Positions 1 to 64,000 of a DNA stretch of 64,000 nucleotides are shown one piece after another (position 1 is the stretch's first letter; the number at the start of each line of letters is the position of its first letter). The position numbers and the translations under genes are program-made. The stretch is taken from NCBI GenBank assembly GCA_020831775.1, contig JAFIFZ010000079.1, forward strand, positions 186,001 to 250,000, given 5' to 3'. This DNA comes from Phycisphaerales bacterium. Its GTDB lineage: Bacteria; Planctomycetota; Phycisphaerae; Phycisphaerales; UBA1924. Below the pieces are notes generated by a model. The model did not search any database and was not told the DNA's origin. It worked only from the letters and a program-made list of their open reading frames with translations.

Positions 1-549
1 GATGTCGGTCATGTTCGAGCGGCCGTTCGAGTTCGGGTTGAACTGGAAGCTGACGAACGAGCCGGTCAGCGGCTGGGCGTCGAAGAAGGGGGTGACATCG
101 GCACCGGCGAAGCTGCTGCCGCTGAAGGTCGCGTTCGCGAGCAGGCCGTCGATGAAGAACCCGCCGAAGCCGACGGCTTGGTTCACCTGGCCGATGCCCG
201 AAGCGATATCAGCGTTGAAGGTGTCGCCGGAGGCCACGATCGACAGGCTGCCGCCGGTGACTGCACCGTTGACCAGGTCGATCACTCCGGTGAAGGAGGA
301 GAGCTGGCCAGCGGCGATGTTCTGGGCCGAGCCGTCGATGAAAATGTCGACGAGTGAGCTGTTGGCGTTGGCGCTGAACGCGACACTGCCGGTGTGGTTG
401 GTGCCGCCGAACGGGCTGTTGTTGTTCGCGGCGTCACGGGCTTGCGCGGTCAGGGTGTTCACATCGAGCTGCAGCAGGCTCTGGGCCGAGGCATGGCCAG
501 CGGCAACAGCGAGTCCGGCAAACGCAGCGATCAGGGTCTTTGAAGCCAT
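1..549 (-). CDS. secreted protein of unknown function, 3' end outside the window
   Basis: The reading frame is open from an ATG at 549 to the window edge (183 codons seen) and has no stop, so the C-terminus is missing. A GGGAGG ribosome-binding site lies about 10 bases upstream. The N-terminus MASKTLIAAFAGLAVAAG followed by HASAQ is a clear signal peptide with an AxA-type cleavage site. The rest is rich in Asn, Ser, Gly, Ala and Phe with no Cys, typical of secreted beta-rich proteins of this group that end in an exosortase signal or a dockerin. That tail would lie beyond the edge, so the anchoring type cannot be decided. Function is not recognised. A plus-strand frame covering the same bases looks like a shadow, because only the minus frame has a signal peptide and a ribosome-binding site. 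Confidence 0.75.
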   Translation of the reverse strand, partial: MASKTLIAAFAGLAVAAGHASAQSLLQLDVNTLTAQARDAANNNSPFGGTNHTGSVAFSANANSSLVDIFIDGSAQNIAAGQLSSFTGVIDLVNGAVTGGSLSIVASGDTFNADIASGIGQVNQAVGFGGFFIDGLLANATFSGSSFAGADVTPFFDAQPLTGSFVSFQFNPNSNGRSNMTDI

Positions 550-880
550 CTTTGGGTTCCTCCCAGGAATCTCTCTCAAAAGGTCTCTCTCACTCCTGCG
601 GTTTCAATCGGGCGAGCCCCATGAGCGCTCCCCGGCCGATCATCCGCACGATCTCTCACCAGTAGTGTACAGCAAAATGACCGTCGTCTCACCCCCTTTG
701 ACAGTATTTTTGCTTCCAGACCTCTCGGTCTGATCTCTGTTGCGACGGCAACCCCTTCGATCCTATTATTATCGGGCCTACACGCCTTCCTACAGCCTTT
801 CTGATCGGCTTTTTGCGTGCACAACCTTCCCGACACCCTTGACCGCCACAAAGTTCATCCTTTGTAAGCACACAAACAAA
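550..880. other. intergenic region upstream of the secreted-protein gene
   Basis: No convincing gene is seen. The stretch should carry the promoter of the minus-strand gene starting at 549. A TACACT box (minus strand, near 668) could be a -10 element, but no good -35 box is present. A small perfect hairpin (CAGACC, 717-722; GGTCTG, 727-732) with a four-base loop lies further upstream. Short frames here have no signal peptide, ribosome-binding site or recognisable domain. Confidence 0.5.
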
Positions 881-908
881 GCCCCCGCAGACCGAGGTCC
901 GCGGGGGC
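881..908 (-). terminator. rho-independent terminator of nrdJ
   Basis: On the minus strand a long GC-rich stem (GCCCCCGCGGACC pairing with GGTCTGCGGGGGC, very short loop) is followed by TTTGTTTGTGTG. It lies about 70 bases past the nrdJ stop and is a classic intrinsic terminator. Confidence 0.85.
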
Positions 909-975
909 CGGAAGGCGTGGGTCAGGGCGGCGGCACGAAACCGAATCCCGCCCGACCCCTCGTGGTGGGCGGTCC

Positions 976-4479
<3,504 letters not shown>

Positions 4480-4502
4480 GATCGGCTCCAAGTCCTTGAA
4501 AA

Positions 4503-4671
4503 CGGCGCGTTCTTCTTGAACGCGCCGGTTGATCCGCTTGCCCGAGCACGGCTCACCGAGCCGCGCTTCCTGCTCTTTTGGCTGCACAGCATTCTGAGCT
4601 GTGCTTGCCTGCTTGGTGGCACATTTCAGAGCGCTGTGCCACTACTCCACCGTTCACGGGTCTCCGACCCG
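4503..4671 (-). promoter_or_regulatory. structured nrdJ leader: run of hairpins ending in an attenuator-like stem
   Basis: Four perfect or near-perfect inverted repeats follow each other in the nrdJ leader: CGGGTC/GACCCG (4657-4671), GTGGCACA/TGTGCCAC (4616-4642), GCACAGC/GCTGTGC (4584-4604) and GCACGGCTC/GAGCCGCGC (4546-4566, one mismatch). A fifth, CGGCGCGTTC/GAACGCGCCG (4503-4527, five-base loop), is followed on the minus strand by GTTTTC and lies 24 bases before the nrdJ ATG. This last stem resembles an intrinsic terminator within the leader, so attenuation or a ligand-sensing RNA is possible. The cobalamin-riboswitch consensus was not recognised by eye. The hairpins are seen; their role is inferred. 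Confidence 0.55.
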
Positions 4672-4740
4672 CGGCGTCCGTGCGTCGTCACCGGCTCTCC
4701 CGCGTCCGACCTGCGGAGTTCCTTGCCGGGCTGTCTGGAA

Positions 4741-4761
4741 GGCGCGGAGTCATCCCGCGCC
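4741..4761 (-). terminator. possible terminator after the small protein gene
   Basis: GGCGCGG (4741-4747) pairs with CCGCGCC (4755-4761) around a seven-base loop, 13 bases past the stop codon of the small minus-strand gene. The tail is only TTCC, so it may be a weak terminator or the first hairpin of the nrdJ leader. Confidence 0.4.
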
Positions 4762-4774
4762 CGACGCACCGCGT

Positions 4775-5044
4775 TTACGCCTGGCGGATGCTGGTGAAGG
4801 TCGCCTCGACCATCTGCTTGCCGCCCTCGCCCATCCCGTGATAGAACGCGCGGAGGAAGCCCATGGTGTTGGCGGCGGCGCCGTCGAACTGCCACTTGCA
4901 GTCGTCGAAGCTGCACCCGTTGACATGGGTGTCGCTCCCGCCGCTGTAGATCATCGTGCAACCCTTGAACTTGCAGTTCTCGTAGTTGTTGCCGTCAACA
5001 TTGAGGGTCTCGTTCTCGAATGTCTTCTCTTTAAACTCGGCCAT
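4775..5044 (-). CDS. small pentapeptide-like hypothetical protein
   Basis: This 89-aa protein begins MAEFKEKTFENETLNV and contains a short run resembling pentapeptide-repeat sequence (NCKFKGCTMIYSGG, then NGCSFDDCKWQF). Four Cys residues fall at regular turns, consistent with one or two coils of a beta-helix. A hydrophilic C-terminal half with the segment GFLRAFYHGMGEGG follows. There is no signal peptide or membrane segment, so it is probably cytoplasmic. It sits between dcd and nrdJ on the same strand with short gaps, which suggests co-transcription, but no function is recognised. Coding confidence rests on the clean start, the distinct composition and the hairpin just after the stop. Confidence 0.65.
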   Translation of the reverse strand: MAEFKEKTFENETLNVDGNNYENCKFKGCTMIYSGGSDTHVNGCSFDDCKWQFDGAAANTMGFLRAFYHGMGEGGKQMVEATFTSIRQA

Positions 5045-5120
5045 GATTCGCCTTTCTTGCTCTCAAACAACAGACAATCGACGCACCACGCCGCGGGCGG
5101 CGAGGCGTCGGTTTCGACTT

Positions 5121-5693
5121 TCAATCTACTTTCGGGAGCTCGAGCCCCGACTGGTCCTGGTACTTGCCCTTCTTGTCCGCGTAGCTCGTCTGGCAGACCT
5201 CGTCGGCCTTCAGGAAGACGAACTGGGCGATCCCCTCGTTGGCGTAGACGCGGGCGGGCAGGGGCGTGGTGTTGCTGATCTCCAGCGTCACCTTGCCCCG
5301 CCACTCGGGCTCCAGCGGCGTGACATTCACGATGATGCCGCAGCGGGCGTAGGTGCTCTTGCCGACACAGATCACCAGCACATCGCGGGGGACCTCGATG
5401 TACTCGACGGTCTCGCAGAGGGCGAAGGAGTTTGGGGGGATGACGACATGGTCCGAGCCCTGCTCGTCCGTGTCGATGTCGACCATGAGGTCGGGGGTGA
5501 ACTTCTTGGGGTCGACGACGGTGATGCCGCCGGTCCGGGGCGTGGGCGTGAAGATGCGGAACCGGGTTCCGACGCGGACGTCGTAGCCGTAGCTGGAGAC
5601 GCCATAGGAGATCTTGCCCGGGCGCTTCTGCGCCGGCTCGAAGGGCTCGATCCTGACGAGCTTCTGGATCTGGTGATCGGCGAGCACACCCAC
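5121..5693 (-). CDS. dcd: dCTP deaminase
   Basis: It converts dCTP to dUTP, the precursor of dUMP for thymidylate synthesis. The product is 190 aa, matching the usual length. The start is taken as GTG at 5693 because GGAGG lies six bases upstream and the protein then begins [13 protein letters not shown], matching the family N-terminus. Family features are [13 protein letters not shown] near residue 30, the [20 protein letters not shown] segment and [20 protein letters not shown], which holds the catalytic Glu. The C-terminus SGLELPKVD is close to the common GLELP ending. Which monofunctional or bifunctional subtype it is cannot be settled. It leads the minus-strand dcd, small gene, nrdJ cluster. 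Confidence 0.95.
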
Positions 5694-5720
5694 GGCGAAC
5701 CTCCGGAGCACCTTCTCAGG

Positions 5721-5740
5721 CCTCCGCCCGTTGGCGGAGG
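5721..5740 (-). promoter_or_regulatory. hairpin in the dcd upstream region
   Basis: CCTCCGCC (5721-5728) and GGCGGAGG (5733-5740) form a perfect eight-base stem with a four-base loop, 28 bases upstream of the dcd GTG start and close to its ribosome-binding site. It could modulate translation or be a remnant terminator; no U-rich tail follows. Confidence 0.35.
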
Positions 5741-6466
5741 GACTTGGCACACCCGAACACGGGCGCACCGACATCGTCCGGCCCACGCGGGCCGACCCGA
5801 ACCTTCCGAACTACGAACGCCGGGAAGAAACACCGGCGCGACGGGCCCTCCGCACTCGGCCCAATGCCGGACGGAAGCCGCTTGCCGCGGCCGATCCGGA
5901 TCGGGCGAACACGCCTCTCGGCCTTCGCCAGCCCCGGACGGGCCGCAGGGGACAGAGTACCCACTACTGATCGTGCATGCAAGGCCTCAACAACGCAAAA
6001 TGATGTGGTTTGGGCGTGAAGATCATGTCGGTTGCCCGCAAGTCGGCCTGGCGCAAGGGTTTGCACGATCTCGGGACTGGACGCGCCGAAACTGCGCCCA
6101 GAACACCGCCCCGACCCCCAGTCACCGGACCCGGTGACTGGGCAAGCGGAGTAGTCTGCCCGATCCGGGCGGGCTCGTGAGCAAGCCGACACCAAGCGCC
6201 AGGAAAATCCCAACATGTTTGGAGTATAGACGGATTTTCCTCCGGCTCAAACCCCGATTTTTGGGGCGGAGCAGGCGAACACCCCATGGCCGCGGATCAT
6301 CTATAGAGAAGGATTCCGTCCCGATCGTGGCGTCGAAGCTGCAAGATCCCCGCAACCCCGTGTACACTCCCCGCGGACAAGGTCCTTTCGGGGCGGATGC
6401 GGGGCGAAGGGGAACGGGCTTGTCCACCCTCGGGCCCTGAATCGATCAGCGGAGGCAGCAGGCACG
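5741..6466. other. long intergenic region with two inverted repeats between divergent genes
   Basis: No gene is supported over these roughly 730 bases. They separate dcd (minus) from the FlgI-like gene (plus) and should hold both promoters. CCCAGTCACCGG (6117-6128) and CCGGTGACTGGG (6131-6142) are a perfect 12-base inverted repeat with a two-base centre and no U-tract on either strand, so it is more operator-like than terminator-like. GGAAAATCC (6202-6210) and GGATTTTCC (6232-6240) are a second perfect repeat, enclosing AACATGTT and a TATAGA box (6225-6230) that could be a -10 element. Known small RNAs (RNase P, tmRNA, SRP, 6S) were not recognised. Confidence 0.45.
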
Positions 6467-8500
6467 ATGTCCGGATCACGAAAGCTGTTTTTCCGCCGGG
6501 CGGGCGCGGGCTCGGCTCTGGCCGCGACTGTGTTCGGGCTGGCGCTGGTCGCCTTGCCCGGTTGCCGGAGCAACAGGCCCCCACCCCGGGCCCGGGATGT
6601 CACGCCGGTCATGCGCGATGTGCCCCCGGTGCTCCGCAACACCGTCGGCGCCCAGGCGACCCTCACGGGGATCGATCCCGTGCTGGTGACGGGGTATGGG
6701 TTCGTGGTCGGGCTGAAGGGGACGGGGGGCAAGCCGCTGCCCCCGGATGTGGCCGGAACGATGGAGCGCGAGATGGCGCTGCGTGAGGTCAGCCGCTCGC
6801 GTCCGCTCCAGGACACGGCGCTGGTGACCCCCGACGGGCAGGGCCTCACGCCGCGCGAGCTGCTGAACCATCCGAACACCGCGGTCGTTGTGGCTTACGC
6901 GAGGATCCCCCCGGGCCTGCCCGAGGGCGCGACCTTCGATGTCTTCGTGCAGGCGGTCAACGCCGACTCGCTGGAGGGCGGGCGGCTCTGGTCGACGGAC
7001 CTGCAGATCGGCCCGTCCGACCCGTTCGGCGGCTTCCGCGCCCGCGGGATCGGCTCGGCGCGCGGGGCGCTCTTTACCAACCCGTTCGTCGAGCCCGGCG
7101 ACGGCGAGGGGACCGCCCAGCTCACTACCGCCCGCATCCTCGACGGCGGCATCATCACCCAGCCCCTGCAGATGGAGATCGTGCTCGACAATCCGTCGCA
7201 CATCCGGGCCAGGGCGATCACCCAGGCGATCAACACCCGCTTCCCCCCCGGTCCGAGCGACCGCGGGCCGTCCGCGAGGGGCCGGTCGGACTCGGGCGTG
7301 GCACTGACGGTTCCCGCTGCGTACCGGAGCCGCCCGAGCGACTTCGTCCGCATGGTCCAGCACATGCCGATCGATGTGTCGATCCCCGAGGAGGAGCACG
7401 CGCGTCGGTTCGCCAGCGCGCTGCGGGCCGAGCCCGGGCTGGCCGAGGAGCTGCACTGGGCGATCCGCTCGCTGGGGCCCAAGGCGTACAACGAGCTGCG
7501 CAAGCTGTACGACTACCCGGAGCTGCGCGTGCGGATGGCCGCGCTGCGGGCGGGCGCCTCGCTTGAGGATCCGCTCGCGGTCGAACCGCTGATCGAGCTG
7601 GCAAGCGACCAGATCTCCGCCAGGCGCCAGGAGGCGGTCCGTCTCCTGGGCAAGGCGGCGATGGGCATCCGGGGCGACATGGCCCTCAGAAAGCTGCTGG
7701 ACGATTCGGATATCGCGCTGCGTGTGACGGCGTACGAATCGCTGGCCAAAAGGGCCGAACGCCAGCAGATGGATCGGCTGAAGGCCGACCGGTCGCGCCG
7801 GGGCAACCAGCTCGCCGCGGGCGGCAGCTCGATGTCGTTCGCCGAGATGGAGCTTCTGGCCCGCCTGTCGCTCTCGGGCAGCAGCACGCAGGGGGTGCGT
7901 CGCAAGCTCATCGCCCGGAAGTTCCTGCTCGACGAGGTGCCCTCTTCCAAGCCGCTGATCTATGTGACCCAGCAGGACGAGCCGCGGATGGCGATCTTCG
8001 GTGGGGATCTGCGTCTGCAGGCGCCGATGTTCGTCAGCGTCTGGTCCGACCGGCTGATGCTGGTTTCCGACAGCATGAGCGACCCGGTGCGTGTGTTTTA
8101 CCGCGACTACAGCACCCGCCAGGTGCAGACCCACGAGATCGGCGACTCGGTGACGGAACTGATCGAGCTCCTGGCCCACTCGCCCTCGCCCGAGGACCCA
8201 AGGCCCGGGCTAGGGCTCTCATACGCGGAAGTGATCGGCGTGCTGTACGCCGCGTGGACGCAGGACGCGATCGACGCAGAGTTCACGACCGAGCAGGACC
8301 GCCTGCTTGCGGAGCTGATCGAGGCGTCGCGGGCCGGGATCGTGCAGGACCGCCCCGAGCGTCCGGGCGAGGACCCCGAGTGGCCCTTCCCGGTGCCTTC
8401 TGTGCGTGACATCATGGAGCGTCAGGAGCGTGAGCCGTTCGTGCCGCAGATCGTCCCATTGGAGCCGGCCCCGGGCAGCCCCCGGGCGACGGGGAGATGA
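6467..8500 (+). CDS. FlgI (flagellar P-ring)-like lipoprotein with HEAT-like repeats
   Basis: The 677-aa product starts at an ATG with GGAGG 11 bases upstream. An Arg-rich signal sequence ends in LVALPGC (Cys33), a lipobox. Residues about 55-310 resemble flagellar P-ring protein FlgI: IDPVLVTGYGFVVGLKGTGG is the family's N-terminal signature, and later segments such as ATFDVFVQAVNADSLEGG, with stretches of the form GGxLxxTxL, follow the same plan. Residues about 345-430 are short Leu/Ala-rich helices (ELRVRMAALRAGASLEDPLA) resembling HEAT repeats, and a unique C-terminal domain of about 200 residues follows. No flagellar genes are nearby, so this is likely a FlgI homologue reused in another envelope structure, anchored to a membrane. 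The exact role is unknown. Confidence 0.75.
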   Translation: MSGSRKLFFRRAGAGSALAATVFGLALVALPGCRSNRPPPRARDVTPVMRDVPPVLRNTVGAQATLTGIDPVLVTGYGFVVGLKGTGGKPLPPDVAGTMEREMALREVSRSRPLQDTALVTPDGQGLTPRELLNHPNTAVVVAYARIPPGLPEGATFDVFVQAVNADSLEGGRLWSTDLQIGPSDPFGGFRARGIGSARGALFTNPFVEPGDGEGTAQLTTARILDGGIITQPLQMEIVLDNPSHIRARAITQAINTRFPPGPSDRGPSARGRSDSGVALTVPAAYRSRPSDFVRMVQHMPIDVSIPEEEHARRFASALRAEPGLAEELHWAIRSLGPKAYNELRKLYDYPELRVRMAALRAGASLEDPLAVEPLIELASDQISARRQEAVRLLGKAAMGIRGDMALRKLLDDSDIALRVTAYESLAKRAERQQMDRLKADRSRRGNQLAAGGSSMSFAEMELLARLSLSGSSTQGVRRKLIARKFLLDEVPSSKPLIYVTQQDEPRMAIFGGDLRLQAPMFVSVWSDRLMLVSDSMSDPVRVFYRDYSTRQVQTHEIGDSVTELIELLAHSPSPEDPRPGLGLSYAEVIGVLYAAWTQDAIDAEFTTEQDRLLAELIEASRAGIVQDRPERPGEDPEWPFPVPSVRDIMERQEREPFVPQIVPLEPAPGSPRATGR

Positions 8501-8639
8501 TGAGGGTGTCGGTATTGGCGACAGGGACCCCCCGCGGACCGATGTTTCGTAAGCTGCCTCCCGCCCCGGCGCTGGTCAGGACGACCGGCGGGGCCGGGCA
8601 CTAGTTTCGATCGAGCAGACGACAGGAGGTCAGGGCTCG

Positions 8640-11600
8640 ATGCGCCTCGCCAAACTTACGCTCAGCGGCTTCAAGTCCTTCGCGGACCGGACCGAGTTTC
8701 TCTTTGACGACGCCGTCACAGGCGTGGTCGGTCCCAATGGCTGCGGCAAGAGCAATATCGTCGACGCCATCAAGTGGGTGCTGGGCGAGCGGTCCAGCAA
8801 GAGCCTGCGCGGCAAGGAGATGATCGACGTCATCTTCGCCGGGTCCGCAGGCCGCAAGCCCGCCGGGATGGCCTCGGTCGTTCTGACCTTCGACAACCCG
8901 ATCCTCGAAAGGCCGATCACGCTCGACGCGGAGCCCGACGAGGCGCCCGAGGAGGCGCCTGTCGCGGAAATCGACGAGGGGGCGGAAGCCGAAGCCGGGC
9001 CGGGGGGGGCTGAAGAAGCAACCCACCTCAACGGCGAGGCGGACACGCCGGAGGGCGAGGCCCCCGACGCGACCGATGAGGAGGAACACGGCTCGGCGAG
9101 CCGTGCCACCCAAGACGAGGCCTCCGAAATCATCATCGAGCGTCCGAAGGTCCGGCGTCGCGGGCTGCCCGTCGACACCGACACCGTCGAGGTCGAGCGT
9201 CGGCTGTACCGCGACGGCAAGAGCCAGTACCTGATCAACGGCAAGCTCGCCCGCCTGAAGGACATCCGGGCGTTGTTCCTGGACACGGGCATCGGGGCCG
9301 ACGCCTACTCGATCATCGAGCAGGGCAAAGTCGATGCGATGCTGCTGGCCTCGCCGACGGAGCGTCGGTCGATCTTCGAGGAAGCCGCGGGGATCGCCCG
9401 GTACAAGCAGCAGCGGACCGAGTCGCTCCGGAAGCTCGAAAAGACCGAGCGGAACCTGGAGCAGACGCGCGAGCAGCTCTCGGCGACCGAGCGACGGCTG
9501 CGGATCGTCAAGGGGCAGGCGAGCAAGGCCCGCCGGTTCCAAGAACTCGATTCGGAGCTTCGCGCCTGGCGGACGGCGCTCGCTCTAGAGCAGTACGACG
9601 AGCTTCGCTCGCGGTTGGACGGGCTGACCTCGCGCCTCAGCGTGCTGCAGGTCGAGCGCGACGATGCGGCGGGCCTGGTCGACGAGCTCGAACAGGCCAA
9701 GCAGGAAGCCGAGCTCGCCCGGCAGGATGTGCTCTCCGCACAGCGACGGCTTGAGCAGGAGCGTTCAGAGGCTCGCCACGGGATCGAGACGGCGACCCAG
9801 CGTCGGGCGATGGCCGAACGCGGGCTGGCCGACCACCGGCGCCAGGCCGAGCTCGACGACGCCCGCCTGAAGGAACTCGGGGATCGCCTGGGCGAGCTCG
9901 AATCGGAGCTGGAAGACTGCCGCTCGCAGATCGCGGCCAAGGCCGAGGCGGTCGACGAGGCCGAGCGTGTGCTCGACGCGGCGTCGACTGAGCGGGCCGA
10001 AGCCGCCCAGCAGCTCGCCGGACGCAAGCAGGAACTGGACACCAAACGGTCGGGCGTCGCCCGGATCGAACGCGAGCGGACGCAGCTCCAGGCGTCGGCC
10101 GAGGGCGAGGCGAGGCGGATCGAATCGGTGCGCGAGCAGCGCGACCGTCTGGGCCAGCGCCTGAGCGAGATCGCCGGCGAGCGCGAGAAGCTCGACGCCG
10201 CGGCGAACGAGAAGGAAGAGGGCGTCGCGTCGATCGAGGCCGAGGCGGCACGGCTCGACGCCGACGCCAAGAGCAAGAGCGAGACGATCTCGCGCGTCGC
10301 GGCCGACCGGGGCCAGCTCGCCGAGCAGGTCGCCGAGCTCGAGCAGCGCCACATCCGGCTGGACTCACGCCGTCAGACGCTGCAGGAAATGGTCGAGTCT
10401 CGCGAGGGCTTCGGCGACGCGGTGCGCGAGGTGCTCAAGCGCCGCGAGGCCGGCGAGGACGCCTTCGGCGGTGTGATCGCCCCGCTGACGGACCTGATCG
10501 AGGCGGACGCCGAACACGCGGCGCTGCTCGAAGCGGCCTTGGGGCCGATGCTCCAGGCGCTCGTCGTGCCTTCGCTGGACGACCTGCCCCCGCCCGAGGC
10601 GTTGGCCTCGTTGCAGGGTCGCGTGGTGTTTCTCTCGCTGCGCGGCGGCGCGGGACGACTGGACATCGACCCGGCCCTACGCCCGCGGGTGATCGCCATG
10701 CGCGAACGCGTACACGGCGTCGAGACCGGCCGAGGTGTCGAGGCGGGCGCGATTGATTCGCTGCTAGACCGATTGCTGGGACGCTCGTTCGGTGTGCAGG
10801 ATCTGGACACGGCGCTGCTGCTGGGCGCTGGGCCGATGCCCGGCTGCCGCTTTGTGACCGCCGACGGCGTCGTGGTCGAGCCCGACGGACGCGTGATCGC
10901 CGGGCCAACATCGGGCGAGGACGGTGCGGGCGGCCTGCTGCAACGGCGCAGCGAGCTTGCGGCGCTGGAAGAAGAACTCTCCGGCGTTGGCACGGCGCTG
11001 GTCGCCCAGCGCGAGGCTTTGGAGGGTGTTGACGAGCAAGCCGCGGCTCTCTCGCGCGAGGAAACTTCGCTCCGCCAGCGTCTGGCCGACCGCCAGCGTG
11101 CATTGGTCAGCGAACGCCACGCGCTCGACCGTGTGCGGACTGATCTTGAGCGTCTCGCCCGCGAATCGCAGCGGCTGGAGAACGAGCGCGACGGGCACGA
11201 AAGCCGCCTGTCGACGCTGGAGGGCGAGCGGGCCGGGCTGATCGAGCGGGCGCAGAAGCTCGCGGGGCTGCTGGAAGACGAGTCCGCGGCCCTGGCGGAG
11301 ATGGAGAAGGAGGCCGAACGCTTCCTCGCCCGCGTCGAGCAGGCCGGCGAGCAGGCGACGGCGGCGAAGGTCGAGCTGAGCAAGCTTTCTGAACAGTTGA
11401 CCGCTGCGCGTCGCGAGCAGGGCGGGATCCAGCTCGCGCTCGACCAGGCGCGGCGCCAGCGCGAGCAGCTCCAGAGCCACGCCGCCGAGGCCCGCGAGCG
11501 CACGCTGGAGAACGAACGGATCATCGCCGAGGCTTCAGAGCGGATCGAGGCGTGCACGGCGCAGCAGGCCGAAGCCGCGGCGGCGCTGGAAGAAGTCAAC

Positions 11601-12704
11601 GCCTCGCTGGCGGAAGCGGACGAGCGGTCGCGCTCGATCGGCGAGCGCCTGCACGGCGCCCGCGAGCAAGCCCATCGCCTCGACCGCGACTGGCAGAGCC
11701 TCGAAATCTCCCGGCGAGAGGTCGAGGTCAAGCGTGAGACGCTCGAAGAGCGGGCGGTCGAGGAAGACCGCCTCGACCTGCCGCTGGAGCACGCGGCGTT
11801 CAAGGCGATGATCGCCTCCGGCGGCGTTGCGAGGATCGATCAGGACGAGGCGTCCAAGACGATCGCCGAGCTGCGCAAGGACATCCGCTCCTTGGGCAAT
11901 GTGAACCTCGACTCGATCGCCGAGGAGGCGTCGCTGGAGGAACGCAACGAGGACCTCATCCGCCAGGTCGCCGACCTCGACGAGGCCCGCGAGAAGCTGA
12001 CGGCGCTGATCGGGCGGCTGAACATCGTCTGCCGCGACCGCTTCGGCGAGGCGTTCGAGCGCATCAAGAACGAGTTCGGCGGTCCGAACGGGATGTTCCG
12101 CAAGCTCTTCGGCGGCGGGCGTGCCGAGGTGCGCCTGATGCCGCTGGTGAAAGAAGTCGACGGCGAGAAGGTGCAGACCGACGAGTACGACCTGCTCGAG
12201 AGCGGCATCGAAGTCATCGCCAAGCCCCCGGGCAAGGAGCCTCGCTCGATCAGCCAGCTCTCTGGCGGCGAGAAGACGATGACGGCGGTGGCGCTCTTGC
12301 TGTCGATCTTCCGCTCGCGTCCGAGCTGCTTCTGCGTGCTCGACGAGGTCGACGCGGCGCTGGACGACTCCAATGTCGAGCGTTTCGGTCGCGTGGTGCG
12401 TCAGTTCACCGACCGCTCGCACTTCATCGTCATCACGCACAACAAGCGGACGATGACCATCGCAGACCGGCTCTTCGGCGTGACGATGCAGGAGCGCGGC
12501 GTCTCGACCCGCGTCAGCGTCCGCTTCGAGCAGGTGGGCGAGGACGGCGAGATCAACGCCAAAGCCGCACGCAAGGCCGAGCAGCAGACCCCCGAGCCGG
12601 CCTCCAAGCCCGAGCCGAAGCCTGAATCGAAGCCGAGCTCACGCCTGCGCGAAGCGCTGGCTGGAATGCGGGAGAGCTCGCCGGTCGAGGTCGGGCGGGA
12701 GTGA
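8640..12704 (+). CDS. smc: chromosome segregation protein SMC
   Basis: SMC is the ATPase core of the bacterial condensin complex, which compacts and segregates chromosomes. The product is 1354 aa, longer than the usual roughly 1180. A GGAGG site precedes the ATG. The N-terminal head has Walker [10 protein letters not shown] (residues 31-39). A strongly acidic, low-complexity insertion (about residues 97-165, Glu/Ala/Asp-rich) splits the head before [19 protein letters not shown]. Long Glu/Arg/Ala/Leu coiled coils flank a hinge at about 585-745. The C-terminal head has the signature LSGGEK (about residue 1204) and Walker [11 protein letters not shown] (about 1233). A Pro/Glu/Lys-rich tail follows. 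ScpA and ScpB are not in the window. Confidence 0.96.
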
Positions 12705-12730
12705 TCGGCACAGGCTGCTGAACACTCGGC

Positions 12731-13672
12731 TCAGAGCCGCATCGCCCCCACCAGCCCGCCGATCGAGCGCTCGCCCTGCGATCGCACCCACTTCTCCAGG
12801 CCCTTGGCGATCTTGAGCGGCGAACGGGGATCGACGAACAGGCCCGTGCCGACCTCGACCGCTGAGGCGCCCGCGAGGATGAACGCCGCGGCGTCTTCCC
12901 AACGCAGCACGCCTCCCAGCCCGATGATCGGCAGCCCGCGCTCCTTGGCCAGTTCGCGGTAGACGGTGTGGACGAGGCGGAGGGCGACTGGGTGCAGAGC
13001 GGGGCCGGAGAGGCCGCCGGTGGTGTTGGCGAGCATCGGCTTTCGCGTGCGGATGTCGATCGCCATCGCGGGGATGGTGTTGCTAATGCAGAGTGCGTCG
13101 GCGCCGGCGTCGGCCGCGGCACGCGCAACATCCACCATCGAGGGCCGCCCCACCGCGATGGGGCTGAGCTTGACGAAGAGTCGTTTGCCGTTCAGTGCGC
13201 TGCGCACCTCGCCCACGAGCTCTGCCAGCGCACCGGGGTCGACGCCGAACTCGGTCCCGCCATGGACATTGGGGCAGGAGACATTCAGCTCGACCGCGGC
13301 CATCGCATCGACCTTCGCGAACGCCTCGGCGACGGCGCGATAGTCCTCGATCGCGTTGCCCGCGATCGAGCCGATGACTGGGCAGGGGACGGACGCGATC
13401 CTGGGGGCGTACTCGGCGCAGAACTTCTCGACGCCGACATTGGCCAGCCCTATCGCGTTGAGCATGCCCGCCCGCTCGGGCAGGATGCGCCAGGGCGGGT
13501 TGCCCTCGCGCGGCTCTCGCGTGATGGACTTGGTGACGATCGCGCCGACGCGGGAGAGGTCGATGGCGTCGGCCATTTCGTCGAGCGTGCCAGCGGTCCC
13601 GGCCGCGAGGATCACGGGGCGCCGGAGCCTCAGCCCCGCGATCTCAACAGTGAGTGGTCCGCCATCGCTCAT
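12731..13672 (-). CDS. pyrD: dihydroorotate dehydrogenase, class 1 (1B-like)
   Basis: It oxidises dihydroorotate to orotate in pyrimidine synthesis, using FMN. The product is 313 aa. The ATG at 13672 is chosen because MSDGGPLTVEIAGLRLRRPV gives the normal family N-terminus; the frame is open upstream without homology. Features are VILAAGTAGT near residue 20, NVSCPNVHGG near residue 130 with the catalytic Cys, KLSPIAVG, ISNTIPAMAIDI and TTGGLSGPALHPVALRLV, and a C-terminal FMN-phosphate loop IIGLGGVL...VEVGTG. The GLSGPAL segment fits class 1B, which normally pairs with PyrK; no pyrK is in the window. It converges on smc with a 26-base gap. Confidence 0.93.
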   Translation of the reverse strand: MSDGGPLTVEIAGLRLRRPVILAAGTAGTLDEMADAIDLSRVGAIVTKSITREPREGNPPWRILPERAGMLNAIGLANVGVEKFCAEYAPRIASVPCPVIGSIAGNAIEDYRAVAEAFAKVDAMAAVELNVSCPNVHGGTEFGVDPGALAELVGEVRSALNGKRLFVKLSPIAVGRPSMVDVARAAADAGADALCISNTIPAMAIDIRTRKPMLANTTGGLSGPALHPVALRLVHTVYRELAKERGLPIIGLGGVLRWEDAAAFILAGASAVEVGTGLFVDPRSPLKIAKGLEKWVRSQGERSIGGLVGAMRL

Positions 13673-13712
13673 CGACGCGAAGGTTAGGTCGCGTGCGGGC
13701 GACAACAAAACA

Positions 13713-13738
13713 CCCCCGCCGAAGGGGATCGGCGGGGG
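13713..13738 (-). terminator. rho-independent terminator of the dockerin protein gene
   Basis: CCCCCGCCG (13713-13721) pairs with CGGCGGGGG (13730-13738). On the minus strand the stem is followed by TGTTTTGTTG. It lies about 45 bases past the stop of the dockerin gene and just before the pyrD start. Confidence 0.85.
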
Positions 13739-13784
13739 CGCGAGGGAGAACAAGGCGGCAGAAGCCGCCCCTGAACGGGCTCTG

Positions 13785-14579
13785 TCAGCAGCCGGCGGCG
13801 AACGCGGCGAGGAACTCGAAGAAGTCGTCGGCGTCGATCACGCCGTCGTTGTTGAAGTCCGCGATGGGGTCGCCGTCGGCGAAGTACTGCAGGAAGAGGA
13901 AGAAGTCGTCGGCGTCGACGACGCCGTCGCCGTTGAGGTCGGGCCTGCAGGTCGGGCCGGCGGCGGTGATGGTCAGGTCGTCCATGATCAGCCGCGGCGC
14001 CGAGAACTGCCCGTTGTACTGGGCGTAGAGGTGCAGCGTGTCGAAGGCGTCGGCCGAGACGGACATGCTGGAGACGGCGGCATTGTCGCGCCCGCCGAGG
14101 TCGCTGATGGTGTAGCTGTCGGAGGCGACGAGCGTGCCGTCGCGATAGGCGTCGAGGTGGTAGCTGATGCCGCCCCACGGGCCGTTCTCGTAGAAGCCCA
14201 TGGCCATGCTGGCCTCGCTGGCGAGATCGTCAAGGTCCATCCACATCTCGACGATGACGCCGATGGAGAGGTTGGGCCCGGGGACATACGCACGGCCGAA
14301 GGTCAGCACATTGTCGGGGCTGCCCCAGCCGGGGAAGTCGTCGTGGAAGTACTGGGCGTTCTCGATGATGAAGGTGCTGCCCATGTCATCGGCGATGAAG
14401 GTGGCGCCGTCGGGGAAGACGCCGGGCTGGTTGTTGAGGTCACGGTAGGTGACCCCGTTGTAGTAGAATGTTTCGCCGAGGAATCCCTCGGACAGGTCGT
14501 CGTAGTGGCTGACGGTGGTCTGGGCGCCGGCGCCGGTCACGGCGAGCGCCAGCCCTGCGAACATCGCGATCTTCTTCAT
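13785..14579 (-). CDS. secreted protein with C-terminal GC-type dockerin-like domain
   Basis: The 264-aa product starts at an ATG at 14579 with GGAGG upstream; MKKIAMFAGLALAVTGAGAQ is the signal peptide. The middle, about 190 residues, is beta-rich with many aromatic residues (ADDMGSTFIIENAQYFHDD, DNAAVSSMSVSADAFDTLHL) and may be a jelly-roll-like binding domain. The last 55 residues contain two EF-hand-type calcium loops (DLNGDGVVDADDFFLFL and DFNNDGVIDADDFFEFL) and end in AAFAAGC. This matches the dockerin-like anchor ending in Gly-Cys that is common in Phycisphaerae secreted proteins. The partner of such dockerins is not established here. A strong terminator follows. Confidence 0.85.
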   Translation of the reverse strand: MKKIAMFAGLALAVTGAGAQTTVSHYDDLSEGFLGETFYYNGVTYRDLNNQPGVFPDGATFIADDMGSTFIIENAQYFHDDFPGWGSPDNVLTFGRAYVPGPNLSIGVIVEMWMDLDDLASEASMAMGFYENGPWGGISYHLDAYRDGTLVASDSYTISDLGGRDNAAVSSMSVSADAFDTLHLYAQYNGQFSAPRLIMDDLTITAAGPTCRPDLNGDGVVDADDFFLFLQYFADGDPIADFNNDGVIDADDFFEFLAAFAAGC

Positions 14580-14653
14580 TTCCGCATCCTCCTTGCCCGG
14601 TGTGGGCCGGGCGTGGCGGGCCATCTCTGGTCCGCTGTCAAATGGTTCAAGGC

Positions 14654-15898
14654 TCACTCAGCATCGCCGCCGGAAAACCGGTGACGCATCATCACACTCG
14701 ACGGCATCGGCGGGTGCGGTACACGCACCCGGTACAGCTCGAACCCCCCGGGATCCACCCCCAGCATCGAGAACACACCCGCGGCGAGCTGCGCGTACGA
14801 GCCCACATCAGGCGTGTGCGCCATCGCCAGCCCCGAGCCCAGCGAGACGATCCGCTCGCCGACGGGCAGGGCGTCCGCGTCGTCGGCGCTCGTCTGCGAG
14901 GCGAGGTCGCTGAACACCCGCAGCTCTCGCTCAGCCTTCGGAAACAGGTCTTTCTGCATGAACAGGTCGAAGTGCAGCGTCTCGGCGGGGATCCGCACAC
15001 CGATGCCGAAGTTCGCGACGCGACCGGCCTTGCCCGTCGCTTTCGAGATGTTCCGGACCAACTCACCGGTGACCAGTGTCCGCTCTCCCCGTTTGCCGAC
15101 TGCGCCCGGCAGCATCTCGTCCTGCAGGATCCCGCCCGTGGCGCGCACACGACGCAGCGAAGGCATCGGCTTGGAGCAGTACGCGCCGAGCACAGGCACG
15201 CCGCCGTGGGTCTCGGCCTGCTCGGGATCCAGCGCCACACGCTCGACGGGAGGCGGGGCGTCGCCTTCGAGCACCACCGACTGGTTGACGATCCATCGCA
15301 CGCCCGGACGCGTCTGGCGGTAGCCCACCAGCCCGCGCACCTGCGCCATGTGGAACCACCCCTCGCGATCGTCAGACGCCAGCAGCACGCTCATCGACAG
15401 CAGCACGCGGCAGCGCACGCCCCAGATATAGCTGTTGCCCTCGAACGCGCGCTCGCGCCACTTCGCGTCCGCCTCTGCAGGGCCCACGCACGATTCGAGC
15501 AGCATCTCGAACTCTGTGCGGCTGGCCGCGTGCGCGTCGGCGAGCGACTCGAACCCCTGAGCCGCTCGGGCCGCGTCGTCGACCATCGCCTCGGGCACGC
15601 CCGAGCCCCGCGCCGCCTCCAGCCACACCGAAAGACTCTTGGGGCTGGGCATGTGCCGGGCCGCGACGAACGGGTCTTCCGAGTACACCACCTTGACGAG
15701 CTGCCACGCGAGCTTGCGGTGGATCCCGAAGGCCTCGCAGACCGAACTGATCGCCTTCGAGCCCGGGCACTTGCGCTCGATGATCCGGGCGAGCGCGTCT
15801 CGGACGGCCCCGATCGATTCGACGGCCTGGGCCTCGAACGCGCCGGCGTCGGCGGGCTTGGCGTCGGGTTGGATCTGCTGGGGCGTCACAACAGCCAA
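14654..15898 (-). CDS. conserved-type hypothetical protein with possible N-terminal helix-turn-helix
   Basis: The product is 414 aa. The frame's best start is TTG at 15898 (or GTG three codons later); no ATG is available and no clear ribosome-binding site is seen, so the start is uncertain. Residues about 25-70 form helices with an HTH-like pattern (AISSVCEAFGIHRKLAWQ, then LVKVVYSEDP), followed by a helical region and a C-terminal alpha/beta region containing ALGVPVLG-like strands. There is no signal peptide or membrane segment, so it is cytoplasmic. A perfect 15-base palindrome lies about 30 bases upstream, which would fit autoregulation by a DNA-binding protein. I do not recognise the family; function is inferred only weakly. 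Confidence 0.75.
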   Translation of the reverse strand: MAVVTPQQIQPDAKPADAGAFEAQAVESIGAVRDALARIIERKCPGSKAISSVCEAFGIHRKLAWQLVKVVYSEDPFVAARHMPSPKSLSVWLEAARGSGVPEAMVDDAARAAQGFESLADAHAASRTEFEMLLESCVGPAEADAKWRERAFEGNSYIWGVRCRVLLSMSVLLASDDREGWFHMAQVRGLVGYRQTRPGVRWIVNQSVVLEGDAPPPVERVALDPEQAETHGGVPVLGAYCSKPMPSLRRVRATGGILQDEMLPGAVGKRGERTLVTGELVRNISKATGKAGRVANFGIGVRIPAETLHFDLFMQKDLFPKAERELRVFSDLASQTSADDADALPVGERIVSLGSGLAMAHTPDVGSYAQLAAGVFSMLGVDPGGFELYRVRVPHPPMPSSVMMRHRFSGGDAE

Positions 15899-15927
15899 GA
15901 TACCGGATCGGCCGTCCGTTTCAAGAG

Positions 15928-15942
15928 TTGTTTCTGAAACAA
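15928..15942. promoter_or_regulatory. perfect palindrome, candidate operator
   Basis: TTGTTTCTGAAACAA is a perfect odd-length palindrome (seven-base arms around one base) in an AT-rich gap, 30-44 bases upstream of the start of the 414-aa possible DNA-binding protein. It is too short and lacks the U-tract for a terminator. Operator function is inferred. Confidence 0.45.
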
Positions 15943-16001
15943 AGGCAAAAACTGCGTCATCGCTTCGAAATACCGATTTTTAACCGTACAAATGGATCGA
16001 C

Positions 16002-16544
16002 TCAGAACAGCGGTGCGCCCGCGGCCACGCGCCCTTTGGAGACCTCAAGCCCCTCGTGGCGGAGAAGTGAGGCCTTGCGGTCCAGACCGCCGCTGAAACC
16101 GACGAGCCTGCCGTCCCGGCCGATGACTCGGTGACAGGGCACGACGATCGGGAGGGGATTGGCGCTGTTGGCGCCCCCGACCGCTTGGGCCCCCCTCGGT
16201 GAACCGACTTGCGCAGCAATCTCGGCGTAGGTCCGGGTCTGACCGAAGGGGATCTCCGCGAGTGCCGCCCATACGCGGCGCCGGAAGTCCTTGCCCCCGG
16301 GGTCGAGCGGGAGGTCGAAGGTGGTGCGCCGGCCGGCGAAGTACTCGGCGATCTGGTCGGCCGCCTCGTCGAGCTCGCCCACGGCTTCGGTCGAGCCGGG
16401 CGGGAGCGGCACGGCGCCGCCGAAGCGGATGCTCCGGAGCGCGCCGTCGGGGCGACCGAAGAGGGTCAGTGTTCCCACCGGCGAATCGACGCTTCGGTAG
16501 AGCAGAGCGCCGCGACGCTCCGGCTTCGCGTTCGTGCACACCAT
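16002..16544 (-). CDS. ogt: methylated-DNA--protein-cysteine methyltransferase
   Basis: It repairs O6-alkylguanine in DNA by transferring the alkyl group to its own Cys. The product is 180 aa. The start ATG at 16544 overlaps the stop of the upstream kinase gene (TGATG), favouring it over the ATG ten codons upstream. The catalytic motif is PCHRV with Cys127, followed by IGRDGRLVGFSGGLDRKASL; the preceding FRRRVWAALAEIPFGQTRTY segment is the DNA-binding helix region of the family, and an N-terminal domain typical of Ogt/MGMT is present. The Asn hinge (GGANSANP) is present. Coupling to a kinase/sigma operon is unusual and may place repair under its control. Confidence 0.93.
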   Translation of the reverse strand: MVCTNAKPERRGALLYRSVDSPVGTLTLFGRPDGALRSIRFGGAVPLPPGSTEAVGELDEAADQIAEYFAGRRTTFDLPLDPGGKDFRRRVWAALAEIPFGQTRTYAEIAAQVGSPRGAQAVGGANSANPLPIVVPCHRVIGRDGRLVGFSGGLDRKASLLRHEGLEVSKGRVAAGAPLF

Positions 16545-18712
16545 CACTGCGGGCGATGGAGCCTCACGCCCCATTCCTGCGTGAGGGTCCGCTCCAGGAG
16601 GGCGCGTTGCTCCGGCGTCGCGCCGAGCACCTCGGGCGGGAGCCAGTTCATCGTCTGGCCGACGGTCCGGTGGATCGGGCTGCCCCAGCGCGGACCGGCG
16701 CAGATCTCGTCGTGACGCAGCAGCATCGCGACGGCCTCTTGCAGGGCCTCGGTGTCGCGCTCGTGCTCGGGCTTTCGCATCTCCACGGACGCGATGGAGG
16801 CCGCCGTCAGGATGCCGACATAGTCAAGCCAGGCGTGGTCGTCTGGCATCGCGGCCCGCCATCCCTCCAGATTCGCTTCCAGGATCGCTCTGGCCTCTTC
16901 CGGCTCCCACGCCCGCTGCTTCCAGAAGCCGAGGCTGAGCTGCCAGTAGAGCGCCTCGATCGAATGGGACATCCCCGCGGACTCATAACGCTCCAACACC
17001 CGCTCGGCGATCTCGAACCTGTAGTGATAGAGGAGCGTGCCGTCGTTCCCGTACTTCATCAGGGGCGTGCCGATCGTCTCCTCCAGGAGCGCGAGCATCG
17101 GCAACACTTCCCAGGTGGGGTTGGGGACGTGGGCGTGGAGCATCGGCAAGGAGTCGGCGACGAACTGCTGGGTCTGCTCGATCAACCGCTCGCTGAGCTC
17201 CGCCTGGTGGCGGCTCTCAAGCAGCTTCTCCCGCTGCTCGGCGAGCATGAGCTGGGCCTCGGCCTTTTCGAGGCGATGACGCCCTTCGGTGTGGGCCGCC
17301 AGGCCGGCGCCGGCGAGCAGAACCAGCAGCAGCCCGGTGATCGCCATGCACTCCTTCGGTTTGCGTCTGAAGTAGAGGCGGGTGCGCCGAGCGAGCGTCG
17401 GGCTCCTCCAGGCCAGGGGCTCGTGCCCGAGCCAGGCCCGCAGATCGTCGGCCACCCCAGCGGCGGAGGCCTGGCGGTGGTGCGCATCGGGCGAGAGCGC
17501 CCGCAGACAGATCGCTTCGAGATCCTCATCGACACTCGGGTTCAGAATTGACGGCGAACGGGGCTCGCCGCCGAACCCGTGGAGGTAATGCTCGACCTCT
17601 TCGCGGCTGGCGCCGTTGGGGTACGCCCCGGTCAGCAGCCAGTAGAGGATGCCTCCGAGGGCGTAGATGTCCGCCGCGGGCATGTAGGCGCCGTCCGCGG
17701 CTCGGAACTGCTCGGGCGACATGAACGCGAGGTTGCCCAGCAGCCTCTTGCGTCCGGACTCTTCATCGATAAACCCGTCGGTCCTGACAGAGAGGCCGAA
17801 GTCGGCGACGCGAACACGCCCAAGCTCGTCGATGATGATGTTCGCGGGCTTGAGGTCGCAGTGCACGACCTGCGCGTTGTGCGCGGCTTGCACACCGTCT
17901 GCGATCTGCCGGACGATCTCCGCGGCACGCTTGGGTGAGGGCCTTCCGTGGCGTTTAAAATGGTCGGAGAGACTATCGCCTTCGACATACTCGAAGACGA
18001 CGAAATCTTCGTCCTCGCCCGAGACGCCGCGGTCGAGCACACGGACGACATTGGAGTGGTCGATGCGCCTGGCCTTGATCGCCTCGGCGACCAGTCGGTC
18101 GCGAGCGAGCGCCGAGGTGCTCTTGGCGTCGATCACCTTGATCGCGACCATCGCCTGGGACGCGTAACCCGAGAGCTTCCGGTCGATCGCGCGGTAGACG
18201 ACGCCGTGCGAGCCGGCCCCGATCCGCTCGCGGAGCTCGTACCTCCGCATGCCCGGCGCGAGCTCGGGGCCGAACTCCTCGGGCAGCGGCCGGAAGATGC
18301 GGCGCGGGCGCTCGGGCGTCTCGGTCCGGGTGGAGGCCAGGGCCTCAGAGAGCATGGCGGAGGTGCGGACCGCGTCGCGCAGTTCGGGGTAGTTCTCCTC
18401 CAAGGTTGAGGAGGCATGCGAGGGGTCGAGGCCGAAGCCGACCATGGCGCGGAGCACGGTCTCGATCGCCGCGTCGAGCACGACCGGGCGCTCGGGCAGG
18501 TCGGGCAGCACATCCATGAAGTCCTGGAGCGTGACGCTGCCCAAGGCGTCGAGCTCCTCCATGGCCTCGCCGAAGGCGAGGAAGACATCGGCCAGCGCGT
18601 CGTCGTCGAGGCCCTTCAGCCGGTCACGAAGCATCGCCAACCGGAACGGGCCGACCGTCGCCGACATCCGCCGGATCTCATCGATCACGCGATCGGCCGT
18701 CGCCTCGGTCAT
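16544..18712 (-). CDS. membrane-anchored Ser/Thr protein kinase, partner of an ECF sigma factor
   Basis: The 722-aa protein begins MTEATADRVIDEIRRM at an ATG that overlaps the sigma-factor stop by four bases (ATGA). After a helical N-terminal region of about 150 residues comes a kinase domain with Gly loop IGAGSHGVVYRA (about 160), Lys in VAIKVI (about 187), HCDLKPAN (about 281; Cys replaces the usual Arg of HRD) and DFGLSV (about 305). One membrane segment (AITGLLLVLLAGAGLAA, about 455-475) follows, then a coiled, TPR-like periplasmic or cytoplasmic region of about 240 residues. Kinase next to an ECF sigma factor is a common planctomycete signalling arrangement. Targets are unknown. Confidence 0.9.
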   Translation of the reverse strand: MTEATADRVIDEIRRMSATVGPFRLAMLRDRLKGLDDDALADVFLAFGEAMEELDALGSVTLQDFMDVLPDLPERPVVLDAAIETVLRAMVGFGLDPSHASSTLEENYPELRDAVRTSAMLSEALASTRTETPERPRRIFRPLPEEFGPELAPGMRRYELRERIGAGSHGVVYRAIDRKLSGYASQAMVAIKVIDAKSTSALARDRLVAEAIKARRIDHSNVVRVLDRGVSGEDEDFVVFEYVEGDSLSDHFKRHGRPSPKRAAEIVRQIADGVQAAHNAQVVHCDLKPANIIIDELGRVRVADFGLSVRTDGFIDEESGRKRLLGNLAFMSPEQFRAADGAYMPAADIYALGGILYWLLTGAYPNGASREEVEHYLHGFGGEPRSPSILNPSVDEDLEAICLRALSPDAHHRQASAAGVADDLRAWLGHEPLAWRSPTLARRTRLYFRRKPKECMAITGLLLVLLAGAGLAAHTEGRHRLEKAEAQLMLAEQREKLLESRHQAELSERLIEQTQQFVADSLPMLHAHVPNPTWEVLPMLALLEETIGTPLMKYGNDGTLLYHYRFEIAERVLERYESAGMSHSIEALYWQLSLGFWKQRAWEPEEARAILEANLEGWRAAMPDDHAWLDYVGILTAASIASVEMRKPEHERDTEALQEAVAMLLRHDEICAGPRWGSPIHRTVGQTMNWLPPEVLGATPEQRALLERTLTQEWGVRLHRPQ

Positions 18713-19395
18713 GACGCGGGCTCCTCGATCAGTTCTCTGAGCCGCTGTCGCAGGCGTTCCCACCTCTTGCGGGCGGCGGCGGGCGAGATGTCCAGATGAG
18801 CGGCGATGACCCCGTGGCTTGCGCCACCGAGCCAGAGCGAGAGCATCTCCCGTTCTTCCGGCGACTCGAGCGATCGGAGCAGGCGGTCGATCTCGAGCTC
18901 GGCCTGATCCGGCCCGCTTTGATCGGCCGCGTTGAGCCGTTGGAGCAGCGCCGAGGCCAGGGGCGAGTCCTCGCCCGACTCGAGCTGCTTGAGGTGTTCC
19001 ATCACGCGGATCTTGCGGGCCAGCGCGTTGTTGGCGATCTGCTCAAGCAGCGCGACGAGCTGGCCGGGTGTTTCGGCACGGACCTTGCCCGAGCGGACGA
19101 ACTGATCGAATCGCCGGGCGACGGTCGAGCTGAGCTCCTGCGAGTCGAACAGGCGACGGAGCGAACGCCCGAGCTTGTGGCGGAAACGACGCCGAAGGAT
19201 CGGGCCGTAACGCTGCATCAGTTCCGCCGCGGCTTCCCGGTCGCCGGCGCGAACGCGGGCGAGCACCGACTCGAGGTCCTCCGGCGCCATCGGGTTGGGC
19301 TGGACGGTCGCCGTCAGCGGTTGTTCGGCGTGACCGGGCCCGTGCTCGGGCAGGTCGTCGCTCTCATCGAATGTCAGGCGTGGAGTCGCGATCAT
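18709..19395 (-). CDS. ECF-family RNA polymerase sigma factor (planctomycete STK-linked type)
   Basis: The 228-aa protein has a roughly 40-residue N-terminal extension and then region 2 (VLARVRAGDREAAAELMQRY, with the long helix LRRRFRHKLGRSLRRLFDSQ), a linker, and region 4 (ESPEEREMLSLWLGGASHG, then VIAAHLDISPAAARKRWERL), a helix-turn-helix that reads the -35 element. It is the first gene of a three-gene unit, sigma factor, kinase, O6-alkylguanine methyltransferase, held together by ATGA and TGATG overlaps. Regulation by the kinase, rather than by a membrane anti-sigma factor, is likely from known relatives. No anti-sigma gene is adjacent. Confidence 0.9.
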   Translation of the reverse strand: MIATPRLTFDESDDLPEHGPGHAEQPLTATVQPNPMAPEDLESVLARVRAGDREAAAELMQRYGPILRRRFRHKLGRSLRRLFDSQELSSTVARRFDQFVRSGKVRAETPGQLVALLEQIANNALARKIRVMEHLKQLESGEDSPLASALLQRLNAADQSGPDQAELEIDRLLRSLESPEEREMLSLWLGGASHGVIAAHLDISPAAARKRWERLRQRLRELIEEPAS

Positions 19396-19565
19396 CGTGC
19401 CGCTCGTGCTCAGCCAATCGACCTGAAGCCCGATATCCGGATCGCCAGATCCGATTGCGGGTGAGAAAACTTTCTAACTCCTGTCACATCCGCCCCCTTG
19501 CGCGCCCCTCTCGGGGTGACTCATCGAGGTTCATAGGGACGCCCCCCAGCCGCAGGGAGGTTGTG

Positions 19566-20072
19566 ATGGCAGTACGCGCACACTTTACCAAATCATTTGC
19601 GATCATCGCGACCCTATTTTTCGGATTTTCATCGGCTGTTTCAATTGCGGATGTCGGAGTCGCCTCTGGAGGCGACCGATCAGGGGATATCCAGGGGTTC
19701 TATCCCGATTTTATGTCCGATAATCCGTACGCTCCCATCGACGATCACCAGCTCTGGCGCGACCAGTTCATCGAGTTCCTGCAACGCTTCCGCCTCTTCA
19801 CCGGGGCTCAGGTCGTCACTGCAGCCACCACGCAGTCGGGGCAGTCCGGCGCAACAACACAGGAAGTCCTGTTCGAGGCCGAGCAGCTCCAGTACGAGTA
19901 CGCCGCCTACGGCATCAAGCCGGACCTGACGCCATCAGAGAAGGACCAGCTCGCGTTGGACCTTATTGAGGCGTTGGAACTGCTCGACGAAGACCCCGGG
20001 GTGTTGTCACCCGACCAGCGAGACGCCATCGCCCAGACCCTCAACGCCATGCTCGCGGAAGTGTCGAACTAG
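19566..20072 (+). CDS. exported protein of unknown function
   Basis: The 168-aa product starts at an ATG with GGAGG five bases upstream, inside a longer open frame whose upstream part lacks these signals. Residues 1-28 (TKSFAIIATLFFGFSSAVS, then IADV) are a signal peptide. The mature part is helical and acidic, with the segments DQFIEFLQRFRLFTG, LFEAEQLQYEYAAYGIKPDL and IEALELLDEDPGVLSPDQRD. It has no Cys, membrane segment or known motif. It stands alone between the divergent ECF gene and its own terminator. Function not recognised. Confidence 0.75.
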   Translation: MAVRAHFTKSFAIIATLFFGFSSAVSIADVGVASGGDRSGDIQGFYPDFMSDNPYAPIDDHQLWRDQFIEFLQRFRLFTGAQVVTAATTQSGQSGATTQEVLFEAEQLQYEYAAYGIKPDLTPSEKDQLALDLIEALELLDEDPGVLSPDQRDAIAQTLNAMLAEVSN

Positions 20073-20139
20073 TTTTCCGAACGATCCAAGCAGCCTCACC
20101 GAACGCGAGCAACCCGGGATGAGGCAGCGGCGAACGGCG

Positions 20140-20164
20140 CCGGGCGACCTAAACGGACGCCCGG
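20140..20164 (+). terminator. rho-independent terminator of the exported protein gene
   Basis: CCGGGCG (20140-20146) and CGCCCGG (20158-20164) form a stem followed by TTGTCGTTTTT, about 70 bases past the stop codon. A second inverted repeat (GGAGGCCG 20176-20183, CGGCCTCC 20202-20209) lies directly downstream, near the end of the convergent gene. Confidence 0.7.
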
Positions 20165-20225
20165 TTGTCGTTTTTGGAGGCCGGTTTATGCGAAAAACAT
20201 GCGGCCTCCCGCCGCCCCGGCCGAC

Positions 20226-21044
20226 TCAGCGGGCGTGCGGGATGTCGTAATCGTGGGGCAGCATCGAATCGGTGAGCTGGTCGTACCAGCCGGTCTCGAA
20301 GCCGGGCAGGTCCGAACCCATGGGCGACCACCACCCGCCGTGCCCGGTCGGGGAGGAGGGCATGACCGGCTCGGGGCTGAGCAGGACGCGCGGCGTGGCG
20401 GCGGGCGTGGGCCGTTCTGCCGCGCCGGCCGACGCGAACAACTGCAGGCTTGCGGAGACCCGATCGCCCAGATGCGACAGCCCGGCGAGCCTCTCGCCGA
20501 GGGAGGCCGCGCGATCGTCGAGCGAGGCGTACATGCGAACGAGCGACTCGACCGCCGACTCGCGCGTCCGGCCGAGAGCATCGGTGATGGCGTCGCTCCA
20601 GGCGGCGACGGCCTCGGGACGCAGCAGGCCGAGGCGGGCGGCGATCTCCGCCGGGTTATCTGGCGCCTCCTCGATGGCGGCGAGCCCGATTTCGGGGGTT
20701 TCAGCGCGGGGGAGCGAGGCGATCGCGCGTGCGGAGGCCCGACGCCACGCGTCGGTCGCGGTCTCCAAAGCGGCGATCCCTTGCTCTGCTGAGCGATTGG
20801 CAGCCTCGATGGCGGGCGGGGCGGCCTCGAGCATCGCCCCGATCTGCCGCAGCGTCTGGAGCCCGACGGAAAGGCCGGCCAGATCACGCAGGGTGCGTGC
20901 ATCGGGACGGTCGGCGTCCGAGCCGTCGGCGCCCTGGATCGAGCCGGCGGGCTGGTCGGCGGCGGGGCGCGTGCCGAGGGCGGCGACGATGAGAGCGGCC
21001 AGCAGCAGCAGGCCGACGGTCGGTTGAGCGGTGTTGGATGCCAT
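20226..21044 (-). CDS. membrane-anchored helical protein of unknown function
   Basis: The 272-aa product starts at an ATG at 21044 with GGAGGAG nine bases upstream. Residues 1-25 (PTVGLLLLAALIVAALGT) are one membrane anchor or uncleaved signal. Residues about 45-215 are Ala/Glu-rich amphipathic helices (coiled-coil or helical-bundle character; e.g. AANRSAEQGIAALETATDAW). The C-terminal 60 residues are Pro/Gly/Trp-rich (GHGGWWSPMGSDLPGF) and probably unstructured. No known domain is recognised; its position between a convergent exported-protein gene and the divergent argR gene gives no clue. Confidence 0.7.
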   Translation of the reverse strand: MASNTAQPTVGLLLLAALIVAALGTRPAADQPAGSIQGADGSDADRPDARTLRDLAGLSVGLQTLRQIGAMLEAAPPAIEAANRSAEQGIAALETATDAWRRASARAIASLPRAETPEIGLAAIEEAPDNPAEIAARLGLLRPEAVAAWSDAITDALGRTRESAVESLVRMYASLDDRAASLGERLAGLSHLGDRVSASLQLFASAGAAERPTPAATPRVLLSPEPVMPSSPTGHGGWWSPMGSDLPGFETGWYDQLTDSMLPHDYDIPHAR

Positions 21045-21191
21045 GACAGAACTCCTCCGGGCGCACGAATCCACAGAGGGGGATCGGAGGGGCCCACGTT
21101 CTGGGTTGAGAATTCCCGGACCGGACCCGTGTGGGCGTCTTCTGCGCTGGCGAACCGGGCCGGAGCGGCGAAGGTCCAATAAATTGACGGG

Positions 21192-21220
21192 TTGACAACT
21201 TTATGCAGAGCATGAATGAT
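21192..21220 (+). promoter_or_regulatory. sigma70-like promoter of the arginine operon, apparently leaderless
   Basis: TTGACA (21192-21197) and AATGAT (21215-21220) are separated by exactly 17 bases. Transcription would begin near 21227, immediately before the ATG at 21228, so the argR message would be leaderless. This explains the absence of a ribosome-binding site. The promoter is read by eye and not tested. Confidence 0.5.
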
Positions 21221-21227
21221 CTTGCAC

Positions 21228-21758
21228 ATGACAAGAGCTGCAAGACACAGCGTGATCCTTGAGCTCGTGGGGAGTGGGATCGTCAGCAATCAGGAGCAGT
21301 TGCAGGAGATGCTCGCCGAGCGTGGGTTGATGGTGACCCAGCCGACGCTCTCGCGAGATCTCCGGACGCTCGGGGTTTTTAAAGGGCCGATGGGCTACCG
21401 CCTGCCGGAGCATGCGCCCAAGGCGTTCAGCGATCGGCCGATGCTGAGGAGTGTGCTGAAGGGGTTTGTGACGCGGATCGAGTGCGCGGGGACGCTGGTG
21501 ATCCTGCGGACGGGCCCGGGGCATGCGCAGATCGTCGGGCTGGAGCTGGACCGGACGCCGCTGGACGGCGTGTTCGGGACGCTGGCTGGCGACGACACGA
21601 TCTTCATCGCGATGCGCGACCAGAGTTCAGCGATGTGCCTGCGCGACCGGCTTCGGGTGCTCTCGGAGATGGCCTGGCCCGACGGGAGCCCGCCGTCTGA
21701 GACGGAGAACGGCGACGAGGAGGTCAGCGAGCTACGGCAGGAGGAGCACGAGGCTTGA
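21228..21758 (+). CDS. argR: arginine repressor ArgR
   Basis: ArgR binds arginine and represses the arginine operon. The product is 176 aa. The ATG at 21228 is preferred over the in-frame ATG at 21216, which overlaps the likely -10 box. Residues about 5-65 form the winged-helix DNA-binding domain (VSNQEQLQEMLAERGLMVTQ, then PTLSRDLRTLGV). Residues about 85-150 form the arginine-binding hexamerisation domain (GTLVILRTGPGHAQIVGLEL, then AGDDTIFIAMRD). An acidic tail of about 25 residues (TENGDEEVSELRQEEHEA) is an addition to the family. The gene leads the operon and overlaps argC. Confidence 0.93.
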   Translation: MTRAARHSVILELVGSGIVSNQEQLQEMLAERGLMVTQPTLSRDLRTLGVFKGPMGYRLPEHAPKAFSDRPMLRSVLKGFVTRIECAGTLVILRTGPGHAQIVGLELDRTPLDGVFGTLAGDDTIFIAMRDQSSAMCLRDRLRVLSEMAWPDGSPPSETENGDEEVSELRQEEHEA

Positions 21759-22774
21759 CGCTGCGTTGCGTGGTTATCGGAGCCGCCGGGTACACCGGCG
21801 CGGAGGTCTGCCGCCTGCTGGTGCAACATCCCGGGGCGTCGGTGGTCGGTCTGTTCGGCTCCGCCCGGCGTGCCGACGACGCCTCGACGATGGGCGAGCT
21901 GTTCGGGCGCTTCCGAGAGCGGCTGGACCTTCCCGTCGATCCGGCGGATCCGGGAAGGATCGCGGAACTGGGGCCGGACGCGGCGTTTTTGGCGACGCCG
22001 CACGAGGCGAGCGTCGAGCTTGCCAAGGACCTGCTCGATCGCGGGATCCGGGTCTTTGATCTGTCGGCCGCGTACCGGCTGCCCGACGCGGGGCTGTACC
22101 CGAAGCACTACGGGTTCGAGCACGCCCACCCCGATCTGCTCGAATCGGCGGTGTACGGGCTGGTCGAGGTTGCGCGCGAGCGGCTTAAGGGCGCGAGGCT
22201 CGTTGCGGTGCCCGGGTGTTATCCGACTTCGGCGATCCTGCCGTTGCGGCCGCTGGTTGATGCGGGGGCGATCAGGGCGGGCACGACGCCGGTGGTCAGC
22301 TCGATCAGCGGGGTCAGCGGCGCCGGGCGGAGCCCGAAGCTTGGGAACCTGTTCTGCGAGGTCGGGCTGGAGGCGTACGGGGCGCTGCGCCACCGGCACC
22401 AGCCGGAGATCGGGCATCACGCGGGCGTCGCGGTGCGCTTCACCCCCCACCTCGCCCCCTTGGACCGCGGGATCGTCAGCACGATCCATGTCGAGCTGGC
22501 GGAGGGCTGGGACGCGGCGAGGGTGCGCGGGGTGTACAAGGAAAAATACGGCTCGGAGCGGTTCGTGCGTCTGCTGCCGGAGGGTCGCTGGCCCAAGACG
22601 GTCGATGTGCGCGGGACCAACTGCTGCGACATCGGGCTGATCGATGACGGGGCGGGGCATCTGGTGGTGTCCAGCTCGATCGACAACCTGGTGAAGGGGG
22701 CCGCGGGGCAGGCGGTGCAGTGCATGAATGTGTCGTTCGGGCTGCCCGAGACCCACGGGCTGGAGGTGCTCTGA
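21755..22774 (+). CDS. argC: N-acetyl-gamma-glutamyl-phosphate reductase
   Basis: It reduces N-acetylglutamyl phosphate to the semialdehyde with NADPH, the third step of arginine synthesis. The product is 339 aa. The TTG start overlaps the argR stop (TTGA), with GGAGGAG about nine bases upstream; it gives the standard N-terminus LRCVVIGAAGYTGAEV, the NADP-binding loop. The catalytic Cys lies in VAVPGCYPTSAI (about residue 151). SGVSGAGRSPKL and a C-terminal NCCDIGL segment also match the family. Confidence 0.95.
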   Translation: MTLRCVVIGAAGYTGAEVCRLLVQHPGASVVGLFGSARRADDASTMGELFGRFRERLDLPVDPADPGRIAELGPDAAFLATPHEASVELAKDLLDRGIRVFDLSAAYRLPDAGLYPKHYGFEHAHPDLLESAVYGLVEVARERLKGARLVAVPGCYPTSAILPLRPLVDAGAIRAGTTPVVSSISGVSGAGRSPKLGNLFCEVGLEAYGALRHRHQPEIGHHAGVAVRFTPHLAPLDRGIVSTIHVELAEGWDAARVRGVYKEKYGSERFVRLLPEGRWPKTVDVRGTNCCDIGLIDDGAGHLVVSSSIDNLVKGAAGQAVQCMNVSFGLPETHGLEVL

Positions 22775-23655
22775 TGGTCGAGCACCCCGATCGCCCCGGC
22801 GTGGTGCTGGTGGTCAAGCTGGGCGGGCTGGGGGTCGAGCGGCCCGAGGCGCGCGCCGAGCTCTGGCGGGCGCTGGGCTCGCTGCACCTCGCGCTGACGG
22901 CCCGGCGTGACGGCTCGGGCGTGATCGTCGTCCACGGCGGGGGCGAGGCGATCGCCCGCCATCTGGAACGCCTCGGTATGCCGACGGTCAAGCGGGACGG
23001 GATCCGGCTGACCCCGCCCGAACAGATGCGCGAGATCGCCGGTGTGCTGGCGGGCAAGGTCAACGCGGGGCTGGTCGGCGCGATGGTGGCGGCGGGCGTG
23101 CCGGCGGTCGGGCTGATGCTCTCCTCGGGCGGGGCGCTGCGTTGCGAAGTGACGACGAAGTATGGACCGGACGCGGGGCGCGTCGGCGAGATCACTGGTG
23201 GCGAGGGCTCGCTGATCGGGACGCTGCTGGAGGCGGGGTACCTGCCGGTGTTCAGCTCGATCGGCTCGGCGCCGGACGGGGAACTCGTCAACATCAACGC
23301 CGACGACGCGGCGTCGGGCGTGGCCCGTGTCGCGGGGGCGACAGGCGTTGTGTTCCTGACCGATGTCCCGGGCGTGCGGGGCGAGGCGGGGACGACGCTG
23401 GCGGAACTGGACGGGGCGGAGATCGAGCGCCTGATCAAGGCGGGCGTGATCGAGGGCGGAATGGTGCCGAAGGTGCGCGGGGCGCTGGAGACGGCAAGGG
23501 CGCTGGGCGTGCCGGTGCTCATCGCGTCGTTCGATGATCCGGTGGCGCTGGAGGGGTTGGCGTCGGGCGAGCGGGTGGGGACGAGGGTGATCGGCGGGGG
23601 CGCAGGGCGCGGGGCGCAGGGTGCTGAGAACAAGAAATCGGAGGTGGGATCGTGA
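22774..23655 (+). CDS. argB: acetylglutamate kinase
   Basis: It phosphorylates N-acetylglutamate, the second step of arginine synthesis. The product is 293 aa, the normal size. The ATG at 22774 overlaps the argC stop (TGATG) with GGAGGT upstream; an earlier in-frame start lies inside argC and is rejected. Family features are VVKLGGLG near the N-terminus, VIVVHGGGEAI (substrate loop), GEITGGEG, ELVNINADDAASGVA (substrate and ATP contacts) and GVFLTDVPGV-like strands. A low-complexity C-terminal stretch (GGGAGRGAQGAENKK) is unusual. No N-terminal feedback helix is evident, so control by ArgR, rather than by allostery, is likely. Confidence 0.94.
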   Translation: MVEHPDRPGVVLVVKLGGLGVERPEARAELWRALGSLHLALTARRDGSGVIVVHGGGEAIARHLERLGMPTVKRDGIRLTPPEQMREIAGVLAGKVNAGLVGAMVAAGVPAVGLMLSSGGALRCEVTTKYGPDAGRVGEITGGEGSLIGTLLEAGYLPVFSSIGSAPDGELVNINADDAASGVARVAGATGVVFLTDVPGVRGEAGTTLAELDGAEIERLIKAGVIEGGMVPKVRGALETARALGVPVLIASFDDPVALEGLASGERVGTRVIGGGAGRGAQGAENKKSEVGS

Positions 23656-24596
23656 GCGGGCTGACGCCATCACTGTTGGGGCGTGACCTGCTCACGCTGG
23701 CCGCGTGGACGCGCGACGAGATCGCGGGCGTGCTGGACCTTGCGTCGGCGATCAAGGCCGATCCGGCGTCGTACCGGTCGGCCCTTGCGGGCAGGGTCGG
23801 CGTGCTGCTGTTCGAGAAGCCATCGCTGCGGACGCGGGTGAGCTTCGAGGTCGGCTTCGCCCGGCTGGGGGGGCACGCGATCTACCTCGAACACAACCAC
23901 AGCCTGATCGGCGAACGCGAGGCGATCAAGGACTACGCCAAGAACCTGGAGCGTTGGAGCGATGTGGTGATCGCCCGAGTCTTCGAGCACAGAACCCTCG
24001 AAGAGCTGGCGACCTATTCGTCCAAGCCGGTCGTCAACGCGCTGAGCGAGCTGACCCATCCCTGCCAGGCGCTGGCGGACATGCTGACGCTCCGCGAGCG
24101 GCTCGGTTCGCTTGAGGGCAGGAAGCTGGCGTACATCGGGGACGGAAACAATGTCTGCCACTCGCTGATGCTGGCGAGCTCGATCATGGGCGTGGATCTG
24201 GTGGTGGTGACGCCGCCGGGATACGAGCCGACGCCGGAGATGGCCCGGCTGAGCGGGGAGCGTGCGGGGGCGAGCGGCGCATCGTTAAAGATTACGAATG
24301 AACTTTCGGCCCTGGAAGGGTGCGACGCGGTGTATACAGACGCCTGGGTCTCGATGGGGCAGGCGGACGAGGCTGGAAAAAGACTCGAAGCGTTCCGCGA
24401 TTACCAGGTGAACAATGCGCTGATGGCCTCGGCGGGCCCGGACGCCCTGTTCATGCACTGCCTGCCGGCCAAGCGCGGGGTCGAGGTGACCGACAGCGTG
24501 GTGGACAGCGCCCGATCGGTCGTGTACGACCAGGCCGAGAACCGCATGCACGCGCAGAACGCGCTGCTGATGAACCTGTTGGGAGAGAGCGACTGA
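23652..24596 (+). CDS. argF: ornithine carbamoyltransferase
   Basis: It makes citrulline from ornithine and carbamoyl phosphate. The product is 314 aa. The GTG start overlaps the argB stop (GTGA). The carbamoyl-phosphate loop reads [10 protein letters not shown], where most relatives have STRTR; the Arg contacts are kept. HPCQALADM, the ornithine loop ([10 protein letters not shown]) and HCLPAKRG with the catalytic Cys are present, followed by [17 protein letters not shown]. The SMG loop fits ornithine and not acetylornithine as substrate. Confidence 0.95.
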
Positions 24597-24598
24597 CT

Positions 24599-25837
24599 AT
24601 GGCGAACCGTGTTGCATTGGCGTATTCGGGCGGGCTTGATACCTCCGCGATCCTGACTTGGCTGAGGGAGACCTACGACTGCGAGGTCGTGGCCTTCGTG
24701 GCCGATGTGGGCCAGGGAGACGAGGAGCTTGTGGGCATCGAGGAGAAGGCGCTCAAGAGCGGGGCCGTCGCCTGCGAGGTCGCCGACCTGAAGCGTGAGT
24801 TCATCGAGGACTATGTCTTCCCGACGCTGATCGCCGGGGCGGTGTACGAGGGGCGGTACCTTCTGGGCACGGCGATGGCTCGGCCGGTGATCGCCAAAGC
24901 GCAGGTCGAGGCGGCCCGCAAGCACAACTGCGACTCGGTCGCGCACGGGTGCACGGGCAAGGGCAACGACCAGGTGCGGTTCGACTCGTGCTTCAGCGCC
25001 CTGGCGCCGGATCTCGAAGTGATCGCGCCGTGGCGCCAGAAGAACTGGAAGTTCAAGAGCCGCGAGGATCTGCTCGAGTATGTGCGCGAGCGTGGCATCC
25101 CCGTGACGGCGTCGGCTGAGAAGATCTACAGCCGCGACCGGAACCTTTGGCACATCAGCCACGAGGGCGGGGCGATCGAGGACGCGTGGAACCCGCCGCC
25201 CGAGGACGCGTGGATGCTGACGGCGTCGGTCGCCGAGGCCCCCGACAAGCCGCTGGATGTGAGCCTGTCTTTCGAGCACGGGCGGCCTGTCGCCCTCGAC
25301 GGCGAGCGCATGGCGGGCGAGAAGCTGGTCGAGAAGCTCAACGCCCTAGCCGGCCCGCACGGCGTCGGCCGCGTCGACATCATCGAGAACCGCGTGGTGG
25401 GCATGAAGTCGCGCGGGCTGTACGAGACGCCCGGCGGGACGGTGATCAAGGAAGCGCTTTCGGCCCTGGAAGAGCTCGTGCTCGACCGCGAGGCGTTCAG
25501 AGCCAAAGAGCGTTCCGCGCTGGAGTTTGCGCGGCTGGTGTACGAGGGGCGGTGGTTCACGCCGCTGCGTGCGGCGCTGATGGCCCAGTCCGAGACGCTG
25601 GCCGAGCCCCTGACAGGCGAGGTGGTGGTGCGTCTGTTCAAGGGGCACGCGACGCCGATCCGGCGCAAGAGCCCCAACGCGCTCTACAGCGAGGACTACG
25701 CGACCTTCGGCCCCGACGAGGTGTACGACCAGTCGCACGCTGAAGGGTTCATCCGCCTGCTGTCGCTGCCCGAGCGGATCCGCGCGTACGCCCAGCAGAA
25801 GGCTGAGAAGCTCGACAAGCCGGGGATCAACCTCTGA
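24599..25837 (+). CDS. argG: argininosuccinate synthase
   Basis: It condenses citrulline and aspartate with ATP. The product is 412 aa, the usual length. The ATG lies two bases after the argF stop and gives the N-terminus [18 protein letters not shown], the ATP pyrophosphatase loop. [40 protein letters not shown] and [10 protein letters not shown]-like segments follow the family in order. It is translated as part of the operon and overlaps argH by one base. Confidence 0.97.
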
Positions 25838-27312
25838 TGGGCGCGTCGGGCGGAGATCAGCCTGGAGGCGGGCCCGGAGGCGCCCCCACCACCCCCGGCG
25901 GGGCGATGTGGGGCGGCCGTTTCGAGGGCGGGCCCGACCCGTTGTTCCGGGCCGTGAACGACTCGCTGCCGGTCGACTGGCGGCTGGTCGAGGAGGACAT
26001 CGCCGGGTCGGTCGCGTGGTCGCGCGCGATCGAGCGGGCGGGGATCCTCTCTGCCGACGAGGGAAAGCGCGTGCGCGAGGGGCTGGCGTCGGTGCTGGAT
26101 GAGGCCCGCTCGCTGAAGGCCCCGCCGATCGAGTCGGGCGCGGAGGATGTGCACACCTGGGTCGAGCAGCGTCTGACGGCGATCGTCGGCCCCCTTGGCA
26201 AGAAGCTGCACACCGGGCGCAGCCGCAACGATCAGGTCGCGACCGACCTGCGTTTGTGGGTTCGGCGTGCGATCGACGAGCGGATCGGCGAGGTCCGCGC
26301 GGCGCAGGCGTCGCTGGTTTCGCTCGGCGAGCGTCACGAGAGCGTGATCCTGCCCGGGTACACGCACCTGCAGCGGGCACAGCCCGTGCTGGCGGCGCAC
26401 TGGGCGCTGGCGTACTTCGAGATGCTTGAGCGGGACGCCGAACGCCTCGCCGACGCCCGGGCGCGGACGAACTGGTGCCCGCTCGGTTGCGGGGCGCTGG
26501 CGGGGACGGGCTTTGCGATCGACCGCGAGGCGCTCGCGCAGGAGCTGGGCTTTGACGGGCCCTGCCTGAACAGTCTGGACGCCGTGGCGGACCGGGACTT
26601 TGTGCTGGAGACGATCAACGCGTCTGCGATGTGCGCGATCCATCTCTCCAAGCTGGCCGAGGAGCTGATCTCGTTTTGCTCTGGCGAGTTCGGGTTTGTG
26701 ACGCTGACGGACTCGATGACGAGCGGGTCGAGCCTGATGCCGCAAAAGAAGAACCCGGATGCGCTGGAACTGATGCGGGCCAAGGCGGGGCTCTTGATCG
26801 GGCGTCAGGCGGGTTTTGCGGCGGTTTTGAAGGGCCTGCCCTTGGCGTACAACAAGGACCTGCAGGAAGACAAGCGGGCGGTGTTCGAAACGCTCGACGA
26901 GCTTTCGCTGGTGCTGCGTGTGGCTTCGCGTGTGCTGGACGGGGTTGCGTTTGTGGAGGAGCGTTGCCGGACGGCGGCGGCCCAGGGGTATTCAAACGCG
27001 ACGGACCTTGCCGATGAACTGGTGGCGCTGGGCGTGGCGTTCCGCGAGGCGCACGAACAGGTCGGGCGTGCGGTCCGTGCGGCGATCGCGAAGGGCGTGG
27101 CCCTTGAAGAGCTCGGAGACGCCGAGCTCGTGGGTATCTGTCCGGCGCTGGAGGGGGAACTGGAACGCGTGCGTCCGAGGCTGACGCTGGAGGCGTCGGT
27201 CGGGCGACGCGTGGCGCTGGGCGGGAGCTCGCCCGAGCGTGTGAAAGAGGCGCTGCTTCGGGCCAAGGAAGCGCTGGGCCGAGCGCAAGAGGAAGCAGGA
27301 TCGGAGGCCTGA
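25837..27312 (+). CDS. argH: argininosuccinate lyase
   Basis: It splits argininosuccinate into arginine and fumarate. The product is 491 aa. The ATG overlaps the argG stop (TGATG). The first 23 residues are a Gly/Pro-rich extension (GGDQPGGGPGGAPTTPGGA) before the family start MWGGRFEGG, so an internal start at 25906 is possible, though the overlap argues for the longer form. HTGRSRNDQVATD, GYTHLQRAQPVLAAHW and the catalytic loop SGSSLMPQKKNPD are present; C-terminal helices match the fumarase/aspartase fold. Confidence 0.95.
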   Translation: MGASGGDQPGGGPGGAPTTPGGAMWGGRFEGGPDPLFRAVNDSLPVDWRLVEEDIAGSVAWSRAIERAGILSADEGKRVREGLASVLDEARSLKAPPIESGAEDVHTWVEQRLTAIVGPLGKKLHTGRSRNDQVATDLRLWVRRAIDERIGEVRAAQASLVSLGERHESVILPGYTHLQRAQPVLAAHWALAYFEMLERDAERLADARARTNWCPLGCGALAGTGFAIDREALAQELGFDGPCLNSLDAVADRDFVLETINASAMCAIHLSKLAEELISFCSGEFGFVTLTDSMTSGSSLMPQKKNPDALELMRAKAGLLIGRQAGFAAVLKGLPLAYNKDLQEDKRAVFETLDELSLVLRVASRVLDGVAFVEERCRTAAAQGYSNATDLADELVALGVAFREAHEQVGRAVRAAIAKGVALEELGDAELVGICPALEGELERVRPRLTLEASVGRRVALGGSSPERVKEALLRAKEALGRAQEEAGSEA

Positions 27313-27315
27313 CGC

Positions 27316-27873
27316 ATGGGATCGCTGGCCGCACGATCAAGCATGGCGCCGCCGATGGTTGCGGCGTCGACGGAGGTCGAGACGAAGCCGATGAACGAGG
27401 GAGCCCCCCCGCAGGCGACAGTGCGCACGGCCCGTCCGGCGGACTCGGCGGCGATCTGCCGCCTTGTCAACGCGTGGGCGGACGAGGGGCTGACGCTGCG
27501 CCGGACGGAAGAGGAGATCCGGGTGAACTCGGGCGAGTTCGTGCTGGCCGAGCGCCCGGGGTACGGGCCGGTGGCGTGCGGGGCGCTGGCGGTCTTCAGC
27601 CCCAGCATGGCGGAGATCAGGTCGGTGGCGGTCGAGCCGATGGCCAAGGGGACGGGGGCTGGGCGGTCGGTGATGGTCTTTCTGCTGGATGTGGCCCGGA
27701 CGCTGGAAGTGGACGAGGTGGTGCTCTTGACGAAGGTGCCGGGGTTTTTCGCCCGCTTCGGGTTTCACCCCATCGAGCCGGGGGAGCTGCCGGGGCCGTT
27801 TATGGAAGAGGCGATCGCGGGCCGCGGACGGACGATCCAGGGGCGGACGATCATGCTGCGATCCCTGCTTTGA
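27316..27873 (+). CDS. GNAT acetyltransferase, probable short N-acetylglutamate synthase
   Basis: The 185-aa protein has a GNAT fold from residue about 35: VRTARPADSAAICRLVNAW, ALAVFSPSMAEIRSVAVEPM and KGTGAGRSVMVFLLD, the acetyl-CoA loop (normally RxxGxG/A; here KGTGAGRS). KVPGFFARFGFHPIE is typical of the ArgA-type GNAT domain (LTT..YFxxxGF). It lies four bases after argH, with GGAGG eight bases upstream, and closes the operon. Such standalone GNAT domains supply N-acetylglutamate in bacteria lacking full-length ArgA. Another acetyltransferase role is possible. The first 25 residues (Ala/Met-rich) may be untranslated if an internal Met is used. Confidence 0.8.
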   Translation: MGSLAARSSMAPPMVAASTEVETKPMNEGAPPQATVRTARPADSAAICRLVNAWADEGLTLRRTEEEIRVNSGEFVLAERPGYGPVACGALAVFSPSMAEIRSVAVEPMAKGTGAGRSVMVFLLDVARTLEVDEVVLLTKVPGFFARFGFHPIEPGELPGPFMEEAIAGRGRTIQGRTIMLRSLL

Positions 27874-28042
27874 GTGGGTGTAGAGGGCCAGCGGTCGGGG
27901 CCTGCCCGGGCTCGCTGCGATCGAGGTAGAATTCGAATCGTCCGTCGACGGATCGGACCGGCGGGGAGGGCCCGACCACCCGATATGATCTAACGCGTTC
28001 CCGACGATGGGTTCGCACGGTCCATGAGACGGGAGGTCGGTG

Positions 28043-28831
28043 ATGAAGGGTGTAATCCTCGCGGGCGGGCTTGGTTCCAGACTGCGTCCTCTGACGCTGG
28101 TGACGAACAAGCACCTGCTTCCGGTGTACGACAAGCCGATGATCTACTACCCGATCCAGTGCCTGCTGAACGCGGGGATCGACGAGGTCATCGTGGTGAC
28201 GGGGGGCGAGCACGCGGGCGACTTCCTGCACCTGCTCAAGAACGGCAAGCAGCTCGGCCTGCGGCATCTTGAGTACGCGTATCAGGAGGGCGAGGGGGGG
28301 ATCGCCGAGGCGCTGAAGCTCGCCGAGGACTTCGCCGACGGCGACAAGATCTGCGTCGTCTTGGGTGACAACATCATCGAGAAGAACATCAAGAAGGCCG
28401 CGGGCGACTTCTTCACGCAGCGGTCGGGGGCGAAGCTGTTGCTGAAGGAAGTGCACGACCCGGAGCGTTTCGGGGTGGTGCGTTTCGACGGCGAGGGGCC
28501 GGGGGCGCCGGTCGTCGAGATCCTCGAGAAGCCCGAGGACCCGCCGAGCAACTGCGCCGTCACGGGGATCTACTTTTACGATCCAGATGTGTTCGAGATC
28601 TGCAAGACGCTCAAGCCGAGCAAGCGGGGCGAGCTCGAGATCACCGATGTGAACAACGAGTACCTGCGTCGGGGCGACCTGACCTACGAGGTGCTCGACG
28701 GGTGGTGGACGGACGCGGGCACCTTCGAGAGCTTGTTCCATGCGACCAAGCTGGTCGAGCAGGGCGGGGCGAACCTGGTCGATGGCCAGCCCAGGCCCAT
28801 GGCGCCCTTATTCACCGCCGCGAGCGAGTAA
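28043..28831 (+). CDS. rmlA: glucose-1-phosphate thymidylyltransferase
   Basis: It makes dTDP-glucose, the first step to dTDP-rhamnose. The product is 262 aa. The ATG at 28043 has GGAGGT six bases upstream and gives MKGVILAGGLGSRLRPLT, the nucleotidyltransferase signature. Further family segments are NKHLLPVYDKPMIYYPI, YAYQEGEGGIAEAL (EAL-type: IAEALKLAEDF), LGDNIIEKNI and VLDGWWTDAGTFESL. The protein is about 30 residues shorter than enterobacterial RmlA, as in the related short forms. It opens the rml cluster; the gap of about 170 bases upstream holds a TATGAT box (27984-27989) without a clear -35. Confidence 0.93.
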   Translation: MKGVILAGGLGSRLRPLTLVTNKHLLPVYDKPMIYYPIQCLLNAGIDEVIVVTGGEHAGDFLHLLKNGKQLGLRHLEYAYQEGEGGIAEALKLAEDFADGDKICVVLGDNIIEKNIKKAAGDFFTQRSGAKLLLKEVHDPERFGVVRFDGEGPGAPVVEILEKPEDPPSNCAVTGIYFYDPDVFEICKTLKPSKRGELEITDVNNEYLRRGDLTYEVLDGWWTDAGTFESLFHATKLVEQGGANLVDGQPRPMAPLFTAASE

Positions 28832-28837
28832 TCCCAC

Positions 28838-29371
28838 ATGAGCACGACACACGCACCGGCACGGACGGGGGGCGGGATGGCGCCGATCGGGATCCCGAGG
28901 TTTTCAGGTTCGATCGCCGACGCGTACAACGAGGCGATCGAGAAGACCGAGCCGCGTTGGGTTCCGGCGTCGTACTACACCGACGACCGCGGGTGGTCAC
29001 TGATGAACCTGCTCCAGGGCGTGATGGGCCCCGAGGGACAGGTGAACTTCTCGGTGCAGTACCCGGGCGTGATCAAGGCTTGGCACCGGCACAAGCTGCA
29101 GACAGATTTTTGGCTCTGCCTGCAGGGGCACCTGAGGATCGGCGTGGCGTGCCGCGATCGGGGCGTGAGCTGGACGGTCGTGAGCGGGGAGAAGAACCCG
29201 GGCATCGCGATCATCCCCCCCACCCTCTGGCACGGGGCGTCGACGGTCGGGCATGCGCCCGCGGGGCTCCTGTACTACGTGACCAAGGCCTTCGACCCGA
29301 AGAACCCCGACGAGGAACGCCTGGCGTTCGACGCGATCGAGCGGTTCCCGTGGGGTGTTGAACACCGATGA
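28838..29371 (+). CDS. rmlC: cupin-fold sugar epimerase, probable dTDP-4-dehydrorhamnose 3,5-epimerase
   Basis: The 177-aa protein has a cupin fold with the His cluster VIKAWHRHKLQTDFW (the first His is the expected base) and LRIGVACRDRG. Relative to canonical RmlC (VRGLH at the entry), the sequence is closer to the divergent epimerase-like branch, so the exact reaction is less certain than for its neighbours, but its place between rmlA and rmlD argues for the epimerase. It lies six bases after rmlA and overlaps rmlD (ATGA). The first 15 residues (STTHAPARTGGGMAPIG) are unlike the rest. Confidence 0.78.
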   Translation: MSTTHAPARTGGGMAPIGIPRFSGSIADAYNEAIEKTEPRWVPASYYTDDRGWSLMNLLQGVMGPEGQVNFSVQYPGVIKAWHRHKLQTDFWLCLQGHLRIGVACRDRGVSWTVVSGEKNPGIAIIPPTLWHGASTVGHAPAGLLYYVTKAFDPKNPDEERLAFDAIERFPWGVEHR

Positions 29372-30243
29372 GCCCCGCGCCGGCCGACAACAGAGCGCCC
29401 CAGCGCGTGCTGGTGCTCGGCGCGACGGGGATGGTCGGGCGGGCGTGGCGCGGGCTCTTGACCTCGCACGGGATCGAGCACCGGGCGCTGGCCCGGCCCG
29501 AGTTCGACCTGCTGAACTCCGAGACCATCGAAGCGATCGACTTTGACGGGTTCGACCTCGTCGTCAACGCGGCGGCGTGGACGGATGTCGACGGCGCCGA
29601 GGCCGACCCCGAGGGCGCGTCGCAAGCCAACGGCGCCTCGGTGCGCCGCATCGCCGAACGCTGCGACGACGCCGGGGCGACACTGGTCCATTACTCGACG
29701 GACTACATCTTCGACGGCACGCACAACGGGCCGATCCCCGTCGACCTCGATCCCGACCCGATCAACGCGTACGGCAAATCCAAGCTCGAGGGCGAGCGGG
29801 GCATCGCGGCGACCGGGTGCGACGCGGTCGTGGTCCGCACGAGCTGGGTCTACGCCCCGTGGGGCAAAAACTTTGTGCGCACGATCGCGAAGCTGGCGGG
29901 CGAGCGAGAGACGCTCCGCGTGGTGAGCGACCAGACCGGCCGCCCCACTTCCGCCGAGCACCTTGCCCGATCCAGCTTCGCCCTGGCGATGACCGGGGCG
30001 CGGGGCGTGTGGCACGCGACGGACGCGGGGGCGTGCTCGTGGTTCGAGTTTGCGCGAGAAATCGTCTCGCTGGTCGGCTCGGCGTGTGTCGTCGAGCCCT
30101 GCACCAGCGAGGAGTTTCCGAGGCCGGCGAAACGCCCGACCAACAGCGTGCTGGACATCGCGCCGGCCGAGACCCTGCTGGGTCCCCTGACGCCCTGGCA
30201 GCTCGCGCTGGCGGATGTGGTCCGGCGCCTGACGATCGATTGA
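29368..30243 (+). CDS. rmlD: dTDP-4-dehydrorhamnose reductase
   Basis: It makes the last reduction to dTDP-rhamnose. The product is 291 aa. The start overlaps the rmlC stop by four bases. The Rossmann loop is VLVLGATGMVGRAW. YSTDYIFDG, PINAYGKSKLEGE (catalytic YxxxK) and a TSWVYAPWGKNFV segment follow the RmlD pattern, with RPTNSVLDIAP near the end. Confidence 0.93.
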   Translation: MSPAPADNRAPQRVLVLGATGMVGRAWRGLLTSHGIEHRALARPEFDLLNSETIEAIDFDGFDLVVNAAAWTDVDGAEADPEGASQANGASVRRIAERCDDAGATLVHYSTDYIFDGTHNGPIPVDLDPDPINAYGKSKLEGERGIAATGCDAVVVRTSWVYAPWGKNFVRTIAKLAGERETLRVVSDQTGRPTSAEHLARSSFALAMTGARGVWHATDAGACSWFEFAREIVSLVGSACVVEPCTSEEFPRPAKRPTNSVLDIAPAETLLGPLTPWQLALADVVRRLTID

Positions 30244-30311
30244 CACTGAAAGACACGGGCCGGGCGCGGCAGGCGCCAAAGCCCTTCAGACGCGAGAGGA
30301 AGCACAGAGCC

Positions 30312-31349
30312 ATGGCCAAGACACTGCTGGTTACCGGGGGCGCGGGGTTCATCGGCGCCAACTTCGTCCGCTTCGCGCTCGCTAATCGGCCCGACCTGCG
30401 CATCATCAACTTCGATGTGCTGACCTACTCGGGCAACCTCGAGAACCTCGCCGGACTGGAGAGCGACGACCGCTACCGGTTCGTCAAGGGCGACATCCTC
30501 GACCCCGAGGCGCTGGACCCCCTGATGGAGGAGGCCGACGGCGTGATCCACATGGCCGCCGAGAGCCATGTCGACCGCTCGATCATGGACTCGGGCCCGT
30601 TCATCACCACCAATGTGCAGGGGACGCAGGTGGTGCTCGACGCCGCGAGACGGGCCAAGGGGGGCAAGGGCGTCGGTCGCTTCCTGTATGTTTCGACCGA
30701 CGAGGTCTACGGCTCGCTGCCTCTGGAGAACCCCGAGGTCCGCTTCACCGAGACCAGCCAGATCAAGCCCAGCAGCCCGTACGCCGCGAGCAAGACCGCC
30801 GGCGACCTGCTGAGCCTGGCGTATTACCACACCTTCGGCATGGATGTGGTGGTGACGCGGTGCTCGAACAACTTCGGGCCGTACCAGTTCCCCGAGAAGG
30901 TGATCCCGCTGTTCGTCACCAACCTGCTGCAGGGCAAGAAGGTGCCGCTGTACGGCGACGGGAAGAATGTCCGCGACTGGCTGCATGTCGACGACCATTG
31001 CGAGGCGATCCTCGCGGCGTTCGATCGCGGGCAGGCGGGGCGCGTGTACAACATCGGGGGCGACAACGAGCGATCCAACCTCGATCTGACCCACTCGATC
31101 CTCTCGATCATGGGGCACGGGGAGGAGATGATCGAGTTCGTGCAGGATCGCCCCGGTCACGACCGGCGCTACGCGATCGACGCCTCACGGATCGAGCAGG
31201 AGCTCGGGTGGAAGCCGACGCGTTCGGCGTGGCCCGAGGCGCTCGTCGAGACGATCGCCTGGTACCGCGACAACCAAGACTGGTGGAAGCGGGTCAAGAG
31301 TGGCGAGTACCTCGCGTACTACGAGAAGCAGTACGGGGCTTCGGCCTGA
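30312..31349 (+). CDS. rmlB: dTDP-glucose 4,6-dehydratase
   Basis: It converts dTDP-glucose to the 4-keto-6-deoxy sugar. The product is 345 aa. The start is the ATG at 30312, giving MAKTLLVTGGAGFIGANF, the NAD-binding loop. STDEVYGSLP, SSPYAASKTAGDLL (catalytic YxxxK) and NNFGPYQFPEK follow, then CSN...YGDGKNVRDWLHVDDH. The long frame upstream is rmlD's +1 shadow and is excluded. It closes the rml cluster, ahead of a bidirectional terminator. Confidence 0.96.
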   Translation: MAKTLLVTGGAGFIGANFVRFALANRPDLRIINFDVLTYSGNLENLAGLESDDRYRFVKGDILDPEALDPLMEEADGVIHMAAESHVDRSIMDSGPFITTNVQGTQVVLDAARRAKGGKGVGRFLYVSTDEVYGSLPLENPEVRFTETSQIKPSSPYAASKTAGDLLSLAYYHTFGMDVVVTRCSNNFGPYQFPEKVIPLFVTNLLQGKKVPLYGDGKNVRDWLHVDDHCEAILAAFDRGQAGRVYNIGGDNERSNLDLTHSILSIMGHGEEMIEFVQDRPGHDRRYAIDASRIEQELGWKPTRSAWPEALVETIAWYRDNQDWWKRVKSGEYLAYYEKQYGASA

Positions 31350-31446
31350 CGGCCGGGGTGCTGGGTGTGGGGCGCGGGGCGCTGGGGGAGGCAGCGGCCT
31401 TCGGCTGCAACTTGCCCGCCGCTGATGCACCATCGCGAAACAGACA

Positions 31447-31474
31447 CCGCCCGGACCTGCGAAGATCCGGGCGG
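31447..31474. terminator. bidirectional terminator between rmlB and the first thioester-like protein gene
   Basis: CCGCCCGGA (31447-31455) and TCCGGGCGG (31466-31474) form a nine-base stem with a ten-base loop. The plus tail is CTGTCTTGTCTG and the minus tail TGTCTGTTTCG. It lies between convergent genes (rmlB ends at 31349, the minus gene at 31525). Confidence 0.75.
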
Positions 31475-31524
31475 CTGTCTTGTCTGCACCGGCGGCGTTC
31501 CGCCGGGGAACGGGAGGTGTTGGG

Positions 31525-32253
31525 TTACGCCCGACGCCTGCGGAGTGCGACGAGGCCCATGAGGCCGGCCGCGGCGAGGCCGCCGCCCGAGGGCAGCGGG
31601 ATCAGGGTCAGCAGGTCCTGGTTGTCCCAGTCGGTGCCGTTGACGCTGCCGACATTCAGGACGCGGACGCTGGTGTTCTGCCATCCGTTGGAGGTGGCGG
31701 CATTGGCGGCGGCGATGAAGTCCTGCGCGAGCTGGTTGCTGTTGAGTTCGTTGACGAGGTTGGTGTTGCGGCTGCCGCTCTGGCCGGGCTGGCCGAACTG
31801 GCCCTGGAGGTTCCAGATCGCAAGCTGGAGGGCGGCGGACGATTCCACGCGGGTGGCGTTGGGGTCGTAGTCGTACCCGATGGAGGCGAGGCCGCCGCGG
31901 CGGAACTGGACATAGAGCCAGGCGGTGGTGTCCATGATGACACTGAAGCCGGGAGCGCCGGTGAGCACCTCGTCGTTGACCTGAGCGCGGAACTGGCCGT
32001 TGCTGATCGACTGATTCAGCTCGACACAGAAGGTCTGAAACGAGTTAGACCCGATGTCGGAAGCGAGGCCGGTCTCGCCGATGCCTCCGCCCGAGACGCG
32101 GCTGACGGTGAACTCACCGCCGCCGACATTGGGGGCGACGATGATGTTCTGGTGGTATCCAGACACCCTGTTGACCTGAATGATTGAGTTCGCGAGCGAA
32201 CTCGAGGAGACTGCTGCGGTCGCGGCGGCGGCGACAATCCATGCATTTTTCAT
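31525..32253 (-). CDS. secreted thioester-domain-like protein with exosortase-type C-terminal signal (1)
   Basis: The 242-aa product starts at an ATG with GGAGAG upstream; an Ala-rich signal peptide ends near SSSLANS. The body is homologous to the three following proteins. SFQTFCVELNQ places Cys76 and ALQLAIWNLQ places Gln143. The FCxE and QxAIW pair matches the motifs that form the internal Cys-Gln thioester of Gram-positive adhesin domains; AWLYVQF lies between them. The tail is IPLPSGGGLAAAG, a hydrophobic run and RRRR, a PEP-CTERM-like exosortase signal. The exosortase gene lies 14 kb upstream on the same strand. Thioester formation is inferred from motifs only. Confidence 0.85.
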   Translation of the reverse strand: MKNAWIVAAAATAAVSSSSLANSIIQVNRVSGYHQNIIVAPNVGGGEFTVSRVSGGGIGETGLASDIGSNSFQTFCVELNQSISNGQFRAQVNDEVLTGAPGFSVIMDTTAWLYVQFRRGGLASIGYDYDPNATRVESSAALQLAIWNLQGQFGQPGQSGSRNTNLVNELNSNQLAQDFIAAANAATSNGWQNTSVRVLNVGSVNGTDWDNQDLLTLIPLPSGGGLAAAGLMGLVALRRRRA

Positions 32254-32645
32254 TTCTATCTCTCCTGCGTTTCTTATCACGCGTCTGTGCGTGATGTATC
32301 CGGAAGCTGGGGGCGACGACTCCGAGGCCGTGCTTCCGGCCCTCTCGTTCTTGCAAACCTGATGTGTGCTTGCAGTAGTGTGCACCCACTGATCCGCCTT
32401 GTCCAGCGTTTGGTTGCAACAAGGATGAAATCCGATCAACAATGCGTCTCGCGGCATCCCATAAGCAAAGATAACCCCGAACCGACATTGGTTCTCGAAC
32501 CTTGTTGGTTTGTTATCAGCAACTCAGCAACAGCCGCCGTGTTCGCTCTGCTGTTGCTGTGATGAGTATCGCCCGCCGGGTGCTGGCAGACACTCGGGCG
32601 CTTTGCGAGGTTTTCGGGCCGCCGGTTCTCGGGCGCATGAAAATA
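32254..32645. other. intergenic region with a 5' UTR hairpin
   Basis: This region, about 390 bases before the next terminator, holds no supported gene. ATCACGC (32276-32282) pairs with GCGTGAT (32289-32295) just upstream of the ribosome-binding site of the preceding minus-strand gene. The remainder should contain its promoter; no clear boxes were seen. Confidence 0.4.
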
Positions 32646-32667
32646 CCGCCCGGCCTGGGCCGGGCGG
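32646..32667 (-). terminator. rho-independent terminator of thioester-like protein gene 2
   Basis: CCGCCCGGC (32646-32654) and GCCGGGCGG (32659-32667) form a strong stem with a four-base loop. On the minus strand it is followed by TATTTTCATGC, 38 bases past the stop codon. Confidence 0.8.
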
Positions 32668-32705
32668 CTGTTCGAGGTTCTTGGACCAACGCTTCCGCGT
32701 CGCGA

Positions 32706-33425
32706 TCAGGCGCGACGACGCCGGACAGCGGCGAGGCCGAGAAGGCCGGCCGCGGCCAGCCCGCCGCCGGTGGGCAGCGGGATGAGGGTCAGCAGGTCTT
32801 GGTTGCCCCAAGGATCCTCGCCGGTGCCCGAGCCCAGATTGAGAGCTCGCACCCTCGTCTGCGAGAAGTCCGCGTCAGCAAAAGCGCCATCGAGCCCGGC
32901 GAAACTGCCGGCGCCCAGTGCATTGTTGGCAGCGATGACGAAGGAATTGTTTGCATTGTAGGTGATCTGGTTCTGGAACATCCAGATCGCGTCCTGCAGG
33001 GCCATGGCGGAAGCCTGACGACCGCTGCCGGGGTTGTAGTCGTATCCGTCCGCAGCCAAAGCTCCCGTGCGGAACCGCTCGTACAGCCAAGCGGTCCCCG
33101 CAGCGAGAGTCTGGCGACCTGCAAGACCGCTGTTACCGGGCTGTCCGTCGATAACCACGGTGTTGATCTGGGCGGCGTATGTTGCGCCGAAACTCAGGTT
33201 CTCGTTGACCTCCAAGCAGAAGGACTGAAAGGAATTCGCGACAGAAGGGCGGTCGGATGAGGTTCCGATCACTCCGGCATTACCGGACTGAACGATGACG
33301 GTGAACTCGCCGCCATTGCCTCCACGGTAATCCGTGTTGTTCGCTCCGATCCTGATCTCTGTCGCCAGCGCGCTCGAAGCGACCGCGACCGCGGCAGCCG
33401 CCGCAACCATCCATGCTCTCTTCAT
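32706..33425 (-). CDS. secreted thioester-domain-like protein with exosortase-type C-terminal signal (2)
   Basis: The 239-aa product starts at an ATG at 33425; the signal peptide ends near SSALATE. It is the most diverged of the four paralogues. SFQSFCLEVNE gives Cys70 and ALQDAIWMFQ gives Gln144; TAWLYERF lies between. The region after Gln has NNSFVIAANNALGAG instead of the neighbours' sequence. The tail is IPLPTGGGLAAAG followed by a hydrophobic stretch and RRRR. A hairpin lies upstream of its ribosome-binding site. Anchoring and thioester function are inferred as for the others. Confidence 0.85.
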   Translation of the reverse strand: MKRAWMVAAAAAVAVASSALATEIRIGANNTDYRGGNGGEFTVIVQSGNAGVIGTSSDRPSVANSFQSFCLEVNENLSFGATYAAQINTVVIDGQPGNSGLAGRQTLAAGTAWLYERFRTGALAADGYDYNPGSGRQASAMALQDAIWMFQNQITYNANNSFVIAANNALGAGSFAGLDGAFADADFSQTRVRALNLGSGTGEDPWGNQDLLTLIPLPTGGGLAAAGLLGLAAVRRRRA

Positions 33426-33713
33426 GACGATCTCTCCCATTCCGGCCCTTCTCGTGAAAGGGCTTGTCCAAACTTCGGTCCACCCGGCCACGGCAAACTC
33501 TGCACGTGAATACCGAGTGCCCGTTCGCCGCAGAACTCTCTAAATTCGGCATTTGCGGCTCGGGCCGAGTGTAGTGACAGCGCGGTCGCGGAAGCCAGAG
33601 TGAATGCGGAAGAACCTGCAAAGACAGGCCGAGGTGTGACCGATAACCGTGTTCCGAGCGGTTCTCGGACTCGCACCCCGCCCGGGCGCCGCCCCCCGGG
33701 CGGGCACGAAAAA
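33426..33713. other. intergenic region upstream of thioester-like protein gene 2
   Basis: No gene is supported. A hairpin GCCCTT/AAGGGC (33445-33450, 33458-33463) lies in the presumed 5' UTR of the gene starting at 33425. A second GC-rich inverted repeat CCCGCCCGGG/CCCGGGCGGG (33677-33686, 33695-33704) lies directly behind the terminator of the next gene and may add to it. Confidence 0.4.
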
Positions 33714-33735
33714 GCCCGGGCCATGCGGCCCGGGC
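33714..33735 (-). terminator. rho-independent terminator of thioester-like protein gene 3
   Basis: GCCCGGGCC (33714-33722) and GGCCCGGGC (33727-33735) form a nine-base stem with a four-base loop; the minus-strand tail is TTTTTCGTG. It lies 29 bases past the stop codon. Confidence 0.9.
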
Positions 33736-33764
33736 AGGGGTAGTTCAGAATGTTTGCTCGCGTC

Positions 33765-34517
33765 TTAGGCGCGACGCCTGCGGAGGGCGACGAGGCCGAG
33801 GAGTCCGGCCGCCGCGAGCCCGCCGCCGGAGGGCAGCGGGATGAGGGTCAGCAGGTCCTGGTTCTGCCAGTTGCCGCCATTGGGGGTGGGCCCGACATTG
33901 AGGGCACGCACCCGGTTGCCGGTGTAGGGGTCGAAGGCGTTGCTACCGAACATGCCGTCAACCAGATCAAAGAAGTCCTGCGCATCCTGATTGTTGTTGA
34001 ACTCGGTCCAGAGGAGGCTATTGCGGGTGGTGTTCCCGCCGGCCCAAACGGTGGGATCATCGAACTGGCCCTGGAGGAACCAGATGGCGAGCTGGAGCGA
34101 GCTGGCCGACGACGCACGGCCGGCGCCGACGGTGTAGTTGTAGCCGGTGAGGTTGCCGCCGCGGAACTGGTTGTAGAGCCACGCCGTGCCCTGCGAAACA
34201 AAGGCAACGCCGGGCGAACCAGTGATGATGGTGGTGTTGATCTGGACGGCGTAGTCGCGAGCGCCGGATCCAAGGAACTGGTCCAGTTCGAGGCAGAAGG
34301 TCTGGAAGGAGTTGTTGTTGATGTCGGACCCGAGGCCACGAAGCCCGGCGCCGGTGCCGGTGACGGTGAACTCACCGCCGCCGATCGTGTTGTTCGTGCC
34401 GGGGATCCGGCTCTCGTGATAGCCGCTGACGCGACCGATGTTGACGATAGTCGCGGCCAGCGAACTGCTGGTCACGGCTGCTGCGGCTGCTGCAGCGACG
34501 ATCCATGAAAGTTTCAT
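33765..34517 (-). CDS. secreted thioester-domain-like protein with exosortase-type C-terminal signal (3)
   Basis: The 250-aa product starts MKLSWIVAAAAAAAVTSSSL, a signal peptide. It is very similar to protein 4: SGYHESRIPGTNNTIGGGEF here against SGYHESRMPGTENTVGGGEF there. SFQTFCLELDQ gives Cys75 and SLQLAIWFLQ gives Gln142. A segment QDAQDFFDLVDGMF lies before the tail QDLLTLIPLPSGGGLAAAG, hydrophobic run and RRRR. GAG/GGA-rich ribosome-binding sequence (GGGAGGATT) precedes the ATG. It lies in the left copy of the tandem duplication; presumably exported by Sec and processed by the exosortase. Confidence 0.88.
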   Translation of the reverse strand: MKLSWIVAAAAAAAVTSSSLAATIVNIGRVSGYHESRIPGTNNTIGGGEFTVTGTGAGLRGLGSDINNNSFQTFCLELDQFLGSGARDYAVQINTTIITGSPGVAFVSQGTAWLYNQFRGGNLTGYNYTVGAGRASSASSLQLAIWFLQGQFDDPTVWAGGNTTRNSLLWTEFNNNQDAQDFFDLVDGMFGSNAFDPYTGNRVRALNVGPTPNGGNWQNQDLLTLIPLPSGGGLAAAGLLGLVALRRRRA

Positions 34518-34694
34518 ATCAAATCCTCCCGAGCGTGATGTGCCGCGAGCAGACAGCTGCGGCCGTTCTGGAACTGCTGTACGCCTATTCGCAAGGCGTT
34601 TGTACTCTTCGCGTCCTTGCCCGATAAAGACTCTCTCGCGTCCGTGCGAAAGCCCGGCCTTCCGAGGTTCCCCCCGGTGGAGCGGGCTGAAGTC

Positions 34695-35183
34695 TTAAGA
34701 GTCGGATCTGACCCGGCGTGCTCCGATCAAGCCGAGGCCGACGATCGCCATCAGCCCACCGGCAGGCAGCGGAATCACGACGAAGGGGGTCAACCGATCG
34801 CCCTTGTCGAGGCTTGGCGAACGCCCGATGGCCGGGTAGCTCAACGAGTTGCCATCGGCAACGGGGGTGACCGACTCGGAAACGTCGAACCCGAACCTCA
34901 ACTGTTCGATGGGCGGATCGGTGTTCCTGTCGCCGAAGGTCGGCGTGAACAGCCCGCCAGCGGAGTCGAATGCCGACTCGGAACTGCCGATCGACGCATC
35001 GCCGCCACCGGGGCGGGGCGCATGGACCAACTCCGCGGCAGTTCGCTCGAAGTCGGATCCTGAAAGACGACCTTGTTCGGCGCCAAACGAGATGGGCGAG
35101 GCCGATGCAGCCGAAACCGCGAACAAGCAGAAAACGGTGCTTGTCAGTGTAATGTTGCGAAAAATGTAGGACACTTCAGCCAT
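34695..35183 (-). CDS. short secreted protein with exosortase-type C-terminal signal (a)
   Basis: The 162-aa product has a signal peptide (STVFCLFAVSAASASP). The mature part is small, hydrophilic and Gly/Asp/Pro-rich, with FTPTFGDRNTDPPIEQLRF, and no known domain. The C-terminus VIPLPAGGLMAIVGLGLIGA followed by RRVRSDS is a complete variant PEP-CTERM tail (motif, hydrophobic stretch, basic end). It lies 177 bases upstream of thioester-like protein 3 on the same strand, in the left duplication copy. Its paralogue lies at 36981-37460. Function unknown. Confidence 0.8.
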   Translation of the reverse strand: MAEVSYIFRNITLTSTVFCLFAVSAASASPISFGAEQGRLSGSDFERTAAELVHAPRPGGGDASIGSSESAFDSAGGLFTPTFGDRNTDPPIEQLRFGFDVSESVTPVADGNSLSYPAIGRSPSLDKGDRLTPFVVIPLPAGGLMAIVGLGLIGARRVRSDS

Positions 35184-35390
35184 GGTGCGAGCCCCTGCTT
35201 TCGGTAGCGTGATTCACGCAAAACCACGCCCTGTCAGGGGCAAGTATAACCGTGCCAGGGACTCACGCAAGTAAAAAATCCATCTGATTTTTTTGAGCGG
35301 TCGGCTATTGACCTGCACGCGATCCGGATTTTATCGGTGTTGAGTGTTGTGACCCGGTCAGTTCGCTGGAAATTTATAGGATTTTGATTG

Positions 35391-35590
35391 GATTGTTCGC
35401 GGCTGAGCAGCCCGCGGAACTGGGCAGACTGGGCGGACGTGAGGACGGACCTGCCTTCGAGACTCTGCAGCGCCGACTTTGGCTACCTCGGGTTCACCGA
35501 TCTCATGGTATTTTTGGGTATTGTCATGCGTGTGCGAGCCGTGGTGCAGTCCGGACGCAGGACAGATTCAAGCACCTCTCGAACCGAAGT
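35391..35590 (-). pseudogene. truncated, decayed copy of the TPR gene 3' end
   Basis: These bases align with 37666-37865, the last about 65 codons of the TPR gene, with 48 of 60 identities in the best block. The equivalent of the stop codon has changed and single-base indels break the frame. It is a non-coding relic that marks the right edge of the left duplication copy, next to the IS3 remnant. Confidence 0.85.
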
Positions 35591-35597
35591 GCTCTAG

Positions 35598-35944
35598 CGC
35601 CTTGGTGGCAGAGAGCGGACGCTGCTGCATTGGCTCAATCAGTTTCCGCGGATGGGCGATGAGCAGATCAAGCGGCTCCGGGCCATCGAAGAAGAGAACC
35701 CGCGGCAGAAGATGGCTCTCGCCGATCTCGCCATGGACAGCCAGATCATCGAGGAGTGCTCGAGAGTGAAGACTGCGCCCGCCAGCATCGAGAGGGCGTA
35801 ACTCGGGTGGTACGCCCACTGGGCGTTTGCGGCGTCGTGCAGGTATGCGCTTCCGCTCGGGCTCGCCTTGCTCGTCCTCGCTCTGGCCCCTGCCTGCATC
35901 GAAGAATAGATGACTTGGCTGCTCTGACTGAAACTGGTGCATGA
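35598..35944 (+). pseudogene. IS3-family transposase remnant (orfA end, orfB start)
   Basis: In one plus frame (35598-35801) lies the C-terminal part of an IS3-type OrfA: RTLLHWLNQFPRMGDEQIKR then LRAIEEENPRQKMALADLAM, ending at a TAA. Family members have the same leucine-zipper pattern (RLKELEEENxRLKKLVADLxLD). No start or upstream HTH is left. The -1 frame (35756-35944) continues with VTRVVRPLGVCGVVQV and RRIDDLAAL, which resembles the start of OrfB; IS3 elements join these frames by -1 frameshifting. No terminal repeats or DDE residues remain. Confidence 0.75.
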
Positions 35945-35976
35945 AGCCCGGGCAGGTCAGGGCGGGCACGAAAAAA

Positions 35977-35996
35977 CCCGGGCCTTGCGGCCCGGG
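35977..35996 (-). terminator. rho-independent terminator of thioester-like protein gene 4
   Basis: CCCGGGCC (35977-35984) and GGCCCGGG (35989-35996) with a four-base loop, followed on the minus strand by TTTTTTCGTGCC, 30 bases past the stop codon. It is the duplicate of the terminator at 33714. Confidence 0.92.
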
Positions 35997-36026
35997 CGAG
36001 AGTTACTCAGGATGTCTGCCGGCGTC

Positions 36027-36788
36027 TTAGGCGCGGCGCCTGCGGAGGGCGACGAGGCCGAGCAGGCCGGCCGCCGCAAGACCGCCACCGGAGGGCAGCG
36101 GGATGAGGGTCAGCACATCCTGGTTGTTCCAACTGCCGCCGTCCGGGGTAGGCCCGACATTGAGCACACGCACACGGCCGCCAGCGTAGGGGTCGAATGC
36201 GTCCGTGACAGCGGCCTGGGCCGCGGCAACGAAGTGTCGCGCATCGCTGTTGGGCCCGTTGTACTCAGCCCAGAGAAGCTCGTTGCGGCCCGGCCTGGGG
36301 CTCGTTCCCCAGTTAGCCGGATCGTCGAACTGGCCTTGGAGGAACCAGATGGCGAGTTGCAGCGAGCTGGCCGACGATGCACGGTCGGCGCCGACGGTGT
36401 AGTCGTAGCCGTTCGAGACCAAGGCGCCCGAGCGGAACTGCCCGTACAGCCACGCGGTCCCCTGAGAGACAAAGTTCACGCCGGGGGACCCGGAGCGGAC
36501 GGTCGTGTCAATCTGGACGGCATAGTCGTTCGTGCCGGAAGCCAGGAACTGGTCCAACTCGAGACAGAAGGTCTGGAACGAGTTGCTGTTGATGTCGGAT
36601 CCGAGGCCGCGGAGACCAGCGCCACCGCCCGTGACGGTGAACTCACCGCCGCCGACGGTGTTCTCGGTGCCGGGCATCCGGCTCTCGTGATAGCCGCTGA
36701 CGCGACCGATGCTGACAATAGTCGCGGCCAGCGAACTGCTGGTCACAGCTGCTGCGGCTGTCGCAGCGATGATCGTTGAAAGTTTCAT
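36027..36788 (-). CDS. secreted thioester-domain-like protein with exosortase-type C-terminal signal (4)
   Basis: The 253-aa product starts at an ATG at 36788 with GGAGGATT upstream (upstream in-frame Met rejected, no ribosome-binding site). The signal peptide ends near SSSLAAT. SFQTFCLELDQ gives Cys75 and SLQLAIWFLQ gives Gln144, with TAWLYGQF between. A 7-base hairpin GCCGCGG/CCGCGGC lies in the leader (36811-36832). The tail is VLTLIPLPSGGGLAAAG, a hydrophobic run and RRRR. It is the closest relative of protein 3 and lies in the right duplication copy. Confidence 0.88.
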   Translation of the reverse strand: MKLSTIIAATAAAAVTSSSLAATIVSIGRVSGYHESRMPGTENTVGGGEFTVTGGGAGLRGLGSDINSNSFQTFCLELDQFLASGTNDYAVQIDTTVRSGSPGVNFVSQGTAWLYGQFRSGALVSNGYDYTVGADRASSASSLQLAIWFLQGQFDDPANWGTSPRPGRNELLWAEYNGPNSDARHFVAAAQAAVTDAFDPYAGGRVRVLNVGPTPDGGSWNNQDVLTLIPLPSGGGLAAAGLLGLVALRRRRA

Positions 36789-36980
36789 GTCAATCCTCCT
36801 GTTGGTGTATGCCGCGGGTAGATGGCCGCGGCCCGTTCTAGGTCTGTCGTTCGCCTGTCCCAAGGCAAATGCATGCACTCACTGCGTCCTTGCCCGATAA
36901 AAACTCTCGCGCGTCTGTGCGCAGGCCCGGGCTCCCATGGGACTCCACGGGGCGGAAGGGCTGAAGTCTCAAGAAACTGG

Positions 36981-37460
36981 TCAGACCCGGTGTGCTCCGA
37001 TCAAGCCGGGCTCAACGATCGCCAGCAGCCCTCCCTTTGACAGGGGGACCACGGCGAGCGGGGTCAACCGGTCGGCGTGATCGAGGATTGGTGCTCGCCC
37101 GATGGCGGGGAAGCTTGACGAGTTGCCGTTGGAAACGGGCGAGTTCGACCCGGTGAGATCGAAAGTGAACCTGAGCATCTCGATGGGCGGGGTGTTGTTT
37201 CTGTCGCCGAAGGTCGGCGTGAACAGCCCGCCAGCGAAGTCGAATGCCAGTTCCAAACCGCCGATTGACGAGTCGCCGTCACCGGGGCGGGGCGCGAGGA
37301 CCAACTCAGCGGCAATTCGCTCAAAGTCGGATCCCGAGCGATGATTCTGTTCGGCGGCGAACGCGATCGGTGAAGCCGAAGCAGCCGAAGCAGCTATCAA
37401 ACCGAAGGCAGCACTCGATAGGGCAATGTTTCCGAAGTAGTAGCAGAACGACGCTGTCAT
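36981..37460 (-). CDS. short secreted protein with degenerate exosortase-type tail (b)
   Basis: The 159-aa paralogue of protein (a) has a signal peptide (AAFGLIAASAASASP) and the same body (FTPTFGDRNNTPPIEMLRF). Its tail has changed to VVPLSKGGLLAIVEPGLIGA then HRV and stop: the Pro after Leu is lost, a Lys enters the motif, a Pro breaks the hydrophobic stretch, and the basic end has been cut from RRVRSDS to HRV. It may no longer be a good exosortase substrate, or may be secreted free. It lies just downstream of the TPR gene's stop on the same strand. Confidence 0.7.
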   Translation of the reverse strand: MTASFCYYFGNIALSSAAFGLIAASAASASPIAFAAEQNHRSGSDFERIAAELVLAPRPGDGDSSIGGLELAFDFAGGLFTPTFGDRNNTPPIEMLRFTFDLTGSNSPVSNGNSSSFPAIGRAPILDHADRLTPLAVVPLSKGGLLAIVEPGLIGAHRV

Positions 37461-37667
37461 AACTCAAACCCTTATCTGGCGGCATGGTTCGCACAAAACC
37501 ACACCGTTTCAAGGGTAAGTATAACCGCGTTTGGGACGAACGCAAGCAAAATGGTCGCGCTATCCCTTGGACCGGTGGCCTACTGCCGTGCAACCGATCC
37601 AGATTTTATCGGTATTGAGTGCTGGGACAGGATCAGCCCGCAGGCTTTTAATCGTTTTTTGTTTGGG

Positions 37668-40600
37668 TCACCTGCGGCCCTGCAGCGCGCGGAACCGGGC
37701 GGACTGGGCAGGCGTGAGGTCGCGTCTGCCTTCGAGATTCTGCAGCCTCTGTTCGGCTTCCTCGGGCTCGCCGAGCTCGATAAGCGCTTCGGCGAGTGTC
37801 AGGAACAGGTCTGGCATCGAGTCGTTCCGACGCAAGCCGGACTCAAGCACCTCCCGGGCCCTCGCTGGGTCGCCGGTGCGGAGGAGGGCGAGGCCGTGGG
37901 TGTGGCGGATCGAGGCGATGACCTGCGGCGGGAAGTCCCGCTCGGTCGCGTTCTGATCGGCACGCTGCGCGAGGGGGAGGGCGTCTTCGGCCCGGTCGGG
38001 CTGGCGGACGAGGACATACGCGAGGTTGTTGAGGGCGACGGGGTTCTCCGGCTCCAGACGCAAGAGTTCGCGGTACCACATCTCCGCGTCGGCGGCGTCC
38101 TCGCGGATCTCTGCGAGACTTGCCAGAGCGAGCATCGGGCCCGGGCGGCCGGGGGCGGCTGTGTTGTTGCGCCGGGCGAGGGTCTCGGCGGCTTCGATGT
38201 CGGCCTCGTCGCGCGTCGTGATGGCGGTCTGGTAGGCGTAGCCCATGATGGGGCCGAGCTTGTCGGAGTCTTCGCCAACAAAGCCGCTGAGGCGGGAGAG
38301 CCAAGTGCGTCGTGCTTCGGCCCTCGCGGGGTCGATCGCCTCGCCGATGCCGACGGCGACGGGGAACCAGTCGCTGTCTCGCTCGACGCGGGGCCAGATG
38401 ATCGAGCCGGCGGCCTGGAGGTCGCCGGTGGCGGCCAGTGCCGAGGCGTAGACGCCGAGGTATTCGGGGTTGTTGCCCTGGCGGATCTGCTCTGCGTAGG
38501 GGGTCAGGCGGTCCAGGGCGTTCCGCCCGGCGCCGCGCTGCAGGTCGAGGACGGAGGAGAAGACGGCGATCTCGAAGGCGTTGCCACCCCGGCGCTGCCA
38601 GCGGTCGGCGGCGGCGAGGGCCTCTTCGCCCCGGCCGGTGGCTCTCGCGAAGCGGGCGAGGTCGCGGGAGGGGCGGAAGTCATAGGGCATCCAGCGTTCG
38701 GCCTCTCGGGCGAGCTCGATGGCCTCATCGAAGCGGCTCGCCTCAGAGAGGGCCTCGAAGAGGATCCGCCACGCGGCGTAGAAACGCTGGTTCTGGCGGG
38801 CGAAGCCGCGGAGATCGGCGATGAACGAGTCAAGCCCCGCGGAGCGTCCGACGGCCTCGGCCGCGAGGCGCGTGAGCCCCTCGGACTCGGCTGTGCCCTC
38901 GCCCCCGACGAAGAGGGGCGAAGCGACTGCGAGCCTGGCGAGGTTGGCGACGCTCGGCTCGGCGGTCTCCGCTCCGCGCAGGATCGTGATGATGCGGCGG
39001 ATCTCGGCGTGATCGGCGTGGCGTTCGGCGGCTCGATCGGCGTGGCTCAGGGCGTCGTCGAATCGGGTCGCCGCGACACTGGCGCGGATGAGCAGAAGCC
39101 ACGCCTGCGTGCTGTCGGGCTCGCGCTGGGTAACTTCCGCGGCGAGATCGGCGGCTTCGGGGAAGCGGCCGCTGCTGGCAAGGAATCGGACGCGGGCGAG
39201 TTCGCCGGTCTCGCCTTCGATCGTTTCCATGAGCGCGAGCGCGTCGCTCTGGCGTCCGCTTTCAGACAGCAAACGGGCGACGAGCGGGATGAGGGACTGG
39301 TCGACCTGCCCCTCGCGTTGGATCGCGTCGACGGTATCGAGCACGCCCTGGGTGTCTCCGACGCGGGCCTGGGCGAGTGCCAGCGCGATCATGTCGCCGG
39401 GTTCGCCCGAACGGGCGAGACGACGGCGGTCCTGGAGGGCCTCCTGGAGCATGCCGCGGCTCTCGTAGATCTCCGCCCGCCTTGTGAGGAAGCCCCTGTC
39501 GGCGCGTGCGATCTCGCTGAGGAGGACGAGCTCGCGGTCGGCCTCTTCCAGACGCCCGGCCCTGAGGAGCAGCTCGATGAGCGTGATGCGTGCTTCGCCC
39601 GGCGCACCTGCGGTGACGGCGTTGCGGACCGTGTTGATCGCGGCGTCGGTGTTGCCGGCCCGCTCGTGCGCTTCGGCGGTCAGCGCGAGCGCTCGTGTGT
39701 TGGCGGGGTCGTTGCGCAGGACCGAGGAGAGCGAGAGGATGATCTGGTTGAGGTCGCTGGCGGAGGGCGAGGCGGCGAGCCTTCGCCGTGCGTCGAAGAT
39801 CCGCCAAGTGACTGAGCCCTCGCCCGATGCGTCGCGCAGACGCTGGATCATCGGCTCGGTGCGAGCGGGCTCAGCCCAGACCGACGCGGATTCGAGGGCC
39901 TGGAGGATGACCGCCGGCTCGTTCTGGCGGCGGTCGGCCAGCTCGAACCAGTACTGCGCCGCCCGGGGATCGCCGACCTGATCGAGGAACGCGCCGAGCG
40001 AGATCTCGATGTCGATCCGCGAACGCCCTTCGGCCTGTTCCAGCGCAGAGCGGAGCATGGTCTCGCCCTGCTCGACTCGGCCGAAGGCGGCCTCAGACAA
40101 CGCGGCCCGCAGCAGCGACCGCGCGTCGCCCGGGGCACGCTCGATGGCCTCGGCGGAGAGCCGCCGGGCGAGCCCGTCATCGATCGGGCCGACTCTCCGA
40201 GCGACCGCGAGCAGAACGCCCGCCTCGGCGTTGATCTCTAGCAGCCGGCTGGCGAAGCCGACCGCCTCCTCGTTCTGTCCGTCGAGCACCATGGCGCGCG
40301 CGAGCCAGCCGATGAGCACCGGGTTATCGGGGTTGGTTTCCAGGAGGGATCTGAGCGAATCGATGGTGCTCTCGGCGTCGTCGAGCCCCGCCCCGGATCG
40401 CTCGGCGTCGGTGATTCGGGCCTCGTAGAGCATCGCAATGCCAGACGGCCACGAGTCGGGATCGGGGTCGATCGCGACTGCATCACGGCCGTCTTCGAAC
40501 TCGCCGCGGTCTAGGTGGATGGAGGCGAGCAGGCCGCGGGCTCTGCGCCATTCGGGCAACTCGACGATCTGCTGGCCGCCGATCCTCTCACTGAGGGTGC

Positions 40601-41855
40601 GGATGGCGGCGGACTGTTCGCCGAGCATGGCCTCTGCGCGGGCTCGGAGGAGCATCGCAAGGGCGCGCTTCTCGCCCTGGGGCTCGACGGAAGCGAGCGT
40701 CCTACGAGCCTCGGTCGGCCGCCCGTCAACGAGCTGCTCGGCGGCCAGCACCAGGGCCTTCCACTCGCGGGCCGTCTGGCCCGGGGCGTCCTGCAGCACG
40801 GCGTTGGCGCGCGGGAAGCGGTCGGCCGGTGCGTCGCCCGAAGCGACCATGAAAGCCGCCCAGCCGAGCGCGTCGGTCGGCGCATTCTCGGGGCCGTCGG
40901 CCAAGAGGGCGTCGAGTCGGCGTGCGGCCTGCTCGTTGTCGATCAGCCCCCAGGCGCGAACGACGCCGAAGACGGCGATCTCCGTCGGGTCGTCGAGCGA
41001 TCCAACGGCGCTGTCGATCACGCCCTCGGCGTAGCGGAGGCGGCTCTGGCCGTCGGCGGGCCTGTGCCGGGCGAGCCGGTCGTGCAGGCGGATCAGCCCG
41101 CGGACCTGCTCGTTGGTCTCGAACTCGGCGGGGTTGACGCTGTCGACCTGCGCGACGGCCTCCTCGTATCGCCCCGCGGACTGCATGCGGCTGGCGTCGA
41201 TGAGCACGAGTTCGGGCTTGCCCTCGAACTGCTCGCGGAGCGAAGCGAAATAGTCCTCCAGCTCGGGCTCGGGCGCGTCGGCGGCGCTCATCGCCACCAG
41301 GACGCGAAGGCGAGGCTGGAACTCGTCTGGGAAGCGCTGCGCGAACGCCTCTGCCGCTTCGAGCGCCTCTCGCGTGCGGCCCGCGGCGGTCAACCCGTCG
41401 ACCAACAGTTCGTGCGCCAGGCGGTGCGAGGAGTCGCGCCGAATGGTCTCGCGTGCCGCGTCGACGAGCTCGGTGACCATGCCCGACTCGGCGAAGAGCT
41501 CGAGCTGGAGGGTTCTGGCCCGCATGTTCGACGGATCGAGCAGGACCGCCTCGCCGGCGAGGCGTGTCGCGAAGCGGATGTGTCCGAGGTTGGGCTGCGG
41601 GACGCGTCGGCGCGACTCGGCCAGTGCGATCAGCGCGTCGACATCCTCGCGGTTCTGAGTGATGTACCTGCTCAGGAGGGGGAGGGCTCGCTCGTACTCG
41701 TTCGCCTCGTAGAGGCGCATGCCCTCAGAACCCGCGTCGAGCGCCTGCTGGGACTTGCGCGCGTTCTGGACCGTGTAAGCGGCAACGCTGGCGGCGCCGA
41801 CGACGCCGACGCCTGCGAGCAGGGCGGCGAGCTTGATCTTGGCGGACTTTCTCAT
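37668..41855 (-). CDS. large TPR protein of the exosortase/polysaccharide locus
   Basis: The 1395-aa protein begins MRKSAKIKLAALLAGVGVVG with one N-terminal membrane segment (residues about 8-27), then consists of about 30 helical repeats with TPR character throughout (e.g. LYEANEYERALPLLSRYI near the start; PENPVALNNLAYVLVRQPDR near the end). It is probably exported or periplasmic, anchored in the inner membrane. Large TPR proteins of this kind (PrsT-like) accompany PEP-CTERM/exosortase loci and are thought to scaffold polysaccharide export; this role is inferred from place. It ends the EPS-type gene run, 30 bases after the sugar transferase. A decayed copy of its 3' end lies at 35391-35590. 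Confidence 0.85.
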   Translation of the reverse strand: MRKSAKIKLAALLAGVGVVGAASVAAYTVQNARKSQQALDAGSEGMRLYEANEYERALPLLSRYITQNREDVDALIALAESRRRVPQPNLGHIRFATRLAGEAVLLDPSNMRARTLQLELFAESGMVTELVDAARETIRRDSSHRLAHELLVDGLTAAGRTREALEAAEAFAQRFPDEFQPRLRVLVAMSAADAPEPELEDYFASLREQFEGKPELVLIDASRMQSAGRYEEAVAQVDSVNPAEFETNEQVRGLIRLHDRLARHRPADGQSRLRYAEGVIDSAVGSLDDPTEIAVFGVVRAWGLIDNEQAARRLDALLADGPENAPTDALGWAAFMVASGDAPADRFPRANAVLQDAPGQTAREWKALVLAAEQLVDGRPTEARRTLASVEPQGEKRALAMLLRARAEAMLGEQSAAIRTLSERIGGQQIVELPEWRRARGLLASIHLDRGEFEDGRDAVAIDPDPDSWPSGIAMLYEARITDAERSGAGLDDAESTIDSLRSLLETNPDNPVLIGWLARAMVLDGQNEEAVGFASRLLEINAEAGVLLAVARRVGPIDDGLARRLSAEAIERAPGDARSLLRAALSEAAFGRVEQGETMLRSALEQAEGRSRIDIEISLGAFLDQVGDPRAAQYWFELADRRQNEPAVILQALESASVWAEPARTEPMIQRLRDASGEGSVTWRIFDARRRLAASPSASDLNQIILSLSSVLRNDPANTRALALTAEAHERAGNTDAAINTVRNAVTAGAPGEARITLIELLLRAGRLEEADRELVLLSEIARADRGFLTRRAEIYESRGMLQEALQDRRRLARSGEPGDMIALALAQARVGDTQGVLDTVDAIQREGQVDQSLIPLVARLLSESGRQSDALALMETIEGETGELARVRFLASSGRFPEAADLAAEVTQREPDSTQAWLLLIRASVAATRFDDALSHADRAAERHADHAEIRRIITILRGAETAEPSVANLARLAVASPLFVGGEGTAESEGLTRLAAEAVGRSAGLDSFIADLRGFARQNQRFYAAWRILFEALSEASRFDEAIELAREAERWMPYDFRPSRDLARFARATGRGEEALAAADRWQRRGGNAFEIAVFSSVLDLQRGAGRNALDRLTPYAEQIRQGNNPEYLGVYASALAATGDLQAAGSIIWPRVERDSDWFPVAVGIGEAIDPARAEARRTWLSRLSGFVGEDSDKLGPIMGYAYQTAITTRDEADIEAAETLARRNNTAAPGRPGPMLALASLAEIREDAADAEMWYRELLRLEPENPVALNNLAYVLVRQPDRAEDALPLAQRADQNATERDFPPQVIASIRHTHGLALLRTGDPARAREVLESGLRRNDSMPDLFLTLAEALIELGEPEEAEQRLQNLEGRRDLTPAQSARFRALQGRR

Positions 41856-41885
41856 CTTTCCCGTTCCCCTCGCGCTGCGAGCGAG

Positions 41886-43340
41886 TCAATCTTTCTTGAG
41901 GATCTTGGCGAGGATCTGCCAGACGGTCTGCCAGATGATCCAGAGGTCGCTCCCCCACGACTGGTGCTGGACATACTCGAGGTCGTATCGGATCCATTCC
42001 TGGAAATCGGTGAGCGGTTCGCGCGTCCTGCGGACCTGCCAGAGGCCTGTGATGCCCGGGCGGACGCTCAGGCGGGCCTCGCGCCACGCCGGGCAGAATT
42101 GGTTCTCGCTGTCGGGGCTCGGGCGCGGGCCGACCACGCTCATGTGCCCGGCGAGGACATTGAGAAACTGCGGCAGCTCATCGATCTGGAGCTTCCGCAT
42201 CACCTTGCCGACCTTCAGCACGCGAGGATCGTTCTCCATGAAGAACTGCGGGCCGTCGCAGACATTCTCGGCCATGAGCTTGGCCTTGAGATCGTCTGCG
42301 TCGCGGCGCATGGTGCGGAACTTCAGGCAGGGGAAGGTCTTGCCACCGAGCGTCTGGCGCCGGTGGGCGAAGAAGAAGGGCCGGCCGTCCTCGATGAGGA
42401 TCGCCAGCATGAATAGCGGGTAGAACGGGACGGTGACCGCGAGCACCACGGCGCTGAAGGCGACATCGAACGCCCGCTTGCCGAAGCGCCGGGCGCGACC
42501 GGCCTTGGCCAGGTCGGGCAGTCGCCAGTGCGGGGCCTTGACGAGCGACCATTGGACCGGGGGCGGGTCGCCCGCTTCGTCTCGATCGGGGACGACCGCG
42601 GGGCCGACGAGCACCTCGCCCGGGCCGATGCGGGCGCCGGCGCCGATCCAGGCGTTGCCGATGACGCGGGCGTTCTCGTCGATGTCGGCGGACTCGTGCG
42701 CCCAGACACCGTCAGAGAATCGGTAGACCGAGGGGAGTACGGCCCGCTGGCGCGACCACCTGGGCAGGGTTCTCGCCAGCCAGCGGTCGATACCCTCGTC
42801 GTCGCGTCCGTCGAAGATCTCGCTCTCCATCGCGATCGGAGAGCCGGCCTTCTGGCGATAGACGGCCCGGAGTTTACCGAGCCCTTCAGCCTCGGTCGGA
42901 GCGGTGCGCCAGATCTCGGCGATGCGCGGGTCAGGGGTGACCCATACGCGGGCGGTGCGGAGTGCGCGGGCGCGGTACTCGCGTCGGATCTCTTTGAGCT
43001 GGGCACCCCCGTTGCTGACGACGCGCTCGCGGTAGGACGACTCATCGGTCATCGTCAGGCGGAGGCGGACAAGGTCGGGGCTGTCCCAATGGAGGCGCTT
43101 GAGCACCTTGGCGATATCGAACCAGACGAGGGTGCCGACCGGGAGCAACAGGTAGAGCACGGGGCCGGACTGCTCCGGCTCGGGCTGTCCGTTGCGGACG
43201 ACACGGACGCCGGTCGAGGCCCAGACGAGATCGTGGAGCTCGACGGGCTCGGCGCCCCAGAGCTTGCCGCGCACGCCGCGATGGCCCGATTCGGGCTCGC
43301 TGAAGGCCATGCAGACCGGGCGTGCGGGGGTGAGTGTCAT
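41886..43340 (-). CDS. initiating sugar-phosphate transferase with N-terminal nucleotidyltransferase-like/hexapeptide part
   Basis: The 484-aa protein ends with a polyprenyl-phosphate sugar-1-phosphate transferase domain of the WcaJ/PglC type (about 285-484): GKRAFDVAFSAVVLAVTVPF is the membrane entry, then LKFRTMRRDADDL, DELPQFLNVLAGHMSVVGPR, and PGITGLWQV. Instead of the usual four N-terminal membrane helices it has a soluble part of about 280 residues with a hexapeptide-repeat-like run (ADIDENARVIGNAWIGAGA) that resembles the beta-helix tail of NDP-sugar nucleotidyltransferases. It should load the first sugar of the repeat unit onto undecaprenyl phosphate. It overlaps the Wzz/kinase-like gene by four bases (ATGA). 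Confidence 0.9.
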   Translation of the reverse strand: MTLTPARPVCMAFSEPESGHRGVRGKLWGAEPVELHDLVWASTGVRVVRNGQPEPEQSGPVLYLLLPVGTLVWFDIAKVLKRLHWDSPDLVRLRLTMTDESSYRERVVSNGGAQLKEIRREYRARALRTARVWVTPDPRIAEIWRTAPTEAEGLGKLRAVYRQKAGSPIAMESEIFDGRDDEGIDRWLARTLPRWSRQRAVLPSVYRFSDGVWAHESADIDENARVIGNAWIGAGARIGPGEVLVGPAVVPDRDEAGDPPPVQWSLVKAPHWRLPDLAKAGRARRFGKRAFDVAFSAVVLAVTVPFYPLFMLAILIEDGRPFFFAHRRQTLGGKTFPCLKFRTMRRDADDLKAKLMAENVCDGPQFFMENDPRVLKVGKVMRKLQIDELPQFLNVLAGHMSVVGPRPSPDSENQFCPAWREARLSVRPGITGLWQVRRTREPLTDFQEWIRYDLEYVQHQSWGSDLWIIWQTVWQILAKILKKD

Positions 43341-45451
43341 CCGTCGTTCTCTGGTGCGACCAGCGAGGCGACGGCCGGCTGGTTCGGCCGCGATCTACCG
43401 CCGACGCGGCTGCGGATGCCGTTGGACATGCTGCTGACGCTGCGCGTGATTTCGGTCTTGCGGGCGCGGTTGAAGACCAGACCGATGAAGCGGGCTTCGA
43501 GGTGGCGGAGGCGTTCGACGGCGAGCTTGATGAGTCGCGCGTCCTTGCCTCTGGCGACGACGACGAGCACCGCATCGCTGGCGCCGACGAGGGCGGAGGC
43601 CTCGAGGCTGCCGAGGATGGGTCCCGTGTCGACGATGATGGTGTCGTACTGCTCGCGGAGGCGTGCGATCGCCCGGCGGACGCGCGAGGGCGAGAAGTGG
43701 TCGGGGTCGGCGTCGAGGCCCGAGCCCGAGGCGAGCAGCCAGAGGTTCCGCGAATCATTCAAAAGCATCGACGGCTCGAGCTCGCGGTCCTCGCGAACGA
43801 GTTCGGAGAAGCCCGGCCGGTCGAGCATGTCGCGCTCGGAGGTGAGCTGGCGGCCGATCAGGTCGGCGTCGACGAGCAGCGTGCGCCGGCCCGAAGCCGC
43901 GAATGAGCGAGCGAGAGCCTTGGCGGAGGTGGACTTGCCCTCCGCGGCGGTGGCGCTGGTGACGGTGTAGACGCTGCACCCGGACTCGCCCCGCTCCCTG
44001 ACTTCAAGGAGGTTGCGCAGCATGTGGATGCTGGAGGCGGCCATCTCGCACAGGTCGGGGTCGGAGGGGTCGAACTCGGGGATCGCGCCCAGGACGCCGA
44101 CCTCGGGGTCGGGCTTGGGCAGGTCGCCCACCGAGCGGACGCGAGGAGACAGGAAGCCGATCAGCCCGACGAGAGCGAAGCCGAGCCCGCCTCCGGCGCC
44201 GAGCCCGAAGACCGCCAGCGGCAGCCTGCGGTCCTTGGCGGGAATGAGGGGAACATCGCCCTCCTGCTCGATCGAGATGCGGGCGATCCTTCGATTCTCG
44301 CTCTCGACGCGGAGCTGTTCGAGCCTGCGCCGAGCGTCATCGAAGATGTCGTGGTGACGCTTGGCCTCATCCCGTCGCTGTGCGATGAGGAGCTGCACTT
44401 GGCCGAGGCGGCGGCGTTCCGTGACGGCGGCCCGGTGCTCCCGCCGGAGCTGGTCGAGCTCGCCGACAATGCGCGGGACCTCCTGCTGGAGTTCGTTGAC
44501 ACGCTCCTGCATGCGTGCGCGTACGCCGGCGATGCGTCGGTCGAGATCGCGCAGCTCGCGGTGGCGCGGGCCGAAGTCGGTCGAGAGCTGCGTCCGCTGG
44601 CTGAGCAGTTCGGTCTCCTGCTGCTTGAGCGTGCGGAGCTGATCGTCCATGTTGGCCAGGACGGTCGCGGGGAGACGCTCCGTCTCTGCGTCGATGTTGG
44701 TGGGAATACCCATCGAGGCAAACGACCGTTCCATCTCAAAGATGGTGCCGCTCAGCCGCTCGATCATCGCGTCCTGTTGCTGGAGACGGCGTGTGAGATC
44801 GTCTGTGCCTTCTTCTTGGGCGAGCAGGCGGGCCCGTTCCTCAAGAGAGTCGCGTTCGCGCTGGTTGGCGTCGCGGATGTTGCGGAGCTCGCGCTCGCGC
44901 TGGGCGAACTCGGCCTGCGCGCCGTCGATCGCGATCCGCTCATAAGCGCGGAGGACCGCGTCGACAGCGGCTTTTGCGAGGCGTGGATCCTCATCGCTGA
45001 CACTGACCAGGATGATCGGAGACCGTCGCGGCGAGGCTACTTCGAGCTTGTTCTGAAGCCGGATGACGCCCGCGGGCGGGCGGGGCCAACCAGCCTCGAT
45101 GAGCTGCGAGTCGGAGGCGGCCGCGTCGCGGATACGGGGCGAGGTCAGCATCGCGACCTGTCCCGCGACGAAACTGTCGAAGGCGGGGATGCCGTCGGTC
45201 ACCTCTGTATCGTAGAGTCTGGCCTGGCGTACCTGCTCAATCTCGATCCGTCCGGTGCTTCTGAACTCCGGCTGCATCGCGTTGTAGCCGGCGTAAGAGC
45301 CGCCGATGCCGAGGAAGAGCCCGAGCAAGATGGCCCAATGCCACTTGCCGGAGAGCGCGCGGAGCACGATCTCGACGGGGTTGGGCGGCGGGGCCTGCTC
45401 GCCGTCGAGCATCATCGGCTGTGGCGCCGGGTACTGGTCACGCGTCGTCAT
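43337..45451 (-). CDS. Wzz/BY-kinase-like polysaccharide co-polymerase
   Basis: The 704-aa protein has a membrane helix near residues 38-55, a Wzz-type periplasmic region with long coiled coil (REVRELDRRIAGVRARMQERVNEL-like; about 190-380), a second helix (GLGAGGGLGFALVGLIGFLS, about 425-445) and a C-terminal CpsD-like ATPase domain. Walker A reads ATAAEGKSTS, the A' motif LLVDADLIG and Walker B IIVDTGPILG. It lacks the C-terminal tyrosine cluster of autokinases (it ends VASLVAPENDG), so autophosphorylation is doubtful. Such proteins set chain length in Wzy-dependent polymerisation. It overlaps the EpsI-type gene by 14 bases. Confidence 0.88.
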   Translation of the reverse strand: MTTRDQYPAPQPMMLDGEQAPPPNPVEIVLRALSGKWHWAILLGLFLGIGGSYAGYNAMQPEFRSTGRIEIEQVRQARLYDTEVTDGIPAFDSFVAGQVAMLTSPRIRDAAASDSQLIEAGWPRPPAGVIRLQNKLEVASPRRSPIILVSVSDEDPRLAKAAVDAVLRAYERIAIDGAQAEFAQRERELRNIRDANQRERDSLEERARLLAQEEGTDDLTRRLQQQDAMIERLSGTIFEMERSFASMGIPTNIDAETERLPATVLANMDDQLRTLKQQETELLSQRTQLSTDFGPRHRELRDLDRRIAGVRARMQERVNELQQEVPRIVGELDQLRREHRAAVTERRRLGQVQLLIAQRRDEAKRHHDIFDDARRRLEQLRVESENRRIARISIEQEGDVPLIPAKDRRLPLAVFGLGAGGGLGFALVGLIGFLSPRVRSVGDLPKPDPEVGVLGAIPEFDPSDPDLCEMAASSIHMLRNLLEVRERGESGCSVYTVTSATAAEGKSTSAKALARSFAASGRRTLLVDADLIGRQLTSERDMLDRPGFSELVREDRELEPSMLLNDSRNLWLLASGSGLDADPDHFSPSRVRRAIARLREQYDTIIVDTGPILGSLEASALVGASDAVLVVVARGKDARLIKLAVERLRHLEARFIGLVFNRARKTEITRSVSSMSNGIRSRVGGRSRPNQPAVASLVAPENDG

Positions 45452-46136
45452 GGCCGACTCCCTTGTTGACGCGCCGGATCACTGGTTCGCAGGTCTCGAG
45501 GACCATGTCCCAGATCTCTTGGCGGGTTTCGGGATCCATCCCGGCGTCTGTAATGATCTGCAGCTGGGCGGCGCCCATGCGTGTGGTGTTTCTCGATCGT
45601 GTGGCCCGGTCGATGACCTGGCCCGAGCCCGTCAGGGCGTGCTCCTCGCCCGGAAGGATGAAGAAGCCCAGGATGTCGATCCGGCGCTGCTCGAAGTGTT
45701 CGGTCTCGCGCCGGAAGTGGTAGAAGCGGGCGTCGATCTCGCCGAGCGTCGAGGCGACGGGCATCGGCGCCCGGGCCTCTTCGATCCAGCCGTGGGCGGG
45801 GTAGCAGACGGGGGGGTAGTGGCCGTTCATGTCGCGGACATCCATGCAGTGCACGACGAGCAGGTCGAACGAGACCCCGGTGGCAGGATCGGTGAAGCGG
45901 CGCTGGATGACGCGGTTGGGGCGAAGGATCTCCTGCGCCGCCGGGGCGACGGGGACATCGACACCCAGATACGAGCCGATCCGGTAGGGCAGTTCGTCGA
46001 CGCGCTCTGCGACCTCGACGAAGTAGCGGTTGAGGCCTTCGGTGTTCATGCCCGCGCCTCGGGTGACGAAGATCAGCCCCGCCAGCACGAGGGCGGTGAG
46101 GACGATGGGCGCAGGGTTGTTGCGTGCCGGCTTCAT
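45438..46136 (-). CDS. EpsI-type exosortase-associated protein
   Basis: The 232-aa protein starts MKPARNNPAPIVLTALVLAG, a membrane anchor or signal. The family signature is NGHYPPVCYPAHGW with Cys111. In many exosortase systems this EpsI domain is fused to the C-terminus of the exosortase; here it is separate and directly follows it (ATGA overlap). Its exact role is unknown; it is required for polysaccharide export in some species. The start 18 codons upstream is rejected because of the overlap. Confidence 0.88.
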   Translation of the reverse strand: MKPARNNPAPIVLTALVLAGLIFVTRGAGMNTEGLNRYFVEVAERVDELPYRIGSYLGVDVPVAPAAQEILRPNRVIQRRFTDPATGVSFDLLVVHCMDVRDMNGHYPPVCYPAHGWIEEARAPMPVASTLGEIDARFYHFRRETEHFEQRRIDILGFFILPGEEHALTGSGQVIDRATRSRNTTRMGAAQLQIITDAGMDPETRQEIWDMVLETCEPVIRRVNKGVGHDDA

Positions 46137-47020
46137 GGTGAAGAGCTCTGTCTGGCGACGGGGTATGGGGTGATCGGGACCTCCAGCCAACGGAGCAGGC
46201 CGAGGAAGCCCCAGAGGATGCCCAGGGCGACGAGCAGGACCGCCCAGCCGCTGAGGTCGTGGAAGAGGTCGGCGGTCTCGGTGTCGGCGTAGCCGTACAT
46301 GAGCGTGGTCGGCACCAGCCGGATGATGTTGACCAAAAGCGCGATGGCCGGGCTGAGGGCGAGGATGAGCACCCTGAGGCTGTTGCGCATCGGGACGGAG
46401 AAGGCGAAGGTGAAGGCGATGAGGGCGAGGGCGGAGACCATGCGCATGCCGTTGCAGGCCTCGGCGATCGCGACCTCGTGCCCGTTGATGATCAGGAGGT
46501 TGCCTGTCCGGGCGATCGGCATGCCGAAGATGCCCAGGCCGTACTCGGTGACCTTCGCCGAGATCTCCTGGAGGGGGATGGCGATCATCTGACGGAAACG
46601 GCCCGGGACGGGCATCACAAAGAGCAGCGCGATCAGCGCCGGCTTCATGTCCCGGATCGGGCCCGTGCCGATCACCGTGACGATTGCCCCGACGACCAGC
46701 AGGATCGCGCCGAGATGGCGGAAGATGTCGAAGGCCTGAGCGAAGCCCACAATCTCAAATGCGACGCCAGCGCCGACGATCATCGGGCCGACGAAGCTGG
46801 GCGCAGGGCGCCAGGTCCGCAGACGACGCCGACGCTGCCAGACCAGCCAGATCGCGACCGGCACCGCGAGCAGGACATGGGAGTCCTCATCGCGTGTGAG
46901 CCCTCGCCCGAAGATGTCCGCCCAGACCTGCCAGCCTGCAAGGATCGCCAAGAGCGTCATGGCGCCCAATAGGCCGAAAGTCAGCGGTGTCCATCGTCTT
47001 CCGCCCATTCCCGCTCTCAC
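46133..47020 (-). CDS. exosortase (transmembrane cysteine protease/transpeptidase)
   Basis: The 295-aa protein has about eight membrane segments. The exosortase catalytic triad is in place: Cys189 in AIAEACNGMRM, Arg234 in NIIRLVPTT and His254 in DLFHDLSGW. It should cut PEP-CTERM-type tails and transfer the proteins to an anchor; six candidate substrates with IPLPxGG tails lie at 31525-37460. The GTG start at 47020 overlaps the upstream stop (GTGA); an ATG at 47008 is an alternative. The particular exosortase subtype was not assigned. Confidence 0.93.
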   Translation of the reverse strand: MRAGMGGRRWTPLTFGLLGAMTLLAILAGWQVWADIFGRGLTRDEDSHVLLAVPVAIWLVWQRRRRLRTWRPAPSFVGPMIVGAGVAFEIVGFAQAFDIFRHLGAILLVVGAIVTVIGTGPIRDMKPALIALLFVMPVPGRFRQMIAIPLQEISAKVTEYGLGIFGMPIARTGNLLIINGHEVAIAEACNGMRMVSALALIAFTFAFSVPMRNSLRVLILALSPAIALLVNIIRLVPTTLMYGYADTETADLFHDLSGWAVLLVALGILWGFLGLLRWLEVPITPYPVARQSSSP

Positions 47021-47955
47021 TCCGTCTCTGCGCCGGCGGGGATCCTCCGCCCCTTCGGCGCCGCGACTGTCTCGATGACTTCATCACCCCCCGAGACAAC
47101 CGCCCCGGGCATCACGATTGAACGAAGAACCACGGCCTCGGGTTCGATTCTCGCCCCCGGCATGACGACCGAATCCATCACCAACGCGTCTGAGGCGACC
47201 TCGGCGCGCTGCGCAACGACGCCGCGACGCCCCGCGCCGGGCATGGACGAGCCGGCGCCCCAGATCCGCGTCCGAGCGGGCTGACGCAGCCCGGAGGCCT
47301 CAAACGAACCCCGAATAAAGTCCTCCCGAGTCCGGAGCGAGATCGAGCCCTTGCCCGAAAGGTCGTGCACAATCGCCCGCATGCCTGCGCCGGAAACTTT
47401 CTGGAGCCACTGCTCCTTCAAGTCCAGGTAGCCCGCGTGCGGGATGAGCGCCAAAGACCGCTCGCTCGCGACATAGAGCCCCGCTGGCGAGCCGTCGGGG
47501 TTCCGCGCGATGGCGACATCGGCGCCGGTCTGTTCGTGCGCTTCGAGCAAGGTTCCCAGATCATCGGTCAGATAGCGGGCCCCCTCCGCGATGACTACGC
47601 GGGAGAGGCCAAGACCCTCGACCGCGTCGCGGACGGATCCGGCCGGCCCCCTGTATCCGGTGCGATCTTGAACGATCCGGACCCCCACCGCCCCTTCCGG
47701 CGAGGAGGGCGGCGCTCCGGCCCCTCCAAAGACGCACAGAATCTCCCGATCGATCCCCGCCCGAACAGCCGCGCCGATCCAGTGATCCAGCACCGTCCCC
47801 GTCTCGGAGAGCCAGAACGAGAGGACCGAGCATCCGGCCGCCTTCACCAGCGGCGAAGGCACCAGGCTCCCGGCGAGCAGTACCATACCGATCGCGCCCC
47901 GGGAGGACGCCCGGTCATGGCCGTCTGCGTTCGGATCGCTCTGCGAGCGGTCCAT
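47017..47955 (-). CDS. degenerate nucleotidyltransferase-like protein with hexapeptide tail
   Basis: The 312-aa protein starts at the ATG at 47955 with GGAGG about 11 bases upstream. The N-terminal region follows the NDP-sugar nucleotidyltransferase plan: GMVLLAGSLVPSPLVKAAGC, then SVLSFWLSETGTVLDHW. The G-x-G-T/S-R-x-x-P signature is missing (GSLVPSPL), so it is likely catalytically inactive. The C-terminus is a left-handed beta-helix-like run (ASDALVMDSVVMPGARIEPE, AVVLRSIVMPGAVVSGG). It overlaps the exosortase gene by four bases and shares architecture with the N-terminal part of the initiating transferase. A regulatory or scaffold role is possible. Confidence 0.75.
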   Translation of the reverse strand: MDRSQSDPNADGHDRASSRGAIGMVLLAGSLVPSPLVKAAGCSVLSFWLSETGTVLDHWIGAAVRAGIDREILCVFGGAGAPPSSPEGAVGVRIVQDRTGYRGPAGSVRDAVEGLGLSRVVIAEGARYLTDDLGTLLEAHEQTGADVAIARNPDGSPAGLYVASERSLALIPHAGYLDLKEQWLQKVSGAGMRAIVHDLSGKGSISLRTREDFIRGSFEASGLRQPARTRIWGAGSSMPGAGRRGVVAQRAEVASDALVMDSVVMPGARIEPEAVVLRSIVMPGAVVSGGDEVIETVAAPKGRRIPAGAETE

Positions 47956-48206
47956 CGGATCTGTGCCTCCCCCGCCCTCGTGAGGCGGGTTGCGGATCGG
48001 TCGAGCCGCCAGCTCTTTTACCGGACCAAGCGGAATGCCCCCCGCGCACCGGCCGGGCCGGCGCGAAGCAAGCGGGGTCATTGGCTCTCAACTGGTCTTT
48101 GTCGGCGCGAACGACCTGCAACACAACTGTAAGGCCCGATATCGGACGGGCTCCATGTTCTACGCACGCCACGATGGAATCTCGGCGGAATGAGCCGGCT
48201 TTGATC

Positions 48207-49427
48207 TCAACCGTTGGCTTCGAGCCCGAGCTCGGCCAGGGCCCGTTGGACCGACCGCCACTTCTCGGTCCAGGTCTGGGGGCGGACCCTGTCCCGGCCC
48301 GGCGCCGGATCGTGCCGCTGCTCGATGGCCTCTGAGATCTGGGCCGCGAACGCATCGGCGTCGGCCCCGACCCGGACAAGACCCTCATACCGTTCCAGCT
48401 CTGGAAAAGGCGTGCTGACCACCGGGCGGCCGACGGCCAGGTACTCCTTGAGCTTCACCGGATTGCACGCCCGGATCCAGTCGCTCTGGTTCCACGGCAT
48501 GATCAGCACATCCGCCGCGGCCATGTACGCGGGCACCTGCTCGTAGTCGCGCTTGCCCAGCAGCTTGACATTGGAGAGCTCGCACCAGCCCTCCGGCAGC
48601 GAACAGGCGCCGACGAGGAAGAAGTTGACCTCGGGCAGCTTCGACGCTGCGGCGACAAACAGCTCCGGATCGAAGGTGTGGCTGTCGATCCCGCCGATGA
48701 AGCCGACACGGGGCCGTGGGATGTCTCGAACATCCTCCGGTTCGGGCGCATCGCCCCGCCCCGCCTTCTCAAAGTCGGTCGAGTCGACGCCGTGGTCGAC
48801 GAACAACGCCCGCCGGCACCCCCCCGCCTCTTCCGCGTGCAGCCAGGAGGAGCAGAAGAGCGTCAGATCGGCGCGGTCCTTCAAAAACCGGTCGAAGCCC
48901 GCGATCCGCTCGGTGTCGACATTCGCAAACGCCTCGAAACGGTCCGTCCGCTGGTACACCACGCCCACGGCGTTCAGCCTGTCCACCACCTTCGCGCCCG
49001 GCGGGCAGGCGACCCAGACGAGCGGGCGCTTGATGCCGAGCTTCTTCGCTGCTCGCCTGACCTGCCACGCCAGCAGCGTGTCGTTGAACTTCCCCCCGAG
49101 CCCCGCGGGCGCAACAGCCGGGCTGAAGACCGCGAAGCGGTCGCGCACGCGCACCATGCCGCGGCGGAGGCTCTTGAGCTTGCGACGCACGCGTTGCACG
49201 AACATCCGCCCCTCGCGGGCGCTGGGCACGCGCATCCCGATGGAGTTGACATATAGGACCGGCAGCGAGGCGCTGCACTCGCGCATCATCTGCATGTCGT
49301 AGTGGCCGCGGTTGTGGTACCACCAGTCCTCGCCGCCGAAGCAGATGACGCCGTCGTACGCGCGAACATCGACCGGGGCATCGCGCGATGTGCTCGGAGC
49401 TTCAGACTCGACAGCGGCTCCGCTCAT
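48207..49427 (-). CDS. glycosyltransferase, GT-B fold (GT4-like)
   Basis: The 406-aa protein has a GT-B type C-terminal half: PRVGFIGGIDSHTFDPELF, then FFLVGACSLPEGW, the donor-site region PAYMAAADVLIMPWNQ and VKLKEYLAVGRPVVSTPFPE (the E-x7-E-like motif region). The N-terminal half has DDWWYHNRGHYD-like acceptor residues. It probably adds a sugar to the lipid-linked repeat unit. It overlaps the dehydrogenase gene by four bases (ATGA). The specific sugar cannot be told. Confidence 0.87.
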   Translation of the reverse strand: MSGAAVESEAPSTSRDAPVDVRAYDGVICFGGEDWWYHNRGHYDMQMMRECSASLPVLYVNSIGMRVPSAREGRMFVQRVRRKLKSLRRGMVRVRDRFAVFSPAVAPAGLGGKFNDTLLAWQVRRAAKKLGIKRPLVWVACPPGAKVVDRLNAVGVVYQRTDRFEAFANVDTERIAGFDRFLKDRADLTLFCSSWLHAEEAGGCRRALFVDHGVDSTDFEKAGRGDAPEPEDVRDIPRPRVGFIGGIDSHTFDPELFVAAASKLPEVNFFLVGACSLPEGWCELSNVKLLGKRDYEQVPAYMAAADVLIMPWNQSDWIRACNPVKLKEYLAVGRPVVSTPFPELERYEGLVRVGADADAFAAQISEAIEQRHDPAPGRDRVRPQTWTEKWRSVQRALAELGLEANG

Positions 49428-50770
49428 GCCTTGACCAGCCTCGCCCCCATGTCCGACGCGTACTCCCGCATCGCGTTCCGCGTGTCCACCACCAGCGAGG
49501 CGTGCCTCGCGAGCAACGAGTAGTCCACACGCTTGTGGTCCGTCGCGATCAGCACCGCGTCGAACCCGCCGACCGAGTCGGCCGTCAGCTCCACGCTCTT
49601 CATCCGCAGGTCGTGCTTGCGCACCTTCGGGGCGACGGGCACGTGCGGGTCGTGGTACTGCACCTCCGCGCCGAGGTCCATCAGCAGCTCGATCAGCTCG
49701 AACGCCGGGCTCTCGCGCGTGTCGTCGATGTCCGGCTTGTACGCCAGACCGATCACCAGCACCTTCGAGCCGCGCACCGGCTTGGCGTGCTCGTTCAGCG
49801 CCAGCGAGAGCTTCTCCACCACCCAGTGCGGCATCGAGGTGTTGATCGCGCCCGCCAGCTCGATAAACCGCGTCGCGTGCCCCACTTCCTTCGCCTTCCA
49901 GGTCAGGTAGAACGGATCGATCGGGATGCAGTGCCCGCCCAGCCCGGGGCCGGGGTAGAACGGCATGAACCCGAACGGCTTGGTGGACGCCGCACGCACA
50001 ACCTGCCAGATGTCGATGTCCATCCGATCCAGGATCATCTTCATCTCGTTGACCAGCGCGATGTTCACGGCACGGAAGATGTTCTCCAGCAGCTTGGCCG
50101 CCTCGGCCACCTCCGCCGACTCGACCTCGACCACCTGCGAGACGCCCCGCCGGTAGAGCATCGCCGCCAGCTCCGTCGACCGGTCATCGATCCCGCCGAC
50201 GAGCTTGGGGATCGTCGAGGTGCTGTGGTCCTTGCGGCCCGGGTCCTCGCGTTCGGGGCTGAAGGCGACGAAGAGGTCGTCGCCCGGCGTGAGCTTCACG
50301 CCGCGGGCCGAGGCCTCCTCGAGCATCGCCGGCAGGAACTCGTCGCGCGTCGTCCGCGGGTAGGTCGTCGACTCGAGCGTGACGAGCTGGCCCGGCCGCA
50401 GACAGCGGCCGATCGCCCTGGCCGAATCGATCACATACGAGAGGTCCGGCTCCTGGTGCCTGCCCAGCGGCGTCGGCACACAGACGATCACCACATCCGC
50501 CTCGCCGAGGCGCGAGAAATCGGCCGTCGCCTCGAAGCGGTCGCTTCCAGCGAGGTCGCCGGTCATCTCCGGGCCGAGGTGCCTGAGGTAGTTCTCGCCC
50601 CGCCCGAGCATCTCGATCTTCTCGGGGTCGATATCGAACCCGAGCACCGGCAGCCCCCCCCGATGCAAGGCATGGGCCAGCGGCAACCCGACATACCCGA
50701 GCCCCACAATCCCGACGATCGCCTCGCCCGACGCGATCTTGTCCTTGAGCTGCTGATAGGTGGTCGACAC
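49424..50770 (-). CDS. nucleotide-sugar 6-dehydrogenase (UDP-GlcNAc/ManNAc dehydrogenase type)
   Basis: It oxidises a UDP-sugar to the uronic acid with NAD. The product is 448 aa. GTG at 50770 is preferred: an AGAGG site lies about eight bases upstream, whereas the longer form begins with a low-complexity His/Ala run. IVGIVGLGYVGLPLA is the NAD loop; TLESTTYPRTTRDEFL is present; the catalytic Cys is in GPGLGGHCIPIDPFYL. The TYPRTTRDEF/GHCIPIDP pattern fits WbpA/WbpO-type enzymes (UDP-N-acetyl-hexosamine) better than UDP-glucose dehydrogenases, suggesting a hexosaminuronic acid in the polymer. Confidence 0.92.
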   Translation of the reverse strand: MSTTYQQLKDKIASGEAIVGIVGLGYVGLPLAHALHRGGLPVLGFDIDPEKIEMLGRGENYLRHLGPEMTGDLAGSDRFEATADFSRLGEADVVIVCVPTPLGRHQEPDLSYVIDSARAIGRCLRPGQLVTLESTTYPRTTRDEFLPAMLEEASARGVKLTPGDDLFVAFSPEREDPGRKDHSTSTIPKLVGGIDDRSTELAAMLYRRGVSQVVEVESAEVAEAAKLLENIFRAVNIALVNEMKMILDRMDIDIWQVVRAASTKPFGFMPFYPGPGLGGHCIPIDPFYLTWKAKEVGHATRFIELAGAINTSMPHWVVEKLSLALNEHAKPVRGSKVLVIGLAYKPDIDDTRESPAFELIELLMDLGAEVQYHDPHVPVAPKVRKHDLRMKSVELTADSVGGFDAVLIATDHKRVDYSLLARHASLVVDTRNAMREYASDMGARLVKA

Positions 50771-50881
50771 AGGTTCCTCTCCGTTCGCGGCCGCCGGTTC
50801 GGGGGTGGCGGCGTGGTGTGCAATCATTGGCATGCCGCAGGATCGATCGGATCGAGGGGGGCGCGGCTGGAGAGAAGCCTC

Positions 50882-51376
50882 TTAACCGCGGACGAAGGAA
50901 CGGACGAAGTCCAGAAGCCTCTCGCTCGCCCATGGCGATGCCGCCGCTTCGGACGGCGGGGCTGATGCCAGCCCAACCAACTCATCAAGGCGTTCGGCCA
51001 GATCTTCCTCCTCCCAAGCAACCAGAATCCCCGGACGCCCTTCAAAGTGCTTCGCGGTCGCCAGTTGATGATCGTTCCGCTGCTCGCCCAACGACGCCTT
51101 CCGCGGCATGATCAGCAGCGGCTTGCCCCGCGTCATCGCCGTCAGAATTGTGCCCATCCCCGCATGCCCGACAACCGCGTCCGCCTGTTCGAACAGTTCA
51201 TTGAACCTCGACGGCGACACGAAGGGCTCGACCTCAAGATGCTCGTACCGGTGCTCGTCCGGTCCGGCCTGCGCCGAGACCTGTGGCCGAACATCGCAGG
51301 CCCCCGCCCATCGATCGACCCCTCCGGTCAAACGCTCGAACGAGAGCTGGGTGCCGACTGTCAGAAACAACCTCAC
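50882..51376 (-). CDS. Alg13-like glycosyltransferase catalytic subunit
   Basis: The 164-aa protein starts at GTG 51376, overlapping the stop of the Alg14-like gene (GTGA). The start upstream in the same frame is rejected. RLFLTVGTQLSFERL and the UDP-sugar binding region DAVVGHAGMGTILTAMTRGK then PLLIMPRKASLGEQ match Alg13/PssE-type subunits. It pairs with the Alg14-like membrane partner to transfer the second sugar of the lipid-linked unit. Confidence 0.88.
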   Translation of the reverse strand: MRLFLTVGTQLSFERLTGGVDRWAGACDVRPQVSAQAGPDEHRYEHLEVEPFVSPSRFNELFEQADAVVGHAGMGTILTAMTRGKPLLIMPRKASLGEQRNDHQLATAKHFEGRPGILVAWEEEDLAERLDELVGLASAPPSEAAASPWASERLLDFVRSFVRG

Positions 51377-51864
51377 AGCACCGCCCCTTCGAAACGCGGG
51401 GCTCGCTCTTGATCCCCTCGCCGTGTCCGGGCCTCGCCCGACACGCCGAGATGCTCCCACTGCGTCAGCCACTCATGGGCGTGCTTGCCCGCCATCCGCC
51501 CGGACATCGACAACTCCTCCGAGTTTGCGATGCTGTCGATCCACATCGTCCGAGCCCCCAGCAGCTTTGCAAACCTGATCGCGGCATACCCCGGCGCCGC
51601 ACCCGTCGTCACAACCACATCCGGCCGGACGCGAACCACCGCCCAGAGCACTGCCAGAAACATCCTCGCCACGGCGACCTTGTTCCATCGATTCGCGTCT
51701 GGAACAACGATCAACCGAGCCGGAGCAACATCCGCGGCGTACCCCGCCTCCGTCGTCAGAAAAACAACCTCGCACCCCTCGAACGCGGGGCGAAGGCGCA
51801 TAAGCTGCACCCAATGCCCGCCGCCGGAGGCGACAGCCAGAACCCGAGGTGCCGCCTCCTTCAT
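51373..51864 (-). CDS. Alg14-like glycosyltransferase membrane subunit
   Basis: The 163-aa protein begins MKEAAPRVLAVASGGGHWVQ, the Alg14 N-terminus (SxGGH). ARMFLAVLWAVVRVRPDVVV, then TTGAAPGYAAIRFAKLLGA follow the family. It recruits the Alg13 subunit to the membrane. ATGA overlap with the methyltransferase gene upstream; GTGA overlap with Alg13 downstream. The C-terminal 25 residues are Arg/Glu-rich. Confidence 0.88.
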   Translation of the reverse strand: MKEAAPRVLAVASGGGHWVQLMRLRPAFEGCEVVFLTTEAGYAADVAPARLIVVPDANRWNKVAVARMFLAVLWAVVRVRPDVVVTTGAAPGYAAIRFAKLLGARTMWIDSIANSEELSMSGRMAGKHAHEWLTQWEHLGVSGEARTRRGDQERAPRFEGAVL

Positions 51865-52550
51865 GCTTCGACCTCGGGAAATCCGCTGTACGCAACCCAT
51901 GATTTCACAAATGGACCGAAACGCTCTCCCCATAGAGTAGAGTCGGGAAACAGCTTCCTCATCTCTCTCTTGGTCACCAGACGAACTTCATCGACCAATT
52001 GCTTCGCCTTCTCAGGGTCACGCTCGGGCCCTCGCCAACCGCAGCGCCGGCGCCGGATCAGACTGTACCGAATCGATTTTGGAAGCCACTGCCACCCGGG
52101 GACATGGAAATGAGGCTCCATCGGAAACCAGTAGTTCGGCGTCTGCACCCAATAGGCCCCGGCGACCCGCCTCACCTCGGCAGCCATCTTCTCCTGGTTC
52201 TCATAGGTGAACACATGCTCAATCACCGAATTGCTAAACGCAATGTCGAATTCGCCGTCGGCGACACCATCAAGGCGAGTGGCGTCCCCAGCCTTGCTCT
52301 GTATGTTGCTGTACTTCGACTCCGACTCTTCAAGATTGATTAGAGTGATCTGGCGATCCTCGCGCCCAGCCCAACCCCGCCGCTCCCAGAACTCTACCGT
52401 GCCTCCGAGATCAATGATCGAGACAGTCTCCCCCAATGACTTGGTGATTTTATCAAATTTCTCGAATCGCCTTTGGCGCATTCGATTCATCATCGACTTG
52501 GGATTGCGCCAATCTGCCATCCCTCTGATGCCGCCGATCTTCTCACTCAT
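51861..52550 (-). CDS. class I SAM-dependent methyltransferase
   Basis: The 229-aa protein has the Rossmann methyltransferase motif I SIIDLGGTVEFW, motif II-like LINLEESESKY, an acidic GDATRLDGVADGEFDIAFS and the segment NSVIEHVFTYENQEKMAAEV, the SAM fold's motif IV region. It likely methylates a sugar of the polysaccharide or a lipid-linked precursor. Base composition is lower in GC than its neighbours, as for other glycan-specific genes in the region. It overlaps the GT2 gene by four bases. Confidence 0.85.
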   Translation of the reverse strand: MSEKIGGIRGMADWRNPKSMMNRMRQRRFEKFDKITKSLGETVSIIDLGGTVEFWERRGWAGREDRQITLINLEESESKYSNIQSKAGDATRLDGVADGEFDIAFSNSVIEHVFTYENQEKMAAEVRRVAGAYWVQTPNYWFPMEPHFHVPGWQWLPKSIRYSLIRRRRCGWRGPERDPEKAKQLVDEVRLVTKREMRKLFPDSTLWGERFGPFVKSWVAYSGFPEVEA

Positions 52551-53512
52551 GAAGGCTCCCCGGCTACCTTGTTATGGCACTTCGCCCAGTACGATCGATC
52601 ACGCCAGACCTTGATCCACACTTCCGATCGACGACGGTGCCGCCGAAACGGCGACCACGACAGCAAGGATCTCGACATCGGCCACAACAGCAGCAATGCC
52701 CTTGCTACGCCCCGACCAGCCTTCGACATGTGCCTCTCCACGAGTTGCATCTTTGCATTTAATATGCGACTAATTTTACCAGACTCAATCTTCTCCGAAG
52801 CCCCGCCATGGTGCACGATCACGGCATCGGCGGTGACCATTGGGCGCACGCCGAGCTTCTTCGCCCGCAGGCATAGGTCGGCTTCCTCGCCGTACATGAA
52901 GAACGCGGGGTCAAAGCCGCCGAGCCGGTCCCACAGGTCCCTTTTGATCAGAAAGAAGCAACCGCTAACGATGTCGACCTCGCGCTCCCCCTCGCTCCAC
53001 CAAGCCGAGACCGCCTCGGGGTTGAACACGCGGCTGCCAGAAAACGCCTTGCTCAGCCCGGACACCTGGCACACAAGGCTCCAGACCGTCATCCGCGTCC
53101 AGCAGGAACTCGGGTTCACACGCCCGTCGGCGAACACCGTCCTTCCGCCCCAGATCCCCGCCTCGGGGTTGGAATCCGCGAAGGCGAGTAGCTTGTCGAC
53201 CGCTCCGTCGAGCACCTCCGTGTCGGGGTTGAGAAGCAGCAGGTACCGCCCCGAGGCGTGCTCGGCGGCGGCGTTGTTCGCCCCGGCAAACCCCAGATTC
53301 TCCTCAGATCGGGTCAGCCGCACCCGCCCGCCGAACTCCGCCTCGATCGCGTCCGCCGAGCCGTCGCTCGACGCGTTGTCCCAGACGATGACCTCGTAGT
53401 CGCAACGGGTCTGGTCGATGAGAGTCCTCAACGCATCGAGCGTCAACTCGCGCGTGTTGTAGCTGATAACTAGGACGGAGAGCTCGGGGTTGTTCGCGTC
53501 GGCTCGGCTCAC
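52547..53512 (-). CDS. GT2 family glycosyltransferase (rhamnosyltransferase-like)
   Basis: The 321-aa protein has LSVLVISYNTRELTLDAL at the N-terminus, VIVWDNASSDGSADAI, GFAGANNAAAEHASGRYLLL and NPDTEV (DxD-type metal site), DIVSGCFFLIKRDLW and GFDPAFFMYGEEADLCLRA, all of the GT2 rhamnosyltransferase-like group. GTG start at 53512 overlaps the polymerase gene's stop. With rml genes nearby, dTDP-rhamnose is the likely donor, though not proven. Confidence 0.9.
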   Translation of the reverse strand: MSRADANNPELSVLVISYNTRELTLDALRTLIDQTRCDYEVIVWDNASSDGSADAIEAEFGGRVRLTRSEENLGFAGANNAAAEHASGRYLLLLNPDTEVLDGAVDKLLAFADSNPEAGIWGGRTVFADGRVNPSSCWTRMTVWSLVCQVSGLSKAFSGSRVFNPEAVSAWWSEGEREVDIVSGCFFLIKRDLWDRLGGFDPAFFMYGEEADLCLRAKKLGVRPMVTADAVIVHHGGASEKIESGKISRILNAKMQLVERHMSKAGRGVARALLLLWPMSRSLLSWSPFRRHRRRSEVWIKVWRDRSYWAKCHNKVAGEPS

Positions 53513-54906
53513 GATGGGCTGGTCTCCGCACGGCTGGGCTTGAGCAGGTCCGCGGTCCGAGCCGCGCAGACGGGACGCATCGCCCTCACCGCCCGCGGCC
53601 TCGCCGCCCACTCCCCGATGCTTCCCGCCATCGCCAGCGTCAGGAACCAGAGCATAATAATCTGGCCGAAGTATGAAACGCTGATAAAGCTCACCAGGTG
53701 AACTCCCAGCGAGATCAACACCGCCCAGACGATGACTGACTTCACCCTGTCGCCACTGTAGGTGTCAACCGCTCGGAGCAGAAGCTGCAACGCAGCCCCG
53801 ATCATCAGCAAATAGACGATCAAGGTAACGAGACCTCCACGAACCGCCTCAAGGATGTATTGGTTTGTAATGTCCGCGACCCCCGCCCCATGAAAATCGG
53901 CCAGAAACGCAATATCGGTCGCCCCGAGCCAGATCCACTTGTCGGGGTGCGACATAAAGCTATCAATGAGTTGATATCGATGATAACCGGTAGATCCTCC
54001 CACGAAATCAATCCGTCCGATGAGGTGCCACACAGGCGCGTTCATTGCGAAGTGAAGGCCTACGAGCATGACGACACCCGCCGCCAGCATCAACCGCGAG
54101 TACTTCCGCAACGGGTAGAGCCCGGCGATTGCAAAGGCAACACCCGCCGACGCCACCGGGCCGCTCGATGCGCACATCACGATGATCCCAAGGGAGCAGA
54201 CGATACCCGCAAAGACAAGCGGCCGCCGCCGCGGGTTGGTCCACCACTGCAAGGCGATGAACGGCATCGCCACGGCCCAGAATGTACCGGCAAGGATTGC
54301 ATGGGCGAAAGCGCCCCTGGCCCGCAGCTTTCCATCCCGAACCCCAGTATGCTCCGGAATACCACCGAAGATTGAGAATAGGTTTCGTCCCGTGCTTTTC
54401 TCAACGAGAAACACGCAGAGTACCGGGATCACAATAATCGCCAGCGCAAATCCCACCCCGACGATATCCCTCCACTCGCGGATCAGACATCGGAACAGAA
54501 AGTACATCCCTGCCCCGTCAAAGATCCACCCCGACCGATTCACCACCGCATCCGGCGTCCCCTCCCTGATGATGTAGATCGCCGCCCCCGCCACCAGCCA
54601 GGCGCACAGAAGCGCGTCAACTCGGTTGAACCGAACACCAAGGTACTCCTGCCGCAACAGCACCCGCGCCGCCCCAAACAGCACCATGATCCGCAGCAGG
54701 TTGAAATCAGCACCAGCGATCACGATCCGCTGACTCATCGCGACGAAACAGCAGATCACCAGCATCGGCAGCACCGCATGCCGCCGAGGGAGCAGCAGCA
54801 GCGCGACCCCGCAAACGAGCATCGCCGCCACCCCCAAGGGATGCAGCGTCGTCTGACCCACGAATTCAGAGCTTTGGCCAGCCTGTTGAGCCAAGTAAAA
54901 CGGCAC
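53509..54906 (-). CDS. O-antigen ligase/polymerase-like membrane protein (Wzy candidate)
   Basis: The 465-aa protein is very hydrophobic with about 11 membrane helices (MLVCGVALLLLPRRHAVLPM, VICCFVAMSQRIVI). A large periplasmic loop between helices holds GGSTGYHRYQLIDSFMSHPD, the typical Wzy/WaaL acceptor loop. GTG start at 54906. In a Wzx/Wzy-type locus it is the polymerase; ligase function cannot be excluded. Confidence 0.85.
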   Translation of the reverse strand: MPFYLAQQAGQSSEFVGQTTLHPLGVAAMLVCGVALLLLPRRHAVLPMLVICCFVAMSQRIVIAGADFNLLRIMVLFGAARVLLRQEYLGVRFNRVDALLCAWLVAGAAIYIIREGTPDAVVNRSGWIFDGAGMYFLFRCLIREWRDIVGVGFALAIIVIPVLCVFLVEKSTGRNLFSIFGGIPEHTGVRDGKLRARGAFAHAILAGTFWAVAMPFIALQWWTNPRRRPLVFAGIVCSLGIIVMCASSGPVASAGVAFAIAGLYPLRKYSRLMLAAGVVMLVGLHFAMNAPVWHLIGRIDFVGGSTGYHRYQLIDSFMSHPDKWIWLGATDIAFLADFHGAGVADITNQYILEAVRGGLVTLIVYLLMIGAALQLLLRAVDTYSGDRVKSVIVWAVLISLGVHLVSFISVSYFGQIIMLWFLTLAMAGSIGEWAARPRAVRAMRPVCAARTADLLKPSRAETSPS

Positions 54907-54909
54907 GGC

Positions 54910-56253
54910 TCACCCGCTCCCCGCGGGCGCCCCCGCCCTCGACACCACCCGCTCGACAAACCCCGCCAGCCGCTCCGTCAGCGCACGCCGCTCGAACTCC
55001 CCCACCCACGCCTCAGGCGCACGCCGCCCGACAGAGCGCCCCACAACACCCTCCAGCTCACGAAGCCCCCGCACAATATCCCCCGGGTCGCACGGCTCAG
55101 CCACCACCCCCACCCCGCTCCGCTCCACGAGCTCCCGAGCGTCACCCTCGGGCAAAAGCCCCAGGATCGGCCGCCCCGTCGCCAGATACTCGTAGGTCTT
55201 CCCCGGCACGATCCTGCTCCGTTCACCCTTCGCCAGCCCGTGCAACGGCAGCAGCAACGCCTCCGCCAGGCGGATATGACGCACCGCCTCCGTGTGCGGC
55301 ACATACCCGTGAAACCGCACCGCATCGCCGGCGCCCGACGACGCCACTGACGCCTTATCGGCATCCGTCGCTGTGCCGATCACCTCGATACGGACGCGAC
55401 CGCCCAAAGGATCGCCCGTCTCCCGCAGACGACGCACCGCCTCCAGCACATGCACCAGCGTCCGCCCTGAGTAGTCGATCCGCTCCGGCGAATACCCCAC
55501 CAAACGCTTCACCGCACCACGAACACCAGCATACCACGACTGAACCAAGGTGCAGAGCGTACCCGAGTGGACGATTCGGAGCACACCCTCTTCCCCCGGA
55601 TCCCAAAGCGAAGGCTCGCCCGGATCGCCCTCGAAGTCCGCGGCGTCGTACCCGTTCGGAATCACCGTCAGCCGCTCAGGATCCAACCCCGGAAAGTGCT
55701 CGACAAACAACCTCCCACATTCGGGGGTGTTCGCGATCACGCCGTCCGCCGCCTCCAGCGCCGCCTTCATCTCCTGAAACTGCCGACGCCAGTGCCACTT
55801 GGTCTTGTGCGGCTGCCAGCCGTCCAGTGCCCACGGGTCACGCAGGTCCAGAACAATCGGCGTTCCGGGCCGACGCTCTCGCACGATCGCCGCAGAACGC
55901 ACCAGAGAGAACGGCGACATCGTGTACACCACGGCGTCCGCCCGACCCGCATCGATCAACTCGCAAACAGCATCCGCCGTCGCAACAGACCACCCCTCCA
56001 GCCCGTCGATCAGACCAGCGACCCCCTCAGCCGCAGGCACACGGACAACCTCGCACCCGATCGCGCTGTCAAGCTCGGCGGCGAGTGAGGAATCCGGCGG
56101 ACGAGTCCAATTGAAGTCACCGAGCAGACCGTGCGTGATCACGCCGACATCTATCCCCGTTGCCGGAAGGTACTTGCTGAACTTCCACGGCCGCTGAGCA
56201 CCGGCGCCGCCGTCGGGCGGAAAGTAATAAGACACAATCAGTAGCCTATTCAC
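54910..56253 (-). CDS. GT4-like glycosyltransferase
   Basis: The 447-aa protein begins with GTG; MNRLLIVSYYFPPDGGAGAQ is the GT-B acceptor-side start, ERLTVIPNGYDAADFEG the hinge. The C-terminal half has RIEVIGTATDADKASVASSG, AVRFHGYVPHTEAVRHI, and KTYEYLATGRPILGLLPEGD with the donor-site Glu. GGAG lies eight bases upstream. It is separated from the polymerase by three bases. Confidence 0.9.
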   Translation of the reverse strand: MNRLLIVSYYFPPDGGAGAQRPWKFSKYLPATGIDVGVITHGLLGDFNWTRPPDSSLAAELDSAIGCEVVRVPAAEGVAGLIDGLEGWSVATADAVCELIDAGRADAVVYTMSPFSLVRSAAIVRERRPGTPIVLDLRDPWALDGWQPHKTKWHWRRQFQEMKAALEAADGVIANTPECGRLFVEHFPGLDPERLTVIPNGYDAADFEGDPGEPSLWDPGEEGVLRIVHSGTLCTLVQSWYAGVRGAVKRLVGYSPERIDYSGRTLVHVLEAVRRLRETGDPLGGRVRIEVIGTATDADKASVASSGAGDAVRFHGYVPHTEAVRHIRLAEALLLPLHGLAKGERSRIVPGKTYEYLATGRPILGLLPEGDARELVERSGVGVVAEPCDPGDIVRGLRELEGVVGRSVGRRAPEAWVGEFERRALTERLAGFVERVVSRAGAPAGSG

Positions 56254-56273
56254 GCAGAGCTCCAGCAGACTAG

Positions 56274-57059
56274 TTAGACGGACCGCCCCGCTGACTCCAT
56301 GTACAACATACGATACTGGCCGCGGCGCCCCCCCCCTTGCCTTGCGCGATATGCTGAGAGACGCCTCAACGCCCTGCAGGTGAGATATCTATAACAACTG
56401 TACTGATCAGCAACGAGCAACCTTGCAGGGGTAGGCAGCACGCCACCACAGCCAGCACCCCACTTCGCCATCAGATGCGAAGAAGCCAAGGAGTAAGACT
56501 CATCAATATTGCCGGGAGACAGGTGAACAACGGGACAGTCGATAGCCATCGCCCGAAAGCCGCTACTCCACGCCTGACAGGCTATGTCTGCGCCGTAACA
56601 ATGAAATCCAGGCAAAGTTTCATCGAATCTCAATCCACAGCCTTGACGCACCACAAGCAAGCACTCGTCAAGCGACACGACCTCGCGCGGAAGCCTCCGC
56701 GACTTATAGTGCCCGTGGGGATCGATGATATGTCCGCACAATTCACCCCAACGGGTGCACCCCATAACGCCCAATATCGCAACTTCTGGCGGCAACCCTG
56801 CAATTATGTCTAACAATCGCCTTATCCAATTGGCTGGAAACACAACATCCTGATGCGCAATCACAGTCCACGCACAATCAGACTGGAAGACCGCTGCATT
56901 AAGCGCCTGCCCCGCATTCATCCCAGCCTTGCTGGGATCACACGGATGAACCTTGACATCAATGCCCTGACGATCAGGCGACAACGACTGTCTCATGATG
57001 TCGAACAACGCCGAATCGTTGACCATAGTGACCACATTGATCTCATCGCTAGCGGACAT
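56274..57059 (-). CDS. glycosyltransferase-like protein (GT2/StrF-type domain)
   Basis: The 261-aa protein has an N-terminal INVVTMVNDSALFDIMR and CAWTVIAHQDVVFPANWIRR, resembling the GT2-like domain of StrF-type proteins, including the IAHQDVxFP motif. GFHCYGADIACQAWSSGF and CPVVHLSPGN follow. Metal-site residues are less clear than in its GT2 neighbour. Its lower GC content separates it from the upstream genes of the locus. Confidence 0.75.
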   Translation of the reverse strand: MSASDEINVVTMVNDSALFDIMRQSLSPDRQGIDVKVHPCDPSKAGMNAGQALNAAVFQSDCAWTVIAHQDVVFPANWIRRLLDIIAGLPPEVAILGVMGCTRWGELCGHIIDPHGHYKSRRLPREVVSLDECLLVVRQGCGLRFDETLPGFHCYGADIACQAWSSGFRAMAIDCPVVHLSPGNIDESYSLASSHLMAKWGAGCGGVLPTPARLLVADQYSCYRYLTCRALRRLSAYRARQGGGRRGQYRMLYMESAGRSV

Positions 57060-57071
57060 AGGGCTCCCAGT

Positions 57072-58523
57072 CTACTCTGCAACCATGCCTCGTCTTGCCG
57101 CCAACATCGTACGCAACGATACGAGCCTACCAAGCTGCCATGCGGAAAACGCGAACACCGGCGTAGAAACGATGGCGGCCAGAGCAATCACATGGATTCC
57201 CTCAAGACCCATCAAATGGTTCACGATGTACATGCACGCAAGTCCGAAGCATGCCGCAGCACAAACATCCCACGCCTCGCCGAGCAACTCCGCCAAACTA
57301 ACGCGTATCTCCTTTCGCAGAAAATATGCGCCAAGACAGAGGGCCGGGATCATTGCCGCCGCTGTTGCGTACGCCATCCCCAGCGCTCCGAACTTAAGCA
57401 CCAGCCAGAAGCCAAGACCGTAGATCACAGCGAGGCGCGGAATCTGGCATGCGCGATCGAGCGACGGTCGCCCAACCGCCCAAAAGAGCGGACCCATAAC
57501 GGCGAGCAACATCGTGAGCGTGCTGCTCAGCGCCAAAAGTGCAAAGACCATTGGGTCTGCTCTGTAGGGCTCCCCGTACAGCAGCACGCCCAGCTCCGCG
57601 TCGACAAAGATCAACGCCGCACACAAAGGCGCCGAGAGTAAGCAGACGCCGCGAAAGCTCTTCAGCCAAGCCGCCTTGAGCCGATCCCGATCGTGAGTCA
57701 ACTTTCTGTACGCAGGCATCGCAACCGTACCGACAGCGTTCAAGGCGATCTCGACCGGCAATCTTGCGAGTCTCTGATGCAACGCAAAGATACCCAATAC
57801 CCCAAGACCCACCATCCTGCCAAGAAGGATAGTAGCCGCGGATGCGATAAGGAACAGGATAAACGGTGTCCCGGCCGCACTGAGCCCATACACACGGATC
57901 GCCCGCCATGATGGGCCGTCGAAGACGAACCCGGGCTTCATCGGCGCAACAATGTACGACAAAATAGTGATCGCCAGCTGGATCGACAACTGCCCGATCA
58001 CCAGCGCCCATGCGTTCTGCAAAGCAATCGCCAGGGCAATACTGACCACAAGGCCGATCACTGTTGCGGCAAGCCGATACAGCGACCAGACCTTGAAGTT
58101 TAGTTCCTTGACCAAAACCTGGGCACGCGGGCTCGCGAGACCCGTAAGCAGTGGGTGGAGTGCGATGACACCGAAAAGCGCCACCTCGGCGGGATGCCCA
58201 AAGAACGATGCCGAGATCGGCGCCAGCAGGACGAGCAACGCCGCAATCAAAACACCCCTGACAAACGCGACCCAGAATACCGTTTGAAGAAATCGCAGGC
58301 TACGGCCGCGCTCGTTGTGGACGATCGCCTGGTCCGTTGCCAGAAAACTGATCGCTTCCATTGCACCCAAGGCGAGAAACGCGGCCTGCATCAATCCGAA
58401 GTCGTGAGGACTCAGCATCCTCGCAAGCAGGATATTGGTCGCCATGCGAAGAAGCTTGTCCCCTCCGCGAGCTGAAAACTGCCAGATCAATCCAACAAGA
58501 AATTGTCGTTGTAAAGCAGACAC
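57072..58523 (-). CDS. polysaccharide flippase (Wzx-like, MOP superfamily)
   Basis: The 483-aa protein has 12-14 membrane helices; NILLARMLSPHDFGLMQAAF near the N-terminus is the Wzx/RfbX signature, and AFLALGAMEAISFLATDQAI follows. It flips the lipid-linked repeat unit across the inner membrane. GTG start; ribosome-binding site weak. The low-GC composition is like that of the neighbouring glycosyltransferase and the 3' half of the beta-helix gene. Confidence 0.9.
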   Translation of the reverse strand: MSALQRQFLVGLIWQFSARGGDKLLRMATNILLARMLSPHDFGLMQAAFLALGAMEAISFLATDQAIVHNERGRSLRFLQTVFWVAFVRGVLIAALLVLLAPISASFFGHPAEVALFGVIALHPLLTGLASPRAQVLVKELNFKVWSLYRLAATVIGLVVSIALAIALQNAWALVIGQLSIQLAITILSYIVAPMKPGFVFDGPSWRAIRVYGLSAAGTPFILFLIASAATILLGRMVGLGVLGIFALHQRLARLPVEIALNAVGTVAMPAYRKLTHDRDRLKAAWLKSFRGVCLLSAPLCAALIFVDAELGVLLYGEPYRADPMVFALLALSSTLTMLLAVMGPLFWAVGRPSLDRACQIPRLAVIYGLGFWLVLKFGALGMAYATAAAMIPALCLGAYFLRKEIRVSLAELLGEAWDVCAAACFGLACMYIVNHLMGLEGIHVIALAAIVSTPVFAFSAWQLGRLVSLRTMLAARRGMVAE

Positions 58524-58573
58524 ACGCCTTCACTTGTCTAGCTGTTTTGCATATTACTGAGAGCTAATTGAGC

Positions 58574-58608
58574 GGCAAGCTGAAATTAATCCTACGGATG
58601 TGCTTGCC
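58574..58608 (-). terminator. possible weak hairpin downstream of the beta-helix gene
   Basis: GGCAAGC (58574-58580) and GCTTGCC (58602-58608) pair around a 21-base loop, 29 bases past the stop. The tail (GCTCAATTAGC) is not U-rich, so termination is doubtful. Confidence 0.3.
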
Positions 58609-58636
58609 TATTCATTCTCACAGGATCTAGCCCATT

Positions 58637-60814
58637 TCAGTCAAACGCCCCAAGTGTGGTCAATTTGCTCCGAGAGTTACCAAGAATATCTACAGGAACT
58701 CTACTCGACGCACGATCGCGCAGGATCGAGCTAGAACTGGGCACAAACTTCCCGCTCGCTGAAACGGAGAACCCCGGATCTCCCGTCGTGACGCCATCTC
58801 CCAAAACAAGTACGCCCCACACATTATGGTCTATAAAGTGATTATTATTGTACCATTCATCGAGCGCCAAAGGAGTATTGCCGTTGATTGACGATGTCGC
58901 AACACGACGCCAGACAGAGTTCTTGACTCTTATGTTGGTCGCATTTGCGGTCCGCCAAACCCACGACATATTTGGCATCGACACATGATTGACAAACAGG
59001 TGATCGATCGGCACGTCTCCAATTTGGCTTACCGCATATCCGGACTTCTTGTCGATGGACACATTGACAAAGGCGATGTTTGAAGCAGACTGGACGCCTT
59101 GGATGAACAGGCCTTGCGCATCGACTCGCGTAGCCATCACTCCGTACAATATGACATTATCGATGTCGGTTGTCGGACCAAACAACTGAAAGACATCCGG
59201 GTGCGCGTCCGAGCCTTGTCTGTCAATATTGTTTACAGAAGAGTTGACGACAAAATAGCTATTGTGGAATGCGTCGGACCCGATCCCGTCAATGTTGACA
59301 TTGCGAACAAGCGTCTTTGTAACCATAGCATCCCTGTAGTTGGCGAAGTGTGAATCTGTCACATACTTACCTGCGAAGTGTGAACGAGTGGGTGGTCCCG
59401 AAAAATGATTCTTTCCGTTTCCAGTAACACTATCGAGCCAAATGCTCCAGCCTAGTGTATTAAAGCCGGCAATCACCCAGCCGTCCCGTTGATCCAGCGT
59501 AACATCACTAAGGCGAACTCTATCAATGCGTAGCCGATTCTCTCCAGAAATGAGTTTCACATTCTCCCTGGTAGCACCCGGCGCCTTGGTGATAGTTGTC
59601 CATCCCAACCCCGCTGTCGGCTGTGGGAAGCCGGACCCCCCATACTCGTACTCGCCCTCTTCAAGATAGATCGTCACATTGTCAAGCACCGGCCCCGCCG
59701 AGCGGATCGCTCCCCAGATCGTTCGATACGGCCTGTCTCTCGTCCCGTCCCCCGTCTCGTCGCTGCCGAGCTCCGAGACATACCGCTCCGCCTTGGGCAG
59801 CGTTTCGCCAGCGTTGGCGTACAGGAACATCGAATGTTCGCCGTTGCGAACACTCAAATCATTCCCCGCCAAAACCCGCGGCACCCCCACCTTCGGGTAC
59901 GCCACAGCCCGGATCTCCACCGGCCCGTCCTGGAAGTCCGCGGCGTCCAGCACCACCGTGTACTCCCACACATCCGTCCGCGGGTTGTGCTGCATCTCGT
60001 CGACGCGCACCCACGGCCCGCCCTCGGCGGAGAACAGCACATGGTCGATGTCGTTCATGTGGAACGCCACCACACCGATGTGGAACTCGCCGTCGATCAC
60101 CTGGTACGGCACCACATCCCAGCGGGCGATCGCCTTGGCGTCGTACCCCGGGACCTCCGGGTGGCCGACCGGATTGCTGTTGGGCATGAACTTGTCGAAC
60201 CCATTACCCGGGACGAGCCGGGCAAAGGTCTCGCCGCTGCTGCCGGGGTCATTGCTCCCGCCGGAGCCGGGGCTACCGGAACCGGGGTCTCCCCCGCCGC
60301 CCGATCCGCTGCCGGTGTCACCGCCCGAACCGGGGTCACCCCCGCCCGAACCACCCGATCCACCCGAACCACTGCCGCCTGACCCGCCCGAACCCGATCC
60401 ACCGGAACCACCAGAGCCGCCGCCGCCGACCTGGCCGTTGATGATCACGCGCTCTGTCCCGCCGGCGATCGGCTTGAGGCCGCCGCCGGAGAGGTCCAGG
60501 GGCGCACGGACGACGACCGAAGCCGTGCGGTCCTCGCGGAGCTGGACGAGCCTGCTCAGGGCGTCGCCCTGCCTGTCCTGGATCCTGGTGACCGCCCGCG
60601 CCGCCCTGGCGTCGGCCGTGACGGGCTGGCCCGCGCCGCCGGAGACCGATCCCGCCGTGCGCGAGGTCACGACGCGGTTGGTCCGCTCGTTGTCGTTGGC
60701 CGGCTCGGCGAGCGCGTGGACGACACCAAAGCCAAAGATCGCCATGCCTGTGGCGAGGTACGCCGTGCGGCGGCCGGCGAGGCTCTTGGGCTGGCGGGCG
60801 TTGCGGATGGTCAT
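58637..60814 (-). CDS. secreted right-handed beta-helix protein with Gly/Ser linker
   Basis: The 725-aa protein starts at an ATG at 60814 with GGAGGG upstream; the long frame before it is excluded. A signal or anchor (LATGMAIFGFGVVHALA) is followed by a helical region, then a Gly/Ser/Asp/Pro-rich low-complexity linker (about residues 127-200, GGSGGSGSGGSGG repeats). Residues about 210-330 form a beta-rich domain. Residues about 340-725 are a right-handed parallel beta-helix with a pectate lyase-like pattern (NVTIYLEEGEYEYGGSGF, ...SVNNIDRQGSDAHPDVFQL). It may bind or cleave the locus polysaccharide. Base composition changes sharply inside the gene: the linker is about 75% GC, the 3' part 40-50%. 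Confidence 0.8.
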   Translation of the reverse strand: MTIRNARQPKSLAGRRTAYLATGMAIFGFGVVHALAEPANDNERTNRVVTSRTAGSVSGGAGQPVTADARAARAVTRIQDRQGDALSRLVQLREDRTASVVVRAPLDLSGGGLKPIAGGTERVIINGQVGGGGSGGSGGSGSGGSGGSGSGGSGGSGGGDPGSGGDTGSGSGGGGDPGSGSPGSGGSNDPGSSGETFARLVPGNGFDKFMPNSNPVGHPEVPGYDAKAIARWDVVPYQVIDGEFHIGVVAFHMNDIDHVLFSAEGGPWVRVDEMQHNPRTDVWEYTVVLDAADFQDGPVEIRAVAYPKVGVPRVLAGNDLSVRNGEHSMFLYANAGETLPKAERYVSELGSDETGDGTRDRPYRTIWGAIRSAGPVLDNVTIYLEEGEYEYGGSGFPQPTAGLGWTTITKAPGATRENVKLISGENRLRIDRVRLSDVTLDQRDGWVIAGFNTLGWSIWLDSVTGNGKNHFSGPPTRSHFAGKYVTDSHFANYRDAMVTKTLVRNVNIDGIGSDAFHNSYFVVNSSVNNIDRQGSDAHPDVFQLFGPTTDIDNVILYGVMATRVDAQGLFIQGVQSASNIAFVNVSIDKKSGYAVSQIGDVPIDHLFVNHVSMPNMSWVWRTANATNIRVKNSVWRRVATSSINGNTPLALDEWYNNNHFIDHNVWGVLVLGDGVTTGDPGFSVSASGKFVPSSSSILRDRASSRVPVDILGNSRSKLTTLGAFD

Positions 60815-61310
60815 GGGGCTCCCTCCTGACGGGTGGGCGTGCGTGGCGTGCTCCGAAATTCCCCTCGATCGAGTGTTGATCTTGGAGCCGGAGATCGGAT
60901 GGGCGTCGGCCCAACCTTCTTCGAACCCCCCGCTTCCCGGCGTCGCCCGGCTTTCCCAGCCGGACCATCCGCGAACCTCGTCCCAGGCCGCATGCCCTCC
61001 AGGGGTTATCAGACCAGCCGCACGCCGGACCTTCCGGCGTTGCTCGGAAAGGATCCATCGGCGGTCGGGCCGGTCGGATCCATCGTATCGGGCCGGGCAA
61101 GTCGCCGTACGGCCCACCTTACCCAGATTCACCCGCAGCCCGGGATCACGCACTTCGGCCCATGCCGCAGTGGACGCCGAATCGGTACGCGGCACTCTGG
61201 AGCGGGTTCGGTCCGATTACCGACAGCGGTCGCATCGGCGGATCTGGGCATTGCCCCATAAAGTCTGTGTCACGATCGCCCGTCCGGCAAGTGCCGCGAG
61301 CGGCGGGCGT
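60815..61310. other. intergenic region between the beta-helix gene and tRNA-Leu
   Basis: No gene is supported in these 496 bases. They hold the promoter of the minus-strand gene starting at 60814. CGCCGG/CCGGCG-type hairpins (near 61030) and short GC-rich repeats are present, but no riboswitch consensus was recognised; c-di-GMP classes were looked for and not seen. Confidence 0.4.
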
Positions 61311-61396
61311 GGGTCCGTGGCGGAATCGGCAGACGCGGCGGATTTAAAATCCGCTCCCCGGATACGGGGGTGAGGGTTCGAGTCCCTCCGGACCCA
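61311..61396 (+). tRNA. tRNA-Leu (anticodon UAA)
   Basis: The acceptor stem GGGTCCG (61311-61317) pairs with CGGACCC (61389-61395), discriminator A at 61396. The anticodon stem GCGGA/TCCGC encloses TTTAAAA with anticodon TAA at 61345-61347. A long variable arm (CTCCCCGGATACGGGGGTGA region) and the T arm GGGTTCGAGTCCC are typical of Leu. CCA is not encoded. Confidence 0.97.
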
Positions 61397-61428
61397 TTTG
61401 GCTTGATTCGGCTCGGCCTGGCCGGCGT

Positions 61429-62685
61429 CTATGCAGGATGGCGGCCGAGCGCCTCGTTCAACCGCTCGATGAGTTCTGGATCGACGCCCTCGGTCATCTC
61501 CAGCATGTCGGGGTGGACGATGCCCGATTCCAGAGCGTCGGCGATGATGTACTCGCGGAGCCACGGGTCTGGCACGCGGAGGGCAAGCAACTCGCGGACG
61601 GCGATCGCGTCGTCGACCCGGTCCGCCGCGAGCAGGGACTTGTAGATCGTCGACAAGTCCCGCCCGAGCAGGTCGTTGACGACCCCGAGGGCCTCCACTT
61701 CTTCCATGAAGCCGTCGAGCTCCGCATTTGCACGCAGCTCGTTGAACATCCTCAGGTGCGATTGCAAGTCTCGCTGCACCCGCAGCGTGGGGTTGTCGAA
61801 CATCCGCCCGAGATCGACCCAGCGCCCGTGCCTCCGGAGCAACCCGTCGACTCGGTGGCTCACCCGCTGGATGGTCTCGCGCCCGTGCTCGTCGTCGTTG
61901 ACTCGATCAAACCAGTCGAGCGACCGCTGGTCGTCGCCGACGACTTGGTTGAGCACGATCCAGTCGTCGAGATCGTCGATGCTCGCCTCACCCGCCCTGA
62001 GCTTCTCTTCTTCACGGTCCCTGATCTGGGTGAATCGACGCTTGGCGGGGGCGTGCTCGTCGGCGAGCCGCCTCATGTCGCCAGCCATGAAGGATATGCG
62101 CACGCCGCTCCACTGTGCCCGCTCGACCATGTTGTCCCAGAGCCATGCGTAGTTCTCGGCCGCCTCGTCGAGCTTGCCCTGATGCACCTGCTCGCGGGCG
62201 AGGTCGAGGCGTGCGTGGACATCCTCACGGGCCCGCTGGGCCAGATCGCGCAGCTCTTCCTCACCGATCGCCTCGCCCCGCTTTGCCGCCTCCAGAAACG
62301 CGAGCATCTGCGCCGGAGTCTGGTAGCCCGTGACTCGGGCGAAGTCCTCGCCTTCCCTGAACACAATGATCGTCGGCATCGCGCGGATGCCGAGCTCGCG
62401 GGCCAACTCCCGCTCCTGGTCGACATCGACCGCCACCGCGATCGCGTGCTCGCGGATGAACGCCGCCAGCTCCGGGTTCGGCCAGGTCTCGCGGTCCATC
62501 CTGCGGCAGGGGCCGCACCAGACCGCCGTGCCCTTGACCACCAGCAGCCGGTTCTCGTCCACCGCCTGGGCCTTGGCCTCTGCGAAGGGCTTGTCTGCAA
62601 AGACCCCGTCGGGGGCGGCCGACGCGACGCCGCACGAGAGCAACACCGCACACGCCAACAACACAATTCTTGATGCGCACTGCAT
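61429..62685 (-). CDS. periplasmic thioredoxin-fold protein (CGPC active site)
   Basis: The 418-aa protein has a signal peptide (LLACAVLLSCGVASAAP) and a thioredoxin-fold domain (about 25-140) with VVKGTAVWCGPCRRMD (Cys57, Cys60) and cis-Pro in MPTIIVFREG. Residues about 145-415 are helical, probably TPR-like, and unlike known thioredoxin partners. Such thioredoxin plus helical-repeat proteins are typical of this phylum. It follows its paralogue with a 30-base gap, probably one transcript. Confidence 0.85.
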   Translation of the reverse strand: MQCASRIVLLACAVLLSCGVASAAPDGVFADKPFAEAKAQAVDENRLLVVKGTAVWCGPCRRMDRETWPNPELAAFIREHAIAVAVDVDQERELARELGIRAMPTIIVFREGEDFARVTGYQTPAQMLAFLEAAKRGEAIGEEELRDLAQRAREDVHARLDLAREQVHQGKLDEAAENYAWLWDNMVERAQWSGVRISFMAGDMRRLADEHAPAKRRFTQIRDREEEKLRAGEASIDDLDDWIVLNQVVGDDQRSLDWFDRVNDDEHGRETIQRVSHRVDGLLRRHGRWVDLGRMFDNPTLRVQRDLQSHLRMFNELRANAELDGFMEEVEALGVVNDLLGRDLSTIYKSLLAADRVDDAIAVRELLALRVPDPWLREYIIADALESGIVHPDMLEMTEGVDPELIERLNEALGRHPA

Positions 62686-62715
62686 TTCCGAGCCCTCACT
62701 TGCCTTATCAAACCG

Positions 62716-63978
62716 CTACTGCGGCGACCTCTCCGACAGCAATCTCTGCAATCTCTCCCGCGTCGCGGGATCCGCACGATCCGCCAGCTTCGACAGGTCG
62801 TTGTGCAACACGCCCGAATCCAGCGCGTCGCGGAGCATGAACTCATGGATCGATCCGTCGCGGACGCGCTCCGTCGCGAGCTCCCGCACGCCGATCGCCT
62901 CGTCGACCCTGCCCGCCGCGAGCAGCGACTTGTAGTACAACGAGACCTTCTCGGCGATGGAATCGTGCTGGCGCCGGATCATCTCGTCGGGATCGGCGCC
63001 GAATGGCATATCGCCCGCGTGCTGGCGGATCCGCTGGATGAACTGCTCGTTCACCTCGAACTTGATCCGGATCGACATCAGCGGCTCCTCGATCAAGAGC
63101 CCGTAGTCGCCCCACCTGCCCTCCCGCTGAAGCAGGCGTTCAACGGTGTGGCCCGCGCGTCGCATCGACTCGACGCCTTCGGGATCGTCCTTGACCCGGT
63201 CGACCCAGTCGAGGATCCGCTGGTGGTCGCCGAGCTCGTTGCAGAGCACGAGCCAGTCGCGGAGGTTCGAGAGCGTGCCCATGCCCTCCTGAAGCATCCG
63301 CTCGTCGTTGTCGCGCACCGCGGCGAAGGCTTCCCGGGCCGGCGGGTGCTGCCTTGCGAGCTGCCCGATGTTGCCGGCGAGGAACGACATCCGCATCGGC
63401 CCCTTGGACGGATCGACCTGGTGGATGTTCTCCCAGAGCCAGAGAAGCTCTTCGGTCGCCTTGTCGAGCTCGCCGTACTGCATGAGTTCGAGCGCGCGGC
63501 CGTACCGCTCCTGCATGTCCAGACCCGGGTCGTCGCGGAGCGCTCGGAGGTCGGACTCCTCGGCGATCTCGCCGCGTTCGGCTGCTCGAAGGAACAGCAA
63601 CATCTGCGGCGCGGAGTGGAAGCCGACGAGCCTTGCGAACTCCTTGCCGTCACGGAAGGCGATCACGGTCGGCAGCGTCCTGACCTCCAGCGACTCAACG
63701 AGCTCTCGTTCGTTGTCGGCATCGACCGCGACAATGATCGCGTGGCGCCCGATCCACGCCGCGAGCTCCTCATCTGGCCATGTCTCTCGGTCCATCCGGA
63801 CGCAGAAGCCGCACCAAGGGGCGGTCATCTTGGCGACGAACAAACGCTTTTCTTGCTGAGCCTCTGCCATTGCTGCATCGAACGGCTTGTCGGAGAACAC
63901 TCCCGCCGGAGCGGCCCTCGCAACGCCGCAGCAGAGAGCGGCACACACGGCAGAAACCAGTATCGCCCGCACAAACAT
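62716..63978 (-). CDS. periplasmic thioredoxin-fold protein (CGFC active site)
   Basis: The 420-aa paralogue has a signal peptide (LVSAVCAALCCGVARAAP) and the motif APWCGFCVRMD (Cys56, Cys59), a cis-Pro in LPTVIAFRDG and the same helical C-terminal region (YGRALELMQYGELDKATEEL). The active-site Phe in place of Pro should raise the redox potential compared with CGPC. A GGGAGG site lies before the ATG at the window's end. Two unequal active sites suggest division of labour in disulfide exchange. Confidence 0.85.
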   Translation of the reverse strand: MFVRAILVSAVCAALCCGVARAAPAGVFSDKPFDAAMAEAQQEKRLFVAKMTAPWCGFCVRMDRETWPDEELAAWIGRHAIIVAVDADNERELVESLEVRTLPTVIAFRDGKEFARLVGFHSAPQMLLFLRAAERGEIAEESDLRALRDDPGLDMQERYGRALELMQYGELDKATEELLWLWENIHQVDPSKGPMRMSFLAGNIGQLARQHPPAREAFAAVRDNDERMLQEGMGTLSNLRDWLVLCNELGDHQRILDWVDRVKDDPEGVESMRRAGHTVERLLQREGRWGDYGLLIEEPLMSIRIKFEVNEQFIQRIRQHAGDMPFGADPDEMIRRQHDSIAEKVSLYYKSLLAAGRVDEAIGVRELATERVRDGSIHEFMLRDALDSGVLHNDLSKLADRADPATRERLQRLLSERSPQ

Positions 63979-64000
63979 CGCTCGACCTCCCGGTCATCGG

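Follow-up and report, generated by a model that had tools for sequence, protein, structure and literature searches.

We describe here four planctomycete proteins, A to D, that are very probably minimal class I-like thioester domains (TEDs) on an exosortase tail, with an internal thioester, exosortase anchoring and acylation of amines as their predicted properties. The assignment builds on homology, motif conservation, a TED-like predicted fold and linkage to an exosortase locus, and from these we infer thioester formation, exosortase cleavage of the tail and the target.

Results

The four genes are encoded on the minus strand of the window, the whole stretch of 64,000 nucleotides that was analysed. 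Counted from likely start codons, gene A spans 31525-32253 (242 aa; its ORF is also readable from 32457), B 32706-33425 (239 aa), C 33765-34517 (250 aa) and D 36027-36788 (253 aa), the last being a tandem duplicate of C with a unit of about 2.27 kb. A, B and D are 54-78% identical to C. Gene A encodes a signal peptide, a thioester-type domain and an IPLP...RRRR tail, and in all four proteins the TED domain makes up nearly the entire mature protein (239-253 aa in total), with no stalk. An earlier note had described four homologous secreted proteins with an aromatic-Cys motif and a QxAIW motif 67-74 residues apart, a single Cys and conserved TAWLY and GYDY/GYNY sequences between the motifs, and re-reading of the ORFs confirmed each of these points. 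Exactly one Cys is found per whole preprotein (A Cys76, B Cys70, C Cys75, D Cys75), in every case within an FCLE or FCVE motif, and the QxAIW Gln follows at position 143 in A, 144 in B, 142 in C and 144 in D, that is 67, 74, 67 and 69 residues further on. The motif that matters was overlooked in that note: a third conserved sequence, NQD[LV]LT (QDxL), places a Gln (A212, B209, C220, D223) 136-148 residues C-terminal of the Cys. On the minus strand, the codons of the predicted thioester Cys lie at 32026-32028 (A), 33216-33218 (B), 34293-34295 (C) and 36564-36566 (D), those of the predicted bonding Gln of QDxL at 31618-31620, 32799-32801, 33858-33860 and 36120-36122, and those of the T-motif Gln, predicted to be non-bonding, at 31825-31827, 32994-32996, 34092-34094 and 36357-36359, in the same order.

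In known TEDs the bonding Gln is located in the C-terminal PhiQzetaPhiPhi region (PMC4450167, PMC6194298), a motif called weak in the literature, while the Gln of the T-motif (TQxxPhiW) was found by mutagenesis to be non-essential for the thioester (PMC4450167, PMC6194298). A-D carry the Cys in a [YFL]C-hydrophobic-polar context, a helical motif that reads [LF]QxAIW with the Thr of TQxxPhiW substituted, and a C-terminal NQD[LV]L that corresponds to the bonding-Gln region, although the residue before the Gln is not hydrophobic. A profile of 83 relatives, compared with all PDB sequences, had SfbI-TED as its best match (E 0.022). In this alignment the family Cys falls on SfbI chain position 49 (Cys109), QxAIW pairs with TQNAIW, and the QDxL Gln takes chain position 201 (Gln261); the aligned positions are 152 residues apart, equal to Cys109-Gln261. 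The earlier claim of a Cys-Gln thioester domain hence survives as to the kind of domain, for which fold, motifs and family speak, but not as to QxAIW Gln as the bonding partner. A thioester between the Cys and this Gln, 67-74 residues on, would suit the near invariance of both residues; it is highly improbable, given the C-terminal bonding Gln and the non-essential T-motif Gln of characterised TEDs (PMC4450167, PMC6194298), the SfbI alignment and two relatives (L080 and L095) that lack the T-motif Gln yet keep the Cys and the QDxL Gln.

Profile comparison to PF08341 (gathering score 22 bits) gave a mixed outcome. A (15.3 bits, E 0.029) and B (14.3 bits, E 0.055) stay below the cut-off, and C and D have no match. 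Relatives do match: 10 of 101 relative genomes contain a protein above the gathering score, 16 of the 83 family members are matched at E <= 0.01 (best E 5.8e-6), and L042 and L038 reach 23.2 and 27.1 bits, compared to 23.6 bits for the pLS20 TED. A PF08341 search of the own genome found no match; this has little weight, as there was none in control genomes either. An hhalign comparison of the window-side alignment (A3) with the alignment of Pfam-TED-like relatives (A6) gave 98% and E 2.1e-13, and Cys, QxxIW and QD each align with their counterparts, while A5 showed no significant match to the one class II TED compared, that of pLS20. Among the profiles compared with the PDB, only the 83-member profile found a TED; smaller ones, including A3 and A6, found none. 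We do not claim strict Pfam TED membership for A-D because they score below the gathering threshold, and homology rests on the intermediates and the fold. Plasmid searches for family relatives outside planctomycetes found none.

Structure prediction gave a TED-like fold for both C and A. The AF2 models are of middling confidence (C: pLDDT 68.8, pTM 0.75; A: pLDDT 68.5, pTM 0.73) and weakest at the QDxL strand and two loops. Against the PDB, the first ten matches of model C (Z 6.4-7.8) and the first eleven of model A (Z 5.8-7.5) are all TED entries, covering 137-165 residues, and the next unrelated fold follows at Z 2.5. Both models have the TED topology of strands, central helices and strands, at Z values that are all below 8, and in model C the QxAIW motif sits on helix 111-127. 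Plain Foldseek also ranked a TED first, with an E value of only 0.57. One could argue from the short motifs, the sub-threshold Pfam scores of the window proteins and Z values below 8 that A-D are unrelated to TEDs and that the likeness is convergent. We consider this very unlikely, since in both modelled proteins TEDs occupy all top structural ranks and the next fold drops to Z 2.5, and since relatives that exceed the PF08341 gathering score are linked to the window proteins at a profile-profile E of 2.1e-13.

The family is widespread, with members in 64 of 397 sampled Phycisphaerae-class genomes. In a set of 155 non-redundant relatives with a median identity of 27%, the Cys is kept in 150, the QDxL Gln in 151, the T-motif Gln in 152 and the T-motif Trp in 151. 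The sorting tail aside, no other position is as well conserved as these four. Retention of the Cys in 150/155 and of the QxAIW Gln in 152/155 at such divergence means that the Cys/QxAIW pattern is not due to chance. Cys and QDxL Gln are jointly missing in 2 relatives (Fisher p 0.005); for the joint absence of Cys and T-motif Gln, Fisher p is 0.09. Five of the 155 members have no Cys and three of these retain the QDxL Gln, thus the thioester bond is not universal in the family. A TED-like fold could serve as a passive structural surface protein, its Cys free or in an intermolecular disulfide and no thioester formed. Paralogs without Cys (L067, L075, L109) or without the QDxL Gln (L092) are in line with such a function, as are the middling model confidence and the fact that the thioester is here only predicted. 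However, a disulfide would need no Gln, and both Cys and QDxL Gln belong to the four best kept body positions at 27% median identity, so we regard a passive role as quite unlikely for A-D.

The C-terminal tail of A-D, IPLP-SGGGLAAAGLLGLVALRRRRA, consists of P-x-P, a hydrophobic stretch and an Arg run, and starts about 7 residues past the domain end/QDxL Gln. It scores 11.3-11.5 bits against PF07589 (cut-off 20.7) and at most 14.3 bits against TIGR03370 (cut-off 25.35), which falls short of the cut-off for both the PEP-CTERM and the VPLPA-CTERM model. The genome encodes two exosortases, one of them in the window (46133-47020, minus strand; TIGR02602 132 bits, above cut-off; PF09721 E 5.7e-50), and other ORFs of the genome match the tail alone. 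Because of its layout, this exosortase gene and the tail-only matches, we rank the tail as exosortase-type, as was suggested before, with the sorting-tail models below cut-off. Also on the minus strand lie genes for a PrsT-like TPR protein (37668-41855; TIGR02917, below cut-off), an EPS polyprenyl glycosylphosphotransferase-like protein (41886-43340) and a chain-length/tyrosine autokinase-like protein (43337-45451). A small secreted protein with an IPLP-type tail and without TED motifs (34695-35183, minus) was duplicated along with C/D, and its second copy (36981-37460, minus) has lost the Arg run from the tail. Terminator-like hairpins on the minus strand follow A (31446-31475), B (32645-32668), C (33714-33735) and D (35976-35997); a hairpin behind each TED gene suggests single-gene transcripts. 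Of 10 relatives tested, 8 encode a TED-family member no more than about 25 kb from an exosortase gene.

Discussion

We propose that after Sec export the single Cys (Cys75 in C) and the QDxL Gln (Gln220 in C) would react with each other, releasing ammonia and leaving an internal thioester, while the QxAIW helix would pack on the Cys backbone, outside the bond. The IPLP...RRRR tail would be processed by the exosortase whose gene lies some 9 kb away, leaving the protein fixed either on the cell surface or within the exopolysaccharide. The thioester could then acylate a nearby amine to give a permanent isopeptide link, with matrix, cells or substratum being tied together as the most plausible outcome. 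Judged from sequence, covalent amine capture in or at the matrix would be the likely role of A-D. The same chemistry might be directed at another organism, such as algal surfaces, other bacteria or particles, in an adhesin-like manner, where the target alone differs. Known TEDs serve in adhesion to the cells of a host or partner (PMC4450167, PMC8092201), and diverged tandem paralogs would suit several targets, which makes this a possible, though less likely, reading. However, no stalk presents the domain, and the recurrent proximity to exosortase genes, here together with EPS genes, suits a matrix role equally or better. The Aquincola PEP-CTERM protein PepA, encoded beside prsT, raises bound EPS (PMC9850573), which likewise speaks for the matrix, although the TED status of PepA is not established. 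Going beyond amine capture at the matrix, exosortase-anchored TEDs might be two-ended covalent matrix cross-linkers, joined by the C-terminus to lipid or exopolysaccharide and by the thioester to amines that belong to matrix polysaccharide, to proteins or to neighbouring cells; we offer this as a tentative and rather doubtful idea. If it holds, there would be planctomycetes with a covalently knitted protein-polysaccharide matrix. If A-D are thioester proteins at all, covalent adhesion would extend to environmental diderm bacteria, here of an outer-membrane phylum, and PEP-CTERM-type proteins would gain a chemical role in floc and matrix building.

Several known systems share features with A-D. 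Complement C3/C4 use the same internal Cys-Gln thioester chemistry; however, they are unrelated in sequence and fold and are activated by proteolysis (PMC6194298). PEP-CTERM/exosortase proteins such as PepA resemble A-D in the signal peptide, the C-terminal sorting tail and a gene near prsT-like and EPS genes. The flocculation protein PepA model NF033554 gives 18.8 bits with B (cut-off 80) and no match once the tail is removed, and it also matches many PEP-CTERM-type ORFs of the own genome. PepA/XDP1 of other phyla were dropped as carriers of the same domain, as the NCBIfam matches vanish without signal peptide and tail; in one relative (L037:256-1059) the match to PepA lies outside the tail, so that a shared domain retains some probability. 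None of the papers covered by the literature search contained both 'thioester domain' and 'PEP-CTERM'. Class II TEDs (BaTIE, SaTIE, EfmTIE86, TIEpLS20) share the core fold (Z 6.1-7.6). The Cys-Gln spacing of BaTIE is 195 (PMC6194298), compared to 136-148 in A-D, which leaves no space for the class II beta-sandwich insert. With a family spacing from Cys to QDxL of median 130 and at most 165, A-D are by their sequence class I-like and without a class II insertion. Class I TEDs (SfbI, Cpa, PnTIE, CpTIE; PF08341) have the predicted fold, the [YFL]C motif, the helical QxxIW and the C-terminal Gln in common with A-D, at a Cys-Gln spacing of 129-153 (PMC4450167). TEDs have been reported exclusively from Gram-positive bacteria, usually N-terminal on LPXTG proteins with stalks of isopeptide/ester domains (PMC4450167). 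Unlike these TIE proteins with their sortase LPXTG anchor and stalk, A-D are planctomycete single-domain proteins that end in an exosortase-type IPLP...RRRR tail. A TED without stalk, on such a tail and near exosortase genes, thus departs from the pattern of sortase-anchored domains at the tip of a stalk.

Results

The minus strand at 31525-36788 carries four genes, A (31525-32253), B (32706-33425), C (33765-34517) and D (36027-36788), each followed by a terminator-like hairpin of its own. They encode secreted proteins of 239-253 residues that share a signal peptide, an IPLP...RRRR tail and a single Cys. A tandemly duplicated segment of about 2.27 kb contains C in one copy and D in the other, each together with a small neighbouring gene for an IPLP-tailed protein. 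The small secreted proteins are encoded at 34695-35183 (-) and 36981-37460 (-), and the second copy, with a tail devoid of the Arg run, looks to be decaying. In the relative L001 a small secreted protein of the same kind (3273-3755) adjoins the thioester domain (TED) gene.

Three motifs are known from bacterial TEDs: [YFL]C-hydrophobic-polar carries the bonding Cys, the helical TQxxPhiW (T motif) contains a dispensable Gln and Trp, and a weak C-terminal PhiQzetaPhiPhi carries the bonding Gln (PMC4450167, PMC6194298). The aromatic-Cys and Q-x-A-I-W motifs described in an earlier note, and their distances, are correct in all four proteins. However, the proposal that the QxAIW Gln (A143, B144, C142, D144) forms the thioester mistook the T motif for the bonding motif (PMC4450167, PMC6194298). 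Overlooked at that time was a third invariant block in the alignment of the four, NQD[LV]LTLIPLP, directly before the tail. Homology says that its Gln (QDxL Gln; A212, B209, C220, D223) would be the partner of the Cys (A76, B70, C75, D75). The residue losses among relatives, few as they are, agree with this assignment. Cys and QDxL Gln are both lost in L004:4541-5497 and in the degraded-looking L094:1632-2321, while the T-motif Gln alone is lost in L095 and L080. With small counts and kinship ignored, Cys loss goes with QDxL Gln loss at Fisher p = 0.005 and with T-motif Gln loss at p = 0.09. In another Phycisphaerales genome, L004:4541-5497 closes an array of four TED genes; its Cys is replaced by Arg, QDAIW is kept, and it is probably a naturally inactive paralog. 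The related TED paralogs L067:1013-2056 and L075:639-1463, from genomes of one genus, retain the QDxL Gln and have Ala or Thr for the Cys.

The suggested kinship with TEDs held in part against PF08341: the four proteins stay under the cut-off, with TED as best match for A and B. Relatives exceed the cut-off with scores comparable to the pLS20 TED, and a window-side profile matches an alignment of these Pfam-TED-like relatives at E 2.1e-13. The first PDB match of an 83-member profile is SfbI-TED (E 0.022), on which the family Cys falls at chain position 49 and the QDxL Gln at 201, a spacing of 152 identical to the published pair Cys109-Gln261. Structure prediction supports the likeness: all leading structural matches of the AlphaFold models of C and A are TEDs, after which matches fall to Z 2.5. 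Z below 8 with a middling model is weak evidence by itself; it counts here because one family fills every top rank and agrees with the motifs.

Family members occur in 64 of 397 genomes searched in the class Phycisphaerae, and full-length matches extend to genomes outside it in the same phylum (G511, G537, G574). Some of the 155 non-redundant members aligned from fetched loci (median identity 27%) are tandem-array paralogs, hence the alignment represents fewer independent lineages than sequences. Outside the tail, conservation is highest in four columns, the T-motif Gln (152 of 155), the QDxL Gln and Trp (151 each) and Cys (150); the Cys-to-QDxL Gln spacing is 108-165 (median 130). Outside its tail, the member L037:256-1059 gives a further match to the model of flocculation protein PepA (E 0.00063), which may point to a distant link with floc proteins of proteobacteria.

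An exopolysaccharide locus (37668-58523), at one end of which genes A-D are located, encodes a PrsT-like TPR protein, glycosylphosphotransferase, glycosyltransferases, chain-length kinase and exosortase (46133-47020); the ORF adjoining the exosortase (45438-46190) has no NCBIfam match. Two adjoining homologous secreted proteins at 61429-63978 (-) appear thioredoxin-like by the look of their sequence. All ten member-bearing relatives tested have two or three exosortases. In eight of them (G265, G345, G116, G003, G107, G113, G341, G377), but not in G344 and G077, a member and an exosortase gene are about 25 kb or less apart; a rough estimate, not a formal test, gives fewer than one or two such coincidences by chance in genomes of 2.5-6.4 Mb.

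Discussion

Thioester domains have been described as exclusive to Gram-positive bacteria (Walden et al., PMC4450167). Our literature search, which covered few subscription journals, recovered no report of TEDs in planctomycetes and no paper pairing 'thioester domain' with 'PEP-CTERM', and some relatives are probably already labelled TED by automatic Pfam annotation. Sequence features suggest that proteins A-D would be exported and later processed by exosortase; from homology to characterised TEDs, the thioester would form spontaneously between these steps and finally react with an amine. The predicted bonding Gln stands 7 residues ahead of the tail's first Pro in 96 of about 158 members, leaving nothing between reactive domain and anchor. 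Given the missing stalk and the neighbouring exosortase and exopolysaccharide genes, long-range adhesion seems less likely than a role in the matrix or in close contact. In Aquincola, the PEP-CTERM protein PepA, whose gene lies next to prsT, increases bound exopolysaccharide (PMC9850573), which shows that a protein in such a position can act on the matrix, though not via thioester chemistry.

Follow-up and report, generated by a model that had tools for sequence, protein, structure and literature searches.

In variable capsule and O-antigen cassettes, conserved ends enclose a variable centre of low GC, and beta-helices of the lyase or epimerase type work on uronates. Phage depolymerase tailspikes and receptor-binding proteins, according to the portion of the source available, are built from an N-terminal structural part, which is conserved, and a part giving depolymerase specificity, which is transferred horizontally when the polysaccharide changes (PMC6872550). 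RbmB of Vibrio cholerae, as described in the available part of its report, is a beta-helix polysaccharide lyase that is encoded in the biofilm gene cluster and acts on the cell's own polymer (PMC11637428). Among the papers listed by the literature searches, no description appeared of the protein family examined here, or of helix exchange in exosortase loci.

In this study, we analysed a window of 64,000 nucleotides from a Phycisphaerales bacterium, in which a frame at 58637–60814 (−), open from ATG to TGA, encodes a protein of 725 aa. We think it probable that this is an exported protein of two parts, in which an Ig-like domain is constant and a parallel beta-helix is swapped together with the genes of a glycan cassette; as the helix would be replaced along with the downstream cassette genes, the left border of the cassette would lie inside the gene. 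In this respect the locus differs from capsule and O-antigen cassettes, since one border appears here within a gene, between two domains. If this reading is right, a protein family that is unannotated (the window protein has no Pfam match) and whose halves have different histories would be named, and the helix type would predict the cassette, which would permit a sequence-based grouping of planctomycete exopolysaccharides. It would also provide a series of swaps made in nature between polymer-editing enzymes whose putative active sites are conserved, and a variable glycan cassette whose border crosses a gene.

As in the tailspikes, within what the available part of PMC6872550 covers, a constant structural part is joined to an exchanged specificity part, at the level of the family and by extension probably in the window gene. 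Unlike tailspikes, the window protein is encoded by the cell, among the genes that make the polymer, and has an Ig-like domain as its constant part; no phage genes were seen beside the gene, and those annotated around it are of the exopolysaccharide cluster or thioredoxin-like. By analogy, a tailspike-like modularity encoded by the cell is conceivable, with a fixed Ig docking domain that would tether the protein to the machinery of export or of the surface, a plug-in beta-helix enzyme exchanged with the glycosyltransferases whose product it edits and the Ig-coding DNA serving as a crossover arm for planctomycete polymer cassettes, and we put this forward tentatively. The window protein resembles RbmB (PMC11637428) in being a parallel beta-helix protein encoded in a polymer gene cluster, with action on its own polymer being putative here. 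It differs from RbmB (PDB 9ozl/9ozd) in sequence, with approximately 12% identity over 272 aligned residues, and the available part of PMC11637428 notes neither an Ig domain nor domain exchange. The parallel beta-helix is also common to AlgE mannuronan C5-epimerases and PL6 alginate lyases, with Z of 16–18 over about 250–320 residues, and their uronate substrates would suit the dehydrogenase in the window cluster; unlike these enzymes, the window protein matched no Pfam family at E 1 and no NCBIfam family at E 0.01. In the accessible text on exosortase/EpsH exopolysaccharide loci (PMC1569441), EpsH and EpsI-type genes stand amid genes for a sugar transferase, a flippase and glycosyltransferases, as they do here. 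That text treats PEP-CTERM substrates, and the words 'beta helix' occur 0 times in the main text of the paper; the window protein, which ends ...RSKLTTLGAFD, shows no PEP-CTERM signal (C-terminal PEP motif, transmembrane stretch and basic end).

Protein architecture and the exopolysaccharide cluster

The gene is preceded by a ribosome-binding site, AGGAGGG, read in the sequence at 60821–60827 (−) before the ATG at 60814. The start codon, a signal peptide recognised by eye (...GVVHALA|EP) and the head occupy 60440–60814 (−; aa 1–125), followed by a Gly/Ser/Asp linker seen in the translation at 60227–60439 (−; aa 126–196). The Ig-like beta domain (59792–60226, −; aa 197–341) was delimited by alignment, with model strands at model residues 33–119, and the parallel beta-helix (58637–59791, −; aa 342–725 and stop), which is the AT-rich and variable part, by the structure model and fold matches. 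Modelled together with 42 relatives from named contigs, the core (aa 197–725) reached a mean pLDDT of 91.1 and a pTM of 0.93, and it is predicted with good model quality to consist of an Ig-like beta domain with a parallel beta-helix C-terminal to it. Family matches among the 43 aligned sequences were weak, to Big_7 for the Ig domain of 3 and to DUF1565 (PF07602) for 6 (best E 3.8e-5), the latter leaving the window protein unmatched.

By VIA-align the model scored equally well, at Z of 16–18, against a range of proteins that includes PL6 alginate lyases, AlgE epimerases, pectate lyase Pel9A and RbmB; the top values were 18.1 to 7dmk and 18.0 to 2pyh, with many beta-helix families equal. These fold neighbours of the model indicate the fold and not the function, and they do not separate lyase, epimerase, hydrolase and non-enzyme. 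A PDB sequence search with the window protein returned mainly chance matches to the Gly/Ser linker, and a PDB profile search gave a weak match to BT_1002 (75 positions, E 5.5e-6). Within the helix, W459, T486, R504 and H538 were present in 52/52 copies and D540 in 51/52; the invariance of the first four and near-invariance of the last, despite very low helix identity, point to a single putative active site combined with substrate surfaces that vary. The helix is therefore probably a polymer-specific catalytic part of the lyase or epimerase kind, judging from these residues and from the PL6 lyases, AlgE epimerases and RbmB among the fold neighbours. A non-enzymatic role, as a matrix protein binding the polymer for structure or adhesion, would fit a fold common to enzymes and non-enzymes, the lack of a match to any curated enzyme family and the repeat-rich heads of some relatives, which suit a surface protein. 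We consider this doubtful, given that the invariant W/T/R/H and near-invariant D in a helix otherwise 29% identical suggest a common active site.

The gene is the first in a Phycisphaerales exopolysaccharide cluster of the Wzx/Wzy type, linked to an exosortase, in which EpsH, a sugar transferase, a flippase and glycosyltransferases occur in a single cluster, with a TPR protein also encoded there. All cluster genes listed here are on the (−) strand. Next to the helix lie a Wzx-type flippase (57072–58523; PF13440, E 1.4e-51; GC3 0.67) and a putative glycosyltransferase of 261 aa (56274–57059; PF13712, E 2e-4, which is below the family cut-off; GC3 0.59), the latter matched in the cassette comparison in G122 only. 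They are followed by a glycosyltransferase of family 4/group 1 (54910–56253; PF13439, PF13692), a putative Wzy-type polymerase (53509–54906), which is proposed from its place, length and hydrophobic sequence, matches 0 Pfam families and is kept in 20 other loci, a family 2 glycosyltransferase (52547–53611; PF00535; 20 other loci) and a methyltransferase (51861–52550; PF08241). The conserved core begins at the UDP-glucose/GDP-mannose dehydrogenase (49424–50833; PF03721/PF00984/PF03720), after which come a group 1 glycosyltransferase (48207–49427; PF13692), the exosortase EpsH (46133–47020; PF09721, E 7.9e-50), an EpsI-type protein (DUF3485; 45438–46190; PF11984), a Wzc/BY-kinase-like P-loop protein (43337–45451; PF13614) and the initiating sugar transferase (41886–43340; PF02397, E 2e-58). 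The presence of the dehydrogenase is suggestive of a polymer containing uronic acids, and the substrate of the helix may accordingly contain uronates.

Upstream of the helix gene there are three adjoining thioredoxin-fold paralogues (61429–62685, 62716–63978 and, just outside the window, C81:250028–251269), the other two being 75% and 45% identical to the first; long relatives occur in some genera only. A tRNA-Leu(TAA) gene at 61310–61397 (+), approximately 500 bases upstream of the helix gene and within the region missing from the congeners, is a possible insertion landmark.

Composition break within one reading frame

Within a single intact frame, GC3 falls from approximately 0.9 to 0.53, and the GC counts given by the initial annotation were exact (47 of 60 bases at 60241–60300 and 24 of 60 at 59401–59460). 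GC3 was approximately 0.94 in aa 1–125, 0.70 in the linker and 0.88 in the Ig-like domain; along the helix, divided into three consecutive parts, it was 0.65, 0.54 and 0.55. In bins of 25 codons it was 0.88–0.96 up to aa 125, lower in the Gly/Ser linker, about 0.9 again at aa 200–300, and 0.36–0.68 past aa 400. The best single change point was aa 377 (window 59686; support interval aa 358–418, about 59563–59743), with a log-likelihood ratio of 53, linker excluded; 500 permutations reached at most 7.8, and the break is therefore not due to chance. A GC3 ramp over aa 290–430 (59525–59947, −) exceeded the step by 3.6 log units with one extra parameter; the change that had been placed near 59600–59680 is thus real, but it is a gradual transition and not a sharp junction. 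An explanation of the GC drop by amino-acid composition alone was rejected, as the drop sits in third positions.

A ramp instead of a step is in keeping with a history without exchange, in which the helix diverged in place under diversifying selection and became AT-rich through local mutation bias or weak codon selection; we regard this as unlikely. Replacement of the helix would instead agree with the codon usage on the two sides of the transition. A host codon index built from 24 called genes of window 1–46000, with 90 host windows for ranking, was 0.77 for the head and 0.68 for the Ig domain, both host-like, and 0.39, 0.35 and 0.32 for the three parts of the helix, among the lowest 1–3% of the host windows. 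The flippase (0.39) and the 261-aa glycosyltransferase (0.33) resembled the helix, and the index climbed back along the cassette as far as the dehydrogenase and exosortase (GC3 0.93 and 0.88); on the other side, the upstream thioredoxin-like genes had GC3 of 0.86–0.87. The foreign composition of the helix, like that of the adjoining flippase and glycosyltransferase, was therefore borne out, but for the proposed import neither donor nor sister allele was found among the relatives, the closest helix to that of the window being 38% identical (G114b).

Two congeners match window 38064–49088 (92%) and 40362–47953 (94%), and the match resumes at C81:256064 with up to 97% identity. The approximately 21 kb between (window 49089 to C81:256064), including the whole gene, was not found in the two congener assemblies (89% and 79% complete), whose contigs end exactly at both borders, so that absence and misassembly are indistinguishable there. 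From this block, only a tRNA-Leu and a short thioredoxin-like piece were found in the congeners, and a search of both for the 354-aa glycosyltransferase gave no match. Because the whole gene lies in this block, the head cannot be called native: the head and Ig domain are host-like in codon use, but the initial annotation's view of head and linker as native is not proven by this. The missing block, flanked on both sides by matches of 92–97% DNA identity, could also mean that the entire locus, head and Ig domain included, was acquired at once from a donor in which the GC break already existed. We judge such an acquisition quite improbable, since an assembly break at those contig ends may account for the absence and the head, Ig domain and thioredoxin-like genes have host-like codons. 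Beyond the gene, interspersed repeats were seen at L025:9346–9470 and L025:11750–12010 (near 257.4 and 259.9 kb of C81); both congener genomes carry related copies by the dozen.

Helix and Ig-like domain among relatives

A contig search with the single window protein found no relatives, and an alignment query found them. The gene was present in 26/163 genomes of the family, and the helix alone was matched in 46/400 genomes of the order; named relatives came mostly from Phycisphaerales and other Planctomycetota MAGs, and the remainder carried labels including Hydrogenedentota, Sneathiella and Sumerlaeota. A set of 52 copies was assembled after dropping 7 of 47 named loci as partial or divergent (L115, L128, L137–L139, L141 and L142), together with duplicates of G rows. 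Of 28 genomes, 26 had a flippase in the 10 kb downstream, both misses (G010 and G173) having a contig end near the gene, and 15 had an exosortase no more than 25 kb away; in 6 of the 7 species of genus g24 the exosortase was elsewhere in the genome.

The mean identity of relatives to the window protein was approximately 0.56 in the Ig domain and about 0.29–0.30 in the helix. Heads were very diverse, with Fn3-like repeats (seen by eye) and Pro-rich or Gly/Ser stretches. Among the 49 of 52 heads compared (3 of 40 residues or shorter were omitted), most had no detectable match, and the window head matched 0 of the 48 others. The Ig-like domain, and not the head, is thus the constant part common to all copies, so that the conserved secretion head proposed in the initial annotation was not supported. 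A conserved head with a swapped helix was likewise rejected as a description beyond the level of the genus, again with most heads lacking a detectable match. Second copies of the Ig and helix pair were seen at G114:C1 (L074), G070:C39 (L075) and G150:C247 (L076); in the G114 pair the helices are 75% alike and the Ig domains 62%, opposite to the usual pattern.

Within genus g24, all seven species have a left flank of three genes in common, their heads can be aligned and their Ig domains are 56–88% identical. Five species share helices of 65–86% identity, and those of G120 and G122 show only 23–29% identity, whether compared with these five or with one another; the expectation that heads match while helices differ was thus confirmed inside this genus but not outside it. 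The genus code came from the search, but the genus was singled out after its identities were seen; with this selection, g24 as a single clade was rejected by the helix data (dlnL 155, p 2e-5) and not rejected by the Ig data (dlnL 5, p 0.41). The Ig and helix trees rejected each other (p 3e-4 and 8e-5, with no split-half control). The G120 helix was nearest to other genera, with 52% to G140 and 41% to G146 (BLAST, without alignment), and similarity between helix types faded around the Ig/helix junction, near the composition transition of the window gene. Both the bimodal helix identity in g24, where site, heads and Ig domains correspond, and the G120 helix being closer to other genera than to its congeners argue against divergence in place. 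The Ig data, from a short alignment of 147 columns, did not significantly reject a clade of G120, G140 and G146 (p 0.295). In the window gene (G000) the Ig domain is nearest to G140 (71%), but the helix is only 29% identical, and the helix data reject the pair (p 7e-5). The Ig sisters G134 and G077 are also helix sisters with weak support (83), which fits fast divergence there rather than a swap and favours divergence in place for that pair. As these pairs and the trio were picked from identities, their p values are optimistic.

These results support that the helix varies separately from the rest of the protein and along with the glycan cassette. For the window gene itself, the composition break and the Ig/helix conflict with G140 suggest an exchange rather than extreme divergence in place, with a crossover that may lie in the Ig-coding stretch. 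The swap of a polysaccharide-specific domain that the initial annotation had called likely is thus supported in part: for the family by g24, the trees and the cassette coupling, and for the window gene we infer it.

Helix type, cassette content and GC3 across copies

Helix type is coupled to cassette content. Across 25 loci (300 pairs), helix identity predicted the sharing of cassette families given Ig identity (partial r 0.35, p 0.0005), and Ig identity given helix did not (r 0.04, p 0.36); helix and cassette sharing were also correlated in the 273 pairs of different genera (r 0.32, p 0.0035). The result for all pairs held in 9/9 settings of identity threshold and distance (helix r 0.31–0.39, p ≤0.004; Ig p ≥0.07). 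This test left out 6 of 31 copies, namely the second copies G114b, G150b and G070b, G010 and G173 with a contig end near the gene, and, by the analyst's choice, G053, whose neighbours match none of the cassette genes of the window. The same full-length protein beside different glycan loci, which would speak against a swap, was weakly seen, as G118 and G119 have the same helix type (65%) and 0.40 of cassette families in common.

GC3 of the helix was significantly lower than that of the Ig domain in 11 of the 52 copies, higher in one (G070, by 0.06) and neither in 40, so that a GC drop as a trait of every such helix was rejected. That 11 of the 12 significant shifts are downward, and that 0 of the 11 low-GC3 copies rise significantly, is what AT-ward drift during divergence in place would give; the 40 copies without a significant shift, whose helices are equally divergent, stand against it. 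Helix GC3 rose and fell with the GC3 of the two genes immediately downstream (Spearman 0.58, n 28; 0.39 as a partial correlation given Ig), and the downstream genes were also below the Ig domain in G000, G118, G119 and G137. In G047, G114b and G140, a low-GC3 helix is followed by genes of higher GC (0.74, 0.94 and 0.87), near the Ig values; co-import with the cassette is therefore not general, and a low GC3 limited to the helix in these copies suits divergence in place. The low-GC tract of G119 consists of a helix of its congeners' type and the next two genes (GC3 0.54 and 0.53), which have no relatives in the compared set, and it suits import of the helix and its neighbours from a lower-GC relative.

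Considering the exchange reading again, we propose a plausible model for the locus. The signal peptide, identified by eye, would export the protein; the Ig domain, constant through the family, would probably dock or position it; and the helix would edit the polysaccharide produced by the neighbouring glycosyltransferases. When the polymer changes in a lineage, the helix would tend to be replaced together with the cassette genes that come first downstream, in many cases by DNA from a source of lower GC, through recombination close to where the Ig-coding stretch ends.

Two observations concern the cassette of G140. It contains an FrhB/FdhB-type gene (F420 hydrogenase beta subunit-like; L083:4624–5907), with equivalents in 10 other loci, which shares 62–71% identity with the top five of its matches from other genera, and a polysaccharide pyruvyl transferase gene immediately follows the helix gene.
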